64,000 nucleotides of DNA, taken from assembly GCF_001645125.1 (NCBI RefSeq), contig NZ_LXKA01000011.1, positions 124,001 through 188,000 on the forward strand, written 5' to 3'. The notes under the pieces are model-generated. The model searched no databases. It had not been told where the DNA came from and was given only the letters and a program-made list of their open reading frames with translations. Positions 1-64,000 of the stretch are shown in pieces. A program made the position numbers and the translations under genes. Source of the stretch: Paraburkholderia ginsengiterrae. Lineage in GTDB: Bacteria; Pseudomonadota; Gammaproteobacteria; Burkholderiales; Burkholderiaceae. Within the stretch, counting starts at the first letter, position 1; every line of letters begins with the position of its first letter.

Positions 1-264
1 GCCGAGTTGCGGCGGGATGGTCAGCTTGCGCGTGCCGCCGACCTTCATGCCTTGCACGCCTTCGTCCCAACCCTTGATGACCATGCCGCCGCCCAGCACG
101 AAAGCGAACGGGTCATTGCGGTCCTTGCTCGAGTCGAACTTCTGGCCATCGGTCAGCCAGCCGGTGTAATGCACGCTGACGGTCTTGCCGGCCACCGCTT
201 CGGCGCCGGTGCCTTCAACGATGTCTTCATACTTCAAGCCGGATTCGGTAGTCACAGTCGACAT
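1..264 (-). CDS. FKBP-type peptidyl-prolyl cis-trans isomerase (C-terminal end outside window)
   Basis: The first 88 residues are visible. They read [20 protein letters not shown], then a stretch with [18 protein letters not shown] and [19 protein letters not shown], which are the FK506-binding fold's substrate-pocket motifs (HYTG, F-D-S-S, V-I-x-G-W-D-E-G). Family members catalyse cis-trans isomerisation of X-Pro bonds. No signal peptide is present, so it should be cytosolic. Small one-domain FKBPs run to about 110-115 residues, so roughly 25 residues lie beyond base 1. The ATG at 262-264 is preceded on the minus strand by a GAGGAG ribosome site. It is divergent from the gene at 470. Confidence 0.93.
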
Positions 265-419
265 GTGTCGCTCCTCAGGTCAAAAACGTAAAAAACGACA
301 TTGTAGGCGCGTTGGCCCTGCATCGCCGAGATTGCGGAGTTTGCCGTGATTGTCCTGCGGCACGCGGATTGCGTGCAAGTTGGCCGTCCGGCCAGGCTGG
401 CCGCGCCGGACGGCATGCC

Positions 420-425
420 TATAAT
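420..425 (+). promoter_or_regulatory. Probable -10 box upstream of the kinase-like gene
   Basis: A perfect TATAAT lies 45 bases before the GTG start at 470. No convincing -35 hexamer is visible at 16-18 bases spacing, so this is a candidate only. Confidence 0.4.
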
Positions 426-469
426 GGGGCTTCATTCAATCACCCTGTACTGCCTGAGAGGGCTCGATC

Positions 470-1276
470 GTGACAACGCCTTCAACCGGAACGCCTGGCG
501 CAGAACCAGCGTCTTCCGGCTTCGCGGTCTCCGAACGCACAGCGCATCTGCGCGCGGAAACCGCTCTGTTTATGCGCGACCACGTGCTGTCGCTGGTATC
601 GCACGACCTGCGTGGGCCGTTGAACGCCATTCATAGCTGGGCGTACGTGCTTGAGCGCAAGCTCGACGCGAACGACCCCAACTCGCAGCGCGCCGTCAGC
701 GGCATTCGCAGCGGGGTGGACCAGCAGGTGAAGCTGCTCGAAACGCTCGTCGACGCCACGCGCGCCGAAACCAGGATGCTGGCGCTCAACTATGCGCCGT
801 TTCCGCTGCATCCGCTCATCGACGAAACCGTGGCGGAAGTCCGCTCGGGCCTCGCGCGTGCACGCGGCGTGGAAGTCGCGGTCGACTCGCGCCTCGCCAC
901 GGAGCAGCTCAACGGCGACCGGGAGCGTCTTGCCGCCGCGCTGTGGGTGATGCTGACGTTCGCCGTCGAAGCGAGCAGCGAGGGCGCCACCGTCACACTG
1001 GCGGCGCATGCGGACGCGACGGCATGGCATGCCACCGTCACGTACGCAGCCAACGGCGCGGCGTTGGAGAATCCAGGGTTGCCTCATGTGCTGGAAGCAT
1101 TTGCCCGCAAGCAGGCAGGCGAGCCGCGCGAAGCGAAACGGATCGCGTGGGTGCTGGCGCTGTGCAAGCGCGTCGCGGAAGCCCACGGCGGCAGCTTCGA
1201 GCAGATCGATGCAACCGGCAGCGACGCGGCTAGGCTGGCGCTGCGTGTACCGCTGAGCGCGGCGGCCCCGCAGTGA
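470..1276 (+). CDS. Cytosolic histidine-kinase-like protein with degenerate ATPase domain
   Basis: The protein has 268 residues, starts at GTG after GAGAGG, and has no membrane segment or sensor domain. A good HisKA H-box is present near residues 43-54 (VSHDLRGPLNAIHSW) with the following dimerisation helix. The C-terminal half has the length of a HATPase domain, but its nucleotide motifs are eroded. The N-box position reads VMLTFAVEAS without the conserved Asn. The G1 region reads YAANGAALEN instead of DxGxG, and the G2 glycine run is missing around AKRIAWVLAL. No response regulator gene adjoins it. It may be a phosphotransfer or scaffold protein, or an inactive kinase. The HisKA call is firm and the activity is uncertain. 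Confidence 0.75.
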   Translation: MTTPSTGTPGAEPASSGFAVSERTAHLRAETALFMRDHVLSLVSHDLRGPLNAIHSWAYVLERKLDANDPNSQRAVSGIRSGVDQQVKLLETLVDATRAETRMLALNYAPFPLHPLIDETVAEVRSGLARARGVEVAVDSRLATEQLNGDRERLAAALWVMLTFAVEASSEGATVTLAAHADATAWHATVTYAANGAALENPGLPHVLEAFARKQAGEPREAKRIAWVLALCKRVAEAHGGSFEQIDATGSDAARLALRVPLSAAAPQ

Positions 1277-1312
1277 ATGGTCCGCCAAAGCCGCTTCCTT
1301 TGCCCGTTTAAG

Positions 1313-1340
1313 TTTTCACCGAGCTTTCACCCTCTATACT
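1313..1340 (+). promoter_or_regulatory. Candidate promoter of the CNNM/CBS gene
   Basis: TTTTCA (1313-1318) and TATACT (1335-1340) are separated by 16 bases. They lie directly upstream of the TTG start at 1349, which implies a very short leader if that start is used. This is a sequence match only. Confidence 0.35.
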
Positions 1341-1348
1341 GACAACTT

Positions 1349-2713
1349 TTGTTGCCGGAGCCTTTCGCTTTGATCCAGGTCGTCGCCCTTATCGGTGCGT
1401 TGTTTCTCGTTGCCCTCAACGGTTTTTTTGTGGCCGCTGAATTCGGTCTGGTCAAACTGCGGCAGACGCGCGTGCAAAGCCTTGCCGCCCAGCACGGCAT
1501 GCGCGGAAAACTGCTGGCAAAGGTGCATGCCCGTCTCGACGCCTATCTCTCCGCCTGCCAGCTCGGCATTACGCTGGCCTCGCTCGGGCTCGGTTGGATC
1601 GGCGAGCCGGCGTTCGCGGAACTGCTGAACCCGGTCTTCAACCTGCTTGGCGTGGAGTCGGAGAAGCTGGTCCACGGCATTTCGCTGTTCTTCGCGTTCT
1701 CGTGCATTTCGTTCCTGCACATCGTGGTGGGCGAACTGGCGCCGAAGTCGCTGGCGATTCGCGAGGCGGAGAAGGTTTCGCTGTGGGCCGCCACGCCGTT
1801 GTACGGCTTTTACTGGGCCATGTATCCGGCCATCTGGGTGCTCAATACGAGCGCCAACGCCGTGCTCAAACTCGCGGGCCTCGACGCCGACCACGGCCAC
1901 GACTCGCACTATTCGACCGACGAACTCAAGCTGATCCTGCGCGGCCGCCGCGCCAACGTCGTAACTGAACTGGGCGTTCCCGACGGCGCGTACAGCCAGG
2001 ACGAGTGGAACACGATTGCGCATTCGCTGGATTTTTCGCGCATGACCGTGTCGGACCTGATGCGCCCGGCTCATGAAATGGTCGGCTTGCGGCGCGATCT
2101 GCCGTTGCGCGACAACATGAGTGTGGTGGCGCGGCATCGCTTTAGCCGCTATCCGCTGTTCGAAGACGCATCCGGCGAACGCGTGGCCGGCATGATCCAC
2201 TTGAAGGACCTGCTGCTGGCGCGCCATGCCGGCAGCACGCTCGACGACCTGTCCAAATACGTGCGGCCCGTGCAGTACGTCAAGCCGGAGATGCCGGCGC
2301 TCGAACTGTTTCGCCGCTTCCGCAAGGGCGCGCCGCATTTCGCGCTGGTTGGCCGCAAGCATTCGAAGCCCATTGGCTTTCTCACGCTCGACAATCTGCT
2401 CGGCGCGCTGGTCGGCCAGATTCACGACGAGTTCCGTCAGGGCGACGCAGACTGGACGCGCATGGATGACGGCACGTTGATGGGCAAGGGCAGCTTGCCG
2501 GTGGTGTCGCTGGAGCGCGCGCTGGGAATCGACATCGACGAAGGCAAGGCCGAATCGGTCGGCGGCCTCGTGATTCACGCACTGAACGATCTGCCTACCG
2601 AGGGGCAGCGAATCGAGTTCGATCGCTTCGACGTGGTGGTCAAGAAGATGAAGGGGCCGAGGATCGTGCTCGTGCGCGTCTATCCGAAAACGTTCGACGA
2701 CGAAGGCGGTTAA
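1349..2713 (+). CDS. CNNM/DUF21 transmembrane protein with CBS pair and CorC_HlyC domain (hemolysin-like family)
   Basis: The 454-residue length is usual for the family. The N-terminal DUF21/CNNM domain (about residues 8-200) has several hydrophobic segments, such as VVALIGALFLVALNGFFVAA and the helix around ISLLFAFSCISFLHIVVG. A CBS pair follows (about 220-350, with MTVSDLMRPAHEMVGL and PIGFLTLDNLLGALVG). The CorC_HlyC transporter-associated domain is at the C-terminus (VGGLVIHALNDLP). Relatives are inner-membrane proteins linked to Mg2+/Co2+ efflux or homeostasis. The hemolysin name is historical. TTG at 1349 is the longest start, and another TTG at 1370 is possible. Confidence 0.88.
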   Translation: MLPEPFALIQVVALIGALFLVALNGFFVAAEFGLVKLRQTRVQSLAAQHGMRGKLLAKVHARLDAYLSACQLGITLASLGLGWIGEPAFAELLNPVFNLLGVESEKLVHGISLFFAFSCISFLHIVVGELAPKSLAIREAEKVSLWAATPLYGFYWAMYPAIWVLNTSANAVLKLAGLDADHGHDSHYSTDELKLILRGRRANVVTELGVPDGAYSQDEWNTIAHSLDFSRMTVSDLMRPAHEMVGLRRDLPLRDNMSVVARHRFSRYPLFEDASGERVAGMIHLKDLLLARHAGSTLDDLSKYVRPVQYVKPEMPALELFRRFRKGAPHFALVGRKHSKPIGFLTLDNLLGALVGQIHDEFRQGDADWTRMDDGTLMGKGSLPVVSLERALGIDIDEGKAESVGGLVIHALNDLPTEGQRIEFDRFDVVVKKMKGPRIVLVRVYPKTFDDEGG

Positions 2714-2753
2714 ACCGAGCCTTCCACCTAACCGCGCAACACTTCACTTGCCG

Positions 2754-5612
2754 TCAGCTGCGTGGCACACCTTCCTCCACCAGCACTGCTATCGGCATCG
2801 AGCCCAACGCGTCGCGCAAATATAACAGGCCGTTCTCATCGATCTTCGGTGCCGCGGGACTCAGCCAGTCGAACAACGCTCTGGCCGACAGATCCGCCGG
2901 CATTTCCACCGCGGTGTCCCCCCAGGCCTGCGGATCGATCATCGGCACATCGCTGTTCCCGCCGAGCAGACCGGCAGCGAGCCGGCTTGCCACCACCACC
3001 GCCCACGCATTGCCGTGCCGCCGCGCGAACGCGATCGCATGCGGTGCATGCGCGCCGCGCACGACAAGCGGCAAGTACACGCTCTGACTCAGCAACTCCG
3101 GCAAATACGTTCGCAGCGCGAGTACGCGCTGGATGACCGCGAGCTTCACGCGGCCATCGCGCCAGCCCGGCAGATAATCCGACGGCGGCGTTTGCACGAG
3201 CCACGCGTCGCGTTTCGCGAAATCGACGGGCCGGCGATTGTCCGGATCCACCAGGCTGAAGTCCCACAATTCGGTGCCTTGATAAAGATCGGGAATCCCA
3301 GGCGATGCCAGTCGCAACACCGTCTGCTGCAAGCTATTGAGCGCGCCGGCAGGGCCAATTCGCTCGACGAACGCGGACAACACCTCAAGGAATCCGTCGC
3401 GCCGCTGCGGCGCCAGGATGTCGAACAGGAAGTCGCGGCAGCCGGCCTCATACGCTTCGTCGGGCGCGAGCCAGTTGGTCTGCAGTTTTGCTTCGCGCAG
3501 CGCCTTCAGTTGCCATTGCGCGACGCGCTCGGCCAGGTCCTTCACGCCCGCTGCGTCGTCCGGTTTCAGATCCGGCGGCCAGCAGCCCACCAGTGTCTGA
3601 TACAGCATCGCTTCGGCGGCGGGACCGGGTGCCCAGTCGTAGCCCCTGTCCTGACCAACGCTGCTGACCGGCTTGCCATCCAGCGCACGGCGATGCGGCG
3701 CATTCAACGTGGACCACGCGCGCAAGGTCGCGCCCCAGTCCTGGGCGATCTCGCTCAACACGGCGAGCCGCGCGCGCACGTCTTCGCCGCGTTTGTGATC
3801 GTGCGTGGCCGTGGCGAGCATGGCGTGCGGGAAGTGTTGCGAGCGCTCCAGATTCGCCGCGTGAAACTGCTCGACGGAGAGCGCGAATTCGCTCGGGTCC
3901 GAGCCGACTTCATTGCGCGACAACAGTCGGCCGTAGCGATAGCACGCGGTGTCCTCCACCGCCTTCGCGGCGACCGGCGCGGTCAACTGGGAAAACAGCG
4001 TTTGCGCCGTGCGTCGCGAGGAACCGGCATGGTTCGGCGGCGCGCTATTCTGGCCTTGTTGGGCCGCCGCGCCGTTTCGTCCGGCCGGCGCTTCTTCGGC
4101 GCTGTCGCCGAGCCACGCGTTCACGAGATCGAGCGTGGCATGGTCGGCGCGCGAGAGCGAGTGACGAGCGCCCGCCAGCGCCTGATCGAAGTAGAGGTTG
4201 TCCGTGGTGCTGCGCAAACCGTTCTGCGGATAGATTCGATACACCGGAAAATGCACGACCAGTTCGATCAGCACCCGCCGCAGCGTGGTGAAGGTGAAGT
4301 CGCGCGTGGTTAGCGAGTCGCGTGCGATGCGATGCAACGCACGCGCCGCGCGGTCCAGTTCCGCGGGGAAGTTTTCCGCGAGCATCTTGCGGCGCGCGGC
4401 AAGGCACTCGCCTTCGAAGCGCGGGCTGCGGCCGGTGAGTTCGGTCCACGTCTGCGCGAGCGGCTCGGCGCCGTCCGGATCGTGCAGCAGCGCACCCACG
4501 TCGTTCATGAAATCGTAGCCGGTCGTGCCGTCCACGGGCCAATCGTCGCGCAGCGGTTCGTCACGGCCAAGAATCTTTTCCACTACGACATACGGCGCGG
4601 TGTCGCGCAGTTCAGTGAGACGCTGCCTCAAGCGCTGACAGTATTCGCGCGGCTCGGCGAGGCCGTCGATGTGATCGATCCGCAAGCCGTCCACCACGCC
4701 CTCCTGATACAGACGGAAAGGCAGTGCATGCACGGCCTCGAACACCTCGGGCCGTTCCACGCGCACGCCCGCGAGCGCTGAAATATCGAAGAAACGCCGC
4801 CAGTTCAGTTCGTCCGACGCGGTGCGCCACCATGCCAGGCGGAAATGCTGCCGCTCGATCAGCCGGTGCAGGCGGTCGCGCGTCACCGGCTCGTGCGGCG
4901 AATACGCCTGCAGCGCGAACTCGATCGCCGGGCCGCCGTTTTGCGCGACGAATTCGCGCAGCATCTCGCGTCCTTCCGCGGCGCGCGGCTGATCGGCAGG
5001 CTGCGTCGTGACCCCTTGAAAGCGCTCGGCGAGCGCGTTGAGATCGGCACGGTCGGCGCTTTGCAGAATCGACGCGTAGTCGATCGGGCACACTGGGAAC
5101 ACATGCGGTCCGTAGCCGATATAAAAACGCCCTGTGTCGCCAGCGAAATGCAGCGCGATGCGGCCCGCCGCGAGTTCCTCGCCGTACGGCGCGCCGAGCG
5201 TCGGCTGCAGCACCTTGCCGCGCAAGGCCGGATCGGGCGAATGCCAGTCCACGTCGAAATGCCGCGCATACGCGCTGTGACGGCCCCATTCGAGGATATC
5301 GAGCCACCACGCGTTGCTCGAGCCGCCGACGCCCATGTGGTTCGGCACGATGTCTACGATCAAGCCCATGCCGTGCACGCGCAGTTGATCGGCGAGGCGC
5401 TTCAGGCCCGCCTCGCCGCCGCATTCGGCGCTGACCTGGGTGTAGTCGACGGTATCGTAGCCGTGCGTCGATCCTGGCTCCGCAGTCGTAATGGGCGACG
5501 TGTACAGATGGCTGATGCCGAGCGCGGCGAAATAGCCGACGTGCTTCGCGGCGTCGTCGAACGTGAAGCCTCGATGGAACTGGAGGCGCAGCGTGGAGCG
5601 TGGGACGGTCAT
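2754..5612 (-). CDS. treY: Malto-oligosyltrehalose synthase
   Basis: This GH13 enzyme converts the reducing-end alpha-1,4 bond of malto-oligosaccharides to alpha,alpha-1,1, giving the substrate for TreZ. The motifs are in order: DIVPNHMGVGG (about 87-97), GLRIDHIDGL with nucleophile Asp313, VVVEKILGRDEPL with acid Glu345, and ATHDHKRGED (about 607-616). At 952 residues it is longer than many TreY proteins. Part of the excess is a low-complexity Gly/Ala/Gln/Asn stretch at about 503-538. Its ATG overlaps the malQ stop as ATGA (5609-5612), so it is probably translationally coupled. It is the last gene of the seven-gene glucan/trehalose run. Confidence 0.96.
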   Translation of the reverse strand: MTVPRSTLRLQFHRGFTFDDAAKHVGYFAALGISHLYTSPITTAEPGSTHGYDTVDYTQVSAECGGEAGLKRLADQLRVHGMGLIVDIVPNHMGVGGSSNAWWLDILEWGRHSAYARHFDVDWHSPDPALRGKVLQPTLGAPYGEELAAGRIALHFAGDTGRFYIGYGPHVFPVCPIDYASILQSADRADLNALAERFQGVTTQPADQPRAAEGREMLREFVAQNGGPAIEFALQAYSPHEPVTRDRLHRLIERQHFRLAWWRTASDELNWRRFFDISALAGVRVERPEVFEAVHALPFRLYQEGVVDGLRIDHIDGLAEPREYCQRLRQRLTELRDTAPYVVVEKILGRDEPLRDDWPVDGTTGYDFMNDVGALLHDPDGAEPLAQTWTELTGRSPRFEGECLAARRKMLAENFPAELDRAARALHRIARDSLTTRDFTFTTLRRVLIELVVHFPVYRIYPQNGLRSTTDNLYFDQALAGARHSLSRADHATLDLVNAWLGDSAEEAPAGRNGAAAQQGQNSAPPNHAGSSRRTAQTLFSQLTAPVAAKAVEDTACYRYGRLLSRNEVGSDPSEFALSVEQFHAANLERSQHFPHAMLATATHDHKRGEDVRARLAVLSEIAQDWGATLRAWSTLNAPHRRALDGKPVSSVGQDRGYDWAPGPAAEAMLYQTLVGCWPPDLKPDDAAGVKDLAERVAQWQLKALREAKLQTNWLAPDEAYEAGCRDFLFDILAPQRRDGFLEVLSAFVERIGPAGALNSLQQTVLRLASPGIPDLYQGTELWDFSLVDPDNRRPVDFAKRDAWLVQTPPSDYLPGWRDGRVKLAVIQRVLALRTYLPELLSQSVYLPLVVRGAHAPHAIAFARRHGNAWAVVVASRLAAGLLGGNSDVPMIDPQAWGDTAVEMPADLSARALFDWLSPAAPKIDENGLLYLRDALGSMPIAVLVEEGVPRS

Positions 5613-7813
5613 GGCGTATCAGGCTCTGAAGAAGCGTTGGAAGCCGCCGCCGATGCGGAAGCGTGGCGCGCGCGATCGACCGCGAGCAGGCGGTCGCAGA
5701 AGCTGTCGTTGTCGAACAGCTCGCCAACCGGCAAGGCCACGCGGCGGCGCCAGTTCGGATGCTCGTCGATCGAGCCGGGCAGATTGGGTTGCTCGACCTG
5801 GGCGAGCAGATCCTCCAGCGGAAATGTCACCAGCGGTCCGGGCGTGGCGGCGACGAAGGCCAGCGCCTCGTCCACGGGCGCGCTCTCCGGCGGCGGCGCG
5901 TCGACACCTGGCGCGGCTACTCCGGCTTGCTGGAATGCGCGCCATAGCTCGGCACGGTCCCGCGCGCGTTCCTGCTGGGCGACTTCTTCGGGATCGCGGC
6001 CGTCGGCACGCGCCATGGTCTGGCCGATCCTGTTGCGCCAGCTAATGTCGCTGCCGCGCCACCAGCCGGCCACGGTGGGCAGATCGTGCGTGGTCGTGGT
6101 GCCGACCGCATGGCGGTCCCATTGCTGCGGCGGCTTGAAACCGCTGCCGCCGTACGCGCCTTCGAACCACAGCACGCGAATCCCGGCGAGGCCATGGTCG
6201 TCGAGCCGCTCGCGAAAGCCGGGTGGCACGGTGCCGAGGTCCTCGCCGATCACGATCGCGCGATGCCGCCACGATTCGAGCGCGATCAGCCGCAGCAGGT
6301 CTTCGAGCGGATAGCGCAGGTAGGCGCCATGCCGTGCGCTTTGACCTTCGGGCACGAGCCATAGCCGCCGCAAGCCGAGAATGTGATCGATGCGCACGCC
6401 GCCCGCATGCGCGAACGCCGCCCGCAGCATGTCGATGAAGGCGGTAAATCCCTGCGTGCGCATGGCGCGCGGCGAGAAGGTGGTCAGCCCCCACGCCTGG
6501 CCGGCCTGATTGAACAGATCGGGCGGCGCCCCGACTGACACGCCTTGCAGCATGTCGTCGCGATACGACCACGCGTGACTGCCGGCGCTATCGCAGCCCA
6601 CCGCGAGATCGGCGATCAGGCCGACGGCCATGCCGGCATCGCGCGCCGCGTACTGTGCGTGCGACAGTCCCTTGGCGGCGAGCCATTGCAGAAACAGATG
6701 AAACGCGACTTCGTGGCCGTTGGCCTCGGCAAAGGCTTCGACTTCCGGGCTGCGCGGATCGCGCAACGCGTCGGGCCAGTTGCGCCAGTGTCCGTTGCCG
6801 CCTTGTGCGAGTTGAGCGGCCTGTAGCGCTTCGAAACGCGCGTGGTCTTCGAGCGCGCGTCCAGCGCGTTCACAGAAGCCGTGAAATTCCAGCGCGCGTG
6901 GCGTGTCCAGCGCGCGTTCCTGCGTGCAGAAGCGCTCGTACAGCGTGCGCAAGACCTTCAGCTTCAGCACGACGGCGTTCGGCCAGTCGATCAACGGCAA
7001 GTCTTCGAACGCCGACCAGGCATGCGTGGCCCGCGCGGTATCGAGCGCCGCGTGCAGCGCATCGCCGCCGAACACGGCGGCGGGATCGATATGCGTGACG
7101 TTCAGCCACAAGCGCGACGACGGCGAATACGGACTGAAGCGGTTCGGTTCCGCGCTGAACATGGCGTGGGTCGGACTGACGGCGAGCGCATGCGCGCCAC
7201 GCTTCGCGCTTTCGATCGCGAATTGTGCGAGCGCCGAATAATCGCCGATGCCGCCGTCACCAGTGCGGCGCAGACCGTACAACTGCGCGGCGATGCCCCA
7301 CAGCGGAGGCGCGGACGCGGCGCTGCCGGCCTCGTTGTTGTGCAGCGTGCGCCAGGCATCGGCGATGGTGTAGCAGCGCGACGGCGCCACCGCGAGCGTC
7401 ACATGCTGGTCGTTGATCACAAGCGTGTGATAACCGGGTTCGTCGATCGGTGCGAGCAGGGCTTCTTCGCCTTTGGGCGCGGTAAAGCGGCCGTCGATGA
7501 TCGAGCCGCTTTCGAGGTCGATCCGATAATGGCTTCCCGATTTGATCGCGGCGGCCGGCAACGCAATGCCGCGGCCGATTTCCGCGGTCATCAGCGGCGG
7601 CAGTTTGCGGCCTGACAATTCGGCGTCCAGAGCGGCCGCGCTGTGCCGGATCTGCGTGGCATTGCCGCACGGCAAACCCATCTGTTCGAGCAGCACGGAC
7701 AGCGTGCTCTCAGGCACGTGCTGCGTGGTGTGGTGGGCGTCCTGCCACTCCACCTCGAAGCCCGCGCGCGCGGCGAGCGTGACGATCGTGTCATTGGAGT
7801 GTCGGGTAGTCAC
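5609..7813 (-). CDS. malQ: 4-alpha-glucanotransferase (amylomaltase)
   Basis: This GH77 disproportionating enzyme transfers maltosyl and longer units between alpha-1,4-glucans. The visible motifs are GGVRIDHILGLRRLWLVPEG (nucleophile Asp), VIGEDLGTVPPG (acid Glu) and TTTHDLPTVAGWW (third Asp). An N-terminal extension before the catalytic barrel is present, as in the long bacterial MalQ type, and the length is 734 residues. I chose GTG at 7811-7813, whose bases overlap the treZ stop as GTGA. The frame stays open further upstream, but that extension is Arg-rich and unlike the family. In this operon it would trim or extend the chains used by TreY. Confidence 0.94.
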   Translation of the reverse strand: MTTRHSNDTIVTLAARAGFEVEWQDAHHTTQHVPESTLSVLLEQMGLPCGNATQIRHSAAALDAELSGRKLPPLMTAEIGRGIALPAAAIKSGSHYRIDLESGSIIDGRFTAPKGEEALLAPIDEPGYHTLVINDQHVTLAVAPSRCYTIADAWRTLHNNEAGSAASAPPLWGIAAQLYGLRRTGDGGIGDYSALAQFAIESAKRGAHALAVSPTHAMFSAEPNRFSPYSPSSRLWLNVTHIDPAAVFGGDALHAALDTARATHAWSAFEDLPLIDWPNAVVLKLKVLRTLYERFCTQERALDTPRALEFHGFCERAGRALEDHARFEALQAAQLAQGGNGHWRNWPDALRDPRSPEVEAFAEANGHEVAFHLFLQWLAAKGLSHAQYAARDAGMAVGLIADLAVGCDSAGSHAWSYRDDMLQGVSVGAPPDLFNQAGQAWGLTTFSPRAMRTQGFTAFIDMLRAAFAHAGGVRIDHILGLRRLWLVPEGQSARHGAYLRYPLEDLLRLIALESWRHRAIVIGEDLGTVPPGFRERLDDHGLAGIRVLWFEGAYGGSGFKPPQQWDRHAVGTTTTHDLPTVAGWWRGSDISWRNRIGQTMARADGRDPEEVAQQERARDRAELWRAFQQAGVAAPGVDAPPPESAPVDEALAFVAATPGPLVTFPLEDLLAQVEQPNLPGSIDEHPNWRRRVALPVGELFDNDSFCDRLLAVDRARHASASAAASNASSEPDTP

Positions 7814-9732
7814 GCGCGGTGCTCCTGGTGTCCCACGATGCGGGCATCGTGGCCGATGGCATAGCCGCCGACGTCGCCGGTCAGCCACGCGACGAACGCA
7901 TACGGCGGCAAAGTCTTGAGTTCGATCTGATCGCGCACGCGCGGCGGCGTTTCGAAAATCACTTTGCCGGCGGGAATCTCGGCGAGCATGACACTCTCCT
8001 TCGAGAGATTCAGCGCGGCCGACAACGTCTCACCGTCGCCCAGTTTCCAGCGGGCAATCAGCGCATTGGCGTCGCCCCCGTTGGCCCCGCTCAGCACCGT
8101 CACGCCGCAGGCCTTGCCATGTTTCAGGCGTGGCGTAATCAGCTTGGCGCGCACGGCTAGCGCGGACTTGTAGAAGTGCATCCAGTCGAGGCGGTCTTTC
8201 GCTTCATCTTCGTCGAGCCTGGATGTGTCATCCGGCCCAGGCGGCGATGACGCGCCGAACGTCTTCACGTCGTTAGGATCGGGAATCTGCGCGCGTTGCT
8301 TCTCGTCGCTGAACGCCGAAAAGCGTGCGAATTCGCGCCGTCGTCCTTCGCGCACCGCATCGGCGAGATCGCCGGTGTGGTCCGTGAAAAACAGGAAGGG
8401 TTGCGTCGAGCCATATTCCTCGTCCATGAACAGCAGCGGAATTTGCGGCGACAGCAAGAGCAGGGCGGTGGCGGCGCGCAACGCATCATCCGAAGTGAGC
8501 TTTCGAAGGCGTTCGCCGAACGCGCGATTGCCGATCTGATCGTGGTTCTGCAGGAACATCACGAACGATGCAGGCGGCAAATGCCCGCTCGCTTCGCCGC
8601 GTGGCCGGCCGTCGTGAATCGGCGACGGGTCGCCCTGATACGCAAAGCCTTCCGACAGCACGCGCGCGAGGCGCCGGATCGGCTGCTCCTCGTAGGCGTG
8701 GTAATAGCCCTCCGTTTCGCCGGTAAGCAGCACGTGCAGCGTGTTGTGCGCGTCGTCGTTCCATTGCGCGTCGAAGTGCGTGTCCAGCAGGCTCGCGCTG
8801 TTGTGCTCGTTTTCCAGCACCAGATGCACATGCCGTCCATGCTGCACCCTCGCGCGAATATGGTCGGACAATTCGCGCAGCCACGCATGATTGCCAATGG
8901 CGTGCACGGCGTCGAAGCGCAGCCCGTCGAGACGATATTCGTTGATCCAGTAGACGGCGTTATCCGTGAAGAAGTCGCTGACTTCACTGCGCTCGAAATC
9001 GATCGCCTGGCCCCACGGCGTGTGCGTGCTTTCGCGGAAAAACGGGCGCGCGTACTGGTAAAGATAATTGCCGTCCGGGCCGAAGTGGTTGTAGACCACG
9101 TCGAGAAACACCATCAAGCCGAGACCGTGGGCGGCGTCGATCAGCGCTTTCAGTTCCTCGGGGCGGCCGTAGGCGGAATCGGGCGCAAATGGCAGGACGC
9201 CGTCGTAGCCCCAATTGTGCCGGCCCGGGAAATCCGCCAGCGGCATCAACTCGATGGCGGTCACGCCGAGTGCGGCGAGAGTCGGCAAGCGCTTCTGCAC
9301 GCCTGCATATCCGCCCATCGCGCCCACGTGAAGTTCGTACAGCACCGTTTCTTCCCAGGGCCGGCCGTGCCAGGTGGTCTGCTCCCAACGGTACGCGCGC
9401 GGGTCGATCACTTCACTCGGTCCATGCACGTCCTGGGGCTGAAAGCGCGACGCCGGATCGGGCACCGCCTGCCCGCCGTCCAGCCGGTAGCGGTACAGCG
9501 TGCCCGCGCCGGTGTTGACGGCGGCTTCGAACCAGCCGTTGCCGGCTGGCGTCATGCCGTGCGCGCCTTGAGCCGGCCCGTTTTCGATGACCACCTCGAC
9601 CTGCTTGCACGAAGGCGCCCAGAAGCGAAACCGCGTGCACGGATTCGCGCCTGCCGCGCCGAGCAGTTGCGCGCCGAAGGGCAGGCAATGCGCGTGATGA
9701 TGCGCATGAGGATCAATCGGGCTTTCGGACAT
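7810..9732 (-). CDS. treZ: Malto-oligosyltrehalose trehalohydrolase
   Basis: It releases trehalose from maltooligosyl-trehalose made by TreY. The 640-residue protein has an N-terminal early-set/CBM48-like domain (about 30-120, FRFWAPSCKQVEVVIENG). The GH13 barrel follows with FLDVVYNHFGPDGNYL, GLRFDAVHAI (nucleophile), LVLENEHN (acid) and FLQNHDQIGNRAFG. The residues MSESPIDPHAHHHAHCLPFG at the start include a short His cluster. The stop codon overlaps the malQ start. It lies 82 bases after glgX. Confidence 0.96.
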   Translation of the reverse strand: MSESPIDPHAHHHAHCLPFGAQLLGAAGANPCTRFRFWAPSCKQVEVVIENGPAQGAHGMTPAGNGWFEAAVNTGAGTLYRYRLDGGQAVPDPASRFQPQDVHGPSEVIDPRAYRWEQTTWHGRPWEETVLYELHVGAMGGYAGVQKRLPTLAALGVTAIELMPLADFPGRHNWGYDGVLPFAPDSAYGRPEELKALIDAAHGLGLMVFLDVVYNHFGPDGNYLYQYARPFFRESTHTPWGQAIDFERSEVSDFFTDNAVYWINEYRLDGLRFDAVHAIGNHAWLRELSDHIRARVQHGRHVHLVLENEHNSASLLDTHFDAQWNDDAHNTLHVLLTGETEGYYHAYEEQPIRRLARVLSEGFAYQGDPSPIHDGRPRGEASGHLPPASFVMFLQNHDQIGNRAFGERLRKLTSDDALRAATALLLLSPQIPLLFMDEEYGSTQPFLFFTDHTGDLADAVREGRRREFARFSAFSDEKQRAQIPDPNDVKTFGASSPPGPDDTSRLDEDEAKDRLDWMHFYKSALAVRAKLITPRLKHGKACGVTVLSGANGGDANALIARWKLGDGETLSAALNLSKESVMLAEIPAGKVIFETPPRVRDQIELKTLPPYAFVAWLTGDVGGYAIGHDARIVGHQEHRA

Positions 9733-9814
9733 GTTTCGTGCCCCTTCAGTTTCGCTTTCGAGCCGTACCTTGCATGCTGTTCCGCCGCGGCGCCGTGGCC
9801 GCCTGAGTGCTCAT

Positions 9815-12034
9815 CTATGTCGACGGCGACGTATCGCTGCTGGGCGGATGCTCGCCCGGATCGGGCGGCAGCGCAGTCAGAAGCCGCGGCCCGTGCTGCG
9901 CACCGGCCTTCCAGCCCGCCTGCCAGTCGGCTTCGCCTACCGGTTGCGCGGCCAGCATCACGAGGCCATGTGCGGCCACTTCGACCTCGGGAACCGCCAG
10001 CGCATGGGGCGCGCTTTCCGGTTCAGCCGTGTCCAACAGCACGTGCCATTCCAGATGCGGCGCGGGCGGCGTAAAGCGCAGCATGTCCTCATTGGCGTTG
10101 AGCATCATTAACAATACTTCGGTTTCGCCGTTTAAGCCTGGTCCGGCGCGCCGCAGTGTGAACGCGCGGCCTTCCGGGTCCTGCCAGGCTTCGATGGTGA
10201 GCGGGTCGCCGTTTTCGTCGAACCAGCCCACATCGAACAGGCCCGGCAACACTTCGCGGTCGCCGAACAGAAAGCGCGTTTCGCGCAGCAGCGGATGGGC
10301 TTTGCGCAGCGCGATCACTCGCGCGACGAACTCGGTCATCTGGCGGCTGTCCGGCGATTCTGCATGCTCCCAGTCGAGCCATGACATTTCGTTGTCCTGG
10401 CAATAGGCATTGTTGTTTCCGTTCTGCGTCCGCAGCGATTCATCGCCTGCCAGGATCATCGGTGTGCCGAGCGCCATCAGCAGCGTGGCGATCAGCGAAC
10501 GGGCCACGCGTTGGCGGGTGGCGAGAATCGCGGGGTCGGCGCTCGTGCCTTCGGCGCCCCAGTTGCGGCTGCAATTTTCATTGTGGCCGTCGTTGTTGTC
10601 TTCTCCGTTGTTTTCGTTGTGTTTCTGCTCGTATGCCGTCATGTCGGCGAGCGTAAAACCGTCATGTGACGTCACAAAATTGACGGAGGCCCACGGCTTC
10701 CTGAAGCGCCGGTTGAACAGGTCGGCCGAACCCGTCAGACGAGCGGCGAGGTCGGGGCGCAAGCCCGCGTCGCCACGCCAGAAGCGGCGCACGGTGTCGC
10801 GGAAACGGTCGTTCCATTCCGCGAATCCCGGCGGATGATTGCCCAGCTGATAGCCGCCAGGCCCGATATCCCACGGCTCGGAGATCAGCTTGCGCTGCGA
10901 CAGGATCGGGTCCTGGCGGATCGCGTCGAAGAAGCCGGAACCCGGATCGAAACCATGCTGCTCGCGCCCGAGGGTGACGCCGAGATCGAAGCGGAAGCCG
11001 TCGATATTGAACGCCGTCGACCAGTAGCGCAGCGAATCCATCACCATCTGCAACACGCGGGGATGCTGCAGATTCACGGTGTTGCCGCAGCCGGTGTCGT
11101 TGATATGGTGGCGCTCGTCGCCCGGGATCAGCCGGTAATAACTGGCGTTGTCGAGGCCGCGCCACGAGACCGTCGGTCCCATCTCGTTGCCTTCGCAGGT
11201 GTGGTTGTAGACCACGTCGAGAATGACTTCGATGCCGGCCGCGTGCAACTGGCGCACGGCAATGCGCATTTCGTCGAGCCGGTGCGTGCTCAGGTACGAA
11301 GGCTCCGGCGCGAAAAACGCCGCCGTGTTGTAACCCCAGTAGTTGCGCAGGCCGCGCTCCACCAGAAAGCGGTCGTTGAGAAACGCGTGCACGGGCAGCA
11401 GTTCGACGGCGGTCACACCGAGTTTCAACAGACGCTCGATGAAGTCCGGCGAAGCCAGCGCCGCGAACGTGCCGCGCTCGTGCTGGCGCAAATCGGTGCG
11501 CAGCATCGAGGCGCCCCGCACATGCGTCTCGTAGACGATGGTGTCGCCCCACGGCACGTTCGGGCGTTTGTCGTGCGACCAGTCGAAGGCTTCGTCGACC
11601 ACGACGCACTTCGGCATGGCCGGCGCCGAATCGCGCCGGTCGATGGACAGGTCAGCGCGATTCGAGTGCACGCGATAACCGAACAGCGCATCCGACCAGC
11701 GAAACTGTCCGACCAGTTTGCGCGCATACGGATCGAGCAGCAGCTTGTGCGGGTTGAAGCGCTGCCCGTGCTGTGGCTGATACGGTCCGTGCGCACGAAA
11801 GCCATACGCGGTCCCCGGATGCGCGTTAGGCAGGTAGCCGTGCCAGACTTCGTCGGTGCATTCAGGCAGCGTGAAGCGGCGAATCTCCTTTCGGCCGGCG
11901 GGATCGAACAGGCAGAGTTCGATTTTCTGCGCGTTCGCCGAGAACACCGCGAAGTTGACGCCGAGGCCGTCCCACCTTGCACCGAGCGGATAGGGCAAGC
12001 CCGGCAAAAGCCGGTCGGGCAACGCATGCGACAT
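9815..12034 (-). CDS. glgX: Glycogen debranching enzyme GlgX (isoamylase type)
   Basis: It hydrolyses alpha-1,6 branches, probably yielding linear maltodextrins for TreY/TreZ and MalQ. The protein has 739 residues with a CBM48 domain at the N-terminus (WDGLGVNFAVFSANAQKIEL). The GH13_11 barrel has ILDVVYNHTCEGNEMGP, GFRFDLGVTLG (nucleophile), LISEPWDIGPGGYQLG (acid) and FVTSHDGFTLADM. The length is at the upper end for the family (about 650-740). It is separated by 82 bases from treZ and 105 bases from glgB, which are the only real gaps in the run. Confidence 0.96.
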   Translation of the reverse strand: MSHALPDRLLPGLPYPLGARWDGLGVNFAVFSANAQKIELCLFDPAGRKEIRRFTLPECTDEVWHGYLPNAHPGTAYGFRAHGPYQPQHGQRFNPHKLLLDPYARKLVGQFRWSDALFGYRVHSNRADLSIDRRDSAPAMPKCVVVDEAFDWSHDKRPNVPWGDTIVYETHVRGASMLRTDLRQHERGTFAALASPDFIERLLKLGVTAVELLPVHAFLNDRFLVERGLRNYWGYNTAAFFAPEPSYLSTHRLDEMRIAVRQLHAAGIEVILDVVYNHTCEGNEMGPTVSWRGLDNASYYRLIPGDERHHINDTGCGNTVNLQHPRVLQMVMDSLRYWSTAFNIDGFRFDLGVTLGREQHGFDPGSGFFDAIRQDPILSQRKLISEPWDIGPGGYQLGNHPPGFAEWNDRFRDTVRRFWRGDAGLRPDLAARLTGSADLFNRRFRKPWASVNFVTSHDGFTLADMTAYEQKHNENNGEDNNDGHNENCSRNWGAEGTSADPAILATRQRVARSLIATLLMALGTPMILAGDESLRTQNGNNNAYCQDNEMSWLDWEHAESPDSRQMTEFVARVIALRKAHPLLRETRFLFGDREVLPGLFDVGWFDENGDPLTIEAWQDPEGRAFTLRRAGPGLNGETEVLLMMLNANEDMLRFTPPAPHLEWHVLLDTAEPESAPHALAVPEVEVAAHGLVMLAAQPVGEADWQAGWKAGAQHGPRLLTALPPDPGEHPPSSDTSPST

Positions 12035-12139
12035 GATTCCCTTTCCTTGTTCTGATTGTCGAACGCTATCGTGGGTGGTTATGCAACGCGCGCACGGCGC
12101 GAAGAACGCGCCCGCCGAGCCCGCGTTTCAACATGCCGG

Positions 12140-14342
12140 TCATTCCGCGCGCAATACGATCGTCGCCAGCGGCGGCAGCGTCAGCGCAGCCGAATGCGGC
12201 CAGCCGTGACTCGACATGGGTTCGGTATGGATCAAGCCGCCGTTTCCCATATTCGAGCCCCCGTACACGCTGGCGTCCGTATTCAGCACCTCGGCCCAGC
12301 GTCCGCCGCGCGGCATGCCGATCCGGTACCCCACTCTCGGCACCGGCGTCATGTTGCAGACCACGACGAGTTCGCGGCCGGCGCCGTCGGTGCGGCGATA
12401 GGCGAATACGCTGTTGCCGTTGTCGTCGCCGATCAGCCAGTCGAAGCCGCCCGGTTCGCAGTCGAGCAGGTAGAGCGCGGGCTCTTCGTGGTACAGACGG
12501 TTCAGATCGCGCACCAGTTTCTGCACGCCGTGATGGTTCGAGTCGTCGAGCAGATGCCAATGCGGCGACGCGTCGTGGTTGAATTCCGCCATCTGGCCGA
12601 ATTCTCCGCCCATGAACAGCAGCTTCTTGCCAGGATGCGTCCACATGAAACCGAAGTAGGCGCGCAGATTGGCAAAGCGCTGCCAGGTGTCGCCTGGCAT
12701 CTTGCCGAGCAGCGAGCCTTTGCCGTGCACCACTTCGTCGTGCGAAAGCGGCAGCACGAAACGCTCCGAGTAGGCGTACACCATCCCGAAGGTCATATTG
12801 TGGTGATGGTATCGGCGGTGGATCGCATCCTCTTGCATGTAGTGCAGCGTGTCGTGCATCCAGCCCATGTTCCATTTGAACTGGAAGCCGAGACCGCCGC
12901 TTTCGAGGGGCGCCGTCACGCCCGGCCACGCCGTCGATTCCTCCGCGATCGTGATCGCGCCCGGCACGCCGGGCACATAGCCGACTTCGTGATTCAGGCG
13001 TTTCAGGAACGCGATCGATTCGAGGTTCTCGCGGCCGCCGTAGATGTTCGGCACCCACTCGCCGGCGGCGCGCGAATAGTCGCGATACAGCATCGACGCC
13101 ACCGCGTCCACGCGCAAACCGTCGACGTGATAGCGCTTCAGCCACGCCAGCCCCGAGGCGATCAGGAACGCGCTCACCTCGTGGCGGCCGAGGTTGTAGA
13201 TCATCGTGTTCCAATCCTGGTGATAGCCTTCGCGCGGGTCCGCGTGTTCGTAGAGCGGCGTGCCGTCGAAGTCCACCAAGCCATGCGCGTCGTTCGGAAA
13301 GTGCGCGGGCACCCAGTCGAGAATCACGCCGAGTCCGGCTTCGTGCGCCCTGTCGACGAAGTGCGCGAACTGCTCGGGTTTGCCGAAGCGCGCGGACGGC
13401 GCGAACTGTCCAAGCGGCTGATATCCCCACGATCCGCCGAACGGATGCTCCGCAATCGGCATGAACTCCACGTGCGTGAAGCCCATGCCTTTCACGTACG
13501 GAATCAGCCGCTCCGCAAGCTCTTCCCAATCGAGTCCGCGCTGCCCTTCCTCCGCGATACGCAGCCAGGATTCGGCGTGCACCTCGTAGATGGAGATCGG
13601 AGCGCGCGCGGTTTGTTTATCGGCGCGCGACTCGATCCACGCGTGATCGCTCCACGGAAACTGCTCGACTTCATCGACATGCGCCACCACCGATGCCGTG
13701 CCCGGCGGCTTTTCCGTCTGCATCGCGCAGGGATCGGCCTTCAGGGGCAGCGGGTGGCCATCGCGCGAAAGCAGTTCGTATTTGTAGCGCGTGCCCGGAC
13801 CGACGCGCGGCACGAACAACTCCCACACGCCGGCCTGATGACGCAGCCGCATGGGATGACGGCGGCCGTCCCACGCATTGAAGTCGCCCACCACCGAGAC
13901 GCGCCGCGCATTCGGCGCCCACACGGCGAAGCGCACGCCGGGTATGCCGTCCACGTCCATCGGACGCGCACCGAGGCATTCGAGCACCGCATAGGGATCG
14001 CCGCCCGCGAGACGGCCGAGCGGCTCGTCGCCGAGTATAGGGCCAAACGAATAGGTGTCCTCGATTTCCTGCACAACGCCATGCCAGTCGATCCGCAAGC
14101 GATACGGCGCCGCGGACGTGACGCGTCCTGCAAAGAGGCCGGGCCGCAACTGCTCGAGTTCGCCCAGCATCGAACCGTTGGCGCGCGAGATCACGCTGAC
14201 GTGCGCGGCATTCGGCAGCAGCGCGCGCACCACCGGACCAGCGTCGGTCTGATGGAGCCCGAGCTGAGAAAAAGGATCGGGATGGCGCGCTTCGACGAGG
14301 GCGTCGATTTCGAGCGGTTGGAGGCCGATGGCCGGATCATGC

Positions 14343-14350
<8 letters not shown>
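12140..14350 (-). CDS. glgB: 1,4-alpha-glucan branching enzyme
   Basis: It introduces alpha-1,6 branches into the linear glucan made by GlgE. The 736 residues include an N-terminal beta-sandwich, a CBM48 domain (about 120-210, [20 protein letters not shown]), and a GH13_9 barrel with [28 protein letters not shown] (nucleophile), [14 protein letters not shown] (acid) and [14 protein letters not shown]. The ATG at 14348-14350 lies inside the last codons of the treS fusion gene (8-base overlap) and gives [14 protein letters not shown]. An upstream in-frame start is possible but would deepen the overlap. Confidence 0.97.
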
Positions 14351-17803
<3,453 letters not shown>

Positions 17804-17807
<4 letters not shown>

Positions 17808-20800
17808 GTCCCACCTTCCATTGGAGTTTGGTAGCCAGCGTCTGCGTGAAGGGCGCCATTGGTGCCGCCGTCGGCTTCATCCGGCCGTTCGGCGGGCAGG
17901 CCGCCGAGCGGCGCGAGGCGCCAGATCGAGAAGGGCTGGTCCGAGGCGAGCTGTATGTGCTGCCAGCGGTCATGCCATTCGAAGCGCGCGCCGGTCATCT
18001 GGTCGACGACTTCCAGCGCGCTGTGATCGTGCAGATTCCATCGCTGGAACGTGTCCGACGATAGTTCGATATCCGCGCCCTGTTCGTTGAACGGGTCGAG
18101 ATTGATGGCGACAACTATGACGTTGTCGCGCGATTCGGTTGCTTTTTCGAAGAACAGAATATGGTCGTTGTGCGCGGGCAGAAACGTCAGGCCGAGATGC
18201 GTTTGCAGCGCCGGATTCGCACGGCGGATCCGGTTCAGCGCAGTGATCTCGCCGACGATATTGCCGGGCCGGTTCCAGTCCCACGCGCGTAACTGATACT
18301 TCTCGGAGTCGAGATATTCCTCGCTGTTGGGCAGCGCGGCCGCTTCGCAAAGCTCGAAACCGCTATACACGCCCCACAAGCCGGCCAGCGTCGAAGCAAG
18401 GGCCGCGCGAATCAGAAAGCCCGCGCGCCCTTGCGACTGCAAATGGCGCGGATTGATGTCCGGCGTATTGACGAAAAAGTTCGGGCGATAGAAATCACGC
18501 GCGCCGGTCTGCGTGAGCTCGCTCATGTATTCGATGAAATCGCGCTTCGACTCGCGCCACGTGAAATACGTGTAGGACTGCGAGAAGCCGATCTTGCCGA
18601 GGCGATTCATCATGCGCGGGCGCGTGAAGGCTTCGGCGAGGAAAATCGTCTCGGGGTGGCGCGCGCGCACATCGGCGATCACCCATTCCCAGAATGGCAG
18701 CGGTTTGGTGTGCGGGTTGTCGATGCGGAAAATATGCACGCCCGCTGCGATCCAGAACAGAAATACGTCGCGCAGCGCGAGCCACAAATCGGGCTTGGCG
18801 TCGTGCGCATAAAAGTCGGGATTGACGATGTCCTGATACTTCTTCGGTGGATTTTCCGCATAGCGCAGCGTGCCGTCGGGTCGCCACGCAAACCACGTCG
18901 GATGTTCCTTGAGCCAGGGGTGATCCGGCGAGCACTGCACGGCGAAATCGAGGGCGATCTCGAGGCCATGCGCTTGCGCGGCGGCAAGCATCGCCTTGAA
19001 GTCGTCGAGCGTGCCCAGTTGCGGATGCACGGCGGTGTGGCCGCCCTCCGCCCCGCCGATCGCGTACGGACTGCCGACGTCGCCCGGCTGCGCGTTCAGC
19101 GCGTTATTGCGGCCTTTGCGATTCGCGAGGCCGATCGGATGAATCGGCGGGAAGTACAGCACGTCAAAACCCATGTCGCGGATGCGCGGCAGTTTCGTCG
19201 TGACATCCGCGAAGGTGCCGTGGCGCGTTTCGTCGTCGCTCATCGAACGCGGGAAGATCTCGTACCAACTCGCGAAGCGCCCGGCGGTCCGATCGACGTC
19301 AAGCTTGTAGATGACCGGATCGCGGCTCAGGGAGGGCCGGTGGCGCGCGGCGGTCATCGCGCTGGCCGTGGCCGGCGCGAGGAGAATGGCGAGCTTGGCT
19401 TGCGCGTCGGACTTGGTGAACGTCTTGACGATCTGTTCGAGCGGTTTCGTCGCGGCGCCGTCGGCGGTCTCTACTTCGGCGAGCACCAGCGCGAACAGAT
19501 GCGCGGCTTCGTCGAGTTCGAGCTCGACGGTCTGATTCGCTTTCAGCTTCTTCTGGACATGCTCCACCAGCGAGGCGAAGTCATCGCGCCACGCGATCAC
19601 GGTGAACTCGTGACGGCCCACGCGTTCGAGCGGAATGCGCGCATGCCAGAGGTCGAGGCCGGCGGGTGGTGCAGGCGTCATCAGCACTTCGTGCCAGGCG
19701 GTTTCGTCGGCGGCGCGCCAGATTACGGCGGCGGCGATTTTGTCGTGGCCTTCGGCGAAGATCGCGGCGCTGATCTCGACCCGCTCGCCCACGGCGCGCT
19801 TGGCCGGGAAAGCGCCGTGATCGACGGAAGGCGTCACGCTTTCGATTGCCACACGCGGCGCGTTGATCGCGTCGAGCACGCTCTTGTGACCGCTGCGCGT
19901 CGAGTTCGCCTTGTCGATAGGTGGTGCAAGGCAGACCGGCTTTTCCGCGGACGCATGGAACAGGCTGACGGCGCCAGGCGCGAGCGTGAACGGTGCAAGT
20001 GAGGCGGGCTCGGTGCTGGCCGGCGCGTCGAGCTGCACGAAACGGGTGAAATTGCCGGGCACGCCCGCAAGGAAGCGCGCGGGATCGACGCGCACCGGCG
20101 TGCTGAGTTCAGGGTTGATGGCGATCAGAAGCGCTTCGTCGGCGGTACGCAAGTCGGGCTGATTAGCGCGCAGCAGGACCGCCGCGGCTGCGCCGGGCCC
20201 GCTGAGCGAGCGCAATTCTCCGTTGGCGTACAGCACGTTGCTGTTGTGCGCGGCGGCGTTCGCCTGCTTGATGGGCGCCGAGAGATCGAATCGCTTCGCT
20301 TGAACGGCAAGCGAGAACTGCGATGCGTCGCCGCGCGTTTGCGACATCGGCTCGGTGATGCCGTATTCGAAACCCATCGGCATCATCCAGCCCGTGCCGA
20401 TGGCGGCGGACGTGAAGAGCGCGCGCCGGTACGCCCGTTCCACGATGGCGGCGTCGTGGGCATCGCTTAGCTCGGCGGCCAGACGTGTGCCGTAAGGGGC
20501 TTCGGGAAACGCGATGGGCGCGCCGATGCGCGCGAGCGCGGCGTGCTCTTCGGCCATCCAGGTCGCGCGGAAGTCCCACCAGCGCACCGAGGAGAACGCA
20601 CTGTCGAAGCCCGCGCCTTCCAGCCCGGCCAGGTCGCCACGCGCGAGGCCGGGGGTAGCGGCTAGCAGGCGCGCGCCAGGGTGCTTTGCGCGCACGGCGT
20701 CGCCCAGCTGCCGCCAGACGGCTGCGGGCACGCGATGCGGTGAATCGAAGCGGAAGCCGCCCACGCCGGCTTCGGCGAGCGCCAGCAGGTGCCGCGTCCA

Positions 20801-21256
20801 CCAGCCGGTCAACGCGGCGCGGCTGCCGGCATCATTGAAGTTCGCATACGCGACGTTGTCTTCGCGATGCACATGGCGCGGATCGAGCCGCGCCTCGTCC
20901 GATTCGAAGGCATGGAACCAGTCGGCGTGCTCGGCATAGAGCGCGCCGTCGGCGGCCATCCGGTCGATCACCAGATCGACCAGCAAGGTCAAGCCATGCT
21001 GACGGGCGGTGCTCGCAAGCGTGCGTATCGTGTCGGCCGCCGGTTGCCGGGCTCCGAACACAGGATGCAGCCGGGCATGGTTGCCGACCACCTGGCCGTG
21101 GCCCGCCTGCCCGGGCTCGAACAGGTTGCCGATCAGCGCGTGATCGAAGCCCAGCGCGGCGGCGTGCGCGAACTGCGCAGGCCATGCGTCGAGCGGCCCA
21201 ACCAGAAGTGAATGAAGAAAGTAAATCCGCGGCGCGTACCCGTTTGGAGATTCCAT
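17804..21256 (-). CDS. glgE: Alpha-1,4-glucan:maltose-1-phosphate maltosyltransferase with an additional N-terminal GH13-like domain
   Basis: GlgE extends alpha-1,4-glucan using maltose 1-phosphate. Residues about 465-575 are the DUF3416 beta domain (VTPSVDHGAFPAKRAVGE). Residues about 650-1000 are the GH13_3 barrel with Asp846 (HIFRIDNPH), Glu875 (FLAEAFTRP) and Asp933 (FFVNTPD). A C-terminal beta domain follows. Typical GlgE proteins are about 650-700 residues, and this one has 1150. The extra residues 1-440 form a second GlgE-like barrel. It keeps GVGGFRFDSPHR (Asp171) but has LLAATPG where the acid Glu motif should be. That half is probably non-catalytic. It heads the seven-gene run and has no glgA or glgC nearby. 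Confidence 0.93.
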
Positions 21257-21720
21257 CGGTCGTTTCCAGATTCGTCCTGCTGCGGTGTGGATGCAGTTGG
21301 CATGCGATCACAGCGCTCATTGAGCTTCCAGAGCCGGCAACCGCGCAATGCACGAAGCAATGGCGCGTACTGGTCAATGTAGTGCAAAGATCGTCGCCCC
21401 GCTGGCCAGTAAGGGGTGATTTGACGCCATGCGTTGCTGGAACGGGCTGATCAGAGCGACTCATTAGCCGCAGCAAACGCTGTGCCAGTGCGGTTCGGCG
21501 TGGCGTCATGCCGGGTTGAGCCGGCGCGCCAGGGTGCGCTTGGCGGACGATGTCGAGGGATGGATGCGCCGGCGTGCGCGAGGAGGGATGCGCGGCGGTA
21601 GGCGGCGCGGCATGTAAAACAGGCCGGCAGCGTCCGGGTTTTACATGCCGCGCGCAAAGACTGGGGCGGTGATCGTGAAAACCGGCGCTCTATGCGCCCA
21701 GAATCATGATGTCAGCCATG
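21257..21720. other. 464-base gene-free region between glgE and the DUF1345 gene
   Basis: This stretch should hold the promoter of the glgE operon (minus) and the 3' end of the DUF1345 transcript. I find no strong -35/-10 pair. The only clear structure is the 16-bp inverted repeat at 21605-21653, annotated separately. Short open frames here have no family resemblance. Confidence 0.6.
21605..21653. repeat. Perfect 16-bp inverted repeat (hairpin)
   Basis: The arm GCGCGGCATGTAAAAC (21605-21620) is exactly complementary to 21638-21653. The 17-base loop can itself pair CCGG with CCGG. No T-run follows on either strand, so it is not a canonical intrinsic terminator. It lies about 68 bases beyond the DUF1345 stop codon and could serve as a 3' stabilising hairpin, an operator or a repeat-family member. 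Confidence 0.75.
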
Positions 21721-22383
21721 TTACGAGCCTACCAGGCCCGCTGCGATATTCACGCACAAGCCGAGTACGGCGACGTTGAAGTAGAACGAGAGAATGGATT
21801 GTGCGAGCGCGGCGCGGCGAATCGAGCGCGAGCGCAGCACCACGTCCGACGTTTGCGAGGCGACCGCGATGGTGAACGAGAAGTACATGAAATCCCAGTA
21901 GTTCGGCTGGAGCTTGTGGTCGGGAAACAGCAACGGTGTTTCCGTAGCATCGGTGTCGTAGTAAAGCCGGGCGTAATGCTGCGTGAAGATAGTCGGAATC
22001 ATGAACCAGGCGCCGATCATCGTGAGCCCGGTGAGCGTGTAGTGCCACACGGTGGAAGCGCCGGCCGTGCCCTTCGCCGAGGCCAGTTCCAGCACGATCG
22101 CGGCAAGACTCGCCACGGTTGCCACGCAGATCAGCATGAGCACCACGCCTGCATTCTCATCGTCGCGGCGGGCGAAGTCACGTACGCGGCTTTCGTCGGC
22201 GGTGGCCATGTGCACCCAGATCAGAACCAGAAAGCTCCACACGGCGGCGTCCCAGCCGACCAGTCCACGGGCCATCGGACGCGTGTGTTCGGGCACGGCG
22301 AGGGCAGCGGCAAGGCCGAATATCAGGCCGATCACCATGCGCGGCCGGTTGCGAAGAATCTGCGGATAGTATTTTGTGAGCAT
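21721..22383 (-). CDS. DUF1345 family integral membrane protein
   Basis: The 220-residue protein has about five hydrophobic segments (near residues 15-32, 45-60, 80-100, 115-135 and 195-215). It carries the DUF1345 features [13 protein letters not shown] and a following [20 protein letters not shown] stretch. The family resembles the pore region of ion channels, but its function is not established. It should sit in the inner membrane. It is monocistronic as far as can be seen, and its upstream neighbour, the glucose dehydrogenase operon, is divergent. Confidence 0.88.
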
Positions 22384-22732
22384 GGTTTGTCGTGTGGAGG
22401 ACTCTCAGTGTCGCGGATTCTACCCGCGCCTCGACCACCATTTGTCGAATCGGGTGGTCACAGGCTATAGTCTTTCGCAACGCCCTTGCGTGCCGCTTTC
22501 AGTTGAAAGGCGATTGGCAGGCGGCAGGTATTTTTCGCAGTGCGTGCCATGCGGCACATGCGATTTCATATGAGTGTCATCGGCACAGCATAAGGCGGCG
22601 CGCACCCGTATCGCGCCGGCTCACAAGACCGCTCGAGCGGCGTCAGACCAGGTTTGGGGTAGAGATCCATGCAACGCGAACGGCTACGCCACCGCATTGC
22701 AAGTTGAGAATGACTCACCATCTGGAGTCCCC
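22384..22732. other. 349-base divergent intergenic region
   Basis: The region separates the DUF1345 gene (minus) from the glucose dehydrogenase operon (plus). It contains a candidate plus-strand promoter at 22442-22471 and a long leader of about 250 bases before the gamma subunit start. I found no clear riboswitch or repeat in it. Confidence 0.5.
22442..22471 (+). promoter_or_regulatory. Candidate promoter of the glucose dehydrogenase operon
   Basis: TTGTCG (22442-22447) and TATAGT (22466-22471) are separated by 18 bases. A transcript from here would have a leader of about 255 bases. Confidence 0.4.
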
Positions 22733-23326
22733 ATGACAGATGTTCGAGAGAACAACCCTGCGCACCACGAAGTGACGCATTCGGCCGAGCCGCCGCCGTT
22801 TGTTTCATTCTCCTCATCGCGCAGAACCTGGGTGCTTGGCGCATGCGCCGCAGCCGCGGCACTTGCGTTTGCCGGAACCGGTCGCCCATTCTCGTGGATC
22901 ACGCCGGCCTTCGCCGACGCACCCGCAGGCGGCGGACTCGACGCGTTCCTTGCACTCTCGCAACGCCTCACCGGCCGCACGGGCTTCGACGCTACGCTCG
23001 GCAAGCGTGTCTATACGGCCCTCGCCATATCCGACAGCCAGTTCACGCAGAACGTCGCCGCGCTCAACACGTGGCTGCAAGGCCATGGCGGCGTGCCGTC
23101 CGATACCGTCACGCAGGCCTTGCAGGTCGACCAGCCCGCGCTCGCGAAGTCCGTGAGCGCGATCATGCGCGCGTGGTATCTCGGCCTCGTCGGAGACATG
23201 CCGCACGTGGAAGTGGTCGCGTATGAAAAAGCGCTGATGTTCGATCCCGTCAAGGACGTGCTGACGATTCCGTCCTATTGCCGCGACGTGCCGTTCTACT
23301 GGACGAAGAAACCGGTGAGCGCGTGA
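22733..23326 (+). CDS. FAD-dependent glucose dehydrogenase gamma (small, Tat-exported) subunit
   Basis: The 197-residue protein matches the small-subunit family of membrane-bound sugar dehydrogenases. A twin-arginine signal is near residue 30 (SSRRTWVLGACAAAAALAFA), followed by a helical domain ending in YCRDVPFYWTKKP. In the Burkholderia cepacia enzyme the gamma subunit acts as a hitch-hiker chaperone that carries the signal-less catalytic alpha subunit through the Tat pore. Here too the next gene lacks a signal. I chose the ATG at 22733, preceded by GGAG, because an in-frame extension to 22574 has no ribosome site and would bury the Tat signal. Confidence 0.88.
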   Translation: MTDVRENNPAHHEVTHSAEPPPFVSFSSSRRTWVLGACAAAAALAFAGTGRPFSWITPAFADAPAGGGLDAFLALSQRLTGRTGFDATLGKRVYTALAISDSQFTQNVAALNTWLQGHGGVPSDTVTQALQVDQPALAKSVSAIMRAWYLGLVGDMPHVEVVAYEKALMFDPVKDVLTIPSYCRDVPFYWTKKPVSA

Positions 23327-23430
23327 ACGGCATGCCTCTCGCGCGTGCCGCATCGCTCGATTGAATGACGTGGCGAGGCATCGACGCGCGAGTACCGCAA
23401 GCAACGATATGCCAGTCGAAGAGGGCAACA

Positions 23431-25032
23431 ATGGCAAACACAAATTCCGCCGATATCGTCGTGGTCGGGTCGGGCGTGGCAGGCGGACTGGTCGCGCATC
23501 AGATGGCGTTGGCCGGCGCGTCGGTGATCCTGCTCGAAGCGGGACCGCGCATTCCGCGCTGGCAGATCGTCGAGAACTTCCGCAACTCGCCGGCCAAGTC
23601 GGACTTCGCAACGCCGTATCCGTCGACCTCGTATGCGCCACATCCCGAGTACGCGCCGGCCAACAACTATCTGATCCAGAAGGGCGACTATCCGTACAAC
23701 TCACAGTACGTGCGACTGGTGGGCGGCACGACCTGGCACTGGGCCGCCGCCGCGTGGCGTCTGTTGCCGTCGGACTTCCAGTTGCACAAGCTGTATGGCG
23801 TGGGACGCGATTGGCCGTATCCGTATGAAACGCTGGAGCCGTGGTATTTCGCGGCTGAAGTGCAGCTTGGCGTATCGGGTCCCGACAGTTCGGTCGATCT
23901 CGGCTCGCCGCGCTCGCGGCCTTATCCGATGAGCGCGCTGCCGCTGTCGTACATGGATCAGCGCTTCAGCGAAGTGCTCAACGCACAGGGTTTCAAGGTG
24001 GTGCCTGAGCCGGTGGCGCGCAACAGCCGTCCTTACGATGCGCGGCCGACCTGTTGCGGCAACAACAATTGCATGCCGATCTGCCCGATTGCCGCGATGT
24101 ACAACGGCGTGGTGCACGCGGAAAAGGCCGAGCAGGCCGGAGCGAAGCTGATTCCCGAAGCCGTGGTGTACCGCGTCGAAGCGGACAACAAAGGGCTGAT
24201 CACGGCGGTTCACTACAAGGACCCGAGCGGCAACAGCACGCGCGTGACCGGCAAGCTGTTCGTGCTCGCCGCCAACGGCATCGAAACACCCAAGCTGATG
24301 CTGATGTCGACCTCGGATAAATTTCCGCATGGCGTGGGTAACAGCTCCGATCAGGTGGGCCGCAATCTGATGGACCATCCCGGCACCGGCGTCACCTTTC
24401 TCGCCAATGAGCCGCTGTGGCCCGGACGCGGGCCGATGGAGATGACCTCGATCGTCAATTTCCGCGACGGCGCGTTCCGCTCCGATTACTCGTCGAAAAA
24501 ACTGCATCTGTCGAACGGCGTGCCGACCATGAGCGTGACCGCCGACCTGCTGAAAAAAGGTCTCACCGGTGCCGAGCTTGACCGTCAGATTCGCGATCGC
24601 GCGGCGCGCACGCTGAACATCAACAGCTTTCACGAGCATCTGCCGGAGCCGCAGAATCGCGTGCTGCCCTCGGCGGATCATAAAGACGCGCTCGGCATTC
24701 CGCAGCCCGAGATTTACTACTCGATCAACGACTACGTAAAGAAAAGCGCGGCCAATACACACGAGCTGTATGCACAGATCGCCGGACTATTCGGCGGCGC
24801 CGAGGTGTCGTTCGACGACACCTTCGCGCCCAACAATCACATCATGGGCACCACGATCATGGGCAGCGACCCGGCGGATTCGGTGGTCGACGCGGATTGC
24901 CGCACGCATGACCACTCCAATCTGTTCATCGCCAGCAGCGGCGTAATGCCGACCGCTGCATCGGTGAATTGCACGCTGACGATCGCCGCCTTGTCGCTGA
25001 AACTGGCCGACAAGCTCAAGCGCGAAATCTGA
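23431..25032 (+). CDS. FAD-dependent glucose dehydrogenase alpha subunit (GMC oxidoreductase)
   Basis: This is the catalytic flavoprotein that oxidises the sugar, in known homologues at glucose C1. It has 533 residues and an N-terminal FAD motif VVVGSGVAGG (about 11-19). A Cys cluster CCGNNNCMPIC (Cys208, 209, 214, 218) matches the ligands of the 3Fe-4S cluster reported for the B. cepacia enzyme. C-terminal GMC features are APNNHIMGTTIMG and SSGVMPTAASVN. No signal peptide is present, so export should depend on the gamma subunit. The start at 23431 follows AGAGGG, and an upstream frame extension is non-homologous. The beta subunit starts 19 bases downstream. Confidence 0.92.
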   Translation: MANTNSADIVVVGSGVAGGLVAHQMALAGASVILLEAGPRIPRWQIVENFRNSPAKSDFATPYPSTSYAPHPEYAPANNYLIQKGDYPYNSQYVRLVGGTTWHWAAAAWRLLPSDFQLHKLYGVGRDWPYPYETLEPWYFAAEVQLGVSGPDSSVDLGSPRSRPYPMSALPLSYMDQRFSEVLNAQGFKVVPEPVARNSRPYDARPTCCGNNNCMPICPIAAMYNGVVHAEKAEQAGAKLIPEAVVYRVEADNKGLITAVHYKDPSGNSTRVTGKLFVLAANGIETPKLMLMSTSDKFPHGVGNSSDQVGRNLMDHPGTGVTFLANEPLWPGRGPMEMTSIVNFRDGAFRSDYSSKKLHLSNGVPTMSVTADLLKKGLTGAELDRQIRDRAARTLNINSFHEHLPEPQNRVLPSADHKDALGIPQPEIYYSINDYVKKSAANTHELYAQIAGLFGGAEVSFDDTFAPNNHIMGTTIMGSDPADSVVDADCRTHDHSNLFIASSGVMPTAASVNCTLTIAALSLKLADKLKREI

Positions 25033-25051
25033 GCCGCCACGGAGAGCCACC

Positions 25052-26476
25052 ATGACGAAGAACACCTCTCGCGTGCAACCGGCCGATGCGCTGATGCGGC
25101 AAGCGCGCCGCCATCCCTTCAGGGTCGCGACGCTGGCGGCGGCTTTTTCGCTGTTTGCGCTCTATGTCGCCTGGCACGAGGCACACGGCCCCGGCGCGCG
25201 GCATAACGATGAGCTGCCCATCCTCCAGGCTCGCGCGGACGACAATGCACAACCGGCCGATGGCGCGGCAATGCCCGCTGCCGCGGCCGGCGGCGATCTG
25301 GTCAAGCGCGGCGAGTACCTTGCACGCGCCGGCGACTGCGTGGCCTGCCACACGGCCGACAAAGCCCGTCCTTACGCGGGCGGTCTGCAGATCAACACGC
25401 CGTTCGGCACTATCGTGACGCCGAACATCACGCCGAACCCCGACACCGGCATCGGCCGATGGAACGATGCCGATTTTCTGCGCGCGATGCATGAAGGCAT
25501 CGGCAAGAGCGGTGAGCGGCTTTATCCGGCGTTCCCGTATGCGGAGTACACCAAGGTCACCGATCAGGACGTGCTGGCCATTCGCGCGTACCTGAATACG
25601 CTCACGCCGATCCACTACGCACCGCCGGCCAACAGCCTGAAATTCCCGTTCAACCAGCGCTGGCTGATGGTGTTCTGGAATCTGTTCAATTTCACCGAGG
25701 GCCGCTTTGTGCCCGATCCCAAGCAAAGCGCCGAGTGGAATCGCGGCGCGTATCTGGTGGAGGGACTCGCGCATTGCGAGGAGTGTCATACGCCGCGTAA
25801 TTTCATGCAGGGGCTGAAGTCGAGTTCGCGTTTTTCAGGCGAGGTGCAAGCCGGGTGGCACGCCTACAACATCACACCGGACAAGAACAGCGGCGTGGGC
25901 AACTGGAGCGACGACGAACTGGTGTCGTACCTGTCGACCGGCGCTGCGCCTGGCCGGGCCAATGCAGCCGGTCCGATGGCCGAAGTGGTGAGCGACAGCA
26001 CGCAATACCTGACGCATGAGGACCTCGGTTCGATCGTCAAGTATTTGCGCACGGTGCCGGCGGTCAGCGGCGGCGAAGTGCGCGCGCGCGATCAATGGGG
26101 CCATCCCGCCGACGCCGTTACGGCGCTTCGCGGCACCGCGATCACGGGGGTGAACGGTGCGCAACTGTTCGTGGCCAATTGCGCGACGTGCCACAACTGG
26201 ACGGGCCAGGGCGTGGGCGCGAGCGCACCGGGTGCGTATCCCTCGCTGATTCACAACTCGGCGGTGGGCGCGGGCGACGCCAACAATCTGACGATGGTGA
26301 TCCTGCACGGCGTCAGCCGTACGACCAAGGATGCGGATGTGTTGATGCCCGCCTTCGGCAACGAACTCACCGACGAGCAGGTGGCCGCCATCACCAACTA
26401 CGTGACCCAGCAGTTCGGCAATCCGCAGTCGACCGTGACGGCCGACCAGGTTGCCAAATTGCGGACTCAGCAATAG
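25052..26476 (+). CDS. Triheme cytochrome c subunit (beta) of the glucose dehydrogenase complex
   Basis: Three CxxCH sites are visible: CVACH (96-100), CEECH (242-246) and CATCH (377-381). The 474-residue protein begins with an uncleaved-anchor-like segment (about 25-41, ATLAAAFSLFALYVAW). In the characterised family it takes electrons from the alpha subunit's Fe-S cluster and passes them to quinone or other acceptors at the periplasmic face. Distal Met ligands probably lie after each heme. It is the last gene of a gamma-alpha-beta operon that ends in a hairpin at 26492. Confidence 0.92.
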   Translation: MTKNTSRVQPADALMRQARRHPFRVATLAAAFSLFALYVAWHEAHGPGARHNDELPILQARADDNAQPADGAAMPAAAAGGDLVKRGEYLARAGDCVACHTADKARPYAGGLQINTPFGTIVTPNITPNPDTGIGRWNDADFLRAMHEGIGKSGERLYPAFPYAEYTKVTDQDVLAIRAYLNTLTPIHYAPPANSLKFPFNQRWLMVFWNLFNFTEGRFVPDPKQSAEWNRGAYLVEGLAHCEECHTPRNFMQGLKSSSRFSGEVQAGWHAYNITPDKNSGVGNWSDDELVSYLSTGAAPGRANAAGPMAEVVSDSTQYLTHEDLGSIVKYLRTVPAVSGGEVRARDQWGHPADAVTALRGTAITGVNGAQLFVANCATCHNWTGQGVGASAPGAYPSLIHNSAVGAGDANNLTMVILHGVSRTTKDADVLMPAFGNELTDEQVAAITNYVTQQFGNPQSTVTADQVAKLRTQQ

Positions 26477-26491
26477 TGACCGCGTAGAGAT

Positions 26492-26522
26492 GGGATTTCC
26501 GGTAAGGCCTGCCGGAAATCCC
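26492..26522 (+). terminator. Terminator-like hairpin after the dehydrogenase operon
   Basis: A perfect 11-bp stem GGGATTTCCGG / CCGGAAATCCC with a 9-base loop lies 16 bases after the stop. Only a short TTT follows, so it may be a weak or Rho-assisted terminator. Confidence 0.65.
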
Positions 26523-26622
26523 CTGCTTTCGCGTGAATTTCGGTCATCTTCACTCTCCGGAGCGCCAGGATAGGATAGGCAACGCTCACACACGGTCGTG
26601 CGTGCGGCATTATCATGATCCC

Positions 26623-27360
26623 ATGGCTTCCGTACTCGTCAATTCAGTTCAACATCACGCGACCAACGTGCGCGGGCGCGACTTCGTGGTTGGCGATCTG
26701 CATGGCTGCGTCGATGCATTGCGCTATCTGCTGCGCGTGATTACGTTCGACCCGGAGAATGACCGGCTCTTTTCGGTCGGCGATCTGGTGGACCGCGGTG
26801 AGCATTCCGAACAGGCCCTGGCGCTGCTCGACAAGCCGTGGTTCTTCGCCGTGCTTGGCAATCACGAGGACACGCTGTGCGCCGTCGCCGACGGACGCGT
26901 GCGGCGCCAGTGGTGGTATGGCATCGGCGGCCTATGGGCGACGGCCCTGTCCGACGAACGCTTGCAGCATTACGCGGAAATCCTGCAGACGCTGCCGCTG
27001 GCACGTGTAGTCGGCAGTGGCAAAGACCGCTTCAATATTTTGCATGCCGAATTTTTCGGCTCGGACGCCGAACTCGACGCGGGGAATTATTCCGACGAAA
27101 CCCGCCAGCGCTTGCTATGGGGACGCGACCTCGCGCTGGGTAATGGCGATCCACAACGGCAGCGCGGTCTCTCGCTGACCTATTGCGGCCATACGCCGAT
27201 GCGCGACATCAAGCAGGTCGGCTCGCAGGTATTTATCGACACCGGTGCATTCGGACCGGGCGGCAAGCTCACCATCGTCGAGCCGCTGGCGTTGCGGCGC
27301 TGGTCGATCTCGGTCGACGAAGCTCGCGCGGAAGGGGCGGCGGCGCTGGCGCTGCCATGA
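26623..27360 (+). CDS. PPP-family metallophosphoesterase (bacterial/lambda-type protein phosphatase-like)
   Basis: All metal-site motifs of the calcineurin/PPP superfamily are present: GDLHGC (GDxHG), GDLVDRG (GDxxDRG), GNHED (GNHE) and GHTPM near the end. The length is 245 residues, close to the lambda phosphatase and PrpA/PrpB class, which bind two metal ions and dephosphorylate Ser/Thr or other phosphoesters. A close alternative is a diadenosine-tetraphosphatase-like enzyme. I chose the ATG at 26623 because the conserved first strand (RGRDFVVGDLHG) begins about 20 residues in. The gene is convergent with the RES toxin gene. Confidence 0.85.
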   Translation: MASVLVNSVQHHATNVRGRDFVVGDLHGCVDALRYLLRVITFDPENDRLFSVGDLVDRGEHSEQALALLDKPWFFAVLGNHEDTLCAVADGRVRRQWWYGIGGLWATALSDERLQHYAEILQTLPLARVVGSGKDRFNILHAEFFGSDAELDAGNYSDETRQRLLWGRDLALGNGDPQRQRGLSLTYCGHTPMRDIKQVGSQVFIDTGAFGPGGKLTIVEPLALRRWSISVDEARAEGAAALALP

Positions 27361-27387
27361 TGCGGCGCGCGCCTGCGTGCTGAGTCG

Positions 27388-28089
27388 TCAGCCGATCTGG
27401 TTGAGTTCGAACACGATATCCACACTCGTGCCGTTCCAGTTGTATTCCAGATACGCCGCGTGATGGCAGTCGCGCAGCAGCGTTGTGCTGAACGCGGCGA
27501 GACATTCCCCGCCATCATCCCGCACGGACGGATACGCGATGCCTGGCGCGCCGGCTTCGCGCACTGCGCGGCCGAGCGATTGTCCGGGCAGATAGTCGTC
27601 GGGCGACAGCACCGCGAGATCGAGCGTAGTGTCTTCGCGGATGTCCACCACGAGGCCTTGCGCGACGACCGTGTAGAGCCGCATCTGCTGGCGCATGGGC
27701 GGCTCGGCCGTCGCCGCCAGAAATTTTCCCGAGTGATAACGCGTTTCGGCGATTGCGGTGGCGCGTGAGCGGGCGCAATAGAACACGCCGTAGGTGCCGT
27801 CGGAGAAGCGGCTGCCGAGCGGATTCAGATGCGTCAACGCGGCCATGATCGGCCCGTAACCGGGCCCGAAGCGACGCTCTTCGCGTGGCACCAGATCGAG
27901 TTCGCCGACTTCGGTGCGCAAGCGGTCGTTGGTCATGGCCTCGAGCGCGTACAGCGCGTCGAAATCTTCCGGCGAAGCCACGCGGTCGAATAGATTGATG
28001 GCCGGAAAGCGTGTGGGAATCACGCGATACGCGGGCGACCAGTCGAGCGGCGCGGTGCGCCAGCGGTCCTGCCAATGCGGTTGTGTCAC
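27388..28089 (-). CDS. RES-domain toxin of a RES/Xre toxin-antitoxin pair
   Basis: The 233-residue protein carries the RES family signature: YRVIPTRF near the N-terminus, RFSDGTYGVFYCA (about 94-106), Glu115 in AETRYHSG, and Ser188 in YPSVRDDGGE. RES toxins with known activity resemble ADP-ribosyltransferases and deplete NAD+ or modify PRPP synthetase. The start GTG (28087-28089) overlaps the antitoxin stop as GTGA, which is the usual antitoxin-first arrangement. The same frame is open upstream to 28608, but that part is the out-of-frame shadow of the antitoxin. All three name-giving residues appear intact, so the toxin may be active. Confidence 0.88.
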   Translation of the reverse strand: MTQPHWQDRWRTAPLDWSPAYRVIPTRFPAINLFDRVASPEDFDALYALEAMTNDRLRTEVGELDLVPREERRFGPGYGPIMAALTHLNPLGSRFSDGTYGVFYCARSRATAIAETRYHSGKFLAATAEPPMRQQMRLYTVVAQGLVVDIREDTTLDLAVLSPDDYLPGQSLGRAVREAGAPGIAYPSVRDDGGECLAAFSTTLLRDCHHAAYLEYNWNGTSVDIVFELNQIG

Positions 28090-28523
28090 GCCCAGCCGCC
28101 TCGCATTGCATCGAGATACTGGCGCACGGCCACGAGATCGCTGATGTTGCCGGCCAGCATGCGGTCCAGCGCACGGCGGCCGCCGAATGGCGGCGCGCTG
28201 TTGGGGCGCTTGATCCAGGTGTCCGCGGCGCTGGCCTGCGGCAGCAGGATTTGCAGCGCTTTGTAGATGCCGAGCAGCAGCGACAGGCGTTCCAGCGTGT
28301 CGCGCCCGAGGCGGGCGGTCTCCGGCGTGGCCTTCCATTTGAAATAGGTGGAGCGGCCGGGCGAGCCGAGCAGCACGATTTGCTCCTCGGCGCTCAAGTC
28401 CCAGTCGCGCGCGATGTTGAAGAACGCGCGTAGACCCGCCGCGGACATTTCCGTTAGCGAAGGCGTCGAAGCGGGCCGGCGAATCGGCGCTTCGGGCTGG
28501 GTGGCACGGGCAGCATGAGCCAT
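28086..28523 (-). CDS. Xre/ParS-type (DUF2384) antitoxin
   Basis: The 145-residue protein has the two-part layout of RES antitoxins. A helical DNA-binding Xre-like N-half (LRAFFNIARDWDLSAEEQIV, then LLGSPGRSTYFKWK) is followed by the DUF2384 toxin-binding C-half (RLSLLLGIYKALQILLP, then APPFGGRRALDRMLAG). It should neutralise the RES toxin encoded immediately downstream and repress its own promoter. Ribosome site AAGGAC lies 11 bases before the ATG. The N-terminal 22 residues look disordered. Confidence 0.87.
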   Translation of the reverse strand: MAHAARATQPEAPIRRPASTPSLTEMSAAGLRAFFNIARDWDLSAEEQIVLLGSPGRSTYFKWKATPETARLGRDTLERLSLLLGIYKALQILLPQASAADTWIKRPNSAPPFGGRRALDRMLAGNISDLVAVRQYLDAMRGGWA

Positions 28524-28556
28524 GAGCGGGTAAGTCCTTATGTGTACTTGAAATTA

Positions 28557-28584
28557 ATTCTAGTCTAAATATGGATTTTTGCAA
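28557..28584 (-). promoter_or_regulatory. Candidate promoter of the RES/Xre operon
   Basis: On the minus strand TTGCAA (28584-28579) and TAGAAT (28562-28557) are separated by 16 bases, giving a leader of about 30 bases. This AT-rich stretch is the likely target of antitoxin autoregulation. A plus-strand TATAAT (28590-28595) for the next gene lies beside it. Confidence 0.5.
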
Positions 28585-28636
28585 AAGAATATAATTCCGG
28601 CTCGTCATGCAAGCCGAAAATCAGGAGAAGCAGGAG

Positions 28637-29281
28637 ATGCGGGTTCGAGCAGTAGCAGTAGCCGCGGCGTTTGCCGCGTTGTGTGTGTCGGGCGCGGCCA
28701 TGGCCTCGGGTTACGCCGAAGTATGGAATCCGCCCGAGTCGACCGGGCATGTCGCGAAACAGCCGAAGAAAAAGTCGGGTGCGGCCAAGGTCAAGCCTGC
28801 CGCCGGTTCAAAAGCCGGCGCGAAGCACGTGGCGGGTGCAAAGCATTCTGCGCCGCACGTGATGGCTGCATCGGCATCGGGACACAGCAATAAGGCGGCG
28901 CAGGGACATGTCAAGCCAGTGGCGGCCAAGGGTGTAACGAAGAGCGGGGCCGGGACGGCAGGTGCGCGCAAGACGCCATCGAAAGCGGCCCTGATGGTGC
29001 AGAGTGACAAGCCACATGCGAAGCAACACGCGGCGTCGCATGCGCAAGTCGCTCAGGCGAAAACGGGGCAAGGCAAGATCGTGCGTGCCAATCTGGTCCA
29101 AGGCCACACGGCTCGTCCTCATGTGGTGAAGGTCGCGGCCAAAACCGGCGCGGCGAAGCCGGCGGCATCTCATGCGAATGTGCCGGCCCAAAGCGCAAAC
29201 GTTAGCGCCAGCCCGTCATCAAACGTAACGAACAATCCGGCGACTGCCAGCAGCGGTTCGTTGCCGCCGATTTTGCACTGA
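28637..29281 (+). CDS. Secreted Lys/Ala/His-rich low-complexity protein, unknown function
   Basis: I do not recognise a family. From the chosen ATG the protein begins with a clear Sec signal (MRVRAVAVAAAFAALCVSGA, cleavage probably after AMA-S). About 190 residues follow, dominated by Ala, Lys, His, Gly and Val, with repeated motifs such as KPA, HVKP, AKH and KTG. The mature chain is strongly basic, disordered-looking and Cys-free. AGGAGAA lies about 9 bases before 28637. An in-frame ATG at 28607 would sit only 11 bases after the TATAAT at 28590-28595 and spoil the signal peptide. Nucleic-acid, polyanion or metal binding in the envelope is possible but unproven. Confidence 0.6.
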   Translation: MRVRAVAVAAAFAALCVSGAAMASGYAEVWNPPESTGHVAKQPKKKSGAAKVKPAAGSKAGAKHVAGAKHSAPHVMAASASGHSNKAAQGHVKPVAAKGVTKSGAGTAGARKTPSKAALMVQSDKPHAKQHAASHAQVAQAKTGQGKIVRANLVQGHTARPHVVKVAAKTGAAKPAASHANVPAQSANVSASPSSNVTNNPATASSGSLPPILH

Positions 29282-29299
29282 TCAAGCGCTCAGGCCGTC

Positions 29300-29701
29300 T
29301 CACGCCGCTTTACGTGGACGGCCGCCTTTCTTGCCGTTTTCGCGTGCAGCCGCTGACTTTGCCTCGGATTTGACGCTGCCGCCGCTGCGCCCGATATCGC
29401 GCATCCAAGCTTTCGAGCCGAATACGCCGTCGATCAAACCGTGTACCGACACCACGACGTCGAGCGCCGGAAACACAAGCGCCGAACCGAGGCCAAAGAG
29501 CTGGATTTCGCGAAGATGCGCGGCAGTCGCGTTGTGCAGGCCTTCGATATAGGCGACTGGCACCAGCAGGGATATGCCGTTGGTCAGCATGATGTCGAGA
29601 CGTTTGGTACGCGGCTTGTAGCATGCGCTGCGTGCGGCGGGCCGCCTGGCAGTCTCGGCGCCGCGCTCCTGCGCAAGCCGCCATTCTTCGCTGCTGTTCA
29701 T
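29300..29701 (-). CDS. DUF2442 family protein with AT-hook-like tail
   Basis: The 133-residue protein has the DUF2442 core at about residues 35-90 (KRLDIMLTNGISLLVPVAYI, followed by a LREIQLFGLGSALVFPALDV stretch). This small family is often found next to DUF4160 proteins in toxin-antitoxin-like contexts. No DUF4160 partner is seen here. The C-terminus ends GKKGGRPRKAA, and its GRPRK matches an AT-hook core, suggesting DNA minor-groove contact. The ATG at 29699-29701 is preceded by GGAGAGGAA, and a start 9 codons earlier is less well supported. It converges with the secreted basic protein gene. Confidence 0.75.
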   Translation of the reverse strand: MNSSEEWRLAQERGAETARRPAARSACYKPRTKRLDIMLTNGISLLVPVAYIEGLHNATAAHLREIQLFGLGSALVFPALDVVVSVHGLIDGVFGSKAWMRDIGRSGGSVKSEAKSAAARENGKKGGRPRKAA

Positions 29702-29795
29702 GAGTGGATTCCTCTCCAGGCGGAGCACAGGAACGGCACCATATCATTGAATTACCGTAGCCGCTTGGGTTTATGGGATCTCGCGTGCGTCTGCC

Positions 29796-30647
29796 TCAAG
29801 CGCTCGCCAGCCCACTCGTCACCAACCGCAGCGTCTCCACCGACCGCTTGTCCCGCACACGCGAATGCAGCGTCACGCGCGACTCCGGCAGTGGCGGCAA
29901 ACCCAGCCGCGCGCCGACGTCGACCAGTCCGCGCGGCGCCACTCTGCGCGCGAGCGGCGACACCGCCAGCCCCGCCGCCACCGCGGCGCCCACGGCGGCC
30001 ACGCCGCCGCCCACGAACACCTCCTGCCAGCCGATACCAGCCTCCACGAGCGTTCGCAGCGCCACGTCGCGCACGTTGCACGGCGGACTCAATAGCGCCA
30101 GCGCCAACGGCTCGCCGACGCGCGGCAGCCAGGCCGGCGTGGCGAGCCAGCCAAGCGGTTCGCTGAACAAAGCCTGGGCGTCGTCGCGCGGAGGCTCGTC
30201 GGCGCCGTAGCGGACGATCGCCGCGTCGAGACGGCGTTCGTCGAATTGCGCCAGCAGCGCCGCCGACGTACCCAGATGCAATTCGACGACCAAACCCGGA
30301 TCGTGGGCATTGAGCCGCCCGAGCAACAGCGGCAGGTCCGGCCCCGCGACATGCTCGCTCAGCCCCAGCACGAGCCGCCGCCGCTCGATCGACAGCGAGC
30401 CCAGCGCGCGTTCATGCGCGTTCAACAGGTCGCGGGCCGCGCCGAGAAACGCGTTGCCGTCCGCGGAGAGGCGCACCACGCGGGGCGTGCGCTCCAGCAA
30501 TTGCTTGCCCAGATGCGCTTCGAGCCGCTTGAGCTTCAGGCTGACGGCCGATTGCGTGGTGTCGAGCGCGTCCGCGGCACGCGTGAAACTGTGCAGATCG
30601 GCGACCAGAACGAAGGCCCGAACCGCATCGAGATCGAGGACTTTCAT
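29796..30647 (-). CDS. LysR-family transcriptional regulator
   Basis: The 283-residue protein has the winged-helix domain at about residues 4-62 (FTRAADALDTTQSAVSLKLK recognition region, then RLEAHLGKQLLERTPRVVRL). A periplasmic-binding-like effector domain follows (about 88-280). It is transcribed divergently from the tautomerase gene across a 111-base AT-rich gap, the standard LysR layout, so it probably controls that gene and itself. The effector is unknown. Confidence 0.9.
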   Translation of the reverse strand: MKVLDLDAVRAFVLVADLHSFTRAADALDTTQSAVSLKLKRLEAHLGKQLLERTPRVVRLSADGNAFLGAARDLLNAHERALGSLSIERRRLVLGLSEHVAGPDLPLLLGRLNAHDPGLVVELHLGTSAALLAQFDERRLDAAIVRYGADEPPRDDAQALFSEPLGWLATPAWLPRVGEPLALALLSPPCNVRDVALRTLVEAGIGWQEVFVGGGVAAVGAAVAAGLAVSPLARRVAPRGLVDVGARLGLPPLPESRVTLHSRVRDKRSVETLRLVTSGLASA

Positions 30648-30758
30648 TTTCAGTATAAATAGATGAAATAATCAATGATGTCTGTTTATTATGACTGAGC
30701 GCGCCTAAAGTGTGTTTACCCAAGCAACACCACATCAACGCAACCAAGGAGATTCATC

Positions 30759-31142
30759 ATGCCGCTCACACGAATTGCATTGCGCACCGGCAAGTCCGTC
30801 GAGTACCGGAAGGCGGTGTCGGACAGCATCCAGCGCTCGCTGGTGGACACCTTCAACGTGCCGAAGGACGACATCTTCATGCTGATCACCGAGCACGATG
30901 CCGGCAATTTTGTGTACGACAACCAGTATCTGAACGTCGAGCGCAGCGACGATCTGGTGATGATCCAGATCACGCTCAATAACACCCGCACGCTCGAACA
31001 GAAAAAAGCGTTGTACGCGCGCATGGCGGACGAACTGGCGAAGTCGCCGGGGCTGCGGCGAGAGGACGTGCTCATCAATCTCGTCGAGGTGCTGAAGGAG
31101 AACTGGTCGTTCGGCAACGGCATTGCGCAGTACGCGCTGTGA
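30759..31142 (+). CDS. Tautomerase-superfamily protein
   Basis: The 127-residue protein begins MPLTRIALRTGKSVEYRKAV. Removal of Met exposes Pro1, the catalytic base of the 4-oxalocrotonate tautomerase/MSAD superfamily. The rest shows the duplicated beta-alpha-beta pattern, with ADELAKSPGLRREDVLINLV and ENWSFGNG near the C-terminus, as in long tautomerase-family proteins. Substrates in this branch vary (malonate semialdehyde, phenylpyruvate, halo-acrylates) and cannot be read here. Ribosome site AAGGAG lies 9 bases upstream. Regulation by the divergent LysR protein is likely. Confidence 0.87.
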   Translation: MPLTRIALRTGKSVEYRKAVSDSIQRSLVDTFNVPKDDIFMLITEHDAGNFVYDNQYLNVERSDDLVMIQITLNNTRTLEQKKALYARMADELAKSPGLRREDVLINLVEVLKENWSFGNGIAQYAL

Positions 31143-31237
31143 CGGCGGTCGTCGCTGTGTAGCGTGCGCGCCGTGGCGCGGGTTGGCGTCGTTATAATGA
31201 TTCGTCGCCTTTTCCCGGCCATCGGCCGCTCTACGCC

Positions 31238-32074
31238 ATGACATCCGACCACACCGATCCGCGTCACGAACCTCTCGAACTAGGCGGCTCGGTCTGGTTC
31301 CAGGCGGGTGCGCAAACGCTCGGCGGTGCGTCGCGCATCGCGCTGCTCGCGGCGATTGGCGACACCGGATCGATTACCAGTGCGGCGAAAGCCGTCGGGA
31401 TGAGCTACAAAGGCGCGTGGGATGCCGTCGACACTATGAACAATCTTGCCGGCGAGCCGCTCGTCGTCCGGCTGACCGGCGGCAAGGGCGGCGGCGGCAC
31501 CACGCTCACGCCGCGCGCCGTGAAGCTGATCGAGACGTTTCGCGCGGTGGAGCGCGAGCATCGGCGCTTTCTCGAACGCGCGGGTCAGGTGATCGAAGGG
31601 TTCGCGAACGATTGGGATCTGATTGGCCGCATCGGCGTGAAGACGAGCGCGCGCAATCAGCTCTATGGCACGGTGTCGGCGATCTCGCGCGGTACTGTCA
31701 ACGATGAGATCACGCTGGCGCTGCCCGGCGGTCACGCGATCGTCTCTGTCATCACGCATGAAAGCACCGAGACGCTCGGCCTCGTCGAGGGCGCGGTGGC
31801 GTTTGCGCTGATCAAGGCGTCGTGGGTCGTGCTGCTTGTCGACAACGGCAGCGGGGCGCCGCTCAAGCTGTCGGCGCGTAATCAGCTGCGCGGCACGGTG
31901 CAGAGCGTGAAGCGCGGCGCGATCAATGCCGAGGTGTCGCTGGTGCTGGACGGCGGCGCGGTGATCACCGCGGTCGTCACCAATGAAAGCGCCGATACGC
32001 TCGGCCTCGTGGAAGGCGGCAGCGCTGTCGCGGCATTCAAGGCATCGAGCGTGATACTCGGAGTGAAGGACTGA
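31238..32074 (+). CDS. modE: Molybdate-responsive regulator ModE with two Mop/TOBE domains
   Basis: The 278-residue protein has an N-terminal ModE winged helix (about 25-125, with IGDTGSITSAAKAVGMSYKG). Two tandem Mop domains follow (about 140-205 and 212-275), each starting with SARNQL.GTV and containing ESxDTLGLVEG or a close variant. Mop domains bind molybdate or tungstate, and the metal-bound dimer represses modABC in known systems. The gene is convergent with modC, with 34 bases between stop codons. A candidate operator lies upstream of modA at 34338-34367. Confidence 0.93.
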   Translation: MTSDHTDPRHEPLELGGSVWFQAGAQTLGGASRIALLAAIGDTGSITSAAKAVGMSYKGAWDAVDTMNNLAGEPLVVRLTGGKGGGGTTLTPRAVKLIETFRAVEREHRRFLERAGQVIEGFANDWDLIGRIGVKTSARNQLYGTVSAISRGTVNDEITLALPGGHAIVSVITHESTETLGLVEGAVAFALIKASWVVLLVDNGSGAPLKLSARNQLRGTVQSVKRGAINAEVSLVLDGGAVITAVVTNESADTLGLVEGGSAVAAFKASSVILGVKD

Positions 32075-32108
32075 GCGTGCGTTGCACTCGCGCCGGATCG
32101 TGCCGCTT

Positions 32109-32810
32109 TCAGGGCTCGCTGCGCGCGTAGCCGGCGAACGGAAGATTTTCGCGCACGCGGCCATCGCCGATCTGCACGACCTGATCGCCGAAGGCGGCGA
32201 CATCGTCGGGATCGTGTGTGATCAACACCATCGGGATATCGAGCCGCGTTTGCAGGTCGGACAACTCGCGCCGCATGCGCTGACGCAGCGCGCTGTCGAG
32301 CGCCGAGAACGGTTCGTCGAGCAACAGCACCTGAGGCTGCGCGACGAGCGCTCGCGCCAGCGCCACGCGTTGCTTCTGTCCACCCGAAAGCTGTACCGGA
32401 TGATTGCCCGCCACGCTCTTCAATTCCAGCGTGTCGAGCCAATAGTCGACTTGCGGGTGCGCGTGCCGCGCGCGTGCATTGAACCAGCCCTGCTGCAAGC
32501 CAAAACCGATGTTCTGCCGCACGTTCAGATGCGGAAATAGCGCGTAGTCCTGAAACAGATAACCGATCTTGCGCGCCTGCGGTTTCAGATCGACGCCGCT
32601 CGCGCTGTCGAATAGCGCCTTGCCGTGCAGCGTGATCGTTCCATGGTCGGGACGCAGCAGTCCAGCGATAGCCTGCAAGGTCAGACTCTTGCCCGCGCCG
32701 GACGGCCCGAACAGCACGACGCGTTGCGAGGTGGCGTCGAAAGCGACGTCGAGCGTAAAGCGGCGCTCGGCGCTCTCAAAGGTCTTGCGGATGTCGACGG
32801 TGAGAGGCAT
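32109..32810 (-). CDS. modC: Molybdate ABC transporter ATPase, short form
   Basis: The ATPase subunit has Walker A GPSGAGKS, signature LSGGQKQRVALARAL, Walker B VLLLDEPFSALD and the switch His in VLITHDPDDV. It is 233 residues, whereas the well-known ModC is about 350 because it carries a C-terminal TOBE/Mop domain, which is absent here. The start lies 1 base from the ancestral end of modB (TGA at 32812-32814), so the two were one translational unit before the amber codon in modB arose. Confidence 0.92.
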   Translation of the reverse strand: MPLTVDIRKTFESAERRFTLDVAFDATSQRVVLFGPSGAGKSLTLQAIAGLLRPDHGTITLHGKALFDSASGVDLKPQARKIGYLFQDYALFPHLNVRQNIGFGLQQGWFNARARHAHPQVDYWLDTLELKSVAGNHPVQLSGGQKQRVALARALVAQPQVLLLDEPFSALDSALRQRMRRELSDLQTRLDIPMVLITHDPDDVAAFGDQVVQIGDGRVRENLPFAGYARSEP

Positions 32811-32811
32811 A

Positions 32812-33486
32812 TCAGCGGGACGTCAAAAGCGAGTGCTGCGGCACGAGACGCCCGGCGAGCAACAGGATCACCACGCACGTCACCGAGGTCACGAGCACGA
32901 GGAAATTCGCGGTGCTGTCGTCGCCGGCCTGCACGGCGGCCTAGACCGCGACCGACAGCGTCTGCGTGCGCCCCGGCAGGTTGCCCGCGATCATCAGCGT
33001 CGCGCCGAATTCGCCGAGCGCCCGCGCGAAGGCCAGCAGGCCGCCGGCAAGAATGCCGCGCGCGGCGAGCGGCAGCGTCACGCGAAAGAACACGGCCGTC
33101 TCGCTGACGCCGAGCGTGCGCGCGGCCCGCTCGAGTTGCGGGTCGACGGCTTCGAAAGCGGCGCGCGCCGATTTCAGCACGAGCGGGAAAGCCACGACCG
33201 TCGACGCAATCACCGCGCCCTGCCAGGTGAACACCAGCTGGATATCGAAACGGTCGAGCCACCCGCCAATCACGCCGCGCCGCCCGAGCAGCACGAGCAG
33301 GTAGTAACCGAGCACGGTGGGCGGCATGACGAGCGGCAACGTCAGCAGCGAATCGATCACGTCGCGCGCGCCGGAGCGCCAGCGCGACAAACCGAAGCCG
33401 GCCGCGACACCGAACACCAGATTGAGCGCGGTGGCCCAGCCCGCCACTTTCAGCGACAGCAAGAGCGGAATCCAGGCCTGTTGCAT
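32812..33486 (-). pseudogene. modB: Molybdate ABC permease interrupted by an in-frame amber codon
   Basis: From ATG 33486 the frame encodes 181 residues of a normal ModB, including the ATPase-docking loop ALGEFGATLMIAGNLPG. It then meets TAG (32943-32941) right after TLSVAV. Reading on in the same frame gives 42 more residues, with DAVQAGDD-like AAVQAGDD and a hydrophobic helix (VLVTSVTCVVILLLAG), ending in TGA at 32812-32814. Homologues normally have Tyr or a similar residue at the stop, so a single base change could explain it. The truncated product would lack the last membrane helix. Sequencing error, recent mutation or suppression are all possible. Confidence 0.85.
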
Positions 33487-33520
33487 GAGCGTGCGTTATT
33501 CCAGGGGGCGCAGGGTGGGC

Positions 33521-34294
33521 TTAATGCGCGGGCTTGAAACCGTACTTCGCCAGGACGGCCTGGCCGGCCGGCGACAGCACGAAATTCACGAACGCTTGCG
33601 CATCCGCGGCATGGTGGCTGCCTTCGACTTGCGCGATCGGATAGGTGATCGGCGTTTGCGTCGGCACGTTCAGCGCCACTTTCACCTTGTCGGGCATGAC
33701 CGCGGCGTCGGTGCTGAAAACAAAGCCGGCGTCGACTTCGCCGCGCGACACGTAGTCCAGGCTTTGACGCACGTTCGCGGCCAGCACGGCTTTCGCATTC
33801 ACCGCATCCCACACGCCCGCGGCTTGCAGCGCGCCTTGCGTATAACGGCCGACCGGCACGGAGGCCGGATCGCCGTAGGCGACACGTTTCACATTCGCCG
33901 ACGTCAGATCGTTCAGCCCGGCCGGCGCGAAATGGCTGTCAGCCGGCACGATCAGCACCAGCGAATTGGCGGCGAAATCCTTGCGCGTGGCCGGCACGAT
34001 GACCTTTTCGGCGGCGGCCTTGTCCATGGCTTTCTGATCCGCAGAGGCGAACACGTCGGCGGGCGCGCCCTTGACGATTTGCTGCATCAGCACGTCGGAG
34101 GCGCCGAAGTTCAGCAGCACCTTGGTGCCCGGATGCTGCTGTTCGAACACTTCGCTGACCGCCTTGAACGCGTTGGTCAGGCTAGCGGCGGCGGAGACCA
34201 CCAGTTCGTCGGCCCGCGCCTGGGCGCTAACCATGACAGAGACAGTGCTGGCGACGAACAACGCGTGCTTCAGAAGGCGGCGGGAGAGTGTCAT
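33521..34294 (-). CDS. modA: Periplasmic molybdate-binding protein
   Basis: The 257-residue protein has a Sec signal ending near AQARADE, then the ModA oxyanion-site motif VVSAAASLTNAFKAV, with further motifs NFGASDVLMQQI and GAPADVFASADQKAMD. It binds molybdate and delivers it to the ModBC membrane complex. It is the first gene of modABC, followed by modB after 34 bases. The frame is intact even though modB is interrupted. Confidence 0.95.
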   Translation of the reverse strand: MTLSRRLLKHALFVASTVSVMVSAQARADELVVSAAASLTNAFKAVSEVFEQQHPGTKVLLNFGASDVLMQQIVKGAPADVFASADQKAMDKAAAEKVIVPATRKDFAANSLVLIVPADSHFAPAGLNDLTSANVKRVAYGDPASVPVGRYTQGALQAAGVWDAVNAKAVLAANVRQSLDYVSRGEVDAGFVFSTDAAVMPDKVKVALNVPTQTPITYPIAQVEGSHHAADAQAFVNFVLSPAGQAVLAKYGFKPAH

Positions 34295-34337
34295 GAAGGT
34301 CTTGAAGTCCGGCTTGAGCCGGAGCAGTGGGTTAAAA

Positions 34338-34367
34338 CGCTATCGTAATATATGAAAGGTTATAGCG
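34338..34367. promoter_or_regulatory. Candidate ModE operator upstream of modA
   Basis: An interrupted palindrome CGCTAT-N18-ATAGCG with an AT-rich centre lies 44 bases before the modA start. Its CGxTAT arms and spacing resemble known ModE boxes, and modE is nearby. Binding has not been shown. Confidence 0.5.
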
Positions 34368-34429
34368 GTGACCCATGACAATTATTCAGCCGCGCGCATA
34401 ACGCGGCTCTTCAAGCGGAAGGCGAGGGT

Positions 34430-35131
34430 TCAAACGTCAGATGATTGCAGCGGCGCCAGCGTATTGCGCGTTTGCGACAGCGGCGCAGTTGCAGGGCGGA
34501 CATCGCGCACGGAGCGCCACTTGGCGCGAATGAACGGCCGCTCATGACCGGACACTTTCAGGGCGATATGCGTGACCCAGCGCTGGGTCGGCACATGCAC
34601 GCCGTGCATCAATATCGCCAGCGCCATCATGCTGACGGCAACCGGCAGCGCCGACAGACGGCCCGGCTCGGCATGCCACGCGAGACGCACGAATACCAGC
34701 GCGGCCAGGGCGCCGACCAGACAGCCGGTGATGGCTTCAGACGGCGAGTGCGCGCTCAGCACGACCCGCGACAAGCCCACCGCGATCCCCGCGGCCAGGC
34801 CAGCCAGCACGCCGAGCAGACGAACGGCCGGACGCGCGGGCAACAGCATGAGAAACAGAACGACGGGATAAACGGCGGTGGACAGCATGGCGTGGCCGCT
34901 GACGCCGGTGAAATCCAGCTCGCGCACACCCACACCCCAGCCGAGGAACGCCAGCTTGGTCACCGTCACCACGCCGATGGCGCCGCCGAGCAGGAGCAGC
35001 CAGCCCGCTGCCATGCGCCACGAATAACCGGCGGCCAGCCCGAGCGCGATCGCGAGCGCCAGCGGCAGCGTGATGCCGGCGCCGCCGAGATTGGTGATCG
35101 AATACCACAGGTGAGCAGGTAAATCGGGCAT
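34430..35131 (-). CDS. PAP2-superfamily membrane phosphatase
   Basis: The 233-residue protein has about six hydrophobic helices and a PAP2-like active site: VSGHAMLST for the PSGH motif and SRVVLSAHSPSEAITG for SRxxxxxHxxxD. Two positions deviate: Val replaces Pro in PSGH, and Glu replaces the final Asp. The usual KxxxxxxRP motif is only partly recognisable (KLAFLGWGVG). Relatives dephosphorylate lipid phosphates such as phosphatidate or undecaprenyl pyrophosphate at the outer face of the inner membrane. The substrate here is unknown. The gene lies alone, upstream of the mod genes on the same strand. Confidence 0.82.
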   Translation of the reverse strand: MPDLPAHLWYSITNLGGAGITLPLALAIALGLAAGYSWRMAAGWLLLLGGAIGVVTVTKLAFLGWGVGVRELDFTGVSGHAMLSTAVYPVVLFLMLLPARPAVRLLGVLAGLAAGIAVGLSRVVLSAHSPSEAITGCLVGALAALVFVRLAWHAEPGRLSALPVAVSMMALAILMHGVHVPTQRWVTHIALKVSGHERPFIRAKWRSVRDVRPATAPLSQTRNTLAPLQSSDV

Positions 35132-35499
35132 GGCAAAAAGTGCGACCCGGGCCGCGTAGAATCGGATTGGTAATGACTTAACGCGTGAGCGGCTTGAATC
35201 GCCGACGTGACACAGGCGCTTAAGTCAAAGATTTAACCGTCAGTATAGACGGGTGCTGCAAGGCAGTTGCGCCGTGCGCCTGGCTTTTTGCCGCCGAACG
35301 CCGGTTGGCGAACAAGCAGCCGGCAAAGCCTTGTGGGGGTTGGACGCCGCCTGCGCGACAAGGTTCGCCGAGCGGAAATTTCAAGCCTGGATAACGCGGA
35401 GGGTTCCAGCATCGCATGAGGAATGATGTTATTGTGCATTGCACAAGAAAGCATCGTTTATCGAACGGACCCTGTCCCTTTTTGCGAGGTTATCCACCG
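35132..35499. other. 368-base divergent intergenic region
   Basis: It separates the PAP2 gene (minus) from the esterase gene (plus). Two minus-strand open frames of about 70 codons occur but show no family features or ribosome site, and I reject them. The only notable element is the 15-base palindrome at 35432-35446. Confidence 0.5.
35432..35446. promoter_or_regulatory. 15-base palindrome upstream of the esterase gene
   Basis: TTGTGCATTGCACAA is perfectly symmetric around a central T and lies 54 bases before the start codon at 35500. Its TGCA-rich arms suggest a dimeric repressor site. A PHB-granule regulator such as PhaR is one speculative candidate, given the gene it precedes. Confidence 0.45.
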
Positions 35500-36696
35500 A
35501 TGGCAAAAAGTCTATCGAAAATCTGGCTGGGCGGTCTCAAGCGGCTGCTCGCGATCCAAACCGACCACGCCAGCAAAACCGCCAAGCGGACGACGACGCG
35601 ACCGGCCAAGGCCGCCACCAGCAAGCCGTCCGCCAAGGTTCGCCCGCTCAAGCAAGTGGCTGTGCTACGCGCGCCCGCCAAGCGGGAAGCGCCGCATCCC
35701 GCCGCCCGCGAGTCGCGTGTGCGTCCGCGTGCGTCTGCTTGGGCGAGCGGTTCGTGGACGCGCTCGTTCCACTCGGCGCCGGCTTCTCCCGGGCGTCTCG
35801 TCAATCATCTTCAGTACGGTCTGTATGTCCCGGCAGGTCATGCGCGCGAGGCGCTGCCGCTGGTGGTGATGCTGCACGGCTGCACGCAGTCGATCGACGA
35901 ATTCGCGGAAGGCACGCGGATGAACGTGCTGGCCGACCGCTTTGGCTTTGCCGTGGTCTATCCCGAGCAGTCGAAGCACGCGCACTCGCACCGCTGCTGG
36001 CATTGGTACGACGCCGGCGAACACGCGGGCGGGGCTGAGGCGCGCGCAGTGGTGTCGCTCGTCGATGCGCTGGTCGCGCAGCATGGTTTCGACAGCGAGC
36101 GTGTCTATGTTGCCGGAATCTCGGCCGGAGCCGGCCTGACGGCGCTTCTGGCCGCCACCTATCCGGACCGGTTCGCGGCGGTCGCGCTGCATTCCGGCCC
36201 CGCGTTCGGCGAGGCGCGCTCCGGCATTGCGGCCATGGACGTGATGCGGCGCGGCGCACGCGGTGAACCGGCCGAACTGGTCGACGAGACCGTCGATGTG
36301 GCGCACTACCCGGGTATGCCGGCCATCATCATCCACGGCGACGCCGACCATGTGGTCTCGCCGGTCAACGCGGACCAATTGGCGGAGCAGTTTCTTCGCC
36401 TGAACCGTATGGTCGACGAAACCGGCGCGCGCAAGTCGGGCGAAGTGCGGGAAGAGCGTAAGAGCGGTGTGGTGATGCGCGACTACGTGCGCGGCGGTCG
36501 GCGCGTGGTGCGGTTCTGCCGCGTGCAAGGGCTCGCCCATGCCTGGAGCGGCGGCGACGACGCCGTGCCGTTCCATTCCGCCAAAGGTCCGGACGCGAGC
36601 GCCATGGTGTGGGAGTTTTTCAGACACCAGCGCCGCACCGGCGCCGGCCGCGTAGTGGAAAACACCGCCACAGCGGCCTCGGCCGGTGCCCGGTGA
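35500..36696 (+). CDS. PHB-depolymerase-family esterase
   Basis: The 398-residue alpha/beta hydrolase has the family's oxyanion strand VVMLHGCTQS, lipase box GISAGAGL (nucleophile Ser), an acid-containing IIIHGDADHVVSP loop and the catalytic His in LAHAWSGG. Residues 1-85 are a basic Ala/Lys/Arg/Pro-rich extension without a signal peptide, so action on intracellular polymer or a cytosolic ester is more likely than secretion. Homologues are annotated as PHB depolymerase or feruloyl-esterase-like. I chose ATG 35500, after a GAGG site, because the sequence from there (MAKSLSKIWLGGLKRLL) looks coding. Confidence 0.86.
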   Translation: MAKSLSKIWLGGLKRLLAIQTDHASKTAKRTTTRPAKAATSKPSAKVRPLKQVAVLRAPAKREAPHPAARESRVRPRASAWASGSWTRSFHSAPASPGRLVNHLQYGLYVPAGHAREALPLVVMLHGCTQSIDEFAEGTRMNVLADRFGFAVVYPEQSKHAHSHRCWHWYDAGEHAGGAEARAVVSLVDALVAQHGFDSERVYVAGISAGAGLTALLAATYPDRFAAVALHSGPAFGEARSGIAAMDVMRRGARGEPAELVDETVDVAHYPGMPAIIIHGDADHVVSPVNADQLAEQFLRLNRMVDETGARKSGEVREERKSGVVMRDYVRGGRRVVRFCRVQGLAHAWSGGDDAVPFHSAKGPDASAMVWEFFRHQRRTGAGRVVENTATAASAGAR

Positions 36697-36723
36697 GGTT
36701 GGAGCAACACTTCGAAATGAGTA

Positions 36724-36753
36724 TTGGCGCTTTCCTAGGGTTTTCCCTATAAT
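36724..36753 (+). promoter_or_regulatory. Promoter of the DUF3563 gene
   Basis: TTGGCG (36724-36729) and a perfect TATAAT (36748-36753) are separated by 18 bases. The predicted start site is near 36760, immediately before an 18-bp palindrome. Confidence 0.7.
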
Positions 36754-36765
36754 ACGGGTTATCCC

Positions 36766-36783
36766 TTAGGCGTTAACGCCTAA
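36766..36783. promoter_or_regulatory. Perfect 18-bp palindrome in the DUF3563 leader
   Basis: TTAGGCGTTAACGCCTAA is its own reverse complement. It sits a few bases after the predicted transcription start and 20 bases before the ATG, a typical place for a roadblock operator. Confidence 0.65.
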
Positions 36784-36803
36784 ACTCATTTCCGAGGTTA
36801 GCC

Positions 36804-36980
36804 ATGTATCTGCTCAGCCGCCTGTTTCTGTTTCTGACCAAGTCGCCCGATCAGCTCGCGAAAGAACGCGCTGACGCATTCCTCGCTGAAGCAACCGATC
36901 TGTACGATCTGGAATTCCGTATGCGCAAGCTCGACCGTGAAGCGAACCTGCGTCACCCGTCGTGGATGAGCCAGCACTAA
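36804..36980 (+). CDS. DUF3563 small protein
   Basis: This 58-residue protein starts MYLLSRLFLFLTKSPDQLAK and ends REANLRHPSWMSQH. It is acidic-basic mixed and helical, with a short hydrophobic N-terminus. The sequence and size fit the DUF3563 family, common in Burkholderiales and of unknown function. A GAGG ribosome site lies upstream of the ATG. The strong promoter, the palindrome and the good ribosome site indicate a genuinely expressed small gene. Confidence 0.85.
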   Translation: MYLLSRLFLFLTKSPDQLAKERADAFLAEATDLYDLEFRMRKLDREANLRHPSWMSQH

Positions 36981-37031
36981 GCATGGCCTACGCTGCGCAG
37001 GTTAACGCCGCGCAACGTGTGAAATAGCGCA

Positions 37032-38564
37032 TCAGCGGTCCGCCTGCCCCGTGGTTCGGCCGTCAGATTTGCCGAAACGGATCAACGTGCGCGCCCGCGC
37101 TTCGGCATGGTCCACAATCGGTGCCGGGTAGTCCTTGCCTAGCTCCACGCCCGCTTCCGCGAGCCGCTCCGCGCCCGCGAGCCATGGCGCGTGAATCCAT
37201 TTCGCCGGCAGCTTCGCAAGCTGAGGCAAATAGCGTTTGATAAAGCGGCCGTCCGCATCGAATTTTTCGGATTGCGTGACCGGATTGAAGATCCGGAAGT
37301 ACGGCTGCGCGTCGCAACCCGTCGACGCCGCCCATTGCCAACCGCCGTTATTGGCCGAGAAATCGAAGTCGTTCAGCTGTTCGGCGAAATAACGCTCGCC
37401 GAGCCGCCAGTCCACGCCCAGATCTTTCACCAGAAAACTCGCCGTCACCATCCGCAAGCGGTTGTGCATATAGCCGGTGCGGTTCAGTTGCAGCATGGCC
37501 GCATCGACCAGCGGATAGCCGGTGCGGCCGTCGCACCAGGCGGCGAAAGCCTTGTCCGCTTCCGGACCCTGTTCCCAGCGTACCAGGTCGTACTCTTCCT
37601 TGAATGACGCGCCGCTCGCCAGCCGCGGATGATGCGCCAGGATCATGAAGTAAAAATCCCGCCAGATCAGTTCTGACAGCCACGTGGCCGAACCTTGCCC
37701 GTCGGGCTGCAGCGACATCTCGTGAGCGAGACGCGCAAGCGTGCGGATCGACACCGTGCCGAAGCGCAGATGCGTCGACAGGTAGCTCGGGCCTTTGGCG
37801 CCGGGGAAGTCGCGCCGGTCCGCGTAGCTGTCGATACGGGTGGTGAAGTCGTCGAGCAGCCGCCGCGCGCCGCTCATGCCGGTCGGCAGATTCAATTCAG
37901 CCAGGTTGCTCGGTGCAAAGCCGAGTTGGTCGAGCGCGGGCAACTGGCGATCCAGCTTCGGCGGCAGTGCGGCCAGATGGTTCGCGTAGGTTTCAACCGG
38001 GTACGGCTTCAAGTCGAAGGCTGTTAGCTGCTTGAGCCACGCGTTCTTATAGGGCGTGAACACCGTGAAGGGCTTGTTTTGGCCGGTGAGCACTTCGTCG
38101 CGTTCGAAAATCACCTGATCCTTGAACGTCAGCCATTGGCGTCCGGCGTCGGTGAGCCGCTCGCGTACGGTCTCGTCGCGTTCGATCGCGACTGGTTCGT
38201 AGTCTTGATTCGCGAAGACAGCATCCACGCCGAGTTCGTCGGCGAGCGTCGGCACCAGCTCGGCTGGATCGCCGTACAGCACGATCAGGCCCCCGCCGGC
38301 GGCACGTAACGCCTCATCGAGTTCGCCTAGCGCCGCAAGAATAAACTCGACGCGGCGGTCCTGCGGCTGAGCGCCCGGATGGCGTGCCTGCCAGGTCTCA
38401 ATCAGCGGATTCAGGATCGTCGTGTCGAACACGAATACGCACCAGATCCGTTCGCAATGCTTGAGCGCGTAATAGAGCGCGGCATGGTCCGTGCTGCGCA
38501 GGTCGCGGCGAAACCAGACAAGACCGGTGTCGAAGGCGGCGTTCAGTCGTCGGGCTAGTGTCAT
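37032..38564 (-). CDS. phrB: Deoxyribodipyrimidine photolyase (class I CPD photolyase)
   Basis: It repairs UV-induced cyclobutane pyrimidine dimers with blue light and FADH-. The 510-residue protein has the N-terminal antenna domain (GLVWFRRDLRSTDHAALYYA) and the C-terminal FAD domain with YPLVDAAMLQLNRTGYMHNR, then DWRLGERYFAEQLNDFDFSA. The NNGGWQWAASTGCDAQPYFR stretch is the photolyase signature. Typical length is about 470-500, so it is complete. It is monocistronic. Confidence 0.95.
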   Translation of the reverse strand: MTLARRLNAAFDTGLVWFRRDLRSTDHAALYYALKHCERIWCVFVFDTTILNPLIETWQARHPGAQPQDRRVEFILAALGELDEALRAAGGGLIVLYGDPAELVPTLADELGVDAVFANQDYEPVAIERDETVRERLTDAGRQWLTFKDQVIFERDEVLTGQNKPFTVFTPYKNAWLKQLTAFDLKPYPVETYANHLAALPPKLDRQLPALDQLGFAPSNLAELNLPTGMSGARRLLDDFTTRIDSYADRRDFPGAKGPSYLSTHLRFGTVSIRTLARLAHEMSLQPDGQGSATWLSELIWRDFYFMILAHHPRLASGASFKEEYDLVRWEQGPEADKAFAAWCDGRTGYPLVDAAMLQLNRTGYMHNRLRMVTASFLVKDLGVDWRLGERYFAEQLNDFDFSANNGGWQWAASTGCDAQPYFRIFNPVTQSEKFDADGRFIKRYLPQLAKLPAKWIHAPWLAGAERLAEAGVELGKDYPAPIVDHAEARARTLIRFGKSDGRTTGQADR

Positions 38565-38670
38565 CAGAAACGGGGATCATGGAATCTGGGTGAGCGGTCG
38601 GGCTTGCCGTCGACCGCAAGAGGCGGCACGAACCCGCGTCGCACAAGACATGCCGCGTTCGCAAAATGGC

Positions 38671-38708
38671 ACAGCGCCCGCCCCTATTGTGCAGGGTGCG
38701 GGCGCTGT
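38671..38708 (-). terminator. Hairpin terminator downstream of ohr
   Basis: An 11-bp stem ACAGCGCCCGC / GCGGGCGCTGT encloses a 16-base loop. On the minus strand it is followed by GCCATTTTGC, a short T tract, 75 bases after the ohr stop. Confidence 0.65.
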
Positions 38709-38783
38709 TTGTGGCCCGCGACGCGGTTTTCCGCGCCGCTTGGCTCCTTAGCCGATTTTCTGGCGATAGGCCGAGGCCGCAGC

Positions 38784-39203
38784 TTACGCGACTTGCAGAC
38801 GGACCGCGACGTTGTTGCGCGTGGCGTTCGAGTACGGGCACACCTGATGCGCCGCGTCGACCAGCTCCTTGGCCGCAGTCGCTTCGAGGCCCGGCAGCGA
38901 GACGCGCAGATCGATGTCCAGCGCGAAACCGCCCTTGTCGTTCGGGCCGATGCCGACTTCGGCCGTGACTTGCGTGTCCGCCGGCAACGCCTGCTTCTTC
39001 TGGCCGGCCACGAACTTCATCGCGCTCAGGAAACACGCCGAGTAGCCGGCTGCAAACAGTTGTTCCGGATTCGTGCCTGCTGCGCCGTTGCCGCCCAGTT
39101 CACGCGGTGCTGCCAGCTTGACGTCCAAAGCGTTGTCCGACGAAACGGCGCGGCCGTCGCGGCCACCGGTGCTCGTTGCGCTTGCCTTGTAGAGGATGTT
39201 CAT
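38784..39203 (-). CDS. ohr: Organic hydroperoxide resistance protein Ohr
   Basis: This thiol peroxidase of the OsmC/Ohr family reduces organic and fatty-acid hydroperoxides, using lipoyl groups in known members. The 139 residues include the two reactive cysteines in AAGYSACFLSAMKFVA and QVCPYSNATR, and the N-terminal Ohr motif LYKASATSTGGRDGRA. It is cytosolic. It lies downstream of ohrR on the same strand but has its own promoter-operator at 39300-39328. Confidence 0.96.
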   Translation of the reverse strand: MNILYKASATSTGGRDGRAVSSDNALDVKLAAPRELGGNGAAGTNPEQLFAAGYSACFLSAMKFVAGQKKQALPADTQVTAEVGIGPNDKGGFALDIDLRVSLPGLEATAAKELVDAAHQVCPYSNATRNNVAVRLQVA

Positions 39204-39299
39204 GGTGTTGCTCCTATGTCTGGTTTGTTGGGATCTGCATGTTTGCCGCTCCGCCTTGCCCGCCGTTCTGGCGGAGCCCTATCGAAGCGGCATGTGATA

Positions 39300-39328
39300 A
39301 AGATAGTACACAAATCATTTGTGTGCAA
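39300..39328 (-). promoter_or_regulatory. ohr promoter with overlapping OhrR-type operator
   Basis: On the minus strand TTGCAC and TATCTT are separated by 17 bases. The spacer and -35 box overlap the perfect palindrome ACACAAATCATTTGTGT (39308-39324), which should let OhrR block RNA polymerase. Confidence 0.75.
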
Positions 39329-39376
39329 ATTAATTTTTTTGCATCGTCGCGATAGCGTGCGTTTGCAACGCTCCGG

Positions 39377-39829
39377 CTAGTGGTCCATGTAATCGTTGAG
39401 CGTGGTGCGCAGGCGGGTCAGGTCGTCGCGCAATTGAAGCAGGAAGTCGGGCGTCTGTTGGGTCGCACAGAGGATTTCCGCAGGCACTTCGCGCGCCTGG
39501 CGCTTGAGTGCCAAGCCGGCCTTGGTGAGACGGATATACACGAGGCGCTCATCGTCCACGCCGCGAACCCGCTCCAGAAGCCCTTGTGTCTCGAGGCGCT
39601 TGAGCAGCGGCGTGACCGTCGCCGGATCGAGGTTCAGGCGTGCGGCCATGTCCTTGACCGTGATGTCGTCGCTCTCCCAGAGCGCCAGCATGGCCAGATA
39701 TTGCGGGTAGGTCAGGCCCAGCTTGTCGAGTAGCGGCTTATACGCCTTCGTCATGGCGAGCGAGGTCGAATAGAGGGCGAAGCAGAGTTGCTCGTCGAGT
39801 GTGAAGGGCAAAGCCAGGCGCTGGGTCAT
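39377..39829 (-). CDS. ohrR: OhrR, MarR-family organic-peroxide sensor repressor
   Basis: The 150-residue MarR-type winged-helix protein has the sensing Cys near the N-terminus (Cys16 in LDEQLCFALYS), as in other OhrR proteins. The DNA-binding region is DMAARLNLDPATVTPLLKRL and the wing is VRGVDDERLVYIRLT. Oxidation of the Cys by organic peroxide releases DNA and induces ohr. The gene lies upstream of ohr with 173 bases between them. Its own promoter region carries three GTGCAAA repeats. Confidence 0.94.
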   Translation of the reverse strand: MTQRLALPFTLDEQLCFALYSTSLAMTKAYKPLLDKLGLTYPQYLAMLALWESDDITVKDMAARLNLDPATVTPLLKRLETQGLLERVRGVDDERLVYIRLTKAGLALKRQAREVPAEILCATQQTPDFLLQLRDDLTRLRTTLNDYMDH

Positions 39830-39839
39830 GATGCCTCCC

Positions 39840-39874
39840 GTGCAAAAAGAGTGTGCAAATCGATTGCGTGCAAA
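39840..39874 (-). promoter_or_regulatory. Candidate OhrR autoregulatory site upstream of ohrR
   Basis: GTGCAAA occurs three times (39840, 39853, 39868), and the near-palindrome GCAAATCGATTGC spans 39855-39867. The same heptamer flanks the ohr operator (39323-39329), supporting a shared regulator. Confidence 0.5.
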
Positions 39875-39996
39875 CTATTGTGCCGCAAATCGGCGTGCGA
39901 TGACGAGTGCGGCGGCAGACTGGGGGGCGTGGCGTAGACCGGGAAGGGGCGAAGACAAGTAGCAAAAACAAGCGCCGCCGTGAACGGGGCGTGTGG

Positions 39997-40019
39997 GCGG
40001 GCGCCAGAACAGCGCCCGC
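39997..40019 (-). terminator. Hairpin after the BPSS1780-type gene
   Basis: GCGGGCGC / GCGCCCGC with a 7-base loop lies 14 bases beyond the stop codon at 40033. No T tract follows, so termination strength is doubtful. Confidence 0.45.
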
Positions 40020-40032
40020 GCCGGAATGATGC

Positions 40033-40842
40033 TCAGGCCGCCGGCTTGTTGGTCGGCAGATCGGGTGTTTCGGGCGTCTGCACACCGAAGCAGCCGCGAT
40101 AGGTCGCGTAAAACGAGCAATACAGCATGGTCGTGACGATCATCGTGGCCGGCATCAGGATCGCGAACGCGAAGTCGCCCGCGCCCAGCGCCTGCATGAG
40201 CGCGGACAAACCGAGCGATACGGTCATGGCCACGGCGAACCACAGCGCGCCGAACACAATGAACGCCCCGCGGTTGCGCCAGCAACTGACGATGCTGAAG
40301 AACATGGCCTTGACGGGCGGCACGTCATGCCACGCGGCGAGGATCGGCGAGAACCAGAAGATCATCGCCACCGGCACGTAAAACGCGAAAGCCGTGATGA
40401 CCGCGAGCGGGATATTGCTGTTGGCGATCGCGTCCTGATCGAGCGCGGCGCCTCCGAGCATCACCTTCAGCAGCATGCCGCCGTCGGCGAGCGCGGAGCC
40501 TGCCAGCACCAGCGCCATGGCGACGACGTAAAGCACGCCGAGCACCAGCAGCCGTTTGGCGACCACCGGGCCGTAAGAGTGAAAACCGTCCACCAGAATG
40601 GTCGGGAACACCGGCTTGCCCGCAATCGTGTTGCGGCACGCCGCCATGAACCCGACCGCGACGCCAGGAATGAACGCGAGCGGCAGCACGCCGCCGATCA
40701 CCGGAATCTGCGACACGAGCGTCATTACCAGCAGATAGGTGAAGAACAGCGTCAGGAACGCGAGCGGGTTCTTGCGGAACAGCCAGATACCCTGCCGGAA
40801 CCATACATAGCCGGCTTTCGCGGGGACTTCGATCAGTTGCAT
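40033..40842 (-). CDS. BPSS1780-family membrane protein
   Basis: The 269-residue polytopic protein has about six hydrophobic segments, for example [20 protein letters not shown] and [20 protein letters not shown]. It matches the Burkholderiales family named after Burkholderia pseudomallei BPSS1780, whose function is unknown. Its start lies inside the 3' end of thrB (10-base overlap), so the two are very likely co-translated. Whether this reflects a role linked to threonine metabolism is not known. Confidence 0.85.
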
Positions 40843-41828
40843 GGGATATGAATGCCAGGAAGTGCTACGCCGGACAGGCGTTCGCGCAGAATGCGCTCGA
40901 AATGGCCGGGATCGTGCGGTTTGAGCAGCTCGGCCGCGCGCGGCAAATGAAAATCATACAGGCGCGAGACCCAGAAGCGGTACGCGCCCGCACGCAGCAT
41001 GTCGCCCCAATGGCGGTTTTCTTCGGCGGTGAACGGGCGCACGGTCTGATAGGACCGCAGCAGGGCTTCGGTGCGCGCGTCGTCCAGTTTGCCGGTGGCG
41101 AGGTCGACGCACCAGTCGTTGACGGTGACCGCGACGTCGAACAGCCACTTGTCGCAGCCCGCGAAATAGAAGTCGAAGAAGCCGCCGAGGCGTACTTCGT
41201 GGCCGGTTTCCGGCGCGGCGTGCGCGAACATCGCGTTGTCGCGGAACAGATCGGCATGGCACGGGCCGCCGGGCAGCGCGGCGTAATCGGCGGAGGCGAA
41301 GAAGGCCTCCTGATGCGCCAGTTCGGACGACAGCAGCTCGCGTTGCGCGCCGTCGAGGAACGGCAGGACCGTCGGCACGGTCTCCTGCCACCACGGCAGG
41401 CTGCGCAGGTTCGGCTGGTAGCGGGGGTAATCGCGGCCCGCCAGGTGCATGCGCGCCAGCATGTGGCCGACTTCCGCGCAGTGTTCGACGCCCGGCGCCA
41501 GCTCCGGCGCGCCCTCGAGCTTGGTCACGATGGCGGCGGGCTTGCCATGCAAGGTGCCGAACAGCGCGCCGTCTTCGCGAGGCATGGGGTCCGGCACCGG
41601 CACGTGGTGCGCGGCCAGGTGCCGCATGAGTTCGAGGTAGAACGGCAGCTGTTCGGCCGTGAGCTTTTCGAAGATCGTGAGGACGTATTCGCCGCGCGTC
41701 GTCGTCAGAAAGAAGTTGCTGTTTTCAATACCGGAGGAAATGCCGCGAAAGTCGACGACATCGCCGAGATCGTAATGGCCCATCCATTCTGCGAGTTGGG
41801 ATTCGGTGACAGCGGTGAAGACAGCCAT
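40833..41828 (-). CDS. thrB: Homoserine kinase (ThrB, phosphotransferase-fold type)
   Basis: It phosphorylates L-homoserine with ATP for threonine synthesis. The 331-residue protein belongs to the aminoglycoside-phosphotransferase-like ThrB family found in beta- and gammaproteobacteria, not the GHMP type. Motifs are [20 protein letters not shown] (nucleotide-binding beta strands), [15 protein letters not shown] (catalytic loop) and [20 protein letters not shown] (metal-binding Asp region). The length is normal. It overlaps the BPSS1780-type gene downstream. Confidence 0.95.
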
Positions 41829-42067
41829 GCGGGAGACGTCAGATCAGGTTGGTCGGGCTGGCGCGGTGAGGGCCAGTGCGATGTGTGGCAAATGCGATGT
41901 CGGCAACGCGCGCTTCCGGAGCCGCGAAGCGCTGCGGCATATCGACACCGTACGGCCAGGGTAAGGCTCGGCAAGCAGGCTGAAGGCCCAGGGGGCGCCT
42001 CGTGAGCGTCCGGATCCGGGGCGGTGGCCTACACCGGGGGCGCCGCCCCGGCTTGGCAATCAATAAG

Positions 42068-42463
42068 TCAATAGGTCAGGTTCACCGACGGCAAGCGCGT
42101 GCTCGCGCGGCCGTTATCGCGCACGGTGGGCGACGTGTCGAGCGGTGCGCTCATCTGGTAGTGCGTGCCAAAATTCGAATGCACGTTGATTTCGACAGGC
42201 TTGCCTTTGTCACGGTATTCGGTGATTTCGGTGCCGTTGGCGCTGCGCTCGTGGAAGCTCGGCGTGCGCGGGACGTTGATTTCGACCTTCGAGCTGACCT
42301 CGGCGGCCGGACGATTGATCTTCGCCAGGTCTGGCAGACCCGCCCGTTCATTGGCGGATTGAGCGACGTCGGCAGGCGGAGTCTCATCGACAGGCTGGGC
42401 AGCCATCGCGGCGTTGCCAAAGGCGAGGGCCAGTGCAACGGCGACGGGAAGGAGCGGCTTCAT
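42068..42463 (-). CDS. DUF2782 exported small protein
   Basis: The 131-residue protein has a Sec signal (MKPLLPVAVALALAFGNAAM, cleavage after AMA-A) and the DUF2782 core (about 60-110) with EITEYRDKGKPVEINVHSNF and a following GTHYQM. The family is periplasmic and uncharacterised, and in related genomes it neighbours thrB and polA. The ATG at 42461-42463 follows GGAGAA. The frame is open 33 codons further upstream, but the signal peptide decides the start. Confidence 0.83.
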   Translation of the reverse strand: MKPLLPVAVALALAFGNAAMAAQPVDETPPADVAQSANERAGLPDLAKINRPAAEVSSKVEINVPRTPSFHERSANGTEITEYRDKGKPVEINVHSNFGTHYQMSAPLDTSPTVRDNGRASTRLPSVNLTY

Positions 42464-42657
42464 GGTGATTCTCCAATATGGTGCCCCGATTCTAGCAAAT
42501 CCAGCCTGGCCTTCGGGCGCGACCGCCTTATTTTGCGCCCCTTTCGCGCCGCATGCCGGCAATCCTGCGGGCCGGATGACGGCCTGTGCGGGAAGGCTCG
42601 CCAGGACATATGGCGATCATGGGTTCCGTGGTAATGTGGTCTCATCAATCGAGGCGA

Positions 42658-44190
42658 ATGACGATGAACAACGATACCAATCAACGCGCGGTGCAGACTC
42701 CCGCCAACAGCTTCCCAACCGAATCCTTTGCCGACGCCGCCGAGGCCGTTACCCGCCTCTCAGCGATCTACGAAGCGAACACTTCGTTCCTGCGCGACGC
42801 CTTCGCGCGCTACCGCCGCAACGAGCTGTTCGAACGCCGGGTGCGCGCCTGCTACCCGTTCGTGCGAGTGTGCACTGAAGTGAACACGCATATCGACTCG
42901 CGCCGTTCGTACGGCTTTGTGGCGGGGCCGGGCGTGTTCGAGACGACCGTCACGCGGCCGGATCTGTTCGGCAATTACTATCGCGAGCAATTGCGCCTGC
43001 TAGCGAAGAACCACCACGTGCAGATCGAAGTCGGCGTGTCGGAACAGCCGATTCCAATTCATTTCGCTTTCGCCGAGGGCATTCACCTCGAGGGCGATCT
43101 GGACCGCGAGCGTCTGTTCCTGATGCGCGACGTATTCGACACGCCGGACCTCGCGCTGCTCGACGACCGCATTGTCAATGGCACCTATGAGCCGCCGCCG
43201 GGCGAGCCGCATCCGCTCGCGCTGTTCACGGCGGCGCGGGTCGATTTCTCGCTGCATCGGCTGAAGCACTATACGGCGACATCGCCAACGCATTGCCAGA
43301 ACTACGTGCTGTACACGAACTACCAGTTCTATATCGACGAGTTCGTCAAACTCGGCCGCACGATGATGGCTCATACCGACGACGCGGAACTGCGCGCCTA
43401 TCGCAGCGAGTACACCTCGTTCGTCGAGCCCGGCGACGTAATCACCTACAACGAGAATCTCGGCGAACAGGCGCAGGAAGGCACGGCGCCGCCGCGTCTG
43501 CCGCAAATGCCGGCGTATCACCTGAAGCGCGCGGACGGCAGCGGCATCACGATGGTCAACATCGGGGTTGGACCGTCGAATGCGAAGACCATTACCGATC
43601 ACATCGCCGTGCTGCGTCCGCATGCGTGGGTCATGCTCGGCCACTGCGCGGGTCTGCGCAATACGCAGCGTCTCGGCGACTATGTGCTGGCGCACGGCTA
43701 TGTGCGCGAGGATCACGTGCTCGACGCCGATTTGCCGCTGTGGGTGCCGATTCCGGCGCTCGCCGAAGTGCAGGTGGCGCTGGAGCGCGCGGTCGCGCAG
43801 GTCACGCAACTGGACGGCGCCGAATTGAAGCGCGTGATGCGCACGGGCACGGTGGCGAGCGTGGACAACCGCAACTGGGAATTGCGCGATCACCGCGAGC
43901 CGGTGCAGCGGCTGTCGCAAAGCCGCGCGGTGGCGCTCGATATGGAAAGCGCGACGATCGCCGCCAACGGTTTCCGTTTTCGGGTGCCTTACGGCACCTT
44001 GCTGTGCGTGTCGGACAAGCCCTTGCACGGCGAACTGAAGCTGCCCGGCATGGCGGATCAGTTCTATCGCGCGCAGGTCGATCAGCATTTGCAGATCGGT
44101 GTGAAGGCTATGGAGTTGCTGCGGATGAACGGGCTGCATCGCTTGCATAGTCGCAAGCTGCGCAGCTTTGCGGAAGTGGCGTTTCAATAA
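42658..44190 (+). CDS. amn: AMP nucleosidase
   Basis: It hydrolyses AMP to adenine and ribose 5-phosphate, affecting adenylate balance. The protein has about 510 residues with an N-terminal Amn-specific domain and a C-terminal phosphorylase-like domain containing NIGVGPSNAKTITDHIAVLR and HAWVMLGHCAGLRNTQRLGD. The catalytic region includes VALDMESATIAANGFRFRVP. E. coli Amn has 484 residues. The start could be ATG 42658 or ATG 42664. The GAGG site at 42651-42654 is better spaced for the second. Confidence 0.93.
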   Translation: MTMNNDTNQRAVQTPANSFPTESFADAAEAVTRLSAIYEANTSFLRDAFARYRRNELFERRVRACYPFVRVCTEVNTHIDSRRSYGFVAGPGVFETTVTRPDLFGNYYREQLRLLAKNHHVQIEVGVSEQPIPIHFAFAEGIHLEGDLDRERLFLMRDVFDTPDLALLDDRIVNGTYEPPPGEPHPLALFTAARVDFSLHRLKHYTATSPTHCQNYVLYTNYQFYIDEFVKLGRTMMAHTDDAELRAYRSEYTSFVEPGDVITYNENLGEQAQEGTAPPRLPQMPAYHLKRADGSGITMVNIGVGPSNAKTITDHIAVLRPHAWVMLGHCAGLRNTQRLGDYVLAHGYVREDHVLDADLPLWVPIPALAEVQVALERAVAQVTQLDGAELKRVMRTGTVASVDNRNWELRDHREPVQRLSQSRAVALDMESATIAANGFRFRVPYGTLLCVSDKPLHGELKLPGMADQFYRAQVDQHLQIGVKAMELLRMNGLHRLHSRKLRSFAEVAFQ

Positions 44191-44203
44191 GCGGGTTTTT
44201 ATC

Positions 44204-44228
44204 AGGTGCGGGCCGGCCGCCCGCACCT
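44204..44228. terminator. Hairpin between convergent amn and chromate genes
   Basis: AGGTGCGGGC / GCCCGCACCT with a 5-base loop sits between the two stop codons. Neither side is followed by a T tract, so it may mark both 3' ends without being a textbook terminator. Confidence 0.5.
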
Positions 44229-44238
44229 AAAACAGCAC

Positions 44239-44769
44239 CTACATTTGCCCGAACCCCGTCAGCCCGATCAAGCTGCCGGCGGCCAGCAGCCACAGCGGAT
44301 GAATGCGCGTCTTCATCGCCATGACGGCGGTGAAAGCGGTGATCGCCCACGCAATCGCGGTCGGGTCCGACGCCTCGGCGATCAACGCCGCACTTGCCGC
44401 CACGATGCCAGCCGTGACCGGCACCAGTCCCATCTGTGCATAGCGCCGCCACGGGCGGTCTTTGAAGCGCTCCCATGCATGCAGCGCGAGGATCGTCACG
44501 AGCGATGACGGCCCGAACTTCGCCACCGACGCCACCAGCATCCCCGCCCAACCCGCCACGTGCCAGCCCACCAACGTAACGACCATCAGATTCGGCCCCG
44601 GCGCGGCTTGCGCGAGCGCGAACAAGGCGCTGAACTCGCTGGCCGGCATCCAGTGATGCACGTCCACCACCTGACGCTGCATCTCCGGAAGAATCGTATT
44701 GCCGCCGCCGAACGCGAGCAGTGAAAGCTGGCTGAAAATGACGGCGAGGGAAACGAGCGTGTCGTTCAT
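44239..44769 (-). CDS. Chromate transporter subunit (C-terminal-half type)
   Basis: The 176-residue membrane protein is one of two short-chain CHR proteins encoded in tandem. It shows the family motif FGGGNTILPEMQRQVVDVH and the PGPNLMVVTLVGWHVAGWAG stretch in the hydrophobic core. Long ChrA proteins are fusions of two such halves, and here the halves are separate genes overlapping as ATGA (44766-44769). The pair probably works as a heterodimer exporting chromate or another oxyanion. Whether it gives chromate resistance is not shown. Confidence 0.88.
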   Translation of the reverse strand: MNDTLVSLAVIFSQLSLLAFGGGNTILPEMQRQVVDVHHWMPASEFSALFALAQAAPGPNLMVVTLVGWHVAGWAGMLVASVAKFGPSSLVTILALHAWERFKDRPWRRYAQMGLVPVTAGIVAASAALIAEASDPTAIAWAITAFTAVMAMKTRIHPLWLLAAGSLIGLTGFGQM

Positions 44770-45335
44770 CGTGCTCTCCTCGACGCGATGTAGATGCTGA
44801 GCGGCGTCAGTACCAGCATGGTGGGCAGAAGCGGCAGCCGCATGATCGCAATCGCGATGAAGCCGAGCACCGCGATAAGCGCGGCCATCGGGTCATGCCG
44901 CAACGGCAGCAGGATTTTCACGGCCATCGAGATCAACAGGCCGGCCGCGGCGGCCGCGAGACCTGCAAACAGATGGCGCACGTGCGGGTCGTTTTGCGTG
45001 TGTTCGTACAGCACGCCGAGGCCGATCACCACCAGCGATGGACCGGCGATCAGCCCGAGCAGGCCGGCCAGCGCGCCCGGCACGCCGCGAAAGCGCATGC
45101 CCATAGCCACCGAGAGATTGATGACATTGCCGCCCGGCAAGAATTGGCAAAGGCCCAGCAGGTCGGTGAATTCTTTGGCGCTCAGCCAGCGGCGTTGTTC
45201 GACCAAGGCGCGCCGCGCCAGCGGCAGCGCGCCGCCGAATGAGATCAGCCCAAGGCCGAGAAAGCCGCCAAAAATTTCCCGCAATGTGGGTGGCGTAGCC
45301 AATGATGGCTCGGTCGAAGTGAGATCTTGGTCCAT
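44766..45335 (-). CDS. Chromate transporter subunit (N-terminal-half type)
   Basis: This 189-residue partner has the CHR motif LGLISFGGALPLARRALVEQ and LCQFLPGGNVINLSVAMGMR (the PGP/PGG-type loop), with about five membrane helices. I chose ATG 45333-45335 (MDQDLTSTEPSLATPPTLRE). The open frame extends upstream across the start of the divergent LysR gene and has no family similarity there. It forms an operon with the second half. Confidence 0.88.
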   Translation of the reverse strand: MDQDLTSTEPSLATPPTLREIFGGFLGLGLISFGGALPLARRALVEQRRWLSAKEFTDLLGLCQFLPGGNVINLSVAMGMRFRGVPGALAGLLGLIAGPSLVVIGLGVLYEHTQNDPHVRHLFAGLAAAAAGLLISMAVKILLPLRHDPMAALIAVLGFIAIAIMRLPLLPTMLVLTPLSIYIASRRAR

Positions 45336-45432
45336 ATCGAGAAGCTTGCAGTTCAAGCTCAGGAGGGTAGCGCCGAACTGGCGGCGCGCAAAACGATTTT
45401 TGGGCGCGCGCTTGTGATCTAGAATCACAAGC

Positions 45433-46350
45433 ATGGCTCGCAATCTCCCTCCCTTTCCGGCGCTGCGCGCCTTCGAAGCCGCGGCGCGGCATGAAAGCTT
45501 TACGGCTGCGGCGAACGAATTGCATGTGACGCACGGTGCAATCAGCCGGCAAGTCGCGGCGTTCGAAACATGGCTGGGCGTGCAGGTGTTCCAGCGCCGC
45601 GGCAAGCGCGTGCGTCTGACCGGCGATGGCCGCCGCTATCTGTCCACCGTGCAGGCCGCGTTCGACAGCATCGCGCTCGCCACGGATCAGTTGCGCGATA
45701 CGGGTGTCGTCCACGTGCTGCGCGTGAATGCGCTGCCCACGTTTGCGATGAAGTGGCTGCTGCCACGGCTGCATCAATTCCAGCGCAAGGTGCCGAACGT
45801 GGAGTTGAGATTGGCCACGTCGAACGCTCCGGTAGAAACGCTGGACAGCTTCGATGTGGCGGTGCGGCGCGGTCCGGCGCATTGGCCCAACTGCGTGAGC
45901 GGTCATTTTCTTGGCGAGAGCGAGATTCCGGTCTGCAGTCCCGCGCTATTGCAGCGCTCGCCGATCAAAGTCGCCGACGATCTCGCGCGGCATGTGCTGC
46001 TGCATTCCGACACGCGGCCGGACGCCTGGGGCAACTGGTTATCGGCGGCGGGGGTGACGGCCCGGTGCCGCAAGAAGCAATCGTTCGATCACTTCTACCT
46101 GGCCTTGCAGGCAGCAGTGGATGGTCTTGGTGTGGCGCTCGGGCCATTGCCGCTGCTCGCGGATGAACTGGCTTCGGGGCGGCTCGTGGTGCCGCTGGCG
46201 GGTCCGCGTATCGATGCGCGCGGCTACTGGTGGGTGGCGAGGCGAGAGGTTGCGCAGGCGCCGCTGGTGGCGCAGTTCTGTGAGTGGCTGCAAGCGCAAG
46301 GCGATCAGAATGACCAAGCGGAAGCGAGCGGCCAGGAGGCCGCCCGCTGA
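45433..46350 (+). CDS. LysR-family regulator (GcvA-like), probably of the chromate transporter
   Basis: The 305-residue protein has a winged helix (about 8-65; FTAAANELHVTHGAISRQVA) and a LysR effector domain with NALPTFAMKWLLPRLHQFQ, typical of the GcvA/AmpR-like branch. It is divergent from the two chromate genes across 97 bases, so local control is likely. The signal is unknown. The C-terminus contains a GCGGCC-AGGA-GGCCGC hairpin just before the stop, facing the convergent LOG gene. Confidence 0.88.
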   Translation: MARNLPPFPALRAFEAAARHESFTAAANELHVTHGAISRQVAAFETWLGVQVFQRRGKRVRLTGDGRRYLSTVQAAFDSIALATDQLRDTGVVHVLRVNALPTFAMKWLLPRLHQFQRKVPNVELRLATSNAPVETLDSFDVAVRRGPAHWPNCVSGHFLGESEIPVCSPALLQRSPIKVADDLARHVLLHSDTRPDAWGNWLSAAGVTARCRKKQSFDHFYLALQAAVDGLGVALGPLPLLADELASGRLVVPLAGPRIDARGYWWVARREVAQAPLVAQFCEWLQAQGDQNDQAEASGQEAAR

Positions 46351-46372
46351 TATTCACGGTGCGTTCGCAACG

Positions 46373-47116
46373 TTACAGATAGAACATCCGGTCTTCGTCC
46401 GACTTGGCCGGATGCGGTTCGGCTTCTTCGCGGTCTTCATAGAACTTCAGCACTGCTTCGAGCACCTGATCCGGATCGTCGATGACCTGCATGAGGTCCA
46501 TGTCGGTCGGATTGATCAGGCCCATCGGCAAGAGCGAGTTCCTGAACCACGCAAGCAGGCCTTCCCAGAACTCGCCGCCCACCAGAATGATCGGCACGTG
46601 GCGCGACTTCTTGGTCTGGATCAGCGTGAGGACTTCAGCGAGTTCGTCCAGCGTGCCGAAGCCGCCCGGCATCACGATCACCGCATCCGAATTCTTCACG
46701 AACGTGACTTTGCGCGTGAAGAAATGGCGGAAGCGCAACGAGATGTCTTGCCACTGATTGCCCGATTGCTCATGCGGCAATTCGATGTTCAGTCCGACCG
46801 AAGGTGCCTTGCCGGCATGCGCGCCCTTGTTGGCCGCTTCCATGATGCCCGGGCCGCCGCCGGAGATCACCGCGAAGCCGGCATCCGACAGCTTGCGCGC
46901 GATTTGCGTGGCGAGCTTGTAGTAAGGCGAGTTCGGTTTCAGGCGCGCCGAACCGTAAATGCTGACCGCCGGGCGAATCTCCGAGAGGTACTCGGTCGCC
47001 TCGATAAACTCTGCCATAATCGTGAACATCTGCCACGATGCGCGCGCCTTTTTGGCCGTTGCGCGCTCTTGATCTGCGAGTGATCGCAGACTCGGAATCA
47101 CTTTTCTCTTAGTCAT
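46373..47116 (-). CDS. LOG-family protein (TIGR00730-type nucleotide-binding)
   Basis: The 247-residue Rossmann-like protein carries the LOG signature MPGGFGTLDELAEV, the preceding FVKNSDAVIV strand and the nucleotide-binding SGGGPGIMEAANKGAHAG. Family enzymes cleave the N-glycosidic bond of nucleoside 5'-monophosphates, either in cytokinin activation or purine salvage (PpnN type). It converges on the LysR gene. Its ATG (47114-47116) is one base from the polA ATG on the other strand. The ribosome site is weak (CAGG). Confidence 0.88.
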   Translation of the reverse strand: MTKRKVIPSLRSLADQERATAKKARASWQMFTIMAEFIEATEYLSEIRPAVSIYGSARLKPNSPYYKLATQIARKLSDAGFAVISGGGPGIMEAANKGAHAGKAPSVGLNIELPHEQSGNQWQDISLRFRHFFTRKVTFVKNSDAVIVMPGGFGTLDELAEVLTLIQTKKSRHVPIILVGGEFWEGLLAWFRNSLLPMGLINPTDMDLMQVIDDPDQVLEAVLKFYEDREEAEPHPAKSDEDRMFYL

Positions 47117-47117
47117 A

Positions 47118-49868
47118 ATGCCTGAAGAACGAAGCCTTGAAGGTAAGACCCTGCTATTGGTCGACGGTTCGAGTTATCTGTACCGGGCCTATCATGCGAT
47201 GCCGGATCTGCGCGGCCCCGATGGTGGTCCGACAGGTGCGCTCTACGGAATGATCAACATGCTGCGGCGCATGCGCAAGGAAGTCACCGCAGAGTATAGC
47301 GCGTGCGTGTTCGACGCCAAGGGCAAAACGTTCCGCGACGATTGGTATGCCGACTATAAGGCGAATCGTCCGTCCATGCCGGACGATCTCTCGCGCCAGA
47401 TCGAGCCGATTCATGTGGCCGTGCGCGCGCTCGGCTGGCCGTTGCTGATGATCGAAGGCGTCGAGGCCGACGACGTGATCGGCACCCTCAGCACCGCGGC
47501 GGAACAGCGCGGCATGAAGGTGATCGTGTCGACTGGGGACAAGGATCTGGCGCAGCTCGTGTCGGATCATGTCACCCTCATCAATACGATGACCAACGAA
47601 ACGCTCGACCGCGAAGGCGTGATCGCCAAGTTCGGCGTGCCGCCGGAGCGCATCATCGACTACCTGTCGTTGATCGGCGATACCGTCGACAACGTGCCGG
47701 GCGTCGATAAGTGCGGGCCGAAAACAGCGATCAAATGGCTCACGCAATTCGACTCGCTAGATGGCATCGTCGCACATGCTGACGAGATTAAAGGTGCGGT
47801 AGGAGACAATCTGCGCCGCGCGCTCGATTTTCTGCCAATGGCGAAAAAGCTCGTCACCGTCGAGCGCAATTGCGATCTGACCGGGCATGTCGTGTCGATC
47901 GGGGAAAGCCTGCCAAGCCGGCCTGAAGCGCGCGAGGAGCTGCGTGACGTGTTCATGCGGCACGGTTTCAAGACCTGGCTGCGCGAGGTGGAAAGCGCGA
48001 GCGCGGAGCCGGTGGAGGGCGCGCCGGCCGCCGACGTGCCGCCGGCGTTGACCGTGAATCACGAACGGCATTACGACACGGTGCAGACGTGGGAGCAGTT
48101 CGATGCCTGGCTCGAGAAGATCAACGTGGCCGAGCTGACCTCGTTCGACACGGAGACCACGTCGCTCGATCCGATGACGGCGCAGATCGTGGGGCTGTCA
48201 TTGTCGGTGGAAGCGGGTCGCGCCGCATACGTGCCGCTCGCGCATCGCGGCCCAGACGCGCCTGTGCAGCTACCGCGCGACGAGGTGCTTGCGAAGCTCA
48301 AACCGTGGCTGGAGAGCACCACGCACAAGAAGGTCGGTCAGCATCTCAAGTATGACGAGCAGGTGCTGGCCAACTACGGCATCGAAATGCGCGGCATCGA
48401 ACACGACACGCTGCTGCAATCGTATGTGGTGGAATCGCATCGCACGCATGACATGGACAGCCTCGCGCTGCGCCATCTCGGCGTGAAGACGATCAAGTAC
48501 GAAGACGTGGCGGGCAAGGGCGCGAGTCAGATCGGTTTCGACGAAGTCGCGTTGGACAAGGCCTCGGAGTATGCGGCGGAAGACGCCGACATCACGTTGC
48601 AACTGCATCAGGTCCTGTACCCGCAAGTGGCCGCGGAGAAAACGCTCGAATACGTGTACCGCGATATCGAAATCCCCACCTCGCGCGTGCTGCGCAAGAT
48701 GGAGCGCACGGGCGTGCTGATCGATGCGGAAAAGCTGCGCCGGCAAAGCAGTGAAATCGCCACGCGGCTAATCCAGCTGGAAGGCGAAGCGTACGAGCTG
48801 GCCGGCGGTGAATTCAATCTCGGCTCGCCGAAGCAGATCGGCCAGATCTTCTTCGAGAAGCTTGAATTGCCGGTGATCAAGAAGACTCCGAGCGGCGCCC
48901 CGTCCACCGACGAAGAAGTGCTGCAAAAGCTCGCCGAAGACTATCCGCTGCCGAAGATCCTGCTCGAACATCGTGGCTTGTCGAAGCTGAAGTCGACCTA
49001 TACGGACAAGCTGCCGCGCATGGTCAACGCCACGACGGGCCGCGTCCACACGAACTACGCGCAGGCCGTGGCGGTTACCGGGCGTCTCGCGTCGAACGAT
49101 CCGAACCTGCAGAACATTCCCGTGCGTACCGGCGAAGGCCGCCGTATTCGCGAAGCGTTTATTGCACCGCCGGGGCACAAGCTGGTCTCCGCGGATTATT
49201 CGCAGATCGAATTGCGCATCATGGCGCACATTTCCGGCGACGAATCATTGCTGCGCGCGTTCTCGCAAGGCGAAGACATTCACCGCGCGACTGCGGCGGA
49301 GATCTTCAGCGTAACGCCGCTCGAAGTCTCGAGCGATCAGCGGCGCGTGGCGAAGGTCATCAATTTCGGGCTGATCTACGGCATGAGTTCGTTTGGTCTT
49401 GCCTCGAACCTCGGCATTACGCGTGATGCCGCCAAGCTCTATATCGACCGCTACTTCGCACGTTATCCGGGCGTCGCGCGCTATATGGACGAAACGCGTG
49501 TGAGCGCGAAGGCCAAGGGTTACGTCGAAACGGTATTCGGCCGCCGCCTGTGGCTGCCGGAGATCAATGGTGGCAACGGTCCGCGCCGTCAGGCCGCCGA
49601 GCGAGCCGCGATTAACGCGCCCATGCAGGGCACGGCCGCCGACCTGATCAAGCTCTCCATGATCGCGGTACAGGACTGGATCGAAGAGTCGAAGATCGGC
49701 ACGCGCATGATCATGCAGGTGCACGACGAACTGATTCTCGAAGTGCCGGACGGAGAGTTGTCCGAAGTACGCAAGCGCTTGCCCGAGTTGATGTGCGGTG
49801 TCGCCGACCTGAAAGTGCCGCTGGTCGCCGAAGTAGGCGCGGGCCTGAACTGGGAAGAAGCGCATTGA
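47118..49868 (+). CDS. polA: DNA polymerase I
   Basis: The 916-residue polymerase has all three domains. The 5' nuclease spans about 8-290 (LLLVDGSSYLYRAYHAMPDL, and GDTVDNVPGVDKCGPKTA). An apparently active 3'-5' exonuclease (about 330-520) has SFDTETTSLDP for the DxE motif and YAAEDADITLQLH. The polymerase has motif A SADYSQIELRIMAHISGDES, motif B RRVAKVINFGLIYGMSSFG and motif C MIMQVHDELILEVP. No strong ribosome site precedes the ATG, and the promoter must lie inside the LOG gene because the two start codons are one base apart. Confidence 0.97.
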   Translation: MPEERSLEGKTLLLVDGSSYLYRAYHAMPDLRGPDGGPTGALYGMINMLRRMRKEVTAEYSACVFDAKGKTFRDDWYADYKANRPSMPDDLSRQIEPIHVAVRALGWPLLMIEGVEADDVIGTLSTAAEQRGMKVIVSTGDKDLAQLVSDHVTLINTMTNETLDREGVIAKFGVPPERIIDYLSLIGDTVDNVPGVDKCGPKTAIKWLTQFDSLDGIVAHADEIKGAVGDNLRRALDFLPMAKKLVTVERNCDLTGHVVSIGESLPSRPEAREELRDVFMRHGFKTWLREVESASAEPVEGAPAADVPPALTVNHERHYDTVQTWEQFDAWLEKINVAELTSFDTETTSLDPMTAQIVGLSLSVEAGRAAYVPLAHRGPDAPVQLPRDEVLAKLKPWLESTTHKKVGQHLKYDEQVLANYGIEMRGIEHDTLLQSYVVESHRTHDMDSLALRHLGVKTIKYEDVAGKGASQIGFDEVALDKASEYAAEDADITLQLHQVLYPQVAAEKTLEYVYRDIEIPTSRVLRKMERTGVLIDAEKLRRQSSEIATRLIQLEGEAYELAGGEFNLGSPKQIGQIFFEKLELPVIKKTPSGAPSTDEEVLQKLAEDYPLPKILLEHRGLSKLKSTYTDKLPRMVNATTGRVHTNYAQAVAVTGRLASNDPNLQNIPVRTGEGRRIREAFIAPPGHKLVSADYSQIELRIMAHISGDESLLRAFSQGEDIHRATAAEIFSVTPLEVSSDQRRVAKVINFGLIYGMSSFGLASNLGITRDAAKLYIDRYFARYPGVARYMDETRVSAKAKGYVETVFGRRLWLPEINGGNGPRRQAAERAAINAPMQGTAADLIKLSMIAVQDWIEESKIGTRMIMQVHDELILEVPDGELSEVRKRLPELMCGVADLKVPLVAEVGAGLNWEEAH

Positions 49869-49873
49869 CGTGC

Positions 49874-49911
49874 GTGTGACGGCGCGCGATAACGTCGCGC
49901 GCATGTCACAC
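49874..49911 (+). terminator. Long hairpin after polA
   Basis: A two-part stem (GTGTGAC with GTCACAC, and GCGCGCGA with TCGCGCGC, one small internal mismatch) encloses a 5-base loop six bases after the polA stop. It is a probable transcript end, without a strong T run. Confidence 0.6.
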
Positions 49912-50035
49912 ATGTGATTTGGCGGCTTGTGACAATCCGTCCTGCTAACGGACAATCGCTGAAAGACGGCGCGCTCGCGTGTTAGCTCATGCGCCCCGTC
50001 GCGACGCATTACCATCGGCAATCACGGAGAGTTCA

Positions 50036-51385
50036 ATGCATCGTTTTATCGTCGTTGGGGGGGGCGCGGGGGGGCTGGAGTTGGCGACGCGTCTGGGCGA
50101 TCGTTATGCACCCCACAAGAATAAGAGTGGTGTGCAGGCGCAAGTCACGCTCGTCGATCGCAATCCGACTCATATCTGGAAGCCGCTGCTGCATGAAGTG
50201 GCGGCCGGCAGTATGGACCCGTTCACGCAGGAACTCGAATACGCGGCGCAGGCGCGCTGGCATGGCTTCGAGTTTCAACAGGGAGAACTGACCGGGCTGG
50301 ACCGCGCGAACAAGCGGCTCACGCTGGGTACGGTGCTCGACGACGACGGCGCCGAATTGCTCCCCGAGCGCGAGCTCGAATACGACACGCTGATCATCGC
50401 GATCGGCAGCACGACCGCTTTTTTCGGAGTGAAAGGCGCGCCGGAATATTCCCTCGCACTCGACACCGTGGGCCAGGCGGAGCGTTTCCGCAAACGCCTG
50501 ATCGCGGCCTGCATGCGCGCCGAGCATCAGGTCCACGAGCCTGTCGAATCAACGCCGGGCGCGGCACCCTCCAGCGAGCCGCGCATTCAGGTGGCGATCG
50601 TCGGAGGCGGCGCGACGGGGGTGGAGTTGTCGGCGGAATTGCGCAACACGGCGCAGGTGCTGTCCGCGTACGGTCTGCATAAGCTCGATCCGCGGCATGA
50701 CGTCGGCATTGTGCTGATCGAAGCGGGGCCGCGCATTCTGCCGGCCTTGCAGGAGCGTGTGTCGACAGCTACCGCCGAATTGCTCACCAAGCTCGGCGTG
50801 AAGCTGATGATCGGCGAAACGGTGGCCGAGGTCGCGCCGGGCATCATCCGCACGGCCAGCGGTAAAACGGTGCGTGCCGACCTGACGGTGTGGGCGGCGG
50901 GCATCAAGGCGCCAGCTATCCTGAGCCAGCTCGACGGCCTGCCCGTCAATCGGCTTGGCCAGCTCAACGTGCGCCTGACGCTGCAAACCGAAATCGACGA
51001 CAACGTCTTTGCGCTCGGCGATTGCGCGGCTTGCCCGTGGCCGGGTAACGAGCGTAACGTGCCGCCGCGCGCGCAGGCCGCCCATCAGCAGGCAAGTTTT
51101 CTGATGAAAGCGCTGGCGGCGCGGCTCGACGGCAAGCCGCTGCCGGAATTCGCTTATCGCGATTTCGGCTCGCTGGTGTCGCTCGGACACTTCAGTGCGG
51201 TTGGGAATCTGATGGGCGGGGTGATCGGCGGCAACATGCTGATTGAAGGTCTGTTCGCGCGATTCATGTACATGTCCCTGTACCGGCTGCATATTGCCGC
51301 GCTGCACGGCTACGCGCGCATGGTGCTCGATACCTTCGCACACTGGTTGCGGCGTACCACGCTGCCGCGGGTCAAGCTGCATTAA
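50036..51385 (+). CDS. ndh: Type II NADH dehydrogenase (NDH-2)
   Basis: The 449-residue flavoprotein has an N-terminal FAD motif FIVVGGGAGGLELATRLG, a central NADH motif VAIVGGGATGVELSAELRNT, and the FAD-contact motif NVFALGDCAACPWPG. The C-terminal segment (SLYRLHIAALHGYARMVL) resembles the amphipathic membrane-binding helix of NDH-2. It should pass electrons from NADH to quinone at the inner membrane without proton pumping. The ATG at 50036 follows CGGAGAG. Confidence 0.9.
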   Translation: MHRFIVVGGGAGGLELATRLGDRYAPHKNKSGVQAQVTLVDRNPTHIWKPLLHEVAAGSMDPFTQELEYAAQARWHGFEFQQGELTGLDRANKRLTLGTVLDDDGAELLPERELEYDTLIIAIGSTTAFFGVKGAPEYSLALDTVGQAERFRKRLIAACMRAEHQVHEPVESTPGAAPSSEPRIQVAIVGGGATGVELSAELRNTAQVLSAYGLHKLDPRHDVGIVLIEAGPRILPALQERVSTATAELLTKLGVKLMIGETVAEVAPGIIRTASGKTVRADLTVWAAGIKAPAILSQLDGLPVNRLGQLNVRLTLQTEIDDNVFALGDCAACPWPGNERNVPPRAQAAHQQASFLMKALAARLDGKPLPEFAYRDFGSLVSLGHFSAVGNLMGGVIGGNMLIEGLFARFMYMSLYRLHIAALHGYARMVLDTFAHWLRRTTLPRVKLH

Positions 51386-51441
51386 CGCGCGTTACTGCGC
51401 CGATGCAGAAGGTTGCATCCGCAACGGCGCAGGTCGAAAAA

Positions 51442-51473
51442 ATGCCGTTGCCGCTTCAAGGCGGCAACGGCAT
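51442..51473 (-). terminator. Intrinsic terminator of the sulfurtransferase gene
   Basis: A perfect 13-bp stem ATGCCGTTGCCGC / GCGGCAACGGCAT with loop TTCAAG is followed on the minus strand by a TTTTTT tract. It may also stop readthrough from the convergent NDH-2 gene. Confidence 0.85.
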
Positions 51474-51502
51474 GTCTGCTATCCGTGAGACTGGGCTTGC
51501 GC

Positions 51503-52372
51503 TTACGGATTCGGGCCGGTCGCGACCGGCCGCTTCGGATCGGAACTCCATTCGCTCCACGATCCCGCATACAGCGCGGCGCCGTGCAGGCCGGCAACTT
51601 CCATAGCCAGCGCGTTCACACACGCCGTCACGCCCGAGCCGCATTGCAGCACCACGTGTTCCGGCGACGTATCGCCCAGTAGCGCGTGGAATTCCTCGCG
51701 CAGTGTATGGGCCGACTTGAAGCGGTTGTCGGCCGTGAGATTGTCCTTGAAGTAGCGATTGAGCGCGCCCGGAATGTGGCCGCCGACGCGATCGAGCGTC
51801 TCGTTTTCGCCGCGATAGCGATCGGCAGCGCGCGCGTCGAGCACGACCCGCTCCTTCGTACTGAGATTGCGTTCGACCGTCTGGGCGTCGACCGTGACGG
51901 ACAGCGGCGCGGCTGCGTTGAAGTCGCCGTTATTCTGGGCCGGCGCGTCCTGCGTCAGCCGTTGACCCGCCGTTTCCCATGCCTGCAGGCCGCCGTCGAG
52001 CAGGGCGACCGCGTCGTGGCCGAGCCAGCGCAGCAGCCACCAGGCGCGGGCGGCGTACATGCCGCCTTGCGCGTCGTAGGCGATCACTTGCTGCCCCTGT
52101 TTGAGGCCGCGCGACTCCAGTGTTTCGACCAGCCGCGCGCGATCCGGCAGCGGATGACGCCCGTTCGTCCCGTTCTTGGGCCCCGACAGGTCGCGGTCAA
52201 GGTGCAGGTAGTGCGCCCCCGGCAGATGCCCGGCCAGGTAGGCTTTTTCGCCCGCGTCGGTGTCGGCCAGGTCGAAACGGCAGTCGATCACGAACACGCT
52301 GCCCGGCGCGACGGCGAGCCGTTCCGCGAGATTGGTCGCGGAGATCAGAGTGGTGTAGTGAGTGTGGGGCAT
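51503..52372 (-). CDS. sseA: 3-mercaptopyruvate sulfurtransferase (two-domain rhodanese family)
   Basis: The 289-residue protein has two rhodanese domains: an N-domain with VIDCRFDLADTDAGEKAYLA and GAHYLHLDRDLSGP, and a catalytic C-domain. The active-site loop QCGSGVTACVN contains the catalytic Cys and the CGSGVT pattern, which in this family favours mercaptopyruvate over thiosulfate (CRxGx[RT]). The product is probably cytosolic. The gene is separated from the upstream Rieske gene by that gene's terminator. Confidence 0.9.
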   Translation of the reverse strand: MPHTHYTTLISATNLAERLAVAPGSVFVIDCRFDLADTDAGEKAYLAGHLPGAHYLHLDRDLSGPKNGTNGRHPLPDRARLVETLESRGLKQGQQVIAYDAQGGMYAARAWWLLRWLGHDAVALLDGGLQAWETAGQRLTQDAPAQNNGDFNAAAPLSVTVDAQTVERNLSTKERVVLDARAADRYRGENETLDRVGGHIPGALNRYFKDNLTADNRFKSAHTLREEFHALLGDTSPEHVVLQCGSGVTACVNALAMEVAGLHGAALYAGSWSEWSSDPKRPVATGPNP

Positions 52373-52423
52373 GATGTCTCCTGTCGAGCGAATGGCCGAC
52401 CTATTCCGATAGTCTAAACAAAA

Positions 52424-52447
52424 AAAGACGGGCCGAAGCCCGTCTTT
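52424..52447 (-). terminator. Intrinsic terminator of the Rieske dioxygenase gene
   Basis: AAAGACGGGC / GCCCGTCTTT with a tetraloop (TTCG on the minus strand) is followed by a T tract. It lies 38 bases after the stop at 52485. Confidence 0.9.
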
Positions 52448-52484
52448 CCATGTGTTGATGCTGCCCAGCTCTCGCGGGCACCAA

Positions 52485-53591
52485 TCAGATCGTGCCCAGT
52501 TCGCGCCGCAGGAACTCGTGGAAGTGTTGCATGCCGTCTTCCATCGGGCTTTGGTACGGGCCGACCTGGGATTCGCCGCGATTCATCAGCGCGCGGCGGC
52601 CGGCGTCCATGCGTTCGGCGATCTCGTCGTCTTCGCGGGCCGTTTCCATGTAGGCGGCGCGCTCGGCTTCGACGAACTCGCGCTCGAACAGCGCGATTTC
52701 CTCAGGGTAATAGAACTCGACCACGTTGGTGGTTTTCTGCGGGCCGCGCGGAATCAGCCACGACACGACCAGCACGTGCGGATACCACTCGATCATGATG
52801 CCCGGGTAGTACACCATCCAGATCGCGCCGAATTCCGGCGGATTGCCGTCGCGGAAGCGCAGCACTGCGTCGTGCCACTTGCGGTACGTCGGGCTGCCCG
52901 GCTGCTCCAGATCCTTGTGCACGCCAACTGTCTGGACGCTATACCAGTCGCCGAATTCCCACGTCAGGTCGTCGCAATTGACGAAGCTGCCGAGGCCCGG
53001 GTGGAACGGCGCGACGTGGTAGTCCTCCAGATAGACCTCGATAAAGGTCTTCCAGTTGTAGTTGCACTCGTGCACTTCGACATGATCGAACATGAAGCCC
53101 GAAAAATCGAAGTGCTCTTTCGTGCCGAGGCGTGCCAGATCGCGCGCGACATCGCGCCCCTGCGCTTCGAACAGCAGGCCTTGCCAGTTCTGCAGCGGCG
53201 TGGCGCCGAGATTCAGGCAGGGGTTGTCGGCGAAATGCGGTGCGCCCAAGAGCTGGCCGTTCAGGTCGTACGTCCAGCGGTGCAGGGGGCAGACGATATT
53301 CTCCGTCTGGCCGCGGCCGTTGAGCATGATGGCTTGCCGGTGGCGGCACACGTTCGACAGCAGTTCGACTTGCGACTGCTGGTTACGGACGAGCACACGC
53401 CCTTCTCTCTCGCTCGGCAAAGCAAAATAATCCCCCGCTTCGGGCACCATGAGATCGTGGCCGATGTAACGAGGACCTTTCTTGAAAAGGGTGTCGATTT
53501 CGCGCGTTAGAAGCGCTTCGTCAAAGTAAGCCGTGACTGGCAGCTGGCTGTGGACAGACCGCAACTGCAATGCATTGCTCAGATTGGACAT
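52485..53591 (-). CDS. Rieske-type ring-hydroxylating oxygenase alpha subunit
   Basis: The 368-residue protein has the Rieske cluster ligands CRHRQA and CPLHRWTY (C-x-H...C-x2-H) near residues 95-118. The mononuclear iron site follows in LEDYHVAPFHP (Asp/Glu-x2-His-x4-His), within NYNWKTFIEVYLEDYHV. It should need electrons from a reductase, but no ferredoxin, reductase or beta-subunit gene adjoins it. The substrate could be aromatic, a quaternary amine or another small molecule. The ATG at 53589-53591 follows GGGAG, and a start 14 codons earlier is less likely. Confidence 0.88.
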   Translation of the reverse strand: MSNLSNALQLRSVHSQLPVTAYFDEALLTREIDTLFKKGPRYIGHDLMVPEAGDYFALPSEREGRVLVRNQQSQVELLSNVCRHRQAIMLNGRGQTENIVCPLHRWTYDLNGQLLGAPHFADNPCLNLGATPLQNWQGLLFEAQGRDVARDLARLGTKEHFDFSGFMFDHVEVHECNYNWKTFIEVYLEDYHVAPFHPGLGSFVNCDDLTWEFGDWYSVQTVGVHKDLEQPGSPTYRKWHDAVLRFRDGNPPEFGAIWMVYYPGIMIEWYPHVLVVSWLIPRGPQKTTNVVEFYYPEEIALFEREFVEAERAAYMETAREDDEIAERMDAGRRALMNRGESQVGPYQSPMEDGMQHFHEFLRRELGTI

Positions 53592-53876
53592 TCCCACTCC
53601 CGTGAAGATGAAAGCAGTGAACAACCCAACCATCGATAGATTCGATTTAGGGAGCCCGCTAGTATATCAGTTTCCCCTCCCTGGGGGCGCTTAAGTGTCT
53701 GATTTGGGTCAAAAAAGTTTGGAAAGTTCGACTTTTTCGCCGCAGACTGATCGTTTTTTTTCTGCGAGACTGCTAGGGCTGCGCAACGGGCGAGGACGGG
53801 GCGTAGAGCGGCGAGCAGATCGGAAAAGTTGCTTTTGCCGTAGAATGTCCGACTTGTTTTAATTTTGCGACTATTC

Positions 53877-54185
53877 ATGGCGAAGACCGCGTCGAAAGAA
53901 CCTGCTGCCACGCCAGCCGAAGGCGTCGACACCACGCCGCTGCCCGAGAACTACGAGGCCGCTCAGGCGGAGCTGGAAGGACTGGTTGCACGCATGGAAG
54001 GCGGCAATCTCAGTCTCGAGGAGTCGCTCACCGCCTACCGGCGCGGTGCGGCCCTCGTGGCGTTTTGCCAGCAGCAGCTCGAGAAGGTTGAGCAGCAGGT
54101 GCGCGTGCTCGACGGCGAGACGCTCAAGCCGCTGCCCATGAATACCGCAGGCACAGCCGCTACTGAAAGCGGGGACGACCTATGA
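53877..54185 (+). CDS. xseB: Exodeoxyribonuclease VII small subunit
   Basis: The 102-residue protein has the XseB core (LPENYEAAQAELEGLVARME, then GGNLSLEESLTAYRRGAALV) with a coiled-coil-like C-part, which binds the large XseA subunit. The first 22 residues are a Thr/Ala/Pro-rich extension. The stop overlaps the ispA start as ATGA (54182-54185), the usual xseB-ispA-dxs order. The ribosome site is weak. Confidence 0.94.
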   Translation: MAKTASKEPAATPAEGVDTTPLPENYEAAQAELEGLVARMEGGNLSLEESLTAYRRGAALVAFCQQQLEKVEQQVRVLDGETLKPLPMNTAGTAATESGDDL

Positions 54186-55063
54186 CATTCGAACAATGGA
54201 TGCGCTCGGTGCTCGAGCGCGTCGAAACGGCACTCGAACATTACTTGCCGGCCGAGACGACCGAGCCCGCCACCCTGCATGAGGCCATGCGCTATGCGGT
54301 GCTGGGCGGCGGCAAGCGGGTTCGCCCGCTGCTGTGCCATGCGGCCGGCGAGCTGACCGGCGCGCGCGCCGAGTGCCTCGATGCGGCCTCGGCGGCGCTG
54401 GAAATGATCCACGTGTACTCGCTGGTCCACGACGACATGCCGTGCATGGACGACGACGCGCTGCGCCGTGGCAAGCCTACGGTGCACGTCAAGTATGACG
54501 AGGCGACGGCGTTGCTGGTTGGCGACGCGCTGCAATCGCAGGCGTTCGTCGCGTTGACGTCGGATGTTCTGGCCCCGGGCCAGCAGGCTTCACTCGTGCG
54601 TGAACTGGCGCTCGCGAGCGGCTCGATCGGCATGTGCGGCGGGCAGGCCATCGATCTGGCGAGCGTCGGCCACACACTGACGCGCCCGCAGCTCGAAACC
54701 ATGCACCGGATGAAAACCGGCGCCCTGCTGCGTGCCGCGGTGCGCATGGGCGCGCTGGCGGGCGAAACGCCGGACGCGGTCGCGATGCGTTCGCTGGACG
54801 CGTATTCGGCTGCTGTCGGCCTCGCGTTTCAGGTCGTCGACGACATTCTCGACGTCACGACCGATTCCGCGACGCTCGGCAAAACGGCGGGTAAGGACGC
54901 GAAGGACGGCAAGCCGACCTACGTGTCGATCATTGGGCTCGACGCGTCGCGCGCGCTCGCAGCCCAGCTGCGCAGCGACGCGCACGCTGCCTTGGCGCCG
55001 TTCGGCGCACGGGCGCAGCGTCTTGCCGAATTGGCCGACCTGGTGGTGAACCGGGTTAGCTGA
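54182..55063 (+). CDS. ispA: Farnesyl diphosphate synthase (polyprenyl synthetase)
   Basis: It condenses DMAPP and IPP to geranyl and farnesyl diphosphate. The 293-residue protein has the first Asp-rich motif [19 protein letters not shown], the [11 protein letters not shown] substrate site and the second Asp motif [11 protein letters not shown]. The length is typical. It is translationally coupled to xseB and followed after 85 bases by dxs, which supplies the isoprenoid pathway. Confidence 0.96.
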
Positions 55064-55148
55064 ACGCGAAAGCCCGCCGCCGCGCACCTTCTTGACGAGG
55101 TGCATGTATGAAGTGCGGGCGCGTAAGTTTTCCTACAATGGAACGACG

Positions 55149-57056
55149 ATGTACGACTTGCTGAAAACTATAGACGACCCGGCAGCTCTGCGCCGCCTCG
55201 ATCGCCGCCAATTGCAACCGCTTGCTGACGAGTTGCGTGCCTTCGTGCTCGACAGCGTGTCGCAGACAGGCGGCCATCTTTCGTCCAACCTCGGCACGGT
55301 CGAGTTGACCATTGCTCTGCATTATGTGTTCGACACGCCGCACGACCGGATCGTCTGGGACGTCGGCCATCAAACCTATCCGCACAAGATCCTGACGGGC
55401 CGCCGCGAGCAGATGCATACGCTGCGTCAGCTCGGCGGCATCTCGGGATTCCCGAAGCGTGACGAGTCCGAATACGACACCTTCGGCACCGCGCATTCCA
55501 GCACCTCGATTTCGGCCGCGCTCGGCATGGCGGTCGCGAGCAAGCTGCAGGGTGACAACCGCATGGGCATCGCCGTGATCGGCGATGGCGCGATGACGGC
55601 CGGCATGGCCTTCGAAGCGATGAACAACGCCGGTGTCGAAGACGACGTGCCGCTGCTGGTCATCCTGAACGACAACGACATGTCGATTTCGCCGCCGGTC
55701 GGCGCGCTGAACCGCCATCTGGCGCGTCTGATGTCCGGCCGCTTCTACGCCGCCGCGCGCGCGGGCGTCGAGCGCGTGCTGCGCGTCGCACCGCCTATGC
55801 TCGATCTCGCCCGCAAGCTCGAAGAGCACGCGAAGGGCATGATCGTGCCGGCCACGCTCTTCGAAGAGTTCGGCTTCAACTACATCGGTCCGATCGACGG
55901 CCACGACCTCGATTCGCTGATCCCCACGTTGCAGAACATCAAGGAACTGCGCGGTCCGCAATTCCTTCACGTCGTGACGAAGAAGGGCCAGGGCTACAAG
56001 CTGGCCGAGGCAGATCCGGTGCTGTACCACGGCCCGGGCAAGTTCAATCCGGCAGAAGGCATCAAGCCGGCAACCACGCCGTCGAAGAAGACCTACACGC
56101 AGGTGTTCGGCGAATGGCTGTGCGACGCCGCCGAACTGGACGCACGCGTGGTCGGTATCACGCCGGCCATGCGTGAAGGCTCGGGCATGGTCGAGTTCGA
56201 GAAGCGCTACCCGGATCGCTATTTCGACGTGGGCATTGCCGAACAGCACGCGGTAACGTTCGCCGGCGGCCTGGCGGCGGAAGGCATGAAGCCGGTGGTC
56301 GCGATCTACTCGACCTTCCTGCAACGCGCTTACGACCAGCTGATCCACGACGTCGCGCTGCAGAACCTGCCGGTGGTGTTCGCGATCGACCGCGCGGGTC
56401 TGGTCGGCGCGGACGGCGCGACGCACGCGGGTGCTTACGACCTGGCGTTCATGCGCTGCATCCCGAACATGACGGTGATGGCGCCCGCGGACGAAAACGA
56501 GTGCCGCCAGATGTTGTACACCGCCTTGCAGCAGCCGAATCCGACGGCCGTGCGCTATCCGCGTGGCGCCGGCACGGGTGTGGCAACGGTCAAGCAGATG
56601 GCGGCGCTGCCGCTCGGCAAGGGCGAGGTGCGTCGCGAAACGTCGCAGCCGGCTGGCAAGCGCATTGCGATCCTGGCTTTCGGCACGATGGTGGCGCCGT
56701 CGCTGGCGGCTGCCGAGCAACTGGACGCCACGGTTGCGAACATGCGCTTCGTGAAGCCGCTGGACGCCGATCTGGTTCGTCACCTGGCCGAAACGCACGA
56801 CGCCATCGTCACGGTCGAAGAAGGCTGTGTGATGGGCGGCGCGGGTTCAGCGTGCGTCGAAGCCCTGCTTGAAAGTGGCGTAATGCGGCCCGTGCTGCAA
56901 TTGGGCCTCCCCGACCGGTTCATCGATCACGGGGATCCGGCCAAGCTGCTGGCTGCGTGCGGTCTCGACGCAGCGGGTATCACGAAGTCGATCCGCGAAC
57001 GCTTTCTGTCGAGCGGCGCAGTCGGCGCTCAGTCGTCGGTGAAGCGCGTCGCGTAA
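55149..57056 (+). CDS. dxs: 1-deoxy-D-xylulose-5-phosphate synthase
   Basis: It makes DXP from pyruvate and glyceraldehyde 3-phosphate, the entry step of the MEP pathway, with thiamin diphosphate. The 635-residue protein has the TPP motif [18 protein letters not shown], the His loop [15 protein letters not shown] and the transketolase pyrimidine domain with [21 protein letters not shown] chose ATG 55149 ([18 protein letters not shown]), the family start. An in-frame extension to 55092 is not conserved-looking. Confidence 0.97.
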
Positions 57057-57120
57057 CGCGTTGCCGCTTGCCGGGCCGTCGCGGTGCTATGGCGGCCATA
57101 GCAATCTTCAACTTGAATCG

Positions 57121-57248
57121 ATGGGCCTTCAGGCCCATCATCCAACGCCGGCAGGGGCCGGCGTTCGCCGTTGCGTGCGTTGATCCGCGCGGCCGCCGAG
57201 AGCGCCCGAACCTGTCGCTGCGCGACAGCGCATTCGCGGGAGCGCGAA
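57121..57248 (+). promoter_or_regulatory. Hairpin-rich leader between dxs and folE2
   Basis: Four perfect stems occur in a row: 57121-57138 (ATGGGCC/GGCCCAT), 57144-57165 (AACGCCGGC/GCCGGCGTT), 57212-57228 (CTGTCGC/GCGACAG) and 57233-57248 (TTCGCG/CGCGAA). The first two could end dxs transcripts, though no T tract follows. The rest lie in the folE2 leader. No known riboswitch is recognised. Confidence 0.5.
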
Positions 57249-57289
57249 CCCTTTGGGGCAGCCCGGCGTTTTCCTGAAAGGACAAGATA

Positions 57290-58096
57290 ATGAATCAGAT
57301 GAACCCCGCCTTTGTGATGCCCGACGTGCAAAGCACGCCCGACACGCGTCAGATCCCGATTCAGCGGGTTGGCGTGAAGGCCGTGCGTCATCCGTTGACG
57401 GTGCGCACACAAGGCGGCGAGGTGCAGCCTTCGGTCGGTACGTGGAATCTCGACGTGCATCTGCCGGCTGAGCAGAAGGGCACGCACATGTCGCGTTTCG
57501 TTGCACTGCTCGAAGAGAACAAGGCGCCGCTCGAACCGGCTACGTTCCGCACCATGCTCGCCGCGATGCTCGAGAAGCTCGAAGCCGAGGCGGGCCGCAT
57601 CGAAGTGTCGTTCCCTTACTTCGTGAACAAGACCGCGCCGGTTTCGGGCGTGCAGAGCCTGCTCGACTACGAAGTCACGCTGACGGGCGAGATCCGCAAT
57701 GGCGCGACGCGGCTGTTCCTGAAGGTGCTGGTGCCGGTCACGAGCCTTTGCCCGTGCTCGAAGAAAATCTCGCAGTACGGCGCGCACAATCAGCGTTCGC
57801 ACGTCACGATCAACGCCGAACTGGCGGGCGAGATTGCGGTGGAAGAGCTGATCCGTATCGCCGAGGAAGAAGCTTCGTGCGAACTGTGGGGCATGCTCAA
57901 GCGTCCGGACGAAAAGTTCGTCACCGAGCGCGCGTATGAGAACCCGAAGTTCGTCGAGGACCTGGTGCGCGACGTCGCGCAGCGTCTGAATGCGGACGAG
58001 CGGGTGGTTGCCTATGTGCTCGAAGCCGAGAACTTCGAGTCGATCCACAATCACAGCGCGTATGCGGTGATCGAGCGGGACAAGCGGGTGGCCTGA
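57290..58096 (+). CDS. folE2: GTP cyclohydrolase FolE2 (type IB)
   Basis: It converts GTP to 7,8-dihydroneopterin triphosphate for folate or related pterins. The 268-residue protein is of the FolE2/COG1469 family, unrelated to FolE in sequence. Its metal-site motif is [20 protein letters not shown], with [20 protein letters not shown] also characteristic. Known FolE2 enzymes use metals other than zinc and are often induced on zinc limitation. The start follows AAAGGACA. It is a single gene with a strong terminator at 58120-58150. Confidence 0.95.
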
Positions 58097-58119
58097 TACC
58101 GGCGCTCGCTGAATGCATG

Positions 58120-58150
58120 AAAAAAAACCGCTTCGAGAAGCGGTTTTTTT
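58120..58150. terminator. Bidirectional intrinsic terminator
   Basis: An A8 tract, CCGCTT-CGAG-AAGCGG and a T7 tract form a symmetric terminator serving folE2 (plus) and the convergent tsaD (minus). Confidence 0.93.
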
Positions 58151-58170
58151 ACGGCCCAACACGGTGAAAC

Positions 58171-59199
58171 TCAGCGTGCGAGGGAGGTCAGATCCCAGCG
58201 CGGCTTCACTGTGAACGCATAGTCTTTGCCCGCTTGATCGGGCCAGCGTTTCAGCCGCAGGGCGCCGGCCAGCGCGATCATCGCGCCGTTGTCCGTGCAC
58301 AGTGACAGATCCGGATAGTGCACGTAGAAATTACGCTTCTGCGCGGCCGCGGAAAGCGCCTCGCGCAATTGCCGGTTCGCACCGACACCGCCCGCCACGA
58401 CCAATCGGTTGAGCTTCGTTTTCTTCAACGCAGCCAATGACTTCGTGGCCAGCACGTCCACTGCCGCATCGACGAAACCACGCGCCAGATCGGCTTTCGC
58501 CTGCTCGCAGATATTCGCGCCGCCGAGCTTTTTCGCGTGCGTGAGGACCGCTGTCTTCAGGCCGCTGAAGCTGAAATCGAGGTCGCCGGAATGCAGCATC
58601 GGGCGTGGCAGGACGACCGCGCCGGGTGTGCCGAATTCAGCCATGCGGGAGACTTCCGGGCCGCCCGGATAACCGAGGCCGAGCAGCTTGGCGGTTTTGT
58701 CGAACGCCTCTCCGGCCGCGTCGTCGAGCGTTTCGCCGAGCGTCTCGTAGACGCCCACGTCCGTCACGCGCATCAATTGCGTATGGCCGCCGGATACCAG
58801 CAGCGCGACAAACGGAAAAGGCGGCGGCTCATCCACCAGCAGCGGCGACAGCAAATGCCCTTCAAGGTGATGGATGCCGATGGTCGGCTTGTCCCACGCC
58901 ATGGCCAGCGAATTGGCGACGCTCGCGCCCACCAGTAGCGCGCCCGCGAGCCCCGGCCCTTGCGTGTAGGCGATCGCGTCGATGTCGGAGCGGACTGAGC
59001 CGGCACGCTCCATCACCTCTTCGAGCAGCGGCAGCGCCCGCCGGATGTGATCGCGCGACGCCAGTTCCGGCACCACGCCGCCGTACTCCCGATGCATCGC
59101 AATTTGCGAATGCAGCGCGTGCGCGAGCAGGCCGCGCTCCGTGTCGTAGAGCGCGAGACCGGTTTCGTCGCAGGAGCTTTCGATGCCGAGAACGAGCAT
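58171..59199 (-). CDS. tsaD: tRNA N6-adenosine threonylcarbamoyltransferase
   Basis: It transfers threonylcarbamoyl to A37 of ANN-decoding tRNAs together with TsaB and TsaE. The 342-residue Kae1-family ASKHA protein has [20 protein letters not shown], the metal-binding [13 protein letters not shown] (HxxxH), [11 protein letters not shown] and [12 protein letters not shown] chose ATG 59197-59199 because the conserved strand begins directly after it. The open frame extends 21 codons upstream without family similarity. It is divergent from the flavoprotein gene at 59322. Confidence 0.96.
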
Positions 59200-59321
59200 G
59201 ATGGGTGGTCGTGAGCCGACGCGCGAGTAACGGCGCGCCGGCTTCGGAAATTGAAGAGGCAAGCCTGAAAGTATAGCAGCGCGGGCAAAGCGCCGCCGAG
59301 GCGCAGGTACAATGCGGCCCC

Positions 59322-60539
59322 ATGGAATCCTTCGATATCGCGGTAATCGGCGCAGGCGCGGCCGGCATGATGTGCGCGGCCGTGGCCGGGCAGATCGGCC
59401 GTCGCGTGGTGCTGATCGACCACTCGCAGCGCCTCGCGGAGAAAATCCGCATCTCCGGCGGCGGCCGCTGCAATTTCACGAATCTGTACGCCGGGCCGGC
59501 GAATTATCTGTCGGCCAATCCTCATTTCTGCCGCTCGGCGCTCGCGCGCTATACGCCGCGCGACTTCATGGCGCTGCTCAAGCGCCATCATGTGACGTGG
59601 CACGAGAAGCACAAAGGCCAGCTGTTTTGCGACCAGTCGAGCGACGCAGTCATCAATGTGCTGAAGCACGAGTGTGACGCCGGCCGCGTGGCCTGGCGCA
59701 CGCCTCTGGCGGTCGAGCAGGTGCGGCGCAGCGACGAAGGGCGGTACACACTGGATACGCAGTCGGGCCCGATCACCGCCCGTGCGCTGGTGATCGCGAC
59801 CGGCGGCCTGTCGATCCCCAAGATCGGCGCGACCGATTTTGCCTATCGCCTCGCCAAGCAGTTTGGCCACAAGCTGATCGACACCCGTCCCGCGCTGGTC
59901 CCTCTGACCTTTGCGGCAGCCGACTGGGAGCCGTTCGCGGCGCTATCGGGCGTGTCGCTCGAAGTGCAACTCGCGACCGGCAACAAGAAGACCGGGGCCG
60001 ACTTCAACGAAGATCTGCTGTTGACCCATCGCGGCCTGTCCGGTCCAGGTGTCCTGCAGATATCAAGCTACTGGCAGCCGGGCGAGCCGATCCACGTCAA
60101 CCTGCTGCCGGAGCAGGACGCCACGGCGGCTTTGCTGGAAGCGAAAACCGGCACGAAACGCCAGATCGCCAATCTGCTGTCGGAGTGGGTGCCGCAGCGG
60201 CTCGCCCACGTCTGGCTGGACACCCACCAGATTCCCGCCGACGCCCGCGTAGCCGATTTGCCGGACAAGACCCTGCGTCGCGTCGGTGAGGCGCTGTCGC
60301 GCTGGACGCTCACCCCGAACGGCACCGAAGGCTATCGCAAGGCCGAAGTGACGCGCGGCGGCGTCGACACGCGCGACCTGTCGTCCACGACGATGATGAG
60401 CGCCCGGGCGCCCGGGCTGTACTTTATCGGCGAGGCGGTCGACGTCACGGGGTGGCTCGGCGGCTACAATTTCCAATGGGCGTGGGCCTCGGGCGTGGCG
60501 GCCGGAGAGGCCGCCGCGGAGTACGTTCTGGGGGCTTGA
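59322..60539 (+). CDS. HI0933/BaiN-like FAD-dependent oxidoreductase
   Basis: The 405-residue flavoprotein has the dinucleotide motif [19 protein letters not shown], the family signature [15 protein letters not shown], a second motif [20 protein letters not shown] and the C-terminal [20 protein letters not shown]. The family (COG2081) is widespread with poorly defined substrates, and one member, BaiN, acts in bile-acid reduction. No pathway partner is adjacent. It is divergent from tsaD and followed by rpsU. Confidence 0.9.
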
Positions 60540-60546
60540 CGGCACA

Positions 60547-60575
60547 CTGGCTTTGTGAGAAAGCTCTGCTATACT
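60547..60575 (+). promoter_or_regulatory. Candidate rpsU promoter with extended -10
   Basis: TGCTATACT (box TATACT at 60570-60575) is an extended -10. A weak CTGGCT at 60547-60552 has 17-base spacing. Confidence 0.5.
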
Positions 60576-60607
60576 CCTGAACCTTTACAAAGTTCCGTTA
60601 TTGAAAA

Positions 60608-60820
60608 ATGACGACCATCCGCGTAAAAGACAACGAGCCGTTTGAAGTCGCCATGCGCCGTTTCAAGCGCACCATGGAGAAAAACGGCTTGCTGACGGAA
60701 CTTCGCGCTCGCGAGTTTTACGAAAAGCCTACGGCTGAACGCAAGCGTAAGAAGGCGGCAGCGGTGAAGCGTCATTTCAAGCGTCTGCGTGGCCAGATGC
60801 TACCTAAGAAGTTCTACTGA
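60608..60820 (+). CDS. rpsU: 30S ribosomal protein S21
   Basis: The 70-residue basic protein [20 protein letters not shown]... with its Lys/Arg-rich C-terminus ([20 protein letters not shown]) is a complete bS21. It assists initiation on the 30S subunit. It heads the macromolecular-synthesis cluster rpsU-yqeY-dnaG-rpoD. Confidence 0.97.
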
Positions 60821-60922
60821 TTCTGGCGTTGCCGCGGTGCCCGTTCAACGGAGCGGCAACATTCAAAACACGGCCCATCGGGCCAGCCGGCAGGGTCGCA
60901 TCCACTACGCACATTGCGCCAA

Positions 60923-60951
60923 CCCGCTTGAGGAAGCTGTTCCCAAGCGGG
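60923..60951 (+). terminator. Hairpin between rpsU and yqeY
   Basis: CCCGCTTG-A-GGAA / TTCC-CAAGCGGG forms a long stem around a GCTG loop. No T tract follows, so partial termination or RNA processing within the cluster is plausible. Confidence 0.5.
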
Positions 60952-61012
60952 CATTCGTGTTGATGCGGTGAGCCTCGCCGGTTTTTCAAATCCCAACGCA
61001 TTCAGGTGAGTG

Positions 61013-61459
61013 ATGAGTCTCAAGGACCGGATCAACGACGATATGAAAGCTGCCATGCGGGCACGTGAGACCGAGCGTCTCGGCACGGTCCGCCTGCTGC
61101 TCGCCGCTATCAAGCAACGCGAAGTCGACGAGCGCGTCACACTCGACGACGCCGCGATCACCGCGGTCGTCGACAAGATGATCAAGCAGCGCAAGGACTC
61201 GATCAGCCAGTTCGAAGCGGCTGGCCGCACGGATCTGGCCGACAAGGAAAAGGCCGAAATGGCGATCTTGTCTGCCTATATGCCGGAACAGATGTCCGAA
61301 GCGGAGATCGTTGCCGAAGTGCAGGCCGCTGTCGCGCAAACGGGCGCTGCCGGCCCGCAGGACATGGGCAAGGTGATGGGCGTGCTCAAGCCGAAGCTGG
61401 CCGGCCGTGCCGACATGACTGCCGTCTCGGCGCAAGTCAAAGCGGCGCTCTCGAAGTAA
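61013..61459 (+). CDS. GatB/YqeY domain protein
   Basis: The 148-residue helical protein (MSLKDRINDDMKAAMRARET, then a domain ending TAVSAQVKAALSK) is YqeY-like. It resembles the tail domain of GatB, which contacts tRNA during amidation, but stand-alone YqeY function is undefined. It lies between rpsU and dnaG, as in many betaproteobacteria. AGGTGA precedes the ATG. A GTG one codon earlier is possible. Confidence 0.93.
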   Translation: MSLKDRINDDMKAAMRARETERLGTVRLLLAAIKQREVDERVTLDDAAITAVVDKMIKQRKDSISQFEAAGRTDLADKEKAEMAILSAYMPEQMSEAEIVAEVQAAVAQTGAAGPQDMGKVMGVLKPKLAGRADMTAVSAQVKAALSK

Positions 61460-61538
61460 ATTCCTGTATTTCCGCGCGGCGCGTGCCGTCGTTCGACACT
61501 GCGGGCCGCGCCGAGCTTTTTAGGTAGCGTGATTTACT

Positions 61539-63410
61539 GTGATTCCACCGTCATTCCTGCAGGATCTGCTCAACCGCGTCGATATTGTCGACGTGGTCGG
61601 CCGGTATGTGCAGTTGAAAAAGGGCGGCGCGAACTTCATGGGGCTGTGCCCGTTCCACAACGAAAAAAGCCCCTCGTTTACGGTTAGTCCGACTAAACAG
61701 TTCTATCACTGCTTCGGCTGCGGTGCGCATGGTACGGCCATCGGGTTCTTGATGGAGCACGTCGGCTCGTCGTTTCCGGAGGCGGTCAACGAGCTGGCGC
61801 AGTCGGTTGGCTTGACCGTGCCAAACGAACCTTCGCCAGGATATGGCGGTGGTTCGTCAGGCGGCGGCTATGCGCCGGCGGCATCCAAGGCGGTTACCAC
61901 GGCGCTTTCCGACGTGATGCAGACAGCCTGCGACTTTTATCGCAAGCAACTGCGCGGCGCGCCGACCGCGATCCAGTACCTGAAGAAACGGGGCTTGACC
62001 GGCGAGATCGCGGCCCGTTTCGGGCTCGGATATGCGCCGGATGGCTGGCAAAACCTCGAAGCGGCATTTTCGAACTACCGGGACGATTCGCTGGTCGAAT
62101 CAGGTCTGGTGATCGTCAGCGAAAAGTCCGATGCACAGGGCCAGAACCGCCGCTACGACCGCTTTCGCGAGCGGATCATGTTCCCGATACGCAATGTGAA
62201 GGGGCAGGTGATCGGCTTTGGCGGCCGCGTACTGGACAGCGGCGAGCCCAAATATTTGAATTCGCCCGAAACGCCGCTATTTAACAAGGGCAGCGAGCTG
62301 TACGGGCTGTTCGAGGCGCGTTTGGCGATTCGCGAGCAGCACTACGTGCTGGTCGTGGAAGGCTACATGGACGTGGTCGCCCTGGCCCAATTGGGGTTCC
62401 AGAACGCGGTCGCCACGCTCGGCACGGCCTGCACGCCGATTCACGTGCAGAAGCTGATGCGCCAGACCGACACGGTCATTTTCAGTTTCGACGGCGATTC
62501 GGCCGGCCGGCGCGCCGCGCGCCGTGCGCTGGACGCCTGTTTGCCGCACGCGGCGGACAACCGGACCATCCGGTTCCTGTTCCTGCCGTCCGAGCACGAT
62601 CCGGACAGCTACGTGCGTGAATTCGGCACCGAAGCGTTCGCCGAACAGGTCGAGCGGGCCATGCCGCTGTCGCAGTTCATGCTGAACGAGGTGCTGACCG
62701 GCAAGGAACTGGATCAGCCGGAAGGCAGGGCCCGCGCGCTGTTCGACGCCAAGCCGCTGTTGCAGGCACTGCCGGCCAACGCGCTGCGCGCGCAGATCAT
62801 GCATATGTTCGCCGACCGGCTCGACGTGCCGTTCGAGGAAGTCGCCGCGCTTTGCGAGGTCGACGCGCGCATCGCGGCGGCGGCCCGCGCGGCCCCGGCC
62901 CGCAAGGATCGGCGCAGTGTGACCGGGATCGAGGAAAAGACGCTGCGCAACCTGGTGATGCATCCGCGCACGGTGGCCGTGCTCGACGAAGAGGCCGAGC
63001 AGGCGCTCCTGACGGTCACGCGGCACGGGGAACTGTTCGAGGAAGTGACGACGCATGCGCGTGCGCTGGGCGACTCGGCGGAGTTTCAGCTGTTGTCCGA
63101 TCTATTGCGAAACGGCGCTAACGCCCCAACTTTCGAGGAAATCTTTCGCAAAATTCTAGACTATGATGAAAACGTCCGGGATTTGCTGCTGAAGGACCCG
63201 GAGGATGCGACCGTCATAGAGGAACGGCGCGAGCAGGAACGGATCGTCGGAGAAGAGCTGAAGGCAGCCATTCTGAAGATGCGGTATGACGCTTATTGCG
63301 ATCGTCTCGAGCAACTTTCGCGGCAATCCCGGCACACGCCGGAGGAGTTTGCGGAGCTGTCGGAGCTCAATCGGAAGCGGGCTGACATGAAGCGTCAGCT
63401 GGGTCTGTAA
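61539..63410 (+). CDS. dnaG: DNA primase
   Basis: It makes RNA primers at the replication fork. The 623-residue protein has the N-terminal zinc-binding domain (GLCPFHNEKSPSF and FYHCFGCGAHG), a Gly-rich linker near residues 105-112, and the TOPRIM core with VVEGYMDVVALAQLGF and SFDGDSAGRRAARRALD. A C-terminal helicase-binding region follows. GTG at 61539 gives MIPPSFLQDLLNRVDIVDVV, the family start. Confidence 0.97.
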   Translation: MIPPSFLQDLLNRVDIVDVVGRYVQLKKGGANFMGLCPFHNEKSPSFTVSPTKQFYHCFGCGAHGTAIGFLMEHVGSSFPEAVNELAQSVGLTVPNEPSPGYGGGSSGGGYAPAASKAVTTALSDVMQTACDFYRKQLRGAPTAIQYLKKRGLTGEIAARFGLGYAPDGWQNLEAAFSNYRDDSLVESGLVIVSEKSDAQGQNRRYDRFRERIMFPIRNVKGQVIGFGGRVLDSGEPKYLNSPETPLFNKGSELYGLFEARLAIREQHYVLVVEGYMDVVALAQLGFQNAVATLGTACTPIHVQKLMRQTDTVIFSFDGDSAGRRAARRALDACLPHAADNRTIRFLFLPSEHDPDSYVREFGTEAFAEQVERAMPLSQFMLNEVLTGKELDQPEGRARALFDAKPLLQALPANALRAQIMHMFADRLDVPFEEVAALCEVDARIAAAARAAPARKDRRSVTGIEEKTLRNLVMHPRTVAVLDEEAEQALLTVTRHGELFEEVTTHARALGDSAEFQLLSDLLRNGANAPTFEEIFRKILDYDENVRDLLLKDPEDATVIEERREQERIVGEELKAAILKMRYDAYCDRLEQLSRQSRHTPEEFAELSELNRKRADMKRQLGL

Positions 63411-63431
63411 CCGGGAGGCCGGGAGCCTGGG

Positions 63432-63440
63432 TGCTATAAT
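63432..63440 (+). promoter_or_regulatory. Candidate promoter upstream of rpoD
   Basis: TGCTATAAT is an extended -10 (TATAAT at 63435-63440), 72 bases before the rpoD ATG. No good -35 is seen. It would let rpoD be transcribed separately from dnaG. Confidence 0.5.
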
Positions 63441-63512
63441 AAAAGGTTTCCAGCGGTTTGTTTTTTAAGGGTTTTCCAAGCAAAGGCTAAATGCCAAAAG
63501 GCGGGCGATGCG

Positions 63513-64000
63513 ATGGCAAAGACTACAGGCGGAAATAAGGCGGCAGGCACACGCTCCACGGAGCCGACCCGAAAGGTCACCGAGGCCAAGTTAGTTTCTT
63601 CCGCCAGAAAAACGTCTGCTGTCAGTGTCGCGCCGGTTGCCGGGAAGAAATCCCCGACCACTTCGGCTGCGCGAGCGGAGCCGGTCAGGGCGGCGAAAGC
63701 GGTATCACCACCGGCCACGAAGGAGGCGGGTGTCAGTAGCGCAAGGGAAGCGGCTGCCGCGCAGGACGATGCGGCAGTGCGCGAGGTTCCAGTATCCACG
63801 GTTCAACCGGCTGGCGTCCACCAGCCGCGAGTCGAGACTACAGCCGGTACGGCGAACTCCATGACGAAAAAGCTGAATGAAGTACCCGTCGATGACGACG
63901 CAACCCAAAGCGAAGAAAACCCTGCGGCCGCTCCCGCCAAGGTGGAAAAGGTCAAGGCTCGCGACCGCCGTGCCAAGGAAAAAGCGCTGCTGAAAGACGC
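63513..64000 (+). CDS. rpoD: RNA polymerase primary sigma factor (5' part only)
   Basis: The first 162 residues are visible. They begin MAKTTGGNKAAGTRSTEPTR and continue through a long Ala/Lys/Pro/Thr-rich, disordered N-terminal extension typical of Burkholderiales RpoD. The more conserved KKLNEVPVDDDATQSEEN and KVEKVKARDRRAKEKALLKD follow, leading towards region 1. Sigma regions 2-4 are outside the window. Identification rests on this segment and the position after dnaG. Confidence 0.9.
   Translation, partial: MAKTTGGNKAAGTRSTEPTRKVTEAKLVSSARKTSAVSVAPVAGKKSPTTSAARAEPVRAAKAVSPPATKEAGVSSAREAAAAQDDAAVREVPVSTVQPAGVHQPRVETTAGTANSMTKKLNEVPVDDDATQSEENPAAAPAKVEKVKARDRRAKEKALLKD

Follow-up and report, generated by a model that had tools for sequence, protein, structure and literature searches.

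The closest described system is GlgE, a maltosyltransferase that we take to belong to subfamily GH13_3. In the Streptomyces coelicolor enzyme, Trp448 stacks on the +3 sugar and its replacement by Ala or Glu costs almost all activity, while replacement of Arg449 by Ala raises Km 14-fold (PMC5076824). The same work describes malto-oligosaccharide still bound at Trp448/Arg449 in the catalytically disabled D394A variant, and the E423A variant apparently also shows bound malto-oligosaccharide (PMC5076824). A secondary site remote from the active site has been described as well: its disruption lowers kcat/Km on polymer 31-fold with little change with maltohexaose, and reportedly leaves growth and product of S. 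coelicolor unaffected. In plants, starch is affected by non-catalytic functions of the isoamylases ISA1 and ISA2, the latter retaining a single outer glucan site (PMC12510319).

The stretch of DNA considered here (64,000 nucleotides from Paraburkholderia ginsengiterrae, hereafter the window) encodes a protein in which a complete GlgE is preceded by another module, here called the N-module (Table 1). Pfam families score above cut-off in the GlgE half only (GlgE_dom_N_S at residues 467-656, GLGE_C at 1025-1107, and Alpha-amylase), and the catalytic motifs of this half are FRID (843-846), LAEAF (873-877) and NTPD (930-933). Residues 467-1150 have everything by which a GlgE was recognized in this study, namely PF11896, GLGE_C and all three motifs, and domain N/S (PF11896) is absent from residues 1-440. 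About 38% of the protein is a separate dead enzyme domain, though databases name the GlgEs of a large proteobacterial group ordinary maltosyltransferases, and public records carry the fusion under GlgE or maltotransferase names. We saw no description of the N-module among the titles and abstract beginnings of the matches listed from the open-licence literature, a body of text that takes in few subscription papers.

Downstream of the fusion gene and on the same strand lie, in this order, genes for a TreS-maltokinase, GlgB, GlgX, TreZ, a GH77 enzyme and TreY. A scan for promoters and terminators across window positions 17500-22000 gave no signal above shuffled sequence.

Table 1. Features of the fusion gene and the genes that follow it (window coordinates)
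Feature	Position	Strand	Remark
N-module-GlgE fusion gene	21256 down to 17804	minus	ATG start, ORF of 1150 aa
N-module, residues 8-440 (catalytically dead GH13 barrel and C-terminal domain)	19937..21235	minus	by homology
Linker, residues 441-466	19859..19936	minus	Pfam boundary of GlgE half
Complete GlgE, residues 467-1107	17936..19858	minus	domains and motifs FRID, LAEAF, NTPD
Asp171, nucleophile position, kept	20744..20746	minus	Asp in 32/61 family sequences read
Ala200 at acid/base Glu position	20657..20659	minus	0/61 family sequences with Glu
S223..W226-W227-D228..W233 patch	20558..20590	minus	kept in dead and intact members
Glu237	20546..20548	minus	Gln in 26/26 triad-intact, Glu in 72/74 dead modules; one tree change
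Pro254-Tyr255 replacing His-Asp (third Asp) of intact relatives	20492..20497	minus	alignment
TreS-maltokinase fusion	14343..17807	minus	4-base overlap with GlgE gene
GlgB branching enzyme	12140..14395	minus	start codon as listed mechanically
GlgX debranching enzyme	9815..12034	minus	
TreZ	7810..9732	minus	
GH77 4-alpha-glucanotransferase	5609..7888	minus	passes its Pfam cut-off but that of no NCBIfam model
TreY	2754..5612	minus	

Of 150 genomes from the same bacterial family, 89 carry the N-module, and it is these 89 that contain GlgE domain N/S, each time in an open frame of at least 1122 aa. The module is therefore fixed in this sample, being present in 89 of 89 GlgE-bearing genomes. From the 88 other module-bearing genomes, 60 were fetched and read and 28 left out; each of the 60 has a single open frame of 1122-1473 aa from stop to stop. 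Because these 60 relatives each keep one open frame and the module recurs in 89 of 150 genomes, the frame is genuine. A frameshift or an assembly artefact is ruled out on the same grounds.

Residues 1-440 are recognizable as a GH13-barrel homologue, and their TIM-barrel fold is predicted from profile homology. As a single sequence they reach the cut-off of no Pfam or NCBIfam family (the best sub-threshold models are hDGE_amylase and Alpha-amylase), and blastp matches them to the protein's own GlgE half at E = 3e-11, with 25% identity over 204 residues. A profile of 25 N-modules searched against the PDB has S. coelicolor GlgE (3zss) as its top match (E = 1.5e-26), with profile positions 12-420 aligned to chain residues 249-672, that is, to the barrel and C domain, and hhalign pairs the N-module and GlgE-half profiles at 99.8% probability (E = 4.3e-29, 359 columns). 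By these scores the homology of residues 1-440 goes beyond a chance resemblance. With phmmer the best match is 3dhu, both for the N-half alone (E = 2.5e-4, a match limited to roughly the module's first half) and for the stand-alone relative L032 (E = 6.4e-23). Structure 3dhu is, by its name, a free alpha-amylase, from Lactobacillus.

The earlier description of a second GH13/GlgE-like module in front of a complete GlgE holds for the GH13 module and for the complete GlgE at residues 467-1107, but not in the sense of an extra GlgE. In a tree of 29 of the 103 N-modules and 19 of the 85 GlgE halves, the two groups are separated at 100/100, so the N-module is not an extra GlgE copy, and an internal duplication of GlgE was rejected. 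The window module matches L032 at E = 5.4e-40 and shares a clade with the stand-alone family against the GlgE halves, again at 100/100. No triad-intact paralogue was found elsewhere in the genome: the N-half matched two places, both in this gene (11 and 6 of 17 candidates scored), the full protein matched one place, and a stand-alone query matched two, both in the GlgE gene (4 of 8 candidates scored).

The N-modules belong, by their sequences, to a GH13 family with members that stand alone with an intact triad and members that are fused with an intact triad. A class-level search returned stand-alone proteins in frames of 422-505 aa, with 30-31% identity and a full triad (FRCD, AETLGC, ESHDT), which adjoin glgA in all three loci for which ORFs were listed. 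In a scan of named genomes, the best 80 of at least 546 relatives were stand-alone loci, spread over Methylococcus, Chromatiaceae, Competibacteraceae, Nitrospirae, Deltaproteobacteria, Lentisphaerae and others. All three motif patterns were matched in 76 of these best 80 loci, and 58 of the 80 have a glgA-like frame in the flank on either strand, where glgA-like means a blastp match to one GlgA at E below 1e-20 and many flanks are shortened by contig ends. One stand-alone (L273) lies directly before treZ-treY and another (L151) directly before a glgE. The two stand-alones tested score above the Pfam thresholds of Alpha-amylase and of hDGE_amylase, a model of the glucanotransferase domain found in glycogen debranching enzyme; neither reached an NCBIfam cut-off. 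We know of no activity for the triad-intact stand-alone protein encoded near glgA. Fused triad-intact modules occur in Azospirillum oryzae and, from the phylum and alphaproteobacterial searches, in the alphaproteobacterial loci L140-L144, L262-L264, L266 and L267.

The sequence-only reading had reported a nucleophile-type motif FRFD at Asp171, the letters LLAATPG where an active enzyme reads LAEAF, and no evident third Asp, and all three observations stand. FRFD lies at residues 168-171 and LLAATPG at 197-203, with A200 assigned to the acid position by alignment, and the same alignment places EAPYG (252-256) where intact relatives read ESHDT. That reading had also raised the question of whether the loss of Glu is fixed among relatives, and it is, throughout the family sequences: the acid position holds W in 34, A in 17, G in 7, S in 2 and F in 1 of the 61 N-modules, and Glu in none. 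The Trp that is common here in other family members may plug the cleft; the window protein has Ala.

The loss is also seen outside this family. Among the 103 modules read (85 fused and 18 stand-alone), the fused ones keep the full D-E-D set in 10 cases, the nucleophile only in 33, Glu only in 3, Glu and the third Asp in 1 and none of the three in 38, so that 75 of 85 lack at least one triad residue. The full triad is present in 16 of the 18 stand-alones, and the other 2 have the third Asp out of place by the alignment used. The region I Asn-His pair is also gone from dead modules. Among the residues that are invariant or nearly so in triad-intact modules and no longer kept in most dead ones are N13, N43, Y55, N98, H99, W132, D171, Y174, E200, N222, H254 and D255 (intact letters, window positions), which comprise the catalytic motifs and what we read as the wall around subsite -1. 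The N-module thus lacks the residues for GH13 catalysis and is, judged by them, catalytically dead.

A tree of the N-modules with catalytic columns removed (38 of the 103 rows left out; L275, a weaker stand-alone candidate, and a second reading-frame piece of L151 had been dropped before the 103-module alignment) places 39 dead rows on one side of a 100/100 branch, several of them on long branches flagged by the tree program. L118 and L119, which keep Glu and have lost both Asp residues, lie apart from this main dead clade on the N-module tree and join it when GlgE halves serve as outgroup, where the dead modules used group at 88/88. L268 has a changed nucleophile and a triad-intact sister, and L148, which sits on a very long branch within the dead clade, carries Glu at the acid column. 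The fewest changes on the N-module tree are 7 for Asp171, 2 for Glu200, 1 for the third His-Asp and 1 for Q237. Fused triad-intact modules interleave with stand-alones.

The GlgE halves (34 of the 85 fused, with 17 unfused GlgEs) tell of further changes. Those of dead fusions group at 96/98, L268 excepted, and the unfused GlgEs L126 and L040 nest inside the dead clade (95/89), beside the eroded fused L271. The unfused label needs five changes on this tree, two of them forced by starred branches. Present-day sequences include stand-alone and fused modules with an intact triad, partly changed modules, fused dead ones, eroded ones and unfused forms, so that the route from enzyme to non-catalytic module lends itself to testing one form at a time.

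Dead fused modules are present in named organisms such as Rhizobium etli CFN 42 (the p42f GlgE, 1075 aa) and Burkholderia multivorans (1131 aa). Matching plasmid records number 159 (Rhizobium 139, Azospirillum 5, Burkholderia 4, Caballeronia 3, Sinorhizobium 3, Cupriavidus 3, Tistrella 1 and Bosea 1), with 54% identity to Caballeronia and 47-49% to Burkholderia. GlgE occurs in 26 of 240 genomes of a class taken to be Alphaproteobacteria from its place in the phylum and its named relatives; 13 have frames of at least 1010 aa, 11 have short ones (674-839 aa) and 2 are fragments.

Codon comparisons indicate purifying selection on the N-module. It is under constraint, since Nei-Gojobori dN/dS lies at 0.03-0.30 over 16 pairs, 14 dead and 2 triad-intact, the latter at 0.26 and 0.12. 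In five pairs with the window protein the dead module has 0.16-0.21 against 0.09-0.11 in the GlgE half, and the module exceeds the GlgE half in 14 of the 16 pairs.

What the dead modules have kept is limited. Of 61 columns invariant in the 26 triad-intact modules, only nine stay at 95% or more in the 74 dead ones: F37, G167, G203, S223, W226, W227, W233, N333 and L425. S223 is retained in 74 of 74, and W226, W227 and W233 each in 73 of 74, with L271 as the sole exception for W226 and W227; every one of the 61 family sequences read has all four residues. Clustering of the retained residues has weak statistical support (permutation p = 0.04). W233, as conserved as the pair, is probably a packing residue, and F37, G167, G203, N333 and L425 look structural; since the retained set includes these five, the Trp patch could itself serve to keep the fold. 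Trp152 is almost exclusive to dead modules: 57 of 74 have it, but just 1 of 26 intact ones.

Profile alignment pairs W226/W227 with Trp448/Arg449 of S. coelicolor GlgE (chain residues 468/469, converted with an offset of 20 taken from the Y..WR motif), and hhalign places them at the same FTWR motif of GlgE halves; the two placements are not independent because both use profile A2. In M. thermoresistibile GlgE the phosphate ligands are N371, Y376 and N414 (PMC4663749), and by the numbering as read, N371 and Y376, two of these three, fit the maltose 1-phosphate loop NPPKKY. The PPKK letters of this loop are found in 0 of 103 N-modules versus 76 of 85 GlgE halves. The sequence-only reading had suggested that the module could bind long glucans or maltose 1-phosphate, or shape the dimer. 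Long glucan is favoured because the conserved Trp pair matches the acceptor-chain site of GlgE, and binding of the donor, maltose 1-phosphate, is judged unlikely because the N-modules are without its loop.

On balance we lean towards the view that the N-module is a non-catalytic glucan-binding module that holds the growing glucan near the GlgE active site and helps elongation of the polymer. It is a GH13 module related to a glycogen-linked enzyme of alpha-amylase type that stands alone in other bacteria, where its gene frequently lies close to glgA, and that some lineages have joined to GlgE with all three catalytic residues. In the window's lineage, as in rhizobia, the fused module has lost its catalytic residues. 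The retained W226 and W227, at the position of the GlgE acceptor site and presumably exposed, may hold an alpha-glucan chain without cutting it. Chains of growing glucan would thereby be kept close to the GlgE active site, and elongation of polymeric acceptors would be helped over that of short ones. Such a role seems reasonable by analogy because it has two precedents, the secondary site of GlgE and plant ISA1/ISA2. Several observations count against it: the module is dispensable, as the unfused L126 and L040 nested in the dead clade indicate, the clustering test on retained residues is weak, other retained residues look structural, Trp at the acid position of many relatives may plug the cleft, and the module's dN/dS mostly lies above that of the GlgE half.

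The main rival to glucan binding is a structural role, which we consider unlikely, in which the dead barrel, without binding sugar, packs on GlgE domain N/S and makes the dimer more stable or larger. The module directly precedes domain N, and domains N and S form an inter-subunit linear cleft in S. coelicolor GlgE. Five of the nine best-retained residues are F, G, G, N and L, and the Trp152 of dead modules is what a new interface might show. However, GlgEs that lack the module are functional: those from actinomycetes with solved structures are about 700 aa long, and the biochemically studied Pseudomonas GlgE is unfused. The retained Trp pair also sits, by alignment, at the acceptor position. 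Biochemically studied GlgEs are named in the literature (PMC11046441). A docking platform for GlgB or TreS-maltokinase, giving channelling, would suit a gene that shares its strand with those for TreS-maltokinase, GlgB, GlgX, TreZ, the GH77 enzyme and TreY, and related stand-alones near glgA or before treZ-treY; contact between GlgE and GlgB is described as an open question (PMC11046441). We regard such docking as improbable.

It is quite improbable, in our estimate, that the module is a relic on its way out with no function of its own. The eroded L271, the nested unfused GlgEs and the excess of dN/dS over the GlgE half are what a relic might leave, yet dN/dS remains far below 1 and resembles that of triad-intact fused modules, the frames of 60 relatives are open, and the serine and three tryptophans of the patch persist throughout the family sequences read. 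We give least credence to the module being still an enzyme that uses Asp171 in an unusual mechanism. The window protein and 32 of 61 family members do retain this nucleophile, but the Asp changed state seven times on the tree, and the acid, the third Asp and the region I Asn-His pair are lost.

If the N-module clamps glucan, as we favour, this would explain how these GlgEs act on polymer and would offer a handle on glucan chain structure. A bolder extension, possible but doubtful, concerns a companion of glucan enzymes that is of alpha-amylase type, apparently not described before, and encoded near GlgA, ahead of TreZ-TreY and fused to GlgE: in a fused lineage it would have become a pseudo-enzyme and a permanent polymer clamp. 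Its acceptor side would have been kept and rebuilt (the WW pair, Q237E in 72 of 74, and an acid position that many members fill with Trp and the window protein with Ala), making it a fused bacterial counterpart of plant ISA2 that alters the length or branching of the GlgE glucan.

Among known systems, the stand-alone GH13 proteins near glgA (Methylococcus capsulatus, Chromatiaceae, Competibacteraceae and others) belong to the family of the window module; they are about 420 aa long, have the S..WW.....W patch and show 25-30% identity to it in 40 of them, and they differ in being triad-intact, unfused and, in the two tested, above Pfam cut-offs. This triad-intact family, whose two tested members reached no NCBIfam cut-off, is a target for study in its own right. 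The fusions of Azospirillum oryzae and of the ten alphaproteobacterial loci named above have the same architecture as the window protein and differ by their full catalytic triad. Plant ISA2 is catalytically dead. It is a GH13 protein that takes part in alpha-glucan synthesis without catalysing a reaction; one of its outer glucan sites is occupied and its central channel is predicted to be closed (PMC12510319). Unlike the N-module, it is a separate subunit of a debranching complex, belongs to another GH13 subfamily and is not fused to an elongating enzyme. S. coelicolor GlgE1 (3zss) shares with the N-module an alignable barrel and C-terminal domain and the Trp at the Trp448 acceptor position, and the N-module differs from it in its separate clade and in being without domains N/S, the NPPKKY loop and the triad. 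The window protein is, on these comparisons, a known enzyme, GlgE, whose added pseudo-enzyme domain comes from a sister family within GH13.

In the N-module, the GH13 module (residues 1-440) that precedes the complete GlgE, Trp152 is shared by 57 of the 74 modules compared that lack the catalytic Asp-Glu-Asp triad (dead modules), versus only 1 of the 26 triad-intact modules. For Trp290 the corresponding counts are 39/74 and 0/26. It is possible that these two residues form new contact surfaces of the dead modules. Divergently from glgE, the window encodes a row of oxidoreductase and cytochrome c genes (see table).

Tryptophans frequent in dead and rare in intact modules, and genes divergent from glgE
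Feature	Window position	Strand
Trp152	20801-20803	minus
Trp290	20387-20389	minus
FAD-SLDH protein (sorbitol-dehydrogenase-type), GMC oxidoreductase and cytochrome c gene, consecutive	22574-26476	plus

The N-modules of three relatives (L065, L097 and L098) are ~90-100 residues longer than most, with 525-539 aa between window residues 8 and 446, presumably due to insertions. In the fused frame of L271 (genome G441; 1036 aa), the N-module is badly eroded and the W226/W227 pair is gone. Two unfused GlgEs, L126 and L040, nest with L271, as though the N-module were in the course of being lost.

At locus L273 (G926:C62, 8530-14724), treZ and treY are directly preceded by a triad-intact, unfused (stand-alone) relative of the N-module; this neighbourhood is the third, after those of glgA and glgE, in which the relatives are encoded. 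At L151 (G694:C62, 6595-10196), a triad-intact stand-alone gene lies directly upstream of glgE, which reads in two frames (the pieces were kept separate). Two more distant stand-alones, L274 and L276 (frames of 577 and 499 aa), have the Glu and an SHD motif, and of the tryptophan pair only the second.
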